A stretch of DNA of 33,305 nt from an uncultured Rhodospirillaceae bacterium. GTDB taxonomy: Bacteria > Pseudomonadota > Alphaproteobacteria > UBA8366. The notes under the pieces are model-generated. The model made no database searches and was not told the DNA's origin. It worked only from the letters and a program-made list of their open reading frames with translations. The DNA is taken from the NCBI GenBank assembly GCA_913043025.1, contig CAJWLM010000027.1, forward strand, positions 1 to 33,305, read 5' to 3'. The first letter of the stretch is position 1. Each line of letters begins with the position of its first letter. The position numbers and the translations under genes were made by a program. Below, piece after piece: positions 1-33,305 of this stretch.

Positions 1-34
1 AACGATAAGGAATACTGCCAGATAGACACGTACA

Positions 35-178
35 GTGACTGCATAAGCTGTGGTATATCATAGGGTATCACTTAAGCAGCACTTGATTATGAACCACAAA
101 CACGTAAGCTATTGATATTGCTTACACCAGTTTGTGCATGGTGCTGTAACAGAGATATGAACCACCTCTCGGGTGCGC
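35..178. repeat. 144-bp dispersed direct repeat, copy 1
   Basis: This stretch aligns without gaps to 10816-10959; I count 28 mismatches in 144 positions (about 81% identity), mostly transitions. Both copies keep a stem-loop: GTAAGC / GCTTAC around a 10-nt loop at about 104-125 in this copy, and a second possible pairing GTGGTAT / GTATCAC (with G-U pairs) at about 51-72. The last 13 bases, CTCTCGGGTGCGC, are identical in both copies. In this copy they continue as CA, so the end looks like the 3' end of a bacterial tRNA (T-arm, acceptor and CCA), but no complete cloverleaf can be drawn. Mismatches show no three-base periodicity, so it is not coding. It may be a structured RNA, a tRNA-derived repeat or a recombination site. 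Confidence 0.75.
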
Positions 179-309
179 CACTATCAATCAGACTACAGCA
201 GTCTACAGATAGTTAACCTACCGATAACATTATCATAAATAGCATTTCCTTAGTATTGGGCTGGAGAGAGTGTTGATCAGATTACTGACCAAAAAAGTCC
301 CTTATAAGT

Positions 310-567
310 TTAACCGTACTGGGTATGACTACTTCTCAAAACGGGTTCCCACCGATTTTTTGAGCCATAATCCCATCTTTTTATTGTAAAGGGGCTTAAG
401 ACGACGTCTGCACAGACCGCTAAGTCGGGTGCTATGTTGGTTGGGCTAAGTTGGATGAGTTCTGGTCTCATCTCAGGATGACAGGCTCTCACGTTATTGG
501 GCGCGGGCACTTGGATTTTTACGGCTATACGTGTTTTGAAATGTCTGGTTTTGAAGTCTGTTCGCAC
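310..567 (-). CDS. doubtful small open frame, 85 aa
   Basis: An open frame of 85 codons with no recognisable domain, no signal peptide and no convincing ribosome binding site. The composition is mixed basic and proline-containing. It is the only sizeable frame in the first 590 bases. I do not recognise a family. It may be spurious or a decayed remnant, and it is listed only because nothing else explains 181-596. Confidence 0.15.
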   Translation of the reverse strand: MRTDFKTRHFKTRIAVKIQVPAPNNVRACHPEMRPELIQLSPTNIAPDLAVCADVVLSPFTIKRWDYGSKNRWEPVLRSSHTQYG

Positions 568-596
568 TGAATAAAGAAGTGTGCCACAGCGCCTTG

Positions 597-1148
597 CTAC
601 AAATCCATCAGGTTCAATTTTTTGCGTAAAATCGGGATATACCGGCTGGCTTCTGGACTTGCCGGAAAGATGCGCTGCAAATTCTTATATGCGTTCAAAG
701 CAGCGCTTAGATCACCAAGGCGAAGGTTAATCATGCCAAGGCCAGAAATCGCACCGAAATGGCGGGGTTCACGTTGAAGTACTTCAAAGACATCGTCCAG
801 CGCCTCTTTAAAATTGGACATCATGTAGCGCACAGTAGCCCGTTTATTCCAAGCTTCTGTGAAGTTAGGGTTTTGATTTATGAGATCCCCGAAAAGCTTT
901 TCCGCCTGCTCAAGGTTGCCTTTTCTCATTGCGAGAACGCCTTGCTCCATCAAAACTTTTTCGTTCTCGACTCTATGACTGCTCATCCAAGTTTCCCAAA
1001 GAGCAGAGATAATCGGTTCTGCCTGCTCAAGCGTTTTTGCATTTGCTAGGTTATCTAAAAGGGTTTGGCTTGTAGTTGATGCAGCAGCTTGCGACAGCTG
1101 CAAAAATGCGGCCAAAAAAATAGAAATACTAAATTTCAAAACTTTCAT
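597..1148 (-). CDS. exported TPR-repeat protein
   Basis: A 183-residue protein starting at an ATG preceded by GAGG seven nucleotides upstream. Residues 1-23 form a typical Sec signal peptide (Lys, hydrophobic core, Ala-rich end), so it should be periplasmic or secreted. From about residue 60 to 170 there are three tetratricopeptide-like helix pairs with the usual small/aromatic pattern (GNLEQAEKLFGDLI, NFKEALDDVFEVL, GDLSAALNAYKNL). TPRs are protein-protein scaffolds, so a partner-binding role is inferred; no catalytic motif is visible. It lies 148 bases downstream of the small secreted peptide gene on the same strand, and the two could be co-transcribed. It is not obviously linked to the retinal operon, which is also on the minus strand upstream. 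Confidence 0.75.
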   Translation of the reverse strand: MKVLKFSISIFLAAFLQLSQAAASTTSQTLLDNLANAKTLEQAEPIISALWETWMSSHRVENEKVLMEQGVLAMRKGNLEQAEKLFGDLINQNPNFTEAWNKRATVRYMMSNFKEALDDVFEVLQREPRHFGAISGLGMINLRLGDLSAALNAYKNLQRIFPASPEASRYIPILRKKLNLMDL

Positions 1149-1296
1149 TATCTACCTCAAATCAGAGTAAAAATCCTCATTACACGTGATGAAGGTGCCA
1201 ACGACCAACAAGCAATTTCATGCAGTATTGATGGATTTCTGTTTCCAGACCGCTGGAATTCATCGGCTGAAAGCAAAAAAATTACAAATTGGCGTC

Positions 1297-1461
1297 TCAA
1301 GCCATTAAAATACAGTCGTTTGCGGTTTCACTCCATATTTGCCCAACTGGGCAAAATTTGGATGGGTCATTGCCAGGGTCCGGGCAAGCAGGGAACGTTT
1401 GCCCAAATGCTGCTGTGGACAATAGCCATAGTGCTACCGCTAAGATGAAATTTCTTTTCAT
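1297..1461 (-). CDS. small secreted cysteine-containing peptide, 54 aa
   Basis: A short gene read directly from the minus strand: ATG at 1461, TGA at 1299-1297, 54 residues. The start is preceded by GAGG at a good distance (8 nt). Residues 1-20 are a clear Sec signal peptide (MKRNFILAVALWLLSTAAFG) with cleavage likely before Gln21. The mature peptide of about 34 residues has three cysteines (Cys26, Cys37, Cys50) with a CPDPG element and a CPVGQIW element. I do not recognise a family. The odd number of cysteines suggests a free thiol, a dimer or truncation of a longer domain. It is followed on the same strand by the TPR protein gene. Confidence 0.55.
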   Translation of the reverse strand: MKRNFILAVALWLLSTAAFGQTFPACPDPGNDPSKFCPVGQIWSETANDCILMA

Positions 1462-2126
1462 AGTCTTAACCTCGATGGCTGCGCTTTACGTTAAGTATAT
1501 AAAACTGCCTTGCATCAAGGCAAATAACACTATTTTAGTCAGTTTTGCTAAAAATTCACTTTACCTTGGAATTCAAGAATAAAAGGACGCAATCTTAAAC
1601 TTTATCATATCTGAGTATGCGCTTGAGCTTAAGAAGTCTTTTGTAGGGAAGTATACTGATAAATCTGCTGGTATGAGTAAACGCATTCAAATGCTCTTAG
1701 AAAAACTCCGCAAAATAGCGCTGATTAATTGATCATGAAACGCGATGGGTGATGGCTGTAGTAACGGACACAGGTATGCTTCGGGCAGAAGGCGCTGGGC
1801 GGCTGGAAGGTTACATTATTCCTGATGCATAATTGAGATACAATAAATCAGCTTATTTTATGACTATTTTTAGATTGTTAATCATATTCATTATGCCCCT
1901 AAGTAGGCAAACACATCACCACAGAGGAGTATCTAGTCCTACCTCATTCAAAAGCCTTCCTATCAATATGAAGCTTGCAAATATCCTCCAGCCCTTCGTT
2001 CTAGGAATACTATTTAGATCAGATGGGGCGTATCCTATGGTGAAATGCTATAAGCAAGAGTGACATGGGAGTTTTCGCGGGGCGCTGCCTGTTTTTTGGT
2101 TGCAGGCCATATTATTATCTTACCCA
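1462..2126. other. 665-bp intergenic region with decayed reading-frame pieces
   Basis: No intact gene seen. Two short plus-strand stretches read like protein but lack a proper start: about 1590-1731 (roughly 46 codons, ending in TGA) and about 1728-1832 in another frame (roughly 34 codons ending in TAA, with a WVMAVVTDTGMLRAEG-like stretch). They may be pieces of a frameshifted, decayed gene. A short hairpin GCCTG / CAGGC lies at 2087-2107, just beyond the end of blh; it has no U-tract on the minus strand, so a terminator is uncertain. Confidence 0.3.
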
Positions 2127-3023
2127 TCACAAGTTGTCATTTTCAGCGCTCCGAGCACCGCCTAAAATATGGGGACGGAACAGCATATCAACCAACAACA
2201 TATGAGGGACAGTTAGCGCTGCCAACAAGATAAATACGGACCTCAAAAGTGCGGCATCGATACTGTCACCAATAGGCTGGCTGGCATAAAGAGCACCGGC
2301 CAGGGCCCAGCTTGCTGCTGTGAGTATGGCAGCAAGACCAAGAGAGTAACGTCCAGAAAGTGTTGATGTGATATTGCTCCAGACCTGTTGAAAATGTCTG
2401 CGGCTATGAACGGCACAGAAATAGAAAGCAAATCCGGCAAGTGGTGGCAAAAAGCTGAGGCAGAATGTCAGCACAACAAGCTCAAAAGCACTGCGCCGAT
2501 AAAGTGGTTCAAAAATGGCGGTGCTAATAATAACCAGAAGGCTTGCGACCCATATGATACTCAAAGGAGAAATAATTGTCATAATGGTGGCTGCCTCTTC
2601 ACCTGAAAGCAACTGGAACAGCACACTGACCTCATCAGCATGCCAAAATGGCACAAAAATGGTCACAAGACCACCATGCGCATAGACCAATGTCCAATTC
2701 AGCAATCGACTGCCTAACTGGGATGTAAATAGCTGGCTTTTGGATGATTCCGGCACAGAGCGCCGGAGGCCGGTGACATCACCAAGGCCAAAATGCACCA
2801 AGCTGTAGCCGAGAAAGCAAATGAGAGATATGACAGGCACGAAGAGCCAGACCAGATAGACAAGACCTGCTATTCCCAGATATGCGGCCGAAAACTGGAT
2901 AAAACTTTTAAGACTCCGTCCATATCCCAGTAGATAGCCAAGCGCATTATCAAAAGCGCCATGAGGAAGACCTATAACCATAACGAAAAAGAGACTGACG
3001 TAATCTATCAGGGACAAGCTCAT
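2127..3023 (-). CDS. blh: beta-carotene 15,15'-dioxygenase, Brp/Blh family
   Basis: A 298-residue integral membrane enzyme expected to cleave beta-carotene centrally into two retinal molecules. The start chosen is the ATG at 3023, which overlaps the crtY stop as ATGA. It puts the first conserved histidine (PHGAFD) at residue 21, the number used for the characterised marine Blh. Other conserved metal-ligand candidates are His77 (VHFGLGD) and the HSRRH pair near residues 200-205; VPHMLLVD near the C-terminus holds another histidine. Several hydrophobic segments match the polytopic family. It is the last gene of the retinal operon, translationally coupled to crtY. An 11-codon longer form starting at 3056 is possible but less likely. 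Confidence 0.9.
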   Translation of the reverse strand: MSLSLIDYVSLFFVMVIGLPHGAFDNALGYLLGYGRSLKSFIQFSAAYLGIAGLVYLVWLFVPVISLICFLGYSLVHFGLGDVTGLRRSVPESSKSQLFTSQLGSRLLNWTLVYAHGGLVTIFVPFWHADEVSVLFQLLSGEEAATIMTIISPLSIIWVASLLVIISTAIFEPLYRRSAFELVVLTFCLSFLPPLAGFAFYFCAVHSRRHFQQVWSNITSTLSGRYSLGLAAILTAASWALAGALYASQPIGDSIDAALLRSVFILLAALTVPHMLLVDMLFRPHILGGARSAENDNL

Positions 3024-4159
3024 TTTATTTGACCTTTTAAAGGCATCGCTAGGCAAGATTTGATCGCATTAGCACAGCATCTAACGGCCGAGTATAAAAA
3101 TAGACCTTTCGGCATAGCAAAAATAATCTTGATAATAATTGCAGAACCAGCTGTGCCCGACATAAAACGAGCAAGCTCGTCTCCTCGGAGTGCGCGTGCT
3201 AGTTTCATGAATAGGCTAGGTGCGTGCTTCGGGGCTCTGGCAAGCACATCCAGAAAAACAGCATCCATCATTCTATCAAGTGTCCTGTGGGGGCTTCTGA
3301 CCGCAATGGTTGACTGCGTGTCTGCCCTGGTGGCAATCGCACGCGCAATCTGTTTGACCTGTTTTTGAATAAAGGTAAAGGCATAGCCAGATGATGCGCG
3401 AACCGCACCACTATTCCCACCTATCGCATGATAGCGGCTGTGTGGACGATCTGGAAAGGCCATTGGAATACAGCCCTTTTCAGTGCGCTGAACGTTGAAT
3501 GAAGTTACTCCAAGCTGGTCAGATAAATAAGCTGTTATCGCATCTTCATACCAGCTGTTGGGTTCGGTGGTGAAAGAGAACATGGTAGACTCGACCAGCG
3601 CAGTGTGCGCATCAAAGGGGAGCAGATATATGAAATGAATGCCGCGGGACTGGTCGGTGGTGAAATCCATCAAACGCACGACACTGGGGTTAAAAGCTGG
3701 TGTTTTAGTCTTAATCTCCCAGCCCAGAAAATGCTGTTTCATGAACGGTTCATCCAGTTCCGGCGGACGACTATCAAATACAAATTCTGTGTCTTCGTCT
3801 GCTGGCAAATTAGGTCCGTCCACATCAATTTGCTCAAATTGGGTGGTTTGGGCTTTGCGCCTGCAAGCGCCGAGCCAATCTGTGCTCAGAAGAGCATGAT
3901 AGGAGTGGGTCGTGCTTTCCTGTCGAACAACAGCACTATCAGGAGCCAGAAATTCCCATTTTGACCAAGAAGCGCGGCTCTGATGTGTGGGCTCTTCTAA
4001 CCAGTCCATCCGCCAGAAACCCCAGACATGAGGGGTGGTTTCCGCAGGAGAGGGCCTGCCAAGAAGCTTAACTTTGCTGTTCTCAATTTTCGAGAGTTCA
4101 GCAGCTAGGGATAGGCCTGCACATCCAGCCCCAATGATGGTTACAGGCGTAGCTCTCAT
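3020..4159 (-). CDS. crtY: lycopene beta-cyclase, CrtY type
   Basis: A 379-residue flavoprotein that would cyclise both ends of lycopene to give beta-carotene. The N-terminus carries the dinucleotide-binding glycine motif (IGAGCAGLSLA, residues about 9-19). Further family features are the HVWGFW segment near residue 45, QHFLGWEI near 143, the MDF element near 164 and the GAVRASSGYAF segment near 255. The ATG overlaps the crtB stop (ATGA) and the stop overlaps the blh start (ATGA), so the three genes are probably translationally coupled. Length fits bacterial CrtY (about 380 residues). The product is the substrate of the downstream Blh. Confidence 0.9.
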   Translation of the reverse strand: MRATPVTIIGAGCAGLSLAAELSKIENSKVKLLGRPSPAETTPHVWGFWRMDWLEEPTHQSRASWSKWEFLAPDSAVVRQESTTHSYHALLSTDWLGACRRKAQTTQFEQIDVDGPNLPADEDTEFVFDSRPPELDEPFMKQHFLGWEIKTKTPAFNPSVVRLMDFTTDQSRGIHFIYLLPFDAHTALVESTMFSFTTEPNSWYEDAITAYLSDQLGVTSFNVQRTEKGCIPMAFPDRPHSRYHAIGGNSGAVRASSGYAFTFIQKQVKQIARAIATRADTQSTIAVRSPHRTLDRMMDAVFLDVLARAPKHAPSLFMKLARALRGDELARFMSGTAGSAIIIKIIFAMPKGLFLYSAVRCCANAIKSCLAMPLKGQIK

Positions 4160-5097
4160 CTGACATATCCGAAAAGTGGGGTATGAAGACGCAGGTCATG
4201 TTCAGCAGTACTTCTTTTTCCCCGTTTGAGAAGAGAGGGAAGGATTTTTAGGCTGGCCATAAGCTTTTCAGATGAACTGGTTACCGTGCGCGGTCCAGCC
4301 CAGTCCAGCCCGTTTTTGCGCAACTTTGTGCCAATTGCGCGATACACCATACCGGCAACGCCAATTGATAAATGGGACCGCACAGGAAGATAGGATAGAC
4401 CCCTTCTGCCGCTCTCATAATATCTGTCTGCCAGAAGCAATAGCTTTTCTGTTCCGGCTTCTACAGCTTTATAGTCTTGGCTGGCGGGCCGTGAGCCTGC
4501 GCGCAGGATATCTTCTGGTTCCAATGAGCCGACCCAGTCAGAGGGTAGGTATCGGCGCCCCATCTGAGCATCTTCGTGGATATCGCGGGCGATGTTGGTC
4601 AATTGCATTGCTATGCCCATATCGATGGCGAACGGTTCGGCGTCCTTAGAGGCACATCCGAGCACAGGGCACATAAGGAGGCCGACTGCACCGGCAACAT
4701 GATACGCATAACGAACCAGAGCCATTTCTGTTTCAATGCGAACCGGCTTTTGATCGAGCAGAAGGCCGTCAAGCAGATGGATAAGAGGTTCAGCTGGAAC
4801 AGCGCAGCGTTGCATCACAGGCCAGAATTCGGCAAGCGAAGGGTCAATGTGGGGGGTGTTTTTATGTAATCCTGTTCTGATAGCTTCAAGACGTTCTGGG
4901 CCGAACTCCATATCACCGTCAGCAAGGTCATCCAGTATCCGGCAAAAGCTATATAGCATGGCGGCATCTGACCCAACTTGCGGTCCAAGAAACCGGGCTG
5001 CCCAAGCAAAGCTCCGGCCGTTTCGGGATAAACTGCTCTTAGCACGCTCCACAGCTGCATCAGAATTCCCAAATTTAAAGGATGCCTCTTTTGTCAC
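4156..5097 (-). CDS. crtB: phytoene synthase
   Basis: A 313-residue squalene/phytoene synthase family enzyme that condenses two GGPP into phytoene. The frame is open further upstream to 5325, but that part overlaps crtI, so I chose GTG at 5097, 34 bases after the crtI stop. This gives the usual family length and N-terminus (KFGNSDAAV, then RSFAWAARFL). The first aspartate-rich motif is YSFCRILDDLAD at about residues 50-61. The second is the AMQLTNIARDIHEDAQMGRRYLP block near residue 165. Both are intact, so the enzyme should bind Mg2+-diphosphate normally. The ribosome binding site of this GTG is weak, so the exact start is uncertain by a few codons. Confidence 0.88.
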   Translation of the reverse strand: MTKEASFKFGNSDAAVERAKSSLSRNGRSFAWAARFLGPQVGSDAAMLYSFCRILDDLADGDMEFGPERLEAIRTGLHKNTPHIDPSLAEFWPVMQRCAVPAEPLIHLLDGLLLDQKPVRIETEMALVRYAYHVAGAVGLLMCPVLGCASKDAEPFAIDMGIAMQLTNIARDIHEDAQMGRRYLPSDWVGSLEPEDILRAGSRPASQDYKAVEAGTEKLLLLADRYYESGRRGLSYLPVRSHLSIGVAGMVYRAIGTKLRKNGLDWAGPRTVTSSSEKLMASLKILPSLLKRGKRSTAEHDLRLHTPLFGYVR

Positions 5098-5131
5098 CTT
5101 GCAAGCCCGTTCCCTTTGTATCGTCTTTAGA

Positions 5132-6667
5132 TTAAGTTTGCATGATTGTTTCCGTGTCGACAAGTTTTTCAACAACTTTTGCAGAACACAAAACACCTGG
5201 CATGCCAGCGCCCGGATGCGCTCCTGCTGCGGCAAAATAAAGATTATCAAGATGAGGATCACGGTTATGATAACGGAACCATGCTGATTGGGTAAAGGTT
5301 GGAGAAATGGAAAACCCCGCCCCATGCATCGAACGGTAGTCCTTTTTGAAATCTTCAGGTGTCATATAAAAATCATCTGAAAGAGCGTCATTAAGTCCTG
5401 GCATTATAGTTTTTTCCAGTGCCGTAATAATCCTGCGCTGCAGGTCAGGGCCTTCTACGTCCCAATTAACGTTCCCTTGTAAGTTTGGCACAGGACACAA
5501 TACATAAAAGCTATCACATCCCTCTGGCGCGAAACTCTTGTCCGTCGCTGTTGGGCGATGCACGTATAACGAAAAATCATCCGCTAATATCTTCTTGTTA
5601 AAGATATCATCCAGTAATTCCTGATAGCGTTTCCCCATCCAGATTGTGTGATGAGCCACATTTTCATAGGTTCGCTTGGTCCCGAAAAAGAGGACAAACA
5701 GCCCCATGGAATATTTCGTCACAGATTCTGGTAGTGCTTTTTTCCAGCGCCGGCTATGCGTCGGCATCATCTGGTTGTATAATGTTGATGGATCACCATT
5801 AAAAACAATACGATCGGCGCTTAGACGACGGCCATCAGCTGTGATTGCGGCTTTGACCCTGCGCCCCTCAACCTGAATTTCATCAACATCGGTATTGAGA
5901 AGAATAGTTACACCACGTCGCTCGAGCAGCCGATGAAGTTCTGCCACCAATTTTCCGGTGCCGCCCATGCAAAAAAAGACGCCCCACTTGCGCTCCAGAT
6001 AATGAATAAGTGCATAAATGGAAGTTGTGTCGAACGGATTGCCACCGACGAGAAGCGGATGGATAGACAAGGCCTGCCGAAGAAGAGGATGTCTAATATG
6101 CCGATTTACGAGTTGCGATACCGTGAGATAGCTTCGGAGGCGTAGTAGATGTGGTATCTGTTTAAGCATGGCCCCGAAGCGGGTAAAGGGCTTGTCGGCA
6201 AGCTGGGTAAATCCAATATCGAAAATTTTGCGCGATGTCTCAACCAGCGCATCATAGTTCTTGGTATCATCAGGGTTAAAGCGAGCCAGTTCATTATGCG
6301 TGTCCTCAAGCGAAGGACGGTAGTCAAACTTCTCGCCATTGTGAAAATGAAACCTGTACCACGGATCAAGCGGCACGAAATCGAGATGGTCTTCTCGCTG
6401 TTCACCAAATAGAGCGAAAAGCTCGTCAAACAGGAAGGGCGCTGTAATCACAGTTGGACCAGCATCATGGCGGAAGCCACCCCGTTCAATCACCTGAGCC
6501 CGCCCACCAAGAGCATCAAGCCGTTCCACAAGCGTTACTTGATGACCGCGTGCGCGCATTCTAAGAGCCGAGGCAATGCCACCAAAGCCTCCACCTATGA
6601 CAAGTGTATGGGATGGAGAAGTATCTGCTCGCTTTGTCGAAGAAGCCGTTGAAGACATGTCATACAT
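5132..6667 (-). CDS. crtI: phytoene desaturase
   Basis: A 511-residue FAD-dependent desaturase/isomerase expected to convert phytoene to lycopene in four steps. The Rossmann FAD motif is at residues about 22-50 (VIGGGFGGIASAL, then VTLVERLDALGGRA). The C-terminal flavin motif is AAAGAHPGAGMPGVL near residue 485. Length and motif spacing match bacterial CrtI. Two in-frame ATGs are possible, at 6667 (AAGGG nine bases upstream) and 6658. It follows crtE by 67 bases and precedes crtB by 34. No internal break is visible. Confidence 0.92.
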   Translation of the reverse strand: MYDMSSTASSTKRADTSPSHTLVIGGGFGGIASALRMRARGHQVTLVERLDALGGRAQVIERGGFRHDAGPTVITAPFLFDELFALFGEQREDHLDFVPLDPWYRFHFHNGEKFDYRPSLEDTHNELARFNPDDTKNYDALVETSRKIFDIGFTQLADKPFTRFGAMLKQIPHLLRLRSYLTVSQLVNRHIRHPLLRQALSIHPLLVGGNPFDTTSIYALIHYLERKWGVFFCMGGTGKLVAELHRLLERRGVTILLNTDVDEIQVEGRRVKAAITADGRRLSADRIVFNGDPSTLYNQMMPTHSRRWKKALPESVTKYSMGLFVLFFGTKRTYENVAHHTIWMGKRYQELLDDIFNKKILADDFSLYVHRPTATDKSFAPEGCDSFYVLCPVPNLQGNVNWDVEGPDLQRRIITALEKTIMPGLNDALSDDFYMTPEDFKKDYRSMHGAGFSISPTFTQSAWFRYHNRDPHLDNLYFAAAGAHPGAGMPGVLCSAKVVEKLVDTETIMQT

Positions 6668-6734
6668 TCCGCCATACCCTTTGTTGAGGCCTTATCCAGG
6701 CTATGGGTGTTTCCCTAACATCAAATTGATTTGC

Positions 6735-7754
6735 CTAGAGGTAGTCTGAAACAAGTTTATGGCAAACAGTATGAAGCTGAGACTGTATCGGGGCGATAAC
6801 ATCCCGACAGTCATGTGGAAACTGGGCAGAGGACGCTTCGGCCTGCTCCATCATTTTCAAAAGCGAAGATGCTGTCATCTGCATTGCGAGAGATCGGGCT
6901 AGTCTTTTCTGCCATGTTGCGGCCCCACTGGTATCAGATGAGGCAAGCCATTTATCAAACTCCGCAGCTTTGTTTCTTTTCAATGTTGTGCGGAACATCA
7001 CAATGACAGCATTTGGTGTGCGTCTTATCAAATCCGATGCTGGACTGTTTGCGCCATCTGTTCCCGCTATGTTTAGCATGTCATTGGCAATCTGATAGCA
7101 GGCACCAGCTGCGGTAAAAAAGCTTACAAGCGGTTGCAACACATCTTGGCGTCCTGCCAGATGGGCGATACCTTCAGCTGGGGCAATTAGAAGCGGCGCT
7201 GTCTTACCGGTTGAAATATTCATATAGGCTGACCAATCAGGATAGGATGCTGTCCCGAATTCGAGAGCCTGTCCAGAGGTTGTTTCTGACATGCTACGCG
7301 ATAAGATCGATATTAAAAGCGGGGTCCTTCCTGTGTGAGCGGCCTCGGCAGCCAGTTCAAAAGACAAAGCGATTAACCAGTCGCCAAGAGCAAGTGCCAT
7401 ATCACGCCCAAAGCGCGACCACACAGACTCATGGCCTCGGCGCACTGTATCGCCGTCGCAAATATCATCATGAACAAGAGAGGCGTTGTGAAGAACCTCA
7501 ACTGCGGCTGCCCATTGCAGAGCCGCGATACGCGGTACATCAAAACTATCTGAAGCTGCGAGCGCCATTCTAGCGCGGATTTGTTTCCCAGGCACCATGA
7601 AATGATGTCTCGCTGCGGCCCCTAGAGGGTGGCTCGCAGGCGGCAATCTGTTAGCAATAAAGTCAGTTATTGCCTGAGAGAGCTCCGGAAGGGGACACGC
7701 AAACGCTGCATCGCCAAATGCCTGTTGTAGTATTCTTTGAGCATTTTCAGTCAT
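6735..7754 (-). CDS. crtE: geranylgeranyl diphosphate synthase
   Basis: A 339-residue trans-isoprenyl diphosphate synthase, first enzyme of the retinal pathway, making GGPP from IPP and allylic diphosphate. The ATG has GAGG seven bases upstream. The first aspartate-rich motif is intact (LVHDDICDGDTVRRG, about residues 91-105). The second, usually DDxxD, reads YQIANDMLN near residue 223, with Asn replacing the first and last Asp. It is the promoter-proximal gene of the operon. Location next to crtI and crtB supports GGPP synthase over shorter-chain FPP synthase. The altered motif leaves chain length or rate open. Confidence 0.85.
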   Translation of the reverse strand: MTENAQRILQQAFGDAAFACPLPELSQAITDFIANRLPPASHPLGAAARHHFMVPGKQIRARMALAASDSFDVPRIAALQWAAAVEVLHNASLVHDDICDGDTVRRGHESVWSRFGRDMALALGDWLIALSFELAAEAAHTGRTPLLISILSRSMSETTSGQALEFGTASYPDWSAYMNISTGKTAPLLIAPAEGIAHLAGRQDVLQPLVSFFTAAGACYQIANDMLNIAGTDGANSPASDLIRRTPNAVIVMFRTTLKRNKAAEFDKWLASSDTSGAATWQKRLARSLAMQMTASSLLKMMEQAEASSAQFPHDCRDVIAPIQSQLHTVCHKLVSDYL

Positions 7755-7780
7755 TTGATGGCCTCAAACACAGATTATTA

Positions 7781-7810
7781 TCTATAAAAAAATAAAATGC
7801 CTGTTGTCTA
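7781..7810 (-). promoter_or_regulatory. candidate sigma70-type promoter of the retinal operon
   Basis: On the minus strand TAGACA (7810-7805) and TATAGA (7786-7781) are separated by 18 bases, about 27 bases upstream of the crtE ATG. It is the best-placed candidate for transcribing all five genes. Seen by eye only; no operator was recognised. Confidence 0.4.
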
Positions 7811-8104
7811 GCCATAACTTTGTTCATTTAGTCATCGGCATGATAAAAAGCTTAAGATTTCAGATTTCGAAGTCCAGACAAAGTAGGAATCAAAAGCAGC
7901 GGACAATTCTGGCCATTTTTGCAAAGGTTTTCAGTTACCTTAACCTCCAGTGCCTGAAGATATATTGCTCTAGTGGCTCTGATTGAGGTTTGTTTGCACT
8001 TATTCTCGAGATATCACGCCGCTCGGCGGTCGGTTATCCTATGTTTAAAGTTTTAGGAACAGTGGGTACGATTGATAGGCTTTGAAAAATGGTTAATCAT
8101 CCAG
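7811..8104. other. intergenic region upstream of the retinal operon
   Basis: About 290 bases between the crtE promoter region and the end of the cyclase gene, both on the minus strand. It is AT-rich and holds no convincing gene. A short GC inverted repeat (CGCC / GGCG, around 8018-8031) follows the cyclase gene on the minus strand, but it has no U-tract, so terminator function is uncertain. Confidence 0.3.
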
Positions 8105-9964
8105 TTATTCAATATTCCCCAATTCTGATAACTTTATGATAAATTCTTCAGTTTTACTCTGATCTCTGATTACTCTTTGCAAAGAGGCTTTTGAAATACC
8201 TAGCTGTTTTGCTCTATCGAGCATTTCTAACGCTAGCGCCTTGTCTCCATCTTGAAGTTTTGCAAACGCATAAAAGGCGAGCATTTCGGGAGCAATATCA
8301 ACCGCATCAAGGTGCGGCTCGACCAGTGAGATGATTTTCTTGTGGTCATCCTGTAAATAATACATTGGGATTAGTCGTTTTGTTAAGTTCCAACCACTAT
8401 CGTTAGGCTGCAGCCGCAAGGCTTTTTCAAAGAAGCGTGTTCCTTCTTTTAGATCACCGCATTCCACCCAGATAGAGCCACTCACTATGTATGTATCTGC
8501 TGTAGCCCCTAACTCCGCAGCCTTTTTAGCATACTGTTTTGAAGTCTCACAGTCTTTAGAACCAACTCTGAATTCGACAAGGGCGCGTAAATTATAGGAT
8601 GTCACATCGTTATTTTCTGCGATATCCAAATTTGCAAGTCGTATCAATTCAGCCGTGTCTTGAGCTAAATCAGTCGATTTTCCAACTGTGATTTTAAGGA
8701 CCAGGTTCCATCCCTTTATATTGTACAAGACAGGAGAACTGCTCCCTAACTGTTCCTCAAGTTTCTTAATTATGTTAGTGTGATTTTCATATGCATCCGC
8801 TGTGAATTTAAACCACTCTTCTCGTGAATTTAAAAAAAGCGTCAGTCTTTCGGCCGTACCGTATTTAGAGGCCCAACTTTTCGCTTCTGATCCTGCGACT
8901 GCCTCAATCTGCAAATGTGCAAGGATTTTATCCCCTATTTTGTCCTGAACTTCAAAAATATCTTCCGCAGCAAAGTCAACTTTATCTGTCCAGACGACTT
9001 TATTCAAAGACAAGTCAGCAAGCTGCATTTGTATTCTGGATTGATTGGAAAAAGTTTGAATTGAACCCCTCACAACAAAGTTTGCATTATAAAACTTTTT
9101 AATAAGTGCATCAGAAAGTTGCTTTGATCTGGCATCCAAACTCGTACTACTAGAGAGTACACTAATACCCGTGTAACGGGACAGGCTTGAGATCATACTT
9201 TCCGTTATTGCAGTACTTAAATTCTCGCCTTCTTCTGAAGACGACAAGTTTTCAAAAGGATAGACCAGCATAACGGGTGAGGATGAGTTAACGGCTGCTA
9301 ATTGAACATCAGAAGAAGCTTGGTCTTTTAGGATTGGATGAAATAGTCCCCAAAATATTACTAAGCCCAAGGCAATAACAGAAACTACAGCTGTAACCAT
9401 GAAAAATTTTGACGTTGTTCCATTTATTTTTCTTTTTTGAGATGGCTCTAGAAGTAAATCAAATGCATGGAATTCGTTCTGCTTTACTTTTTGAACGCCT
9501 AGGTCGTGGAATTTGTATGCCGTTTTGCCTTTGACGAAGTCGTGAATGACCTTTGCGATCGTAATGCCGCCCGTTTGGGCTAAAGCCTCAAGCCTTGCTG
9601 CAATATTAACCCCATCTCCCAACAAATTATCTTTTTCTTTAACCACATCACCAGAGTTAATTCCTACACGGAACTCTAGCTTTACTGAGGTCTCTTCTAA
9701 CGAATTTCTTTCTTTGACGAGGGTTTGAAATTCTACTGCACATTCGACGGCTGAAACTGCGCTTGGGAACTCTGCAAGAAATGAGTCACCTCCAGTATTA
9801 AACAAACGTCCATTGTGCTTTTCAAAAAGCCCTTCCAAGATAGCTTCACATGCACGCAGATTGTGAATGGTTTCACTCTCGTTGGCTTCCATATGCTTGC
9901 TGTAACCAACAACATCGGTGGCAAAAATAACCGCAATCTTTCGTTCAATCTTTTCCTTGGTCAT
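8105..9964 (-). CDS. class III adenylate/guanylate cyclase with FlgO/TolB-like and TPR regions
   Basis: A 619-residue protein starting at ATG 9964 (a TTG four codons upstream is also possible). Residues about 8-175 form a class III cyclase homology domain with both metal aspartates: Asp17 in FATDVVGYS and Asp60 in NTGGDSFLAEF. The substrate and transition-state segment GVNIAARLEALA follows. A single membrane segment lies at about 192-212. It is followed by a TolB/FlgO-like N-terminal fold (PFENLSSSEEGENLS, then VVRGSIQTF), and the C-terminal 250 residues contain TPR-like helices. The layout places the cyclase in the cytoplasm and the sensor/TPR part outside. It probably makes cAMP; its signal is unknown. 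It stands alone, transcribed toward the retinal operon. Confidence 0.85.
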   Translation of the reverse strand: MTKEKIERKIAVIFATDVVGYSKHMEANESETIHNLRACEAILEGLFEKHNGRLFNTGGDSFLAEFPSAVSAVECAVEFQTLVKERNSLEETSVKLEFRVGINSGDVVKEKDNLLGDGVNIAARLEALAQTGGITIAKVIHDFVKGKTAYKFHDLGVQKVKQNEFHAFDLLLEPSQKRKINGTTSKFFMVTAVVSVIALGLVIFWGLFHPILKDQASSDVQLAAVNSSSPVMLVYPFENLSSSEEGENLSTAITESMISSLSRYTGISVLSSSTSLDARSKQLSDALIKKFYNANFVVRGSIQTFSNQSRIQMQLADLSLNKVVWTDKVDFAAEDIFEVQDKIGDKILAHLQIEAVAGSEAKSWASKYGTAERLTLFLNSREEWFKFTADAYENHTNIIKKLEEQLGSSSPVLYNIKGWNLVLKITVGKSTDLAQDTAELIRLANLDIAENNDVTSYNLRALVEFRVGSKDCETSKQYAKKAAELGATADTYIVSGSIWVECGDLKEGTRFFEKALRLQPNDSGWNLTKRLIPMYYLQDDHKKIISLVEPHLDAVDIAPEMLAFYAFAKLQDGDKALALEMLDRAKQLGISKASLQRVIRDQSKTEEFIIKLSELGNIE

Positions 9965-10088
9965 GTTTACTTTCAAATATTTTTCATTTCAGTCAAAGGA
10001 CGTATGACATTAATTAATCAAAAATATATTTGTTTGTGGAGTCATTCGTTACGGAATTTACTTTCATGTTAACACCCACTGTTAAGGC

Positions 10089-10646
10089 ATGGTGTCTGCC
10101 TTATACATAATCAACCCAATGACATATAGTTATCCAAGGTTACAGAAGAGAAATAATTATATTTTCTCTATAATAAAAATAAACAAAATGTGTACTACAT
10201 TGTTTAAAAATAATTCTTGCGAAGTGCCAGAGTTTTCCACGTATTGCGATGAGGGTGGTTTTGCAATGAGTGAAACAGATGCTACTATGCCAGTGAATTC
10301 GATATGGCTTTGTTACCCTGGAAATAAAAATATTGGAGGAAACCCTTTATACCATGAAATGGCGCATTTGCTGCAGCAGATTATCTTTGAAAGTACAAGT
10401 GACCACCAATTTTATCAAACACTTCCTGATCTAGTTGATCAGGCATATGAAAGGCAAATTGTTTCACGTTATTTTCCAGCGGGTGAAGTTTGGGCCGTTG
10501 CGGTGGAAGGATACATGATGGATGGTGGTGTTGATTATAAATCTTCTTACTCCAGCCTCCAAATGATCAAAAATGAACACCCTGAAATGTATGATCTGAC
10601 AACTAGATATTTTCCAACATCACCTGCAGATTATTGGCAATTTTGA
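10089..10646 (+). CDS. zinc metallopeptidase-like protein, possibly N-terminally truncated
   Basis: An open frame of 185 codons. It contains a zincin motif HEMAH (His89, Glu90, His93). A downstream acidic segment, GEVWAVAVEGYM, holds Glu133 and Glu140, either of which could be the third zinc ligand of a gluzincin. Four cysteines (residues 35, 44, 53, 75) precede the motif, which fits an exported protein, yet no signal peptide is visible and the frame is closed by a stop just upstream. So the 5' part of the gene may be lost. An internal ATG at 10266 with GAGGGTGG seven bases upstream would give a 126-residue product still containing HEMAH. Not assigned to a named family. It lies beside the repeat copy at 10816. 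Confidence 0.5.
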   Translation: MVSALYIINPMTYSYPRLQKRNNYIFSIIKINKMCTTLFKNNSCEVPEFSTYCDEGGFAMSETDATMPVNSIWLCYPGNKNIGGNPLYHEMAHLLQQIIFESTSDHQFYQTLPDLVDQAYERQIVSRYFPAGEVWAVAVEGYMMDGGVDYKSSYSSLQMIKNEHPEMYDLTTRYFPTSPADYWQF

Positions 10647-11571
10647 AAATATTTTATCAGGAGTGTGTAGTTATTTTCTATATAATGAATATGCATACTT
10701 GGTATTGTCATCTGAAATAGCATGTAGGTGTTTACAAGACTGATATGTGTCACCATCACCCATCTCTTACCCCATATTAGTAGCAAAAAGGATTTGACCA
10801 AGTTATGCATGGGCCGTGACTGTATAAGCTGTGGTATATTTTAAGGTATCACTGAGGCAGTAGTTGATTATGAATCACGCATACGTAAGCTATTAATATT
10901 GCTTATAGAAGTTTATGTATCGTGCTATAATTAGCATGTAAACCATCTCTCGGGTGCGCTGTAAAATCAACGGATTAGCGGAATTCAGTTTTAAGAATAC
11001 GGGATACTGCGTAATTTACTCTTAAAACTGCGAGTGGTGAGCGCTTCAATAAAATGGATATGACCAACCAATTTTTTAAGTTTGGGGGATATCAGCCCCC
11101 TCGGAAGCTAGGATTAGCTGCTAATTTAAAAGAGATTATTTAGTAATCTAAAGCATTGTTTCCATGACAAATTGCGACTGACATTATGTGCAGATGCGCG
11201 ACATTTCTTCATGTCCTCTTTAGGGCTGTGCTTTCACTCCGGTATTTCCCTATGCTTAACTTTGATTTGATCGCGCAGTCCTGACCTGGTTAATCTCTTA
11301 TGGCTCGGATTATTTTTTTTAACTGACGAAAAATCCAAAAACTTCCCCTGAAAAGTTTTCCCATATGCCTAAACAGACTTCATTGGTAGGGCGTTAGAAT
11401 TGCCTCATCGGCTGGATACCGCGTCATTGCACTACGGTTCAAGATGAACCTCAATCTCATGATGCAAACGCAATATGTCTTCTTCACTGTGTCTCATTTG
11501 TGCCATTCGCCTTCCTCCTAAAGAGACGTTTAGAAAATCCATGATTTTGTTCTAGGGAAGAAGGGCAAATG
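10647..11571. other. 925-bp intergenic region with repeat copy 2 and hairpins
   Basis: No intact gene seen. It holds repeat copy 2 (listed separately), a GGGGG / CCCCC hairpin around a GATATC core at 11084-11100, and a perfect 6-bp hairpin AGATTA / TAATCT at 11133-11149. Short minus-strand frames between about 11160 and 11420 are too broken to name and may be remnants of a lost mobile or accessory gene. The junction marks the end of the retinal/cyclase segment and the start of the amide operon. Confidence 0.4.
10816..10959. repeat. 144-bp dispersed direct repeat, copy 2
   Basis: Same orientation as 35-178 and about 81% identical without gaps. The stem GTAAGC / GCTTAT (one end pair becomes G-U) around a 10-nt loop and the terminal CTCTCGGGTGCGC are kept. 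Differences are densest in the segment just before the conserved end. Together with copy 1 it brackets about 10.6 kb containing the retinal operon, the cyclase and the zincin-like gene. Confidence 0.75.
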
Positions 11572-12024
11572 TCAAAGAAGCTTATTCAAGCTTTCCAAGG
11601 CTTCGTGGATCAACGCCGCCTTTTCGGGGCCTAATTGTTCCACCACTGTAGCATTTTGGTGAATGGCTGGTTGGCGGACGTTTTGAACAAGATCTAAGCC
11701 CATATTGGTAAGAACCAATGTAACCTGCCTTTGATCTTCACGGCTGATTTGGCGTTGAACAAGCCCGTCTGCTACCATTCGATCAACCATTTTTGTCAGT
11801 GCTGGTGGATTCATTAGTACTACTTTAGCCAGATCGCTCATGGTTAGGCTGTCGGTTTGATCCAAAGTTTCCAATACCCGCCAAGTCTCAACTTGAATTC
11901 CAAAAGAGTTTAGCTGTTTGTTCAAGTTCACGTGCAATTTTCGATGTGTTGAAGCCACCGCATACGAAAAATACTTGTCTAGTGGTAATGGGCTAGCCGT
12001 CATTATATTGTTCCAAAGTTCCAA
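11572..12024 (-). CDS. MarR-family transcriptional regulator
   Basis: A winged-helix regulator of about 143-150 residues. Starts are TTG at 12024 (AAGGTG four bases upstream) or ATG at 12003. The recognition helix region is SLTMSDLAKVVLMNPPALTK at about residues 56-75, followed by the wing (GLVQRQISREDQRQVTLVLT), both typical of MarR. It is divergent from the amide operon with only 76 bases between the genes. It therefore very likely represses both itself and the operon and is released by a small ligand such as an amide-derived carboxylate. MarR proteins often sense aromatic or fatty acids; the ligand here is inferred. Confidence 0.85.
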   Translation of the reverse strand: MELWNNIMTASPLPLDKYFSYAVASTHRKLHVNLNKQLNSFGIQVETWRVLETLDQTDSLTMSDLAKVVLMNPPALTKMVDRMVADGLVQRQISREDQRQVTLVLTNMGLDLVQNVRQPAIHQNATVVEQLGPEKAALIHEALESLNKLL

Positions 12025-12038
12025 CTTTCACCTTAATT

Positions 12039-12066
12039 TAGTTGACTTGGAAACGAAAATCAATTG
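12039..12066. promoter_or_regulatory. candidate MarR operator between divergent genes
   Basis: Imperfect inverted half-sites TAGTTGA (12039-12045) and TCAATTG (12060-12066) match at 5 of 7 positions. Their centres are 21 bp apart, two helical turns, in the short divergent spacer. The position suits autoregulation and operon control. The sequence match is modest. Confidence 0.3.
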
Positions 12067-12100
12067 CGATACTGTGTAATCCAAGGAGTGCAATCGAAAA

Positions 12101-13249
12101 ATGCAAGTATCGAATTGGAAATATTCCTCTGTTGGGGTGCCGCACACTATTGCCTCACCTTTCGACGAGCGGTTGTTAAGCCCATCAAAAGCATTTCGCA
12201 TTGCACTGCTGATACCTATGTGTGGCTCTGCAGGGCTCTGGGCGCCTTCGTGTATCGCCTGTGCTCAGGTTGCCATCGAGGAATTAAACAAAGCCGATGG
12301 TATTGCAGGACGACAAGTGCAATTGATAATGGTCGATACTGCAATCGAGACCAATGCACCCGTTGAAGAGCTAATAAACTCGCTTATTGAAACGGAATCG
12401 GTGGATGCAATTGTGGGCATGCATATTAGTTCAATGCGTCAGAGACTAAGCAAAGTTGTGCAGGGCCGCATTCCATATATTTATACTCCTCTTTATGAAG
12501 GTGGGGAAAACGGCAAGGGAATATTTGCAATCGGCGAAACACCGGCTCAGCAACTGGGCCCTGCGATGGATCATTTGCAAGCAATTTACCGACCAAAAAA
12601 ATGGGCTCTCATTGGAAATGACTACGTTTGGCCACGATCTTCAAATGCCTACGCGAAAACGAAAATTGCAGCGCTTGGGTCAAAATTAAGCTATGAAAAA
12701 TATTTACCGTTTGGTCAGCCAAATTTTTATAGAGAAATTGAGGAAATTACTGCGTCCGGCAGCGAAGCCGTTTTAATCTCTTTAGTGGGGCAAGACGCTG
12801 TTGAATTCAATCGTAATTTTGGGGCGCTAAATGCGCATGAAGCTATGATCAGATTGTCCTGCGCAATTGAGGAAAATGCGCTATTGGCCAGTGGATCTGA
12901 CGGGCTGAAGCGTTTGTTTTCTTCGTCTTCTTATTTTGCGTCTCTTCAGTCTGAGCAAAATGCTGCATTCAAAGAAAAATATTATACATTGCATGGTGAC
13001 CGAGCCCCAATGCTAAATGCTTTGGGTCAATCAACATATGAAGGCATCCAGTTTTTGAAAGAATTGATTCAAACGCATGGAGAGGGCTGGGCGGATTTTG
13101 GAATGCCACGTCGCGCACCGCTGATTTATAAAAGTGTACGCAACGCAAAATTTATTTCAAACGACCAAAAGTCATCTCCGATCTATTTGGCTAGAGCAGA
13201 TGGTGTTATGTATAGTGTTGATAAAAAATTAATAAAAACAATAGATTAA
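12101..13249 (+). CDS. AmiC-like amide-binding protein without signal peptide
   Basis: A 382-residue periplasmic-binding-protein-fold (type 5, UrtA/FmdD/AmiC group) protein. AAGGAG lies 12 bases before the ATG. There is no hydrophobic leader: the ligand-binding fold starts near residue 31 (FRIALLIPMCGSAG), so the protein should stay in the cytoplasm. It parallels Pseudomonas AmiC, a cytoplasmic amide sensor. It shares signature stretches with the exported binding protein at 14994 (YEGG then TPAQQ with the same spacing), so the two look like paralogues. Likely role: intracellular sensing of the imported amide or control of a partner; transport is less likely without export. No antiterminator AmiR homologue is visible nearby. 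Confidence 0.72.
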   Translation: MQVSNWKYSSVGVPHTIASPFDERLLSPSKAFRIALLIPMCGSAGLWAPSCIACAQVAIEELNKADGIAGRQVQLIMVDTAIETNAPVEELINSLIETESVDAIVGMHISSMRQRLSKVVQGRIPYIYTPLYEGGENGKGIFAIGETPAQQLGPAMDHLQAIYRPKKWALIGNDYVWPRSSNAYAKTKIAALGSKLSYEKYLPFGQPNFYREIEEITASGSEAVLISLVGQDAVEFNRNFGALNAHEAMIRLSCAIEENALLASGSDGLKRLFSSSSYFASLQSEQNAAFKEKYYTLHGDRAPMLNALGQSTYEGIQFLKELIQTHGEGWADFGMPRRAPLIYKSVRNAKFISNDQKSSPIYLARADGVMYSVDKKLIKTID

Positions 13250-13375
13250 AATTTTTAATTGAAAAAGAAACTAAATACTTGAAATGGAAAGTAAAGTAAT
13301 CCAAAGTCGACCTTAGACAGATTCGAGGTCCTTAGAGCACTAGTGTGCCCTCGCAATCCAAGGGAGGTCGCGCTG

Positions 13376-14983
13376 ATGCTGATTGTTAATCTGGCTGTTG
13401 CTTTAGCTGTTTTTTTGGTCGGAATTTGGTTTTTTCAACGGTACTTTGCGAAAGCCACTCGGGACATGGCGCTTGTGCGGACCGGTTTTGGTGGACAGAA
13501 GGTTGTGTTAGATGGCGGCTGTCTTGCTCTTCCAATTTTGCATCAAATACAAAAAGTGTCGATGGGTGCTATTACGCTTCGCATTGAGCGCAAAGGAACT
13601 GCGTCACTTCTGACAGATGATCGGCTTAGGGCTGATGTCGATATGTCTTTTGAGTTCCGCGTGGCGCCGTCAAAAACATCTGTAGCGCTGGCGGCACAGT
13701 CGCTTGGTGGACGCATCTCGCGCTCTGGTGCGGATATTGAAGAATTACTGTTTGGAACAGTTTTAAATGCCATTCAGAATGCGGCGGCCATTCGCCAACT
13801 AACAGAAATTCACACTGACAGAGCCGCTTTTACTGAAGAGGTGTCACAAGCTATTTCAGAGCAGGCAAACAAATTTGGCCTCGAACTCATTTCCGGTGCG
13901 TTGCTGTCTACGGATCAGAGTGATTTAAGCCAGCTAAATGAGCAAAATATCTTTAATGCCGAAGGTATGCGAAGGGCAGCGCAATTGGTTTCGGATCAGC
14001 GAAAAGAGCGCGTACTAATCGAAACAGAGGCTGAAATCTCTGTTCGTGAAAGCAAGCTGGTCGAGGTCCAGCGGCGTTTAGATATTGAACGATCAACGCG
14101 CGAGGCGGAAATCGCCCAAAGAGAACATCTGGTTAGATTGCAAGCAGAGTCTGAGGCTTTATCTGAGGTGCACAAGATCGAAGCTCAAAAGTCATCGGAA
14201 ACGGCTCGCATAGAGCAGCAGCAGGATATTGAATCCGCAAAGGTTAAAAATGACGAGGTGCTAAGGCGCAAAGAGATGACCGCCATTCTTGCACTTGAGG
14301 AAACTAAAATACAAAACGAAATGCAACTTGCTCAGTTGCGTGCTGAAGAGGCTAAGGTAAAGGCAAGCGAAGAATCATCACGTGCGCAGGTACTGTTGGC
14401 GGCCGAATCCGTACAAAAACAAAAAGAAAAGGCAATTGCTGAACGCGATCAAGAAATTTCCTTGCTTAAACTAGAAAAAGAGTTGGCAATCGAAAGAGCC
14501 AGAGTCAAAAATAACTCTGAGACACAAATTGCCCAGGCAACGGCCAATGCAAAGGCCGTTCAGGCAAAATCCGAAGCAGATTTAAAGCGCATGGAGGCCG
14601 AGGCCAAAGGCCGAGCCGCCCAGATCGCTGCCGAAAATGGCCTTAGTGAAGCCGTTATTGCAATGCGATTGGAGGAGCGTAAGCTGGACCGCCTCCCTGA
14701 AATTATGACTCAAATGATGAAACCGGTGGAAAAAATAGACTCGATCCGCATCAACCAAATCGCTGGTATTGGCGGGGGCGCAAATGAGTCTAACGGCGGT
14801 GTGGACGGCGCTTTTGGGGCCGCCATGGATCAAATTCTAGGAATGGCTGTACGTTTGCCCGCCATGAAGCAAATGGGCGAGGAAATTGGTGTTGACTTCG
14901 ACGCAAACCTAGCTGGCCGCACGGCGGATTATGCCAATCGCATCAAATCTAAAACAGAAACCGAAAAGAACAAAAAACCCTAG
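13376..14983 (+). CDS. flotillin-like SPFH/Band 7 membrane protein
   Basis: A 535-residue protein. I chose ATG 13376 because AGGGAGGT lies eight bases upstream; an open GTG at 13343 would add 11 residues. Residues about 2-20 form one membrane segment, followed by an SPFH domain (about 25-190). A long Ala/Glu/Lys-rich coiled coil runs from about 195 to 415 with repeated heptads (VRESKLVEVQRRLDIERSTR and similar). A C-terminal tail has Gly/Asn-rich and methionine-rich segments. Flotillin-type proteins form membrane scaffolds or microdomains. Its place between two binding-protein genes in an ABC transporter operon is unusual and suggests it organises or protects the transporter; that is inference. 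Confidence 0.8.
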   Translation: MLIVNLAVALAVFLVGIWFFQRYFAKATRDMALVRTGFGGQKVVLDGGCLALPILHQIQKVSMGAITLRIERKGTASLLTDDRLRADVDMSFEFRVAPSKTSVALAAQSLGGRISRSGADIEELLFGTVLNAIQNAAAIRQLTEIHTDRAAFTEEVSQAISEQANKFGLELISGALLSTDQSDLSQLNEQNIFNAEGMRRAAQLVSDQRKERVLIETEAEISVRESKLVEVQRRLDIERSTREAEIAQREHLVRLQAESEALSEVHKIEAQKSSETARIEQQQDIESAKVKNDEVLRRKEMTAILALEETKIQNEMQLAQLRAEEAKVKASEESSRAQVLLAAESVQKQKEKAIAERDQEISLLKLEKELAIERARVKNNSETQIAQATANAKAVQAKSEADLKRMEAEAKGRAAQIAAENGLSEAVIAMRLEERKLDRLPEIMTQMMKPVEKIDSIRINQIAGIGGGANESNGGVDGAFGAAMDQILGMAVRLPAMKQMGEEIGVDFDANLAGRTADYANRIKSKTETEKNKKP

Positions 14984-14993
14984 GGAGAAAACT

Positions 14994-16214
14994 ATGAAAC
15001 TCAACAGAAGAAAATTTTTAGCAACAACGGCTGCAGTGGCTGCCGCCGTCGCAGTCCCCAGTATTTCACTAGCTGGCGATACCATAAAGCTTGGATCGGT
15101 ATTGGACACATCTGGCGGTTTTGATGCCTATGGAAAGCCAATGAACATGGCGCTTCAGCTTGCTGTTGAAAAAATTAATGCCGATGGTGGCCTTTTGGGC
15201 AAACAGGTAGAAGTAATTGGCTACGATACGCAATCTGATATGGCCCTTTATACGCAATACGCCCAACAGCTTGTCCGACAGGATAAAGTTGATGTGGTTC
15301 ATGGTGGTATTTTGTCTGCGTCACGCGAAGCTATTCGGCAAACCATGAGAAAATCTAAAACTCTATACTTCTATAATGTTTTGTATGAGGGCGGTGTTTG
15401 CGACCGAAATATCTTTATCAACGGTGTAACGCCAGCTCAGCAGGTAGAAGCTTTGGTGCCTTATGCGATGGGTAAATCTGGCAAGAAGGTATATATTTTA
15501 GCTGCTGACTACAATTATGGTCAGATCACCGCCGAGTGGATCAAAAAGTATGTTGCTGAAAATGGTGGTGAAACTGTTGGTCTTGATTTCTTCCCGCTGG
15601 ATGTGTCTGATTTCGGCTCGACAATCGCAAAAATTCAGTCCGTTGGCCCGGATTTGGTGATCGCGCCACTGGTAGGCGCTGCGCATCTTTCATTCTTCCG
15701 TCAATGGGCGGCCTCGGGGATGAAAGATAAAATTGCACTGGCCTCCACAACAATGGGCGTCGGCAACGAACACAAGGTGCTAAATGCGGCTGAAACGGAC
15801 GGTATAATGGTTGCTTACAACTATTCTCAAGACATAGACAGCCCGGCCAATAATGCGTTTAAGGCAAATTGGGAAGCGGCCTTTGGAGATAGCAACTCTA
15901 TTCATGAAATTGCAGTTTCCAACTATCAAGGCGTTCTGACTTGGGCCGAGGGTGTTCGAGCGGCAGGAAGCCTGGATCGGGATGCGGTTATTGCTGCTCT
16001 TGAAACCGGTATTTCCATCGACGGCCCGGGGGGCAAGGTCACGGTAGACCCCAAAACCCACCATGCAGTTCTTGATGTTCATTTAATGGAAATGGAAAAT
16101 CAGGGAATGCGGGTTGTTAAAACGCTTTCCCAGCGCCAACCGATTGATACCCAAGCGGTTTGTGATTTGGCGGCCAATCCAAACGATAACACACAGTATG
16201 AAATCAAATTCTAA
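14994..16214 (+). CDS. Tat-exported amide/urea-type ABC substrate-binding protein
   Basis: A 406-residue protein starting at ATG 14994 with AGGGAG six bases upstream. The N-terminus has a twin-arginine signal (NRRKFLATTA) and an Ala-rich core, with cleavage likely near residue 27. The mature part is a Peripla_BP_5/UrtA-FmdD-type fold (DTIKLGSVLDTSGGFDAYG, then VNADGG-like and YEGGVCD segments). It should deliver an amide or urea-like ligand to the permeases encoded downstream. Export folded through Tat is less common for this family than Sec and suggests a cofactor or early folding. It is separated from the permease genes by a strong hairpin at 16244-16268. Confidence 0.85.
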   Translation: MKLNRRKFLATTAAVAAAVAVPSISLAGDTIKLGSVLDTSGGFDAYGKPMNMALQLAVEKINADGGLLGKQVEVIGYDTQSDMALYTQYAQQLVRQDKVDVVHGGILSASREAIRQTMRKSKTLYFYNVLYEGGVCDRNIFINGVTPAQQVEALVPYAMGKSGKKVYILAADYNYGQITAEWIKKYVAENGGETVGLDFFPLDVSDFGSTIAKIQSVGPDLVIAPLVGAAHLSFFRQWAASGMKDKIALASTTMGVGNEHKVLNAAETDGIMVAYNYSQDIDSPANNAFKANWEAAFGDSNSIHEIAVSNYQGVLTWAEGVRAAGSLDRDAVIAALETGISIDGPGGKVTVDPKTHHAVLDVHLMEMENQGMRVVKTLSQRQPIDTQAVCDLAANPNDNTQYEIKF

Positions 16215-16243
16215 AGCAATTTGATTCACGAATAAATATCCCA

Positions 16244-16268
16244 ACGCCGCCAACCTTGTTGGCGGCGT
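16244..16268 (+). terminator. perfect 10-bp hairpin between binding-protein and permease genes
   Basis: ACGCCGCCAA and TTGGCGGCGT pair perfectly around the loop CCTTG. No T-run follows, so full rho-independent termination is unlikely. Such stems between binding-protein and permease genes usually stabilise the upstream mRNA or reduce readthrough, raising the binding protein relative to the membrane parts. Confidence 0.6.
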
Positions 16269-16295
16269 AACGCGCCCAAACAATACAGGTAAAAA

Positions 16296-17162
16296 ATGGA
16301 TTTTGGCTTCGTCATTCTCGTGGAAATTCTCTATGCAGTCGCTTCACTTGCCTTAATAAGCGCAGGTTTGGCGGTTGTTTTTGGGATGATGAAGGTGATT
16401 AATTTGGCGCATGGGGAATTCATGATGCTTGGAGGTTACGCCGCTATTACCTCTGCAAACATGGGCGTAAATATATTTATAGCAATGTTGATAATCGCTC
16501 CGATTGTTGTCGGGCTTATTGGATTAATTGTAGAGCGTCTGGTGATCCGCCATCTTTACGGTCGACTGGTTGATACCATGCTTGCGACTTGGGGGCTCAG
16601 CCTGTTTTTTATCGGTTGCGCGACGATGATTTTTGGGAACACGACAACCGGTATTTCAACGCCAATTCCTGGCTTTGCTGTTGGCGACTATCAAATCAAT
16701 GGCTATAATTTCTTTATAATTATCGTTTCAGTGGTTCTAATCTTGGCGATGTTGGCGGTGCTAAAAACCACACGCCTGGGGTTGATTGCGCGCGGTACAA
16801 TGCAAAATCCGGACATGGCGTCCGCTTTGGGCTATTCACCAGACCGGATATATATGGCAACATTTTTTGTGGGCTCAGCGCTTTCAGGTTTTGCCGGCGC
16901 TATTTTGGCGCCCTTGGTGGGGCTGGTTCCAACGTCGGGCGGCGCCTTTATCGCAAAAGCGTTCATTACCGTGATCGCAGGTGGCCCGGCGCTGATTTCC
17001 GGACTTTTGTCGAGTAGCGCATTGTTTGGCTTTGTCGGTCAGGTTTTTTCCTTTGTGGCCTCTCCGGTGATCGGGGACGTTGCCATGCTCATCGCGGCTG
17101 TGATTTTACTGCGCCTCTTACCGCAGGGTGTCACAGGCCGTTTTTTCAAGGGTAAGCTCTAA
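16296..17162 (+). CDS. Urt/Liv-type ABC permease, LivH/UrtB-like
   Basis: A 288-residue polytopic membrane protein of the branched-chain amino acid/urea permease family. It begins with VILVEILYAVASLALISAGL, and the family-typical KVINLAHGEFMMLGGY lies at about residues 33-48. A cytoplasmic loop with TRLGLIARGTMQNPDMASALG near residue 160 is the coupling segment that contacts the ATPases. Its TAA overlaps the next start (TAATG), so the two permeases are translationally coupled. Substrate is inferred to be an amide from the fused amidase downstream. Confidence 0.88.
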   Translation: MDFGFVILVEILYAVASLALISAGLAVVFGMMKVINLAHGEFMMLGGYAAITSANMGVNIFIAMLIIAPIVVGLIGLIVERLVIRHLYGRLVDTMLATWGLSLFFIGCATMIFGNTTTGISTPIPGFAVGDYQINGYNFFIIIVSVVLILAMLAVLKTTRLGLIARGTMQNPDMASALGYSPDRIYMATFFVGSALSGFAGAILAPLVGLVPTSGGAFIAKAFITVIAGGPALISGLLSSSALFGFVGQVFSFVASPVIGDVAMLIAAVILLRLLPQGVTGRFFKGKL

Positions 17163-18193
17163 TGCCTAAAAGCTGGCAAAAAGAAAGTGTTATTGTCATC
17201 GCGATCGCTTTGATTTTGGTTTATGCTTTGCCCTTTGCGATCAACACTTTCACCCTTTCGATTTTATTAATCTATGGGATGTTGGGGCTCAGCTTAGGAC
17301 TAATTTGGGGGTTTGGCGGCATCTTGTGCTTTGGGCAAACTGCTTTTTTTGGGCTCGGAGCTTATGCCTATGCGATTTCTGCTATCAATATTGGTGAAAG
17401 TACACTGCCTCTGATTTTTTCCATTCTAGTTCCGGCGGCATTTGCCGCCTTGATGGGCGCGATGATGTTTTATGGACGTCTGGCAGATGTTTATCTTGGC
17501 GTGATTACATTGGTGGTGACTTTAATATTGTTTAAATTCATTAATTCTACGGCGAGCCCAATTTATGTTATCGGTGAAGCACGGCTAGGAGGCTATAACG
17601 GCATTCCAGGTTTCCAAACTTTGAACATACCTGGCCGGCCTGACGACTATATTTGGGGCGACGCATTTTACTATTTTTGTTTTGCGGCTTTGGTGATTGT
17701 ATATTTGCTTGTTTCATGGCTGTTGCGGTCAAGCTTTGGCCGGATTGCCATCGGCATTCGCGAAAATGATGAACGCATGTCGTTAATGGGATATGATACT
17801 CGTGCTCGAAAAACTGTTCTTTTCGCAATAGGCGCTGCCATTGCCGGATTGGCAGGTGGTCTATTTGCGAATTGGGCCGAAATAGTCACTCCGGGCTTAT
17901 TTAGCCTAGGCCAATCAGCAGAGATAATTATTTGGTGCATCGTCGGCGGCCTTGGTACCCGCTTGGGTCCCATCATTGGTGCAGCGAGCCTTGCCTATTT
18001 GAAATTTCTGCTGGGTCAGCAATCAATGATTGACAACACATTGATCATGGGCTTGATACTTGTTTTATTTGTCTTGTTTTTGCCAAAGGGTATTGTTCCA
18101 GCAATTTCAGACCTTTGGGCTGCAAGCTTTGGCCGGCGCCGAAAGCGGCTGCGTAAATCTCGCCGTGGCACTCGGGTGATTTCCAATGGTTGA
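17162..18193 (+). CDS. Urt/Liv-type ABC permease, LivM/UrtC-like
   Basis: A 343-residue polytopic membrane protein, the second half of the permease pair. Family segments include GLSLGLIWGFGGILCFGQTAFFGLGAY-like residues near 45-70 and the coupling loop FGRIAIGIRENDERMSLMGYD near 200. The C-terminus is strongly basic (RRRKRLRKSRRG), matching the cytoplasmic side. It overlaps the upstream gene by one base and the downstream ATPase gene by eight bases, so the operon is tightly coupled here. Confidence 0.88.
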   Translation: MPKSWQKESVIVIAIALILVYALPFAINTFTLSILLIYGMLGLSLGLIWGFGGILCFGQTAFFGLGAYAYAISAINIGESTLPLIFSILVPAAFAALMGAMMFYGRLADVYLGVITLVVTLILFKFINSTASPIYVIGEARLGGYNGIPGFQTLNIPGRPDDYIWGDAFYYFCFAALVIVYLLVSWLLRSSFGRIAIGIRENDERMSLMGYDTRARKTVLFAIGAAIAGLAGGLFANWAEIVTPGLFSLGQSAEIIIWCIVGGLGTRLGPIIGAASLAYLKFLLGQQSMIDNTLIMGLILVLFVLFLPKGIVPAISDLWAASFGRRRKRLRKSRRGTRVISNG

Positions 18194-18902
18194 AGTGGCT
18201 TTAGAAACCAGAAACCTAAATATGCGTTTTGGCGGCATCTGCGCGGTAGATAACGTAGATTTCAAGCTAAACGCTGGTGATTTACGTTGTCTAATTGGCC
18301 CAAATGGCGCAGGTAAAAGCACGTTTTTTAAATGTGTTACAGGCCAGTTAGAACCAACCGGCGGTCAAGTGTTTATGCGCGACGAAGAGGTTACAGGCTG
18401 GTCACCACATGAAATCGCGTCATTAGGCGTGGGTATAAAAACCCAAGTTCCAAGTGTTTTGGACGGTCTCACGGCCTTTGAGAATATCTGGTTGGCAGCC
18501 AGGCGTTTTCTATCCGTCACAGATGCCAATAGAATGACGGATGAGGTCATATCGCGACTGTCCCTTGGTGACATAATTAATTCAGATGTAGGCCAGCTTG
18601 GCCATGGAGAGCGACAGCGTGTTGAATTAGGCATCGTGATGGCGGCGGATCCTTGGTTGATATTGCTGGATGAACCGGCAGCAGGAATGTCGGCAAAGGA
18701 TGTGGATAGCTTGACCAACATCATCCACGAGATGCTGAAATCGGCCGCTGTGATAATTGTGGAACATGATATGCAATTCATTCGGTCAATCGCCTCAACG
18801 GTGAGCGTTTTTCATCAAGGTGCCATGTTAATTGAAGATCATGTGGACCGTGTGATGGCCGATCAGACCGTGCGCAACGTTTATTTGGGAAAGAAGGCCT
18901 AG
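18186..18902 (+). CDS. ABC transporter ATPase, LivG/UrtD-like
   Basis: A 238-residue ATPase. Walker A is GPNGAGKST (residues 38-46). The signature loop is LGHGERQ rather than LSGGQ; UrtD proteins also carry a histidine variant (LSHGQ), which supports the Urt branch over amino-acid LivG. Walker B is WLILLDEPAAGM, and the switch histidine sits in IIVEHDMQFI. It would pair with the ATPase half of the next gene to power the two permeases. The stop is immediately followed by the next ATG. Confidence 0.87.
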   Translation: MVEVALETRNLNMRFGGICAVDNVDFKLNAGDLRCLIGPNGAGKSTFFKCVTGQLEPTGGQVFMRDEEVTGWSPHEIASLGVGIKTQVPSVLDGLTAFENIWLAARRFLSVTDANRMTDEVISRLSLGDIINSDVGQLGHGERQRVELGIVMAADPWLILLDEPAAGMSAKDVDSLTNIIHEMLKSAAVIIVEHDMQFIRSIASTVSVFHQGAMLIEDHVDRVMADQTVRNVYLGKKA

Positions 18903-21251
18903 ATGGAAAACGAGCGCAACATAGCTTTGAATGTAACCGGGCTTTCGGGTGGATATGGCAAAGTTCCCGTGCTTCATGGCGTAGAGTTTTCGGTGGCAGA
19001 AAACGAGATTGTTGGTGTCTTGGGGCATAACGGCATGGGGAAATCAACTCTGTTAAAATCGCTCATGGGATTTTTGCCAGCCAATACAGGCACAATGCGG
19101 TTTTTCGGTACAGAAATTAATGGATTGTCTCCAAACGAACGCGCCGGCTTGGGGCTTGGATATGTTCCGCAAGGACGCGGCATATTTCCTCAGCTTTCCG
19201 TTCTGGATAACTTGCGATTTGCCTATCAAGATTATGGTGAAGAAAGCGAAGAGCACGCCCTGCAAGTCATTTTATCCGATTTTCCACGTCTCAAACGGCT
19301 GCTGTCTCGCCAAGGGGGTGCGCTGTCTGGGGGTGAACAACAGCTTTTGGCGCTTGCTCGGTGTTTGATGGGCGCTCCAGATTTCTTGCTTTTGGACGAG
19401 CCGACAGAAGGTATTCAACCTTCAATCATCGAAGAGATGGCTGAAACTCTTGTGTCGCTTAAGAAAAAACGCGGACTATCGATTTTATTAGTCGAACAGA
19501 ATTTTGATTTCATCAAGGATCTGTCTGACAGGGTACTTGTGCTTGAGCGCGGCCGTATTTCCGGTGAATTGTCAAAAACGGAATTGGCTGATCAAGCCAA
19601 AGTAGATCAGTTCTTAGGGTTTGGAACCGCGCGGTCGACGCGCAAAAATTTACCCTCAGGCAACGCAACTATCAAAAGCTCTGCCCCTTCGAAATCAGAT
19701 CGAATTACAATCGAAATTCCTCAACGCTCGGTGATAAACATGACCATAAAACGTCCTTCCTTGGCCCAGATGCGGGCTATGGCTGAAAAATTCAATATGA
19801 GCCTGACTGATGAAGAACTGGCCGAATATAATGAAATCATGGAGCCCTATATCCAAGCCTATGATCGGCTGGATGCCACGCCTGATAACCTGCCTAGTGT
19901 TCGCTATCCTCGCGCGCCCGGGCATTTTCCTGATTTTTCGGAAAACCCCCTTAATGCTTGGTATGTCAAAACCGAGGTACGGGGCGCAATGGATGGCGCT
20001 CTCAAAGGCAAGCGGATTGCGCTTAAGGATACCATTTGCCTTGCTGGTGTTCCTATGATGAATGGGTCATCCATCATGGAGGGATACACACCCGAAATTG
20101 ATGCCACGATTGTTACCAGAATGTTGGATGAAGGCGCAACGATTGTAGGCAAAGCCCATAGTGAAAATTTTTGCTTGTCTGGCGGCTCTCATACCAATGC
20201 GAAAGGCCCCATCCATAACCCATGGAAACACGGCTATATGGCAGGTGGATCTTCTGGAGGATCTGCTGCTTTGGTTGCCGCTGGCGAAGTTGATATGGCC
20301 ATTGCCGGAGATCAGGGTGGATCTATTCGAATACCTGCGTCAAACTGCGGGGTTTATGGTATGAAACCTTCGCATGGATTAGTGCCGTACACAGGGGTTA
20401 TGCCAATTGAACAGACCATTGATCATGTCGGCCCAGTGACCAACAATGTCACCGACAATGCACTTTTGTTGGAAGTTCTGGCCGGGGAAGATGGTCTTGA
20501 TCCGCGGCAGTATAAACCACAGGTTTTTCGCTATACAGAAGCGTTGGGTCGCGGGGCACATGGTTTGCGTATCGGGATTTTGAAGGAAGGGTTTCATAGA
20601 CCTGAGAGCGAACCGGATGTAGACCAAAAAGTTCTATCCGCCGTGGAAAAGTTTCGTGACATTGGGGCAATTGTCGAAGAAGTTTCTGTGCCTGAACACC
20701 ATCTGGCAGTCGATTGCTGGACAGCAATCACTGTTGAGGGCCTGCAGGATCATATGATGAACGGAAATTCGGGGGGGTCAAATTACAAAGGCTTGTTTTT
20801 ACCGTCCCTGATGGATCATATGGCACAATGGCGAAATAGATCTGATGAGCTTACTCATTCTTTGAAAGTCTGCATGTTTCTTGGCGAGTATTTTCAAGAA
20901 CAATACCGGGGCCGCTTTTATGGAAAAGCTCAAAACTTGATGCGCAAAGTCAATGAAAAATATACTGCAGTTTTAAGCCAATATGATGTACTGCTGATGC
21001 CAACCTTACCAATGAAAGCGCAGAAAATTCCACCAGCGGATTGCTCAATAAGTCTTTATGTGCAGCGTGCCTTTGAAATGATCGGTAACACTGCCCCGTT
21101 TAATGGTGGCTTGCCGGCGATGAATGTTCCATGTGGACTGAGCGAGGGGCTGCCAATTGGCATGATGCTGGTTGGGCGGCAATATGGTGAATTAAAAATT
21201 TATCAGGCGGCTCATGCATTTGAACAAATTGGCGATTGGCGCGTAATGTAG
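18903..21251 (+). CDS. fusion: UrtE-like ABC ATPase + amidase-signature hydrolase
   Basis: A single uninterrupted 782-residue frame. Residues 1-about 240 are a complete UrtE/LivF-type ATPase: Walker A GHNGMGKST (41-49), signature LSGGEQQ (141-147), Walker B FLLLDE (161-166), and EGIQPS typical of UrtE. A polar linker (about 243-279) leads to a complete amidase-signature enzyme from Met280. The catalytic triad is visible: Lys375 (IALKDT), cis-Ser450 in GGSSGGS and nucleophile Ser474 in GGSIR, 24 residues apart as in this family. Substrate would be hydrolysed to acid and ammonia at the inner face of the transporter. An internal ATG at 19740 lacks a good ribosome binding site. The fusion could be real or could reflect a lost stop codon. 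Confidence 0.88.
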   Translation: MENERNIALNVTGLSGGYGKVPVLHGVEFSVAENEIVGVLGHNGMGKSTLLKSLMGFLPANTGTMRFFGTEINGLSPNERAGLGLGYVPQGRGIFPQLSVLDNLRFAYQDYGEESEEHALQVILSDFPRLKRLLSRQGGALSGGEQQLLALARCLMGAPDFLLLDEPTEGIQPSIIEEMAETLVSLKKKRGLSILLVEQNFDFIKDLSDRVLVLERGRISGELSKTELADQAKVDQFLGFGTARSTRKNLPSGNATIKSSAPSKSDRITIEIPQRSVINMTIKRPSLAQMRAMAEKFNMSLTDEELAEYNEIMEPYIQAYDRLDATPDNLPSVRYPRAPGHFPDFSENPLNAWYVKTEVRGAMDGALKGKRIALKDTICLAGVPMMNGSSIMEGYTPEIDATIVTRMLDEGATIVGKAHSENFCLSGGSHTNAKGPIHNPWKHGYMAGGSSGGSAALVAAGEVDMAIAGDQGGSIRIPASNCGVYGMKPSHGLVPYTGVMPIEQTIDHVGPVTNNVTDNALLLEVLAGEDGLDPRQYKPQVFRYTEALGRGAHGLRIGILKEGFHRPESEPDVDQKVLSAVEKFRDIGAIVEEVSVPEHHLAVDCWTAITVEGLQDHMMNGNSGGSNYKGLFLPSLMDHMAQWRNRSDELTHSLKVCMFLGEYFQEQYRGRFYGKAQNLMRKVNEKYTAVLSQYDVLLMPTLPMKAQKIPPADCSISLYVQRAFEMIGNTAPFNGGLPAMNVPCGLSEGLPIGMMLVGRQYGELKIYQAAHAFEQIGDWRVM

Positions 21252-21266
21252 ATAGGGAGTTTTAAA

Positions 21267-23030
21267 GTGTCTATTCTAAACGAAAGTCTGGCCCCAAGTT
21301 TGGCACAGCCGTTTTCCGAACAAAAAAGACAAAATGAAACATCCCAAAGCGTGCCGCAAGATGGGACCTCTTATCTTTCAGGGGATACAAACCAACCTCT
21401 TCATTTTAAAACAATTCCCCAGATGTTGCGCGAAACTATTTCGCGGCATGGGCCGAGGGATGCTGCAGTTTTCCCTGATCAAAATAGGCGGTTGACATAT
21501 TATGATTTTGATCGAGAAATTGATGCTCTGGCTACAGGTCTTTTGGCGCTTGGTCTAGACAAAGGGGATCGGGTTGGTATTTGGTCGCCCAATCGATACG
21601 AATGGGTTTTAACCCAGTTTGCAACGGCCCGTATTGGCTTGATTTTGGTCAATATTAACCCCGCCTATCGTTTGTCCGAGCTTGAATACGCGCTTAACAA
21701 GGTTCAATGCAAAGCTCTTGTTTTGGCTGAAAGCTTTAAAAATTCCCATTATCTGGAAATGCTTCAAGATTTGGCCCCCGAACTTGCACACTGTGAACCC
21801 GGTCGGCTTAATGCTTCTAAACTGCCTTCTCTAAAGATTGTAGTTTCGATGAGCGAAACGCCTCAAAGTGGGATGTTAAGCTTTCAGCAAGTCACGCAGC
21901 TTGGCGGGCCGGCTCAGCAGCTTCGCTTAGAGGCGATAACAGGCACCTTAAATCCAGATGACCCCATAAACATCCAATTTACATCCGGGACAACCGGGTC
22001 CCCAAAGGGCGCAACGCTTAGTCACTACAATATTATAAACAATGCTCGCTTTGTAACGGACCGTATAAACTTAACAGAGATGGATAGCCTATGCATTCCG
22101 GTTCCACTTTACCATTGTTTTGGAATGGTTATGGGGGCACTGGGATGTGTTAGCAAAGGCGCAACGATGGTCTTTCCTGGCCAAGGTTTCGATCCCGAAG
22201 AAACACTAAGAACACTTCAATCAGAGCGGTGCACAGCGCTTTACGGTGTTCCAACAATGTTTGTTGCGATGCTCCAAAAAATGGAAAGTCAATCTTTTGA
22301 TTTAACCTCACTGCGAACTGGAATTATGGCCGGTGCCCCTTGCCCAATAGATATCATGGAGCGGGTTATCAGTGAAATGAATATGACCGAAGTCACTATT
22401 TGTTACGGGATGACCGAGACTTCGCCTGTGTCATTCCAAAGCTTTGTGGATGACCCCGTTGAAAAAAGATGCAGTACAGTGGGGCGTATTCACCCCCATT
22501 TAGAGGTGAAAATTATTGATGAAGACAGCAAGATCGTTCCGGTCGGAACCAGCGGACAGCTTTGTACGCGTGGCTATTCTGTGATGAAAGGCTATTGGGG
22601 CGACGAAGAAAAAACACACGACTGCATTGTTGATGGGTGGATGTTAACCGGTGATCTTGCAGTGATCGATAGTGAAGGCTTTTGCGATATCGTTGGCCGG
22701 GTTAAGGATATGATCATAAGAGGCGGTGAAAATATTTACCCACGAGAGGTTGAAGATTTTCTGTTTCGCCATCCAGATATTTCGGAAGTTCAGGTTTTTG
22801 GCATACCAGATGAAAAATTTGGAGAAGAGGTTTGCGCTTGGGTTGTCGCGTCGCCAAATAAAGAAATATCAGCAGAAGCGGTGCGTTCTTTTTGTGAAGG
22901 TCAAATTGCACATTTTAAAATCCCTAAGCACATCGCGATAGTCGAAGAATTACCAATGACCATTACTGGCAAGCCACAAAAGTTTGTGATGCGTGATAGA
23001 ATGATAGAGTTCCTGGAGAATACTAAATGA
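21267..23030 (+). CDS. acyl-CoA synthetase, AMP-forming
   Basis: A 587-residue adenylating enzyme with a GTG start and AGGGAG seven bases upstream. Motifs in order: P-loop-like FTSGTTGSPKGATLSH (about 238-253), CYGMTETSPVSF near 380, GWMLTGDLAVIDSEGF near 455, GRVKDMIIRGGENIYPREVE near 477, and the catalytic lysine region TGKPQKF near 567. It resembles the medium-chain/FadD-type AMP-binding group. It is 15 bases after the amidase fusion gene. The likely job is to convert the carboxylic acid freed by the amidase into its CoA thioester, pulling the reaction forward and feeding beta-oxidation. Chain length or aromatic specificity cannot be read from the sequence. Confidence 0.88.
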   Translation: MSILNESLAPSLAQPFSEQKRQNETSQSVPQDGTSYLSGDTNQPLHFKTIPQMLRETISRHGPRDAAVFPDQNRRLTYYDFDREIDALATGLLALGLDKGDRVGIWSPNRYEWVLTQFATARIGLILVNINPAYRLSELEYALNKVQCKALVLAESFKNSHYLEMLQDLAPELAHCEPGRLNASKLPSLKIVVSMSETPQSGMLSFQQVTQLGGPAQQLRLEAITGTLNPDDPINIQFTSGTTGSPKGATLSHYNIINNARFVTDRINLTEMDSLCIPVPLYHCFGMVMGALGCVSKGATMVFPGQGFDPEETLRTLQSERCTALYGVPTMFVAMLQKMESQSFDLTSLRTGIMAGAPCPIDIMERVISEMNMTEVTICYGMTETSPVSFQSFVDDPVEKRCSTVGRIHPHLEVKIIDEDSKIVPVGTSGQLCTRGYSVMKGYWGDEEKTHDCIVDGWMLTGDLAVIDSEGFCDIVGRVKDMIIRGGENIYPREVEDFLFRHPDISEVQVFGIPDEKFGEEVCAWVVASPNKEISAEAVRSFCEGQIAHFKIPKHIAIVEELPMTITGKPQKFVMRDRMIEFLENTK

Positions 23031-23512
23031 GTAAATGAAACATAAAGTGTCTTATTCTGCTAATCTAATAAATTATAATAAATACAGCTATATAGGTTCT
23101 AATATTAATATTTTACTACTGGCAAAATTGGCCAGGCCACAGGAGACATCAGGCTCAATATAGGAAGCCAGATTCTAAAATGAGTCTGTTTAAAAATAAA
23201 TGCCCTAGGTAGGTGACCCTTTGGTTTCAATTAGCTAATATAAACTCACAAATTTGAGCTGAACCTGCAAAATCTAAAGGTCATTGGCGCCGAGGTTACT
23301 AACCATATTGTTTTATTGCAAAGTTTTGTCGATCTCGTGCTGTTGTTCTTGCTTAGCCGTTGAATAAACTACATTTTACAGAAAGGCGGTTTTGTCATTT
23401 TTCCACCAATCTCTTATTTAATTAAATAATATAAAGATTTTGATGATAAAAAGTCTAATATGCTTATTGAATATGGACAATAAGTTCGGAATATCTTGAG
23501 CATTCAAGAGCT
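23031..23512. other. 482-bp intergenic region between convergent genes
   Basis: AT-rich, lying between the convergent ends of the acyl-CoA ligase and the isomerase genes. I see no gene and no clear terminator stem with a T-run. Short in-frame stretches are under 25 codons. Confidence 0.4.
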
Positions 23513-24322
23513 TCACGCATAAACGAGCCTGTCTGTGACAAAGCTAAAGGATGACTGCAACATCTCTGCTATGCATGACGATTTGTGGATTTCAGGGGAA
23601 AAGCATTCCATCGAAATGGGGCCTCCATATCCAAGTTCTAGAAGAGACTTTATCTGCTCAACAGTGCCAAGGCGGTCCTTGCAATCGACCATAACGCGAT
23701 GCTCATCTTCCATTTCATTGATGCTTACGGTTGGATTAACGACGCCTGAAATATGAATAATTCCTGTATGTTCCGCAAAAAAACTAGTTTCCTGCGCCAA
23801 ATGATGATGAAAAGTATCATGCACAATTTTAAATTCATTGGCACCGCCTACTCCCTCAATCCCATTTAAAGCTTCTTCTTTGGTGCGCAGGGATGAGCGT
23901 TCAAACCCAAGAGGCTCAACAAGGCCAATAATGCCCGCCTCTTCAAGCATGGGCTTAATCTCTCGCAATGCTAAACGGAGATTAGTTTGGCGTTCTCTGG
24001 TGCCTTTGCCGGTCCCATCATTGCGCGGTATCAACGAAATTGATTGTGCACCATACGCCTTGGCTGACTCGATTAGGGATTTTACAGCAAGTGATATTTC
24101 ATCTGAATAGGAATTAAATGGGTAGACTTGTGAAAGCCCAAAGCAGCGAAGGCCAGTTTTCTTCAGGGCCGCAGCCACCGTTTCTGGCGGATTACCTGAG
24201 AACAAGGGAGTTGAAAGATCATTTCGAAACTCCACTCCTTCCGCACCAACTTCATCTGCGAGTTTCAGAAAATCTAGCCATTCTAAATTTGGTGCAGTCA
24301 TATGGTTTATTGAAAAATGCAT
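23513..24322 (-). CDS. TIM-barrel sugar isomerase/epimerase, IolI-like
   Basis: A 269-residue xylose isomerase-like TIM-barrel protein. It resembles 2-keto-myo-inositol isomerase (IolI) in length and layout. Likely metal ligands are Glu136 (VEPLGF), Asp169 (IVHDTFHH), His190 (IIHISG) and Glu239 (SMECFSPE), one per successive barrel strand as in the family. It is probably cytoplasmic and acts on a keto-sugar or keto-inositol. No other inositol genes are in the window, so the exact substrate is unclear. It ends convergently with the acyl-CoA ligase gene. Confidence 0.75.
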   Translation of the reverse strand: MHFSINHMTAPNLEWLDFLKLADEVGAEGVEFRNDLSTPLFSGNPPETVAAALKKTGLRCFGLSQVYPFNSYSDEISLAVKSLIESAKAYGAQSISLIPRNDGTGKGTRERQTNLRLALREIKPMLEEAGIIGLVEPLGFERSSLRTKEEALNGIEGVGGANEFKIVHDTFHHHLAQETSFFAEHTGIIHISGVVNPTVSINEMEDEHRVMVDCKDRLGTVEQIKSLLELGYGGPISMECFSPEIHKSSCIAEMLQSSFSFVTDRLVYA

Positions 24323-24711
24323 GGCGCCCTTCCAACTGCAAGACTAAGCAAAGCAAACTCTGAATTGATTTACTTTATAATAACCAAGTTTATCTCTGAA
24401 GCAATCTCGGCGATTTTGGCAGATAGTACCATTTTGGAGAATGAAAAAAGATCTAAACTTAATCGGTCTTTTGGGATTGGGGATAAAGAAGAAACTGTTC
24501 GAAAGAACAATGAGCATTGGTCGCCTAATTTTATCCTTGATGTAGTCGATTGAGTGCGTTCCTTGGCTCCCGAATCTATAACTGTAAGCCAGATTTAGAT
24601 ATTTAACTGTCAACCGCTCTATGCAAAACTCTCGATATTGCTTGAAGTCCGGCTCTGTTTGGTTTGTTGGGGTGCATCAAACCCCTTTTTTGGGGAACAA
24701 CAAATGTAAAT
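24323..24711. other. intergenic region upstream of the isomerase and transposase remnant
   Basis: About 390 bases with no credible gene. A hairpin GGGGT / ACCCC (24669-24685) followed by six T (24686-24691) on the plus strand looks like a weak rho-independent terminator, though the stem is only 5 bp and nothing upstream on that strand needs it. Confidence 0.3.
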
Positions 24712-25000
24712 GGTTGAGCGAAGAGTTCAAAGATAAAACGACGGCCATCAACCAGATTTGGCAAACAGACTTCACCTATTTCAAGATCATTGGTTGGGGT
24801 TGCTACTATTTGGCAACAATCTTGGACGATTACAGCCGTTACATTATTGCATGGAAGCTATGCACGACCATGCGAGCCAGTGATGTGACCGAGACGATTG
24901 AATTGGCATTGGCGGCATCAGGCTGCGATTATGCCCTAGTGTAAAACAGGCCACGCGTGCTTAGTGGTAACGGATCATGCTACATATCTGGTGTCTGGAC
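24712..25000 (+). pseudogene. IS3-family transposase (OrfB) remnant, inactivated
   Basis: The frame carries the conserved IS3 OrfB core: FKDKTTAINQIWQTDFTYF, with the first catalytic Asp at 24768, then LATILDDYSRYIIAWKL. A TAA at 24942-24944 interrupts it. In the same frame after the stop, similarity continues as RPRVLSGNGSCYISG, where the family has LLSDNGSSYISG. So the second catalytic Asp is now Gly (24966-24968). The N-terminal part, the last catalytic Glu region and the inverted repeats are absent. It is an old dead insertion between the isomerase and the NusG-like gene. Confidence 0.85.
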
Positions 25001-25060
25001 AAATGGCTGGAAGGCGAAAATTTTCAGCGATAAAAATATTTTTCGAATTAATGCTCTAAA

Positions 25061-25564
25061 CTAATCTGAAAGCTGTAAAAAATCAGCTGTGACATGTACC
25101 CGCGTACGCTGACCCATGCACTCCATCAGTATCCAAATGCGCTGGTTCGAATCTATGGTATCTACCTTGGCAACAAAATTTGCAAAGGGTCCGGTGAGAA
25201 GTTTAACCTGATTGCCAGGGGCGAGTCGTCTTGAAGGGAGCAGCTTGCCGGCAACATCACACCGCCGCATTAGGCCGGCGATAAGATCAAGTGGTACAGG
25301 CTTTGGTTTTCCATCGAAGCTTACAAGTTTGGAGACGCCAAACGTACCGTTTATTTTGCGCCATGGGGCTGTTTGAGGGTCAAAGGCAACAAACATATAG
25401 CCTGGAAACAAGGGGCGAAGGTCACTTACAAAGCGCGTTGATTTGCGCCTAGTCACTTCTTGCATCGGTAAGAAGGTCTCAAAATTCTGGCGCAATAGAT
25501 TTCGCTCTGCCAAACGGTGCGAGTTTGGTTTGAATTGCAATAGGAACCAAATTTTTTCTGACAT
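25061..25564 (-). CDS. NusG/RfaH-family transcription antiterminator
   Basis: A 167-residue protein with a NusG N-terminal domain (IWFLLQFKPNSHRLAERNL, then LRPLFPGYMFVAFD near 50-62) and a C-terminal KOW-like segment (LAPGNQVKLLTGPFANFVAKV near 115-135). The FPGYMF signature is typical. It is more like the specialised RfaH/LoaP-type paralogues than housekeeping NusG, since it stands without secE or ribosomal genes and beside a polysaccharide cluster. It probably lets RNA polymerase read long EPS operons. It is transcribed away from that cluster, so it would act in trans. Confidence 0.82.
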   Translation of the reverse strand: MSEKIWFLLQFKPNSHRLAERNLLRQNFETFLPMQEVTRRKSTRFVSDLRPLFPGYMFVAFDPQTAPWRKINGTFGVSKLVSFDGKPKPVPLDLIAGLMRRCDVAGKLLPSRRLAPGNQVKLLTGPFANFVAKVDTIDSNQRIWILMECMGQRTRVHVTADFLQLSD

Positions 25565-25911
25565 ATATGAGAGCCATCTCCAACTAAGTGCTCAATTCTG
25601 AACTTACCTACCACGCATAACTTCAAAAAAAAAGAGGGTGCGGCTGAGATGGTTTTTTTGTGGAGGTATATGAATTGTAGGGAAAAAGCCCAAAATATTA
25701 TAGTTTAATATTAAAAATGCATTTAAATTCATTGTCTTATACGCCTTTTGCGCGAGTGGAGCTGTCTGTAGGGCTTGATCAATTAAATTTCATGGACTAT
25801 GAGTTCAAAGTTGAACAGTTATGAAAGTGGTTGATAAAAATTTGAGTTTTAGCACGGCTGGCCCCATTATTTTGGGATGGCTTGGTGCGGTAGCTGTTGT
25901 AAAGGTCCACT
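25565..25911. other. 347-bp divergent intergenic region
   Basis: Separates the minus-strand antiterminator gene from the plus-strand EPS regulator and should hold promoters for both. It is AT-rich in the middle (about 25680-25735). I see no gene and no operator I can name. Confidence 0.4.
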
Positions 25912-26286
25912 TTGGCTAGCCGGCGTGAAGAACAGCAAGAAGATGTCCGCCTTCGCGTGATGCGTCTTATAAATGGCAATCCAGAGCTGTCCTCACGTCA
26001 GGTTGCAGATCAGGTTGGAATATCAAACGGTTCTGCCTATTACGTTCTGACGGCCCTTGTTGAAAAAGGGTTCGTAAAGCTTGAGAATTTCAAAAATAAT
26101 CCACGCAAGGGGCAGTATGCCTATCTGCTGACTCCAAAGGGTGTTCGGGAGAAATCTTTGCTGACACATAGGTTTATTGAACGCAAGCGTCAGGAGTATG
26201 ATGACTTGCGGGCAGAAATTGAACTTTTGGAGCGTGAGGCTGGATTAGCGTATGACCCAGTGATCAAAGGTCGTGACGATACGTGA
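25912..26286 (+). CDS. MarR-family EPS-associated transcriptional regulator
   Basis: A 124-residue winged-helix protein starting at TTG 25912 with AAAGG upstream. The helix-turn-helix is LSSRQVADQVGISNGSAYYV (about residues 26-45), followed by a wing with GQYAYLLTPKG. A C-terminal helix is rich in Arg/Glu (RKRQEYDDLRAEIELLERE). This layout matches the small MarR group found at the head of exopolysaccharide clusters in proteobacteria. It likely controls the polysaccharide genes that follow 1.4 kb downstream, although a toxin-antitoxin array now lies between. Confidence 0.82.
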   Translation: MASRREEQQEDVRLRVMRLINGNPELSSRQVADQVGISNGSAYYVLTALVEKGFVKLENFKNNPRKGQYAYLLTPKGVREKSLLTHRFIERKRQEYDDLRAEIELLEREAGLAYDPVIKGRDDT

Positions 26287-26393
26287 ATAGTATTGATTAG
26301 TAAAGTCTCAGGCATCTCAATATAATTTAAGGTTATGGGTAGCTCTGCATTAAAAAATGATCGTTCTTTTGAAGATATATAGGCCTAACTCTC

Positions 26394-26624
26394 ATGTTTA
26401 AGACCAAGATACGAAAAGTGGGAAATTCCGCTGCCATTACAATCAGTGCTGATATGTTAGCTGTCTTAGGCGTAAATGAAGGTGACACAGTGTATGTCAC
26501 GCGGTCAGACGATAATAGCTTGAAAATTCATGCTCACGATCCTGCAGTACCAGACGCATTATCGAAAGCTGAAGTGGTCATGGATGAAAGCCACACAATG
26601 CTTCAGGAACTCTCTTTGCGATAA
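26394..26624 (+). CDS. AbrB/MazE-type antitoxin, no adjacent toxin
   Basis: A 76-residue swapped-hairpin AbrB DNA-binding protein (KIRKVGNSAAITISADMLAVL, then EGDTVYVTR) with an acidic toxin-binding tail (VMDESHTMLQEL). Proteins of this type are usually encoded just before a toxin such as Doc or MazF. Here only 79-85 bases follow before the next antitoxin gene, and they encode no toxin. So it is an orphan antitoxin or the toxin gene was lost. Confidence 0.8.
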   Translation: MFKTKIRKVGNSAAITISADMLAVLGVNEGDTVYVTRSDDNSLKIHAHDPAVPDALSKAEVVMDESHTMLQELSLR

Positions 26625-26647
26625 TGCATTACTTTTATGATATTGAA

Positions 26648-26676
26648 TTGCTTTTTGTAAAATTCCTTACTATATT
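26648..26676 (+). promoter_or_regulatory. candidate promoter of the vapBC-like operon
   Basis: TTGCTT (26648-26653) and TATATT (26671-26676) are 17 bases apart, 28-37 bases before the antitoxin start. Seen by eye only. Confidence 0.4.
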
Positions 26677-26709
26677 AAAATTGAATTTATCTAGAATGAA
26701 CGGGTGAAG

Positions 26710-26955
26710 ATGATGCAAGAATCCAAAGTTACTGCAAAAGGCCAGACAACTCTTCCCAGAGACGTGCGCGCGGCGCTTGGCTTGGAGGCAGGTGACTCGG
26801 TGCGCTACATTGTAGAAAATGGTCGCGTTCAAATGCTAAAGGCAAGGCACGTCCGTGAGCTTGCTGGTATGTTGCACCGTCCGGGTCAGCGGACAGTTTC
26901 GCTTGAGGAAATGAATGAAGCGATCGCTGAAGGAGCCATCGAAAGCGCGTCATGA
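26710..26955 (+). CDS. VapB-type (AbrB-fold) antitoxin
   Basis: About 81 residues from ATG 26710 (GTG 26704 and ATG 26713 are alternatives). The N-terminus is an AbrB/SpoVT domain (KVTAKGQTTLPRDVRAALGL, EAGDSVRYIV). The C-terminal half (RTVSLEEMNEAIAEGA) is the flexible toxin-wrapping region. It overlaps the PIN toxin gene as ATGA, the usual arrangement for an antitoxin-first operon. It should also repress its own promoter. Confidence 0.85.
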   Translation: MMQESKVTAKGQTTLPRDVRAALGLEAGDSVRYIVENGRVQMLKARHVRELAGMLHRPGQRTVSLEEMNEAIAEGAIESAS

Positions 26956-27356
26956 TTGCTCTCGATACAAACGTATTGGTTCGTTATCTTGCCCAAGATG
27001 ACGCTGCTCAGTTCCAGGTCGCTGCTGATTTGATCGAGGGCTTCACGAGCGATGCGCCAGGGTATGTATGTCGCGAAGTTATGATCGAACTGGTCTGGGT
27101 TCTTGAACGGGCCTATAAATATTCACGTGAAGAAATTGCAGAGGCGCTGCTGAGTATTGTGACCGCAAGCCAGCTTTCGGTTGAAAACGCGCAAGACATT
27201 GCCTCGATTGTAAATCTTTATCGAGAAGACGGTTACGATTTTGCGGACCTTATGATCCGACAGGCGGCCCCAAGAACTGAGAACCGCATCCTGAAAACCT
27301 TCGATCAAAAATTAGCAAAGCTAGATGGCGTTGAATTGTTAGGAACCACACATTGA
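26952..27356 (+). CDS. PIN-domain toxin, VapC family
   Basis: A 134-residue PIN-domain ribonuclease. Acidic active-site residues visible are Asp5 (MIALDTNVLV), a Glu in VMIELVWVLE near 45 and Asp in YDFADLMI near 97-100, consistent with a functional Mg2+ site. It would cut tRNA or mRNA when freed from the antitoxin. It overlaps the antitoxin gene by four bases and the next gene by four bases (TTGA), so the three are co-translated. Confidence 0.85.
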   Translation: MIALDTNVLVRYLAQDDAAQFQVAADLIEGFTSDAPGYVCREVMIELVWVLERAYKYSREEIAEALLSIVTASQLSVENAQDIASIVNLYREDGYDFADLMIRQAAPRTENRILKTFDQKLAKLDGVELLGTTH

Positions 27357-27595
27357 TAACTCTCAGTGTTGAAGAAGCATCCGACAAACTCCCCGACCTA
27401 ATTGAGAATACGATTGCAAAGCGCGAACTAATTTTGATTTCTGGGAAGAATAAAAATGCCGTTCTCATGGCTGAAAGTGACTGGCGGGCGATGAATGAAA
27501 CACTTCACTTATTGTCGGTGCCCGGAATGCGAGACAAAATTAAAAGTGGCTTGTCAGAAAACCTTGAAAGCACATCAAGAAAGTTGAATTGGTAG
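27353..27595 (+). CDS. Phd/YefM-family antitoxin
   Basis: An 80-residue protein with a TTG start overlapping the PIN toxin stop. It has the Phd/YefM fold: LSVEEASDKLPDLIENTIA, then ELILISGKNKNAVLMAESDWRAMNETLHLL. The C-terminal tail (SGLSENLESTSRKLNW) would bind a RelE/YoeB-type toxin. The stop codon overlaps a short downstream frame (TAGTG), the normal junction with a toxin gene, but that frame is short and degenerate. Confidence 0.8.
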   Translation: MITLSVEEASDKLPDLIENTIAKRELILISGKNKNAVLMAESDWRAMNETLHLLSVPGMRDKIKSGLSENLESTSRKLNW

Positions 27596-27720
27596 TGCAC
27601 CTTCTAGATCAACCCATTGAAGCTCAGTCGAAACCAGTTCAGGAGCTTAAGTGTTCCGACGTTGAGGCGTTATGGGTAGGTGACGTTTTGACGTGTTATA
27701 AAAAAGAAGATTTGAATTAA
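27595..27720 (+). pseudogene. short frame, possible degenerate RelE/YoeB toxin
   Basis: A 41-codon frame starting at GTG that overlaps the antitoxin stop by one base and ends in TAA. It sits exactly where a YoeB/RelE toxin would follow YefM. The segment KPVQELKCSDVEALWVGDVL resembles, loosely, the toxin stretch that normally reads as KPEPLKG...WSRRI...HRLVY. The catalytic residues and the N-terminal half are missing. Probably a truncated, inactive toxin; the similarity is weak and judged by eye. Confidence 0.35.
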
Positions 27721-27727
27721 TTTAGTG

Positions 27728-28717
27728 ATGGCAAAAAAAATCACAGTAATTGGTGGGGCTGGGTTTGTTGGAACAAACCTGTGCCGTCAGCTAGCTTTGA
27801 AGCAGCAGGATTTTGAGATCGTTGACCTGAAGATGAGCAAACAATTTCCTGATAAGTGCAAGATTGCTGACGTGCAAGATGCAGATACATTGCGGGAAAT
27901 GATCACAGGCGATGTTGTTGTGAACTTGGCGGCGGTGCATCGCGACGATGTGCAGGACAAGTCTGAATATCAGAGAACCAATGTGGATGGTGCGGAAAAC
28001 GTGGCGTTGGTTTGTGACGAAAAAGGCATCGATAAGATTGTCTTCACGAGTACGGTCGCAGTCTATGGATTTTCGGAGCCTGGAACGGATGAAAGTGGTG
28101 CAATCAATCCGTTTAATGAATATGGCCGCACCAAATTTGAAGCCGAAGAAAAATTACGAGCCTGGCATGCTAAAGGGGATAAGTCACTGATCATTGTGCG
28201 CCCTACCGTGATTTTTGGTGAAGGCAACCGTGGAAATATGTTTAACTTGCTAAACCAAATTGCTTCAGGAAAATTTTTGATGGTTGGTAGAGGCGAGAAC
28301 AAAAAGTCGATAGCGTACATTGGTAATGTCGTCGCCTTCCTGGAGACTTGCGTTGCAACAGATCAAAAATATGGTATCTACAATTATGTTGATACGCCTG
28401 ACTTAAGTATGAACGAACTGGTTTCGCAGGTTAGGGCTCTATTAAAGGGTAAATATGGTGTGGGCCTGCGTTTGCCTTATTGGTTAGGAATAATTTTAGG
28501 CTATACTGCTGATTTAGTATCGTTTTTAACCCGAAAAAATTTGCCAGTTAGTTCAATACGCGTAAGGAAATTTGTCTCTTCAACGGAATTTAAAAGTACG
28601 AAAAGTTCTTTGAATGATTTCGAAGCACCATATAAATTGAGTGAGGGTATCAATCGCACATTAGAGAGTGAATTTATTTCACCACAACCGTCACGCGAAA
28701 TCTTTTACACTGAGTAA
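27728..28717 (+). CDS. NAD-dependent nucleotide-sugar epimerase/dehydratase
   Basis: A 329-residue extended short-chain dehydrogenase. The NAD-binding motif is GGAGFVG (about residues 8-14). The catalytic YxxxK is Tyr132-Lys136 (YGRTK), preceded by the STVAVYG serine/threonine region. Such enzymes epimerise or dehydrate UDP- or dTDP-sugars for surface polysaccharide. ATG 27728 is preferred over the adjacent GTG 27725. The C-terminal third (GLRLPYWLGIILGYTADLV) is hydrophobic, as in several polysaccharide-cluster epimerases. The exact sugar cannot be read. It starts the biosynthetic part of the cluster. Confidence 0.85.
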   Translation: MAKKITVIGGAGFVGTNLCRQLALKQQDFEIVDLKMSKQFPDKCKIADVQDADTLREMITGDVVVNLAAVHRDDVQDKSEYQRTNVDGAENVALVCDEKGIDKIVFTSTVAVYGFSEPGTDESGAINPFNEYGRTKFEAEEKLRAWHAKGDKSLIIVRPTVIFGEGNRGNMFNLLNQIASGKFLMVGRGENKKSIAYIGNVVAFLETCVATDQKYGIYNYVDTPDLSMNELVSQVRALLKGKYGVGLRLPYWLGIILGYTADLVSFLTRKNLPVSSIRVRKFVSSTEFKSTKSSLNDFEAPYKLSEGINRTLESEFISPQPSREIFYTE

Positions 28718-28726
28718 CTCCGTAAA

Positions 28727-29491
28727 TTGTTGAAATTTAGTATAATCACTGTTTGCTATAATTCTGAGCAGACGATAGCAGAGACCATCAGTTCTGTAAA
28801 TTGTCAGTCTTTTAGAAATTATGAACATATTATTATTGATGGACTATCTACTGATACAACTCTTGATATAGTGAACTTTTCTAAAGATAAAAAAACAGTT
28901 GTTTTCTCTGAGAAAGATGAAGGTCTTTATGATGCAATGAATAAAGGTATTTTGAAAGCAAAAGGTGAATATCTTGCGTTTTTAAATTCTGATGATAGGT
29001 TTATTAATAATTATGTACTCGAGAAGGTTAATTTGATTGCCAAAAGCGACCCTGACTTCATTTATGGTGGTATTAATTATTTTTCTGAAAATGCACACAA
29101 GCAGCGAATATGGATGCCCGATAATTTCAACATCATAAAGAAAAAAAAATTACAAATTCCACATCCTTGTATTTTTATTAAACGAGATAAGCTAATCGAA
29201 AAAAATCGTTTTTTTGATACCAATTTGAAAATTGCATCAGACCTGAAGCAACAATTGGAATTCATTCACATCGATAATCGAGCAGGAGTGCTTATCAACG
29301 AAGTTTTGGTGGATATGCGCCTTGGAGGTAAAAGCACAGACGGTTTATTAGCATTCCTGACTGGTTGGAGAGAATCTGTCGTGGTCTACAAAGAGATATT
29401 TGGATTGGTCGGTTTATTTTTTTGCATCAGAAAAATTTTGTATAAATTATTACAGATCAAAAATATCGTTTACTTTGTAAAACCTAATTAA
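28727..29491 (+). CDS. glycosyltransferase family 2
   Basis: A 254-residue GT-A glycosyltransferase with a TTG start. Conserved features: SIITVCYNSEQTIAETI (nucleotide-binding N-terminus), IIIDGLSTDTT, SEKDEGLYDAMNKGI (acidic residue plus the MNKG motif of the WcaA/colanic-type subgroup) and LNSDDRF, the DxD-like metal site near residue 87. The C-terminus has a membrane-affine segment (GLVGLFFCIRKILYKLL). It would add a sugar to a lipid-linked oligosaccharide at the cytoplasmic face. Codon use is noticeably more AT-rich than in the amide operon. Confidence 0.87.
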   Translation: MLKFSIITVCYNSEQTIAETISSVNCQSFRNYEHIIIDGLSTDTTLDIVNFSKDKKTVVFSEKDEGLYDAMNKGILKAKGEYLAFLNSDDRFINNYVLEKVNLIAKSDPDFIYGGINYFSENAHKQRIWMPDNFNIIKKKKLQIPHPCIFIKRDKLIEKNRFFDTNLKIASDLKQQLEFIHIDNRAGVLINEVLVDMRLGGKSTDGLLAFLTGWRESVVVYKEIFGLVGLFFCIRKILYKLLQIKNIVYFVKPN

Positions 29492-29656
29492 TAATTATGA
29501 CCTCAAATTGAATTATCCCACATATTTCATATTCAGGAATACGGACAAAGATTTCTATTTCCGGGTTTAAATATCCTGGTTTTAGGTTTGAAGTAGTTGA
29601 GGATCGAAAAATCATTAGTTTACTTACAATAGATAGTCCTGAGCTTACATCATGCC

Positions 29657-29686
29657 TTGTCTTGGCAAAAAAATTTGTACTATGAT
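29657..29686 (+). promoter_or_regulatory. candidate promoter before the ABC flippase gene
   Basis: TTGTCT (29657-29662) and TATGAT (29681-29686) with 18 bases between, 21 bases before the likely TTG start, inside a 216-bp gap between genes. Confidence 0.3.
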
Positions 29687-29707
29687 AGATTATAGCCTTC
29701 TTATTGA

Positions 29708-31510
29708 TTGATTGTATATTTGAGCCAAATTAAAAAAACCATATTTGTTACACTTTCAGGCCTTTTCAAAATATTAGATAGCAAAGAAAGAAAATCCCTG
29801 TATGTAGTTTTTCTGTTTCTATTCGCTATTGGTATTTTTGAAATAATTGGAGTTGCATCGATTATTCCGATTATTTCAATTATGAATGACCCGGAGATAT
29901 TAAATACAAATAAATATCTCATTAATTTTAAGAAAATCCTCGAAATGTTAGGTGTTCAGAGCACGAAAGAGGTACTTGTGCTATTAGGTGTTGGATCATT
30001 CAGCATTATAGCTTTTTCAACGGTGCTTCGTTCATACGGCCTATATCTAACAACACAATTTATTGAAATGAGGCGTCACGAAATTAGTTATAAATTATTA
30101 TCTGGATACCTGAGAAATGATTTTGACTTTTTTCTGAATTCCCAATCATCTGAATTGGCGAAAACGGTTTTATCAGAAGTCGACCGTATTGTGGCCCAAT
30201 TAGTTCGTCCAATTATAACAATGGTATCATATACGTTTCTATTAATTTTTATTCTTGCATTTTTATTATTTGTTAATGCAAAAATATCATTAACTATAAT
30301 TTTTGTTTTTGGCGGCTTATATTCTTTTTTGTACATTGCAGTAAGAAAAAAGGCGAACTATCTCGGGGAACAAACTGTAAGTTCTAATAGAGAACGTTTC
30401 GCTATAACAATGGAAGCTCTGAATAACATAAAGTACATTAAATTTAGCAACTTAGAATCTTATTATAGTGAGAGATTCTTAAAGGTTTCCCACCGTTTTT
30501 CAAATTCTGTTGCCGTTCAATTCGTTTTAAACCAAATTCCAAAGTACGCTGTAGAATTAGTGGCGTTTGGAGGCGTTATTTTAATTTCGATCATTACATT
30601 AGTATCTGCAATGGAAGTCGATGGGGAGGTGCCAAGTACATTTTTTCCATTATTAAGTGCATATGCATTGAGCGCCTACAAATTGCAGCCGGCTGTGCAA
30701 TCGATATTCAACGGGATAGTGAGTCTGCGTTATGGTCAAGTGGCACTTAATAATCTTTTTCAGTCTTTGAACCAAATTTCAGCTAAAGTATATCCAAAAG
30801 CATTTGAACCTGGAAATAAAAAAATAACATTTAATAGGGCAATTCAATGTAAAAATATCTCATTCAGGTACAGTAGTGAGAACCCAAATGTTATAGATAA
30901 TCTAGAATTTGAGATCGGCAGAGGATCTTCGGTAGGCATCGTCGGAACCACAGGGTCGGGCAAATCAACCCTTATAAACATTATGTTAGGTTTGCTAAAA
31001 CCAACTACTGGCAAAATTTTTGTTGACGGAACTGAAATCAGCGAATCAAACACTAAGAATTGGCAGGATATTATAGGTTACGTGCCACAGAACGTAACTT
31101 TGGTAGATGCCTCAATACACGAAAATATAGCTTTCGGGGTGGATTTTAATGATATTGATTTTGAGTATGCAAAATACTGTGGCAGGGTGGCTATGCTCGA
31201 AGACAATTTTTTTACATCGGCCCATTATAAAAATATAGGCGACGCTGGATCAAAAATATCAGGTGGGCAAAGACAAAGAATTGGAATTGCAAGAGCGCTG
31301 TACAAAAAGCCCAAGTTGCTAGTGTTGGACGAGGCTACAAGTGGATTGGATCCAAACACAGAGAAGCGATTGCTTAGTGCCATTGCTGAATTGTCCGATG
31401 ACCTATCAATTCTGATGGTGACACACCGATATTCGAACCTCAAAATTTGCGACGTAGTTTTTGAGATGAGGGGAGGCAAGCTGAGAAAATGGCATGGTAA
31501 AAATGAATAA
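29708..31510 (+). CDS. ABC exporter, lipid-linked oligosaccharide flippase type
   Basis: A 600-residue half-transporter with fused membrane and ATPase domains. The first about 330 residues hold membrane helices (for example FLFLFAIGIFEIIGVASIIP near 35-55). The nucleotide-binding domain follows: Walker A GTTGSGKST at about 413-421, Q-loop YVPQN, signature SGGQRQR from about 518 and Walker B LLVLDEATSGLD. It resembles MsbA/PglK-type exporters that flip lipid-linked glycans. The start is TTG 29708. It overlaps the next gene by 17 bases. Very AT-rich codon use. Its neighbours fit export of a surface polysaccharide. Confidence 0.87.
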   Translation: MIVYLSQIKKTIFVTLSGLFKILDSKERKSLYVVFLFLFAIGIFEIIGVASIIPIISIMNDPEILNTNKYLINFKKILEMLGVQSTKEVLVLLGVGSFSIIAFSTVLRSYGLYLTTQFIEMRRHEISYKLLSGYLRNDFDFFLNSQSSELAKTVLSEVDRIVAQLVRPIITMVSYTFLLIFILAFLLFVNAKISLTIIFVFGGLYSFLYIAVRKKANYLGEQTVSSNRERFAITMEALNNIKYIKFSNLESYYSERFLKVSHRFSNSVAVQFVLNQIPKYAVELVAFGGVILISIITLVSAMEVDGEVPSTFFPLLSAYALSAYKLQPAVQSIFNGIVSLRYGQVALNNLFQSLNQISAKVYPKAFEPGNKKITFNRAIQCKNISFRYSSENPNVIDNLEFEIGRGSSVGIVGTTGSGKSTLINIMLGLLKPTTGKIFVDGTEISESNTKNWQDIIGYVPQNVTLVDASIHENIAFGVDFNDIDFEYAKYCGRVAMLEDNFFTSAHYKNIGDAGSKISGGQRQRIGIARALYKKPKLLVLDEATSGLDPNTEKRLLSAIAELSDDLSILMVTHRYSNLKICDVVFEMRGGKLRKWHGKNE

Positions 31511-33014
31511 AATTATTGACTTAACTCCTAATTATGGTGTGTCACTTTTCATCAAAAATGGCTTATTCAACGCTGCAACAAAGGAAGGATTTGATTTTGT
31601 AGTGTGTAGCAATCCAATCATAAGTTCAAAGGCCTCAATGAAACGTTTGTTGAAATTATATGATGTCACTGTTGTATTAGACTTTTTAAAAATGTGTGCG
31701 TTTGCACTAAAAATTCTACCAGCTTTTTTTTTAAAAACTGAACAATTTATATCCTATTTGTTACACCAAAGACTTGAAGGTGTGGTGGTTGGGGATTGTA
31801 TTCTCAGCGCCTATCAGAGAAATCTACAGACAAAAATCATTATAAGTAAAAATATTGAATTATTTTTATTCATCATGATTTCATGTCTGAAAATATTGAC
31901 GAATTTTCGTCAGACCAGAAAAAATACAGAAACGCAATCTGACACAAGATATTTTATATATTGTTTTGAAACAACTGGTACCGAGGAGGCAATCAGGCGC
32001 TTTTGCATTAGGCGGGGAGCTGCAGAACTTCGTTATTCAGGTCATCACAAAGGATTTCGATTATATTCAGGTTATGATGGTATTGCCCTAAAAAAAAATG
32101 AAAACCTAAACTTGTTGGCTCGAAAAGAATTAAAAAAATCAGACTTGGAAAAGGCTAAAACTCGATTATGTTCGTTTGTGGAACGGACATCTCAATATGA
32201 CTATTTGAAATCTGTTGATGTCGACATGAAGGTGAGGTTAGATTTTGATGAGGTGTCACCAAAATCAAGCGTTGTTTTATTTCTAGCTACTGTGAGTGAT
32301 GCCCAATATCTTTATGGTGTTGGCCCTTTCCCTACATTAGATCTCTTTCACGAAGCTATGATTAAGTTTTTCTTATCAAAAAATTACTATGTAATTGTGA
32401 AACCTCATCCAGCGATGCTGAAAAATAAAGACTACGCTGCGAAGGATAGAAAATATTATGAAATATTACTGAACAGATGGAAAGTGAATATTGAAAATAC
32501 TCACTTAATGCGGTCACGTGTTAATAATAAATTGTTATTTGTGAGTGAGCGCCTCTCAGTAAAAGAGCTCAGCCGGACGTTTTCAGAATTTCTTTGTATC
32601 ACCCAGCATGGCTCTGTAGCTGCAGAGTGTGCATACTTGGGACATTTGAGTCTCGTGGCAGAAAACTCTCAATTTTCAACAGCAGATAAATTTGTTGAAA
32701 TACTTCAAAATTTTAGCCAGCTATCACTAAAATTAGACAGATGGAAAAATTTTGAAGCGTTCAGTGACTTGGAAGAAGCTTCGATTTACGAATATATTTG
32801 TATTCATCATTTCTATAATCATCCCCTATACCAATCTGGTTATTTTTACGGATTGGTACCTGAGGATATAGATTCTTCTGAGATAGAAGTTTGGGTGAAT
32901 AATTTTATACATGAAAAAGACGATGCAATCAATATACTCAACAGAATTACAACTCAAAATATTATGCAATTAAAAAATAACTTTAGCGACTGGATTTTGC
33001 ATACAGGTGCATAA
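31494..33014 (+). CDS. capsule/surface-polysaccharide GT-B-like protein
   Basis: A 506-residue protein; ATG 31494 or 31503. I do not recognise an exact family. The C-terminal half has features of GT-B capsule transferases (KpsC/KpsS/CDP-glycerol transferase-like): VIVKPHPAML, then FLCITQHGSVAAECAYLG and a following STADKF segment, which in such enzymes form the nucleotide-sugar site. The first about 200 residues are less conserved and contain hydrophobic stretches (residues about 55-85 and 120-135). It overlaps the flippase gene, so it belongs to the same transcript. A glycosyl- or phosphotransferase role is inferred. Confidence 0.6.
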   Translation: MVKMNKIIDLTPNYGVSLFIKNGLFNAATKEGFDFVVCSNPIISSKASMKRLLKLYDVTVVLDFLKMCAFALKILPAFFLKTEQFISYLLHQRLEGVVVGDCILSAYQRNLQTKIIISKNIELFLFIMISCLKILTNFRQTRKNTETQSDTRYFIYCFETTGTEEAIRRFCIRRGAAELRYSGHHKGFRLYSGYDGIALKKNENLNLLARKELKKSDLEKAKTRLCSFVERTSQYDYLKSVDVDMKVRLDFDEVSPKSSVVLFLATVSDAQYLYGVGPFPTLDLFHEAMIKFFLSKNYYVIVKPHPAMLKNKDYAAKDRKYYEILLNRWKVNIENTHLMRSRVNNKLLFVSERLSVKELSRTFSEFLCITQHGSVAAECAYLGHLSLVAENSQFSTADKFVEILQNFSQLSLKLDRWKNFEAFSDLEEASIYEYICIHHFYNHPLYQSGYFYGLVPEDIDSSEIEVWVNNFIHEKDDAINILNRITTQNIMQLKNNFSDWILHTGA

Positions 33015-33091
33015 ATTGTTTATAAAATCCAGGTTGTATTGTGCAGTAAAATAATCGTCCATTCGTAATAAGTTCTACGGGTCTAATTTGC

Positions 33092-33305
33092 ATGTTGAAT
33101 GATATTATTAATATTTGCGAAGATAATAACGTAGCATATAAACTTGATTATGACTTGCGTAAAAACAGTTATTCAAGAACCGGTGCTACACTCAGAATCG
33201 CAATATTCCCTTTTTCAAAAGCAGAATTTTCAATTTTAGTTAAAGCAGACTTTTTAGATGTATCTAAACCATATATATTGATTAACCAACGTATTAAAGC
33301 GTTAC
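33092..33305 (+). CDS. partial gene, possible MurB-like FAD-binding enzyme
   Basis: A frame open from ATG 33092 to the window end (71 codons). The stretch YDLRKNSYSRTGATLRIAIF loosely resembles the N-terminal FAD-binding segment of MurB/FAD-linked oxidase-like proteins seen in some polysaccharide clusters, but the glycine pair expected after Thr-Gly is altered. Its position 77 bases after the previous gene suggests the cluster continues. Function is uncertain because most of the gene lies outside. Confidence 0.4.
   Translation, partial: MLNDIINICEDNNVAYKLDYDLRKNSYSRTGATLRIAIFPFSKAEFSILVKADFLDVSKPYILINQRIKAL

Follow-up and report, generated by a model that had tools for sequence, protein, structure and literature searches.

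A fused importer ATPase–amidase gene with a conserved internal start signal in a clade of alphaproteobacterial operons

Importers of the UrtABCDE type carry urea or short-chain amides, and an amidase or a formamidase can be encoded next to them. An example of such an arrangement is Pseudomonas veronii Yu15, in which urtABCDE is reported to lie beside amidase and formamidase genes and which grows on formamide (PMC13209695). The locus described here contains the same subunits and also holds an amidase in the operon, but urtE and the amidase are one gene, and the operon additionally encodes a flotillin and an acyl-CoA ligase. The amidase also differs from AmiE and FmdA, which we take to stand outside the amidase-signature family (PF01425) to which it belongs. 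Its nearest solved relatives are chains 3a1k/3a1i (residues 5-497 of 503, E 3.8e-136), presumably an amidase of Rhodococcus that is linked to nitrile hydratase and stands alone, not attached to a transporter. The 3a1k chain (521 residues) has no ATPase part, unlike the fused protein.

The closest precedent for a substrate-processing enzyme built into an ABC transporter is the group of PCAT exporters, in which a C39 peptidase is joined to membrane and ATPase domains. In the present case it is the ATPase of an importer that carries a C-terminal amidase, and Pfam finds neither a peptidase nor a membrane domain in the fused protein. A second precedent concerns the number of products of one gene. 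In cas8 and cas10, an internal in-frame start with a potential Shine-Dalgarno sequence gives Cas11, the C-terminal part alone, and this start was tested by altering the internal ATG (PMC11899642). The same scheme of one gene and two proteins is proposed here; it is predicted from conservation, and the short product would be an enzyme. The co-location of urtABCDE with a formamidase and the internal starts of the Cas11 type are known, whereas no description of a fused importer ATPase–amidase was recognised in a search of a literature library with limited subscription content.

The fused gene and its operon

The fused gene was found in a stretch of 33,305 nucleotides from an uncultured Rhodospirillaceae bacterium (contig CAJWLM010000027.1), here called the window. 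It occupies positions 18903-21251 (+) as a single open frame of 782 codons that begins with ATG, has no internal stop and ends with the stop included in these coordinates, which agrees with the continuous ATPase–amidase frame of the original prediction. For comparison 74 loci were gathered, 33 of which are fused; the other 41 include L026, L029 and L042, which are cut by contig ends. Three further fused loci found later bring the number to 36, in which at least one genome stands twice (as L020 and L033). L020, L033 and L106 are taken as the same genome, and L080 and L094 as the same record, in part because their sequences are identical; L021 and L110 look like near copies.

The ATPase half comprises residues 1-240 (18903-19622, +), as delimited by Pfam, NCBIfam and aligned motifs. 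Pfam ABC_tran covers residues 24-168 (104.9 bits), and the NCBIfam UrtE model TIGR03410 covers residues 9-238 with 255.3 bits, below its cut-off of 285.8. The half is therefore named UrtE-like only: the resemblance put forward in the original prediction stands over nearly the whole half, and an identity as the true urea UrtE finds no backing in the cut-off. All parts expected of a PF00005 ATPase are present, namely Walker A (41-49), the signature LSGGEQQ (141-147) and Walker B with the catalytic Glu166, and Gln199 presumably occupies the H-loop position. The Walker A sequence GHNGMGK(S/T)T, in which position 48 is S or T, the signature and the Walker B sequence LDE are otherwise invariant in 31/31 aligned fused proteins, near copies included. 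The linker that follows (residues 241-279, 39 residues; 19623-19739, +) is polar, as had been noted, and predicted to be disordered; neither its sequence nor its length is conserved.

The amidase half consists of residues 280-782 (19740-21251, +). Pfam Amidase covers residues 359-763 (305.7 bits), and the model NF005565/PRK07235 matches residues 280-781 over positions 1-505 of 506 with 761.7 bits against a curated cut-off of 545, a full-length match that places the half in the PRK07235 subfamily. Lys375, Ser450 and Ser474, which we take to be the Ser-cisSer-Lys triad of the amidase-signature family, are intact and invariant in the same 31 proteins, near copies again included, so that the motifs listed in the original prediction hold well beyond the one genome. 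Ser474 lines up with position 195 of chain 3a1k, the serine of GGSIRIP. An AlphaFold model calculated from 29 fused rows gives a good ATPase (pLDDT per ten residues 79-94, and 69 and 62 at its two ends), values of 25-38 across the linker and a poor amidase (mean 65.2), and the docking of the domains is for this reason not read from it. The poor modelling of the amidase probably results from an alignment holding fused sequences only.

The surrounding genes form an operon with a divergent MarR-family regulator (11572-12024, -). The first gene of the operon encodes a UrtA/AmiC-like protein with no visible signal peptide (12101-13249, +), a probable cytosolic amide sensor. It is followed by a flotillin/SPFH protein with a hydrophobic N-terminus (13343-14983, +; start probably the ATG at 13376) and a UrtA-like substrate-binding protein with a Tat-type signal (14931-16214, +; true start probably downstream of 14931). 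Pfam and NCBIfam then identify a UrtB-like permease (16296-17162, +), a UrtC-like permease (17162-18193, +) and a UrtD-like ATPase (18186-18902, +), and behind the fusion, together with sequence matches, an AMP-forming acyl-CoA ligase (21267-23030, +). One operon thus encodes the binding protein, two permeases and two ATPases of a UrtABCDE/HAAT-type importer. Between urtC and the ligase no second urtE was found in the fused operons, so the fused protein presumably serves as an ATPase of this transporter itself, with the UrtD-like protein as its presumed partner nucleotide-binding subunit. The flotillin, the AmiC-like protein, the MarR regulator and the ligase are, like the internal start considered below, points that the original prediction did not contain.

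The ligase comes after the fusion in 31/32 fused loci whose DNA reaches that far (L016 is cut off), following a gap of about 0.8 kb in L037 and missing in L086. The flotillin is present in 30/30 testable fused operons and in 0/19 unfused ones, the criterion being a blastp match (E 1e-8) to the flotillin of the window. One genome is represented twice in each set, L009, L023 and L024 are omitted because their DNA stops short, and in 4/19 unfused operons (L090, L102-L104) the transporter is more distant, with 30-41% identity. L118, one of the fused operons found later, contains the flotillin as well. Since the fused operons are perhaps one clade, this association can be a single event. A flotillin within a nutrient-importer operon seems unusual; a PDB search with it returned nothing at E 0.001.

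Other parts of the window hold genes of different character. On the reverse strand, positions 2127-7754 encode in a row a polyprenyl synthetase, a flavin amine-oxidase-family protein (phytoene-desaturase-like by context), a phytoene synthase, a lycopene cyclase and a beta-carotene dioxygenase (BCD). Together these are a carotenoid-to-retinal set, with which a rhodopsin elsewhere in the genome would agree. Close to the gene of a NusG-family protein (25061-25564, -) are those of a sugar epimerase, a glycosyltransferase of family 2 and an ABC exporter (27725-33014, +); NusG paralogues often antiterminate polysaccharide operons. Near the amide operon, a short frame (24621-24944, +) matches part of an rve-type integrase core (positions 4-61 of the 102 in the model) and may be a remnant of mobility; the operon is patchy among relatives and plasmid-borne in two Sulfitobacter. 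Two frames (31494-33014, +, 506 aa; 10089-10646, +, 185 aa) have no Pfam match at E 0.001, and Rfam at gathering scores finds nothing in the window.

The internal start signal

The first codon of the amidase half is an internal ATG (Met280; 19740-19742, +), and a Shine-Dalgarno-like GGTGA (19730-19734, +) is located 5 bases ahead of it. This ATG is proposed as a second start, which would give a free amidase of 503 aa. The column is invariant: the codon is ATG in 33/33 fused loci. The sequence upstream of it is mostly GGTGA, and in some distant members GGAGG or another purine-rich sequence. The analyses of pairing, information content and linker stops comprise 28/33 fused loci, near copies (at least 95%, ungapped comparison) having been removed. 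In these sequences the information content is highest at -9 (1.78 bits), -10 (1.19), -6 (1.04) and -7 (0.83), with 0.35 at -8, and reaches at most 0.80 elsewhere back to -45. The wobble base at -10 is G in 23/28 sequences. Where codon -3 encodes Val (16 sequences), GTG is used in 16/16, and codon -4 of the same sequences ends in G in 16/16 across six different amino acids.

The strength of the signal was measured as the energy of pairing with an anti-Shine-Dalgarno sequence, which may not be that of the host, as the 16S 3'-end pattern has no match in its own assembly. The 28 proposed starts average -6.24, and the 168 ATGs elsewhere inside the genes -3.26 (Mann-Whitney p 2.5e-8). Relative to synonymous-codon shuffles the mean z is -1.30 versus +0.06 (p 1e-9); both p values ignore shared descent, and singly only 5/28 sequences reach p<=0.1. 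The 33 internal starts together average -6.4, random in-gene positions -3.6 (SD 2.5), and annotated starts in three relatives -7.3, -7.2 and -6.1 (17/19, 16/17 and 15/17 listed genes used). The three fused loci found later score -6.0, -5.3 and -5.4, each with the ATG; two of them (L111, L118) are without GGTGA and the third resembles L021. A conserved candidate start codon with a Shine-Dalgarno-like sequence before it is thus present across the fused genes, with a weak signal in a few members.

Such retention of the ATG and of the Shine-Dalgarno-like site, even at the wobble base, makes it probable that both a tethered and a free amidase exist. As far as conservation can tell, one gene probably makes the full-length ATPase–amidase plus the free amidase, and after the fusion the amidase's own ribosome-binding site and ATG would have been retained under selection. 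The original prediction had set the full-length protein against separate polypeptides, and with a conserved internal start signal this is probably a false choice.

It is also conceivable, though we consider it unlikely, that the full-length fusion is the sole product, and that GGTGA–ATG either is left over from the start which the amidase had before the fusion or makes ribosomes pause, so that the ATPase half can fold before the amidase is translated. This explanation is consistent with the weak signals of L034 (-3.5), L019 (-3.8) and L022-L024 (-4.6, no better than their own synonymous shuffles), and with an average weaker than that of the starts of amidases scored as separate (-8.4; 38 loci, two contig-cut). 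In addition, Met280 lies within the conserved amidase N-terminus (MTIKRP), so that its conservation may operate at the level of the protein. However, the linker on which the signal lies varies in both sequence and length, so that a relic under no selection should have been lost as well. The G at -10 is kept across six amino acids, and the distant members L030, L035 and L038 use GGAGG at similar spacing, encoding other residues. Pausing, furthermore, has no need of an ATG at a set distance. The preferred reading remains that of two products, tethered and free.

Distribution, origin and one loss of the fusion

The scan of named genomes gave 21 loci, and in 19/19 that contain both halves these form a single open frame. 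The fused genomes include Zongyanglinia, Seohaeicola, Aquicoccus, Salinihabitans, Nitratireductor and Sneathiella. Two complete Sulfitobacter plasmids encode the fusion as a 793-aa protein annotated 'amidase'; an interpretation of these records as two genes was rejected, because the second name belongs to UrtD, whose gene overlaps the fusion by a single base. In the whole-genome samples, where scoring was limited to each genome's best candidates, the fusion occurs in 11/385 genomes of the class, 2/43 of the order, 1/11 of the family and 1/3 of the genus, the window's own genome included in each. It occurs in 5/25 genomes of the family of G305. In the phylum sample (398 genomes) the window's own genome alone carries it, and the 6 genomes with matches outside the class gave no fusion among the two best candidates scored per genome. 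The distribution is therefore patchy among genus and family genomes. The linkers of the 28 non-redundant fused sequences, the window's included, contain 0 stops in 1402 codons, where shuffling predicts 28.7 and the other two frames hold 33 and 25, which argues that the open frame is kept by selection. The fusion had been described as non-standard, and this is correct; yet, on the sequences compared, a clade of operons from alphaproteobacteria has kept it.

In the unfused relatives (Aureimonas, Tistrella, Paracoccus and others), urtA-E are followed in the same order by a separate amidase gene, in line with the statement in the original prediction that the two families are separate proteins, often of one operon. 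The amidase starts 4-373 bases past the urtE stop in 19 unfused loci. The linkers of 28 fused loci (36-67 aa) resemble the longer of these spacers in length. The fusion therefore probably began with the loss of the urtE stop, after which translation ran on through the spacer into the neighbouring amidase gene.

The trees differ in how clearly they resolve the number of such events. In the amidase tree (without L029, L031 and L076, and with L026 and L042 labelled as cut off), a single branch with SH-aLRT 93 unites every fused row with two contig-cut rows, and one change of state suffices if the contig-cut rows are left open. The short UrtE tree needs two changes and gives one origin in 24% of bootstraps. 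The UrtA-E tree, made of 31 fused and 15 unfused operons (without L024, L078, L106, L110 and L111, and L090, L094 and L102-L104), groups the fused operons with a support of 37 at the deepest split. A single fusion event is favoured but not proven, as the amidase tree speaks for it and the transporter trees are weak.

One genome, G787, sits within the fused clade of the UrtA-E tree, on the starred branch with L020 and L021. In its locus (L117 9043-11615), UrtE retains a linker stub that ends shortly past the conserved GAARSTR tail, and the ligase comes next. Within 19.5 kb, no counterpart of the fused amidase, the flotillin, the AmiC-like gene or the MarR gene was found near the operon, and a separate amidase, 57% identical, is located about 6.6 kb downstream of urtE. 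By its sequence and position, G787 is a natural loss of the amidase domain in which transporter and ligase are kept. The ATPase half can accordingly do without the amidase, and the tethering would be dispensable there.

This loss bears on the possibility that the joining is incidental. In that case a stop would have been lost, the hydrolysis would be left to amidase made separately from the internal ATG, and the ATPase-borne copy would be a passenger with no channelling benefit. G787 fits such a course, as does a linker that is long and predicted to be disordered. We judge it improbable, somewhat more so than the relic or pausing explanation, since an open linker and an intact amidase are kept across 36 fused loci as well as across two deep branches of the amidase tree, and since no simple reversion to separate genes occurs among the loci examined, the loss in G787 having removed the amidase itself. 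An assembly or sequencing artefact, in which a missed stop or frameshift joins two genes, could be suspected in an assembly of 65 contigs, but is rejected with near certainty by the same frame in independent genomes (the 19 named loci, the two complete plasmids and the 11 class genomes, own included).

Proposed role in carboxamide uptake

The nature of the substrate can be approached from the matches of the operon's proteins. For the binding protein and the sensor, the matches are urea-binding proteins and AmiC, and all five UrtA-E proteins score below the urea equivalog cut-offs, which speaks against urea as the transported substrate. Among the unfused relatives, Tistrella has nitrile hydratase genes at a distance of about 7 kb from the operon, and the Paracoccus amidase has a substrate-binding-domain gene and an ANTAR gene behind it. 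The matches of the ligase are too mixed for naming a substrate. Taken together, the matches of amidase, sensor and binding protein and the neighbours in the relatives suggest uptake, hydrolysis and CoA activation of an organic carboxamide.

According to the proposed mechanism, the UrtA-D/UrtE-type importer would bring the organic amide into the cell at the expense of ATP. The sole UrtE of the operon would carry the amidase on a flexible tether, which would place amidase at the inner membrane face with each transporter. Release of acid and ammonia at the point of entry, the vectorial trapping put forward in the original prediction, would be a putative benefit of this tether. The amide would be split into ammonia and a carboxylic acid, and the ligase would turn the acid into a CoA thioester and so prevent its escape. 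Clustering of the complex in the membrane is the probable role of the flotillin, and induction of the operon by the amide probably depends on the MarR and AmiC-like proteins. As an explanation of the whole locus, an inducible carboxamide-uptake operon with a tethered and an additional free amidase appears reasonably likely. We put forward more tentatively, as a possibility, a one-gene, two-protein transport metabolon, in which tethered and free amidase would be made in a set ratio and a dedicated flotillin would gather the complex with the ligase. A single membrane site would then serve to take up the carboxamide, hydrolyse it and trap the product with CoA.

An importer and the enzyme acting on its cargo are as a rule separate, and it is hard to test whether the two act as a unit. 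The fused clade, the unfused operon as a control and the loss in G787 together make substrate channelling at the membrane directly testable, and the same holds for any role that a bacterial flotillin may have in it. The case also points to a blind spot of annotation, as the fusion stands under the bare name 'amidase' in both annotated records examined. Should initiation take place at the internal ATG, a fused gene would remain able to supply its parts separately, which would matter for the reading of any gene fusion.
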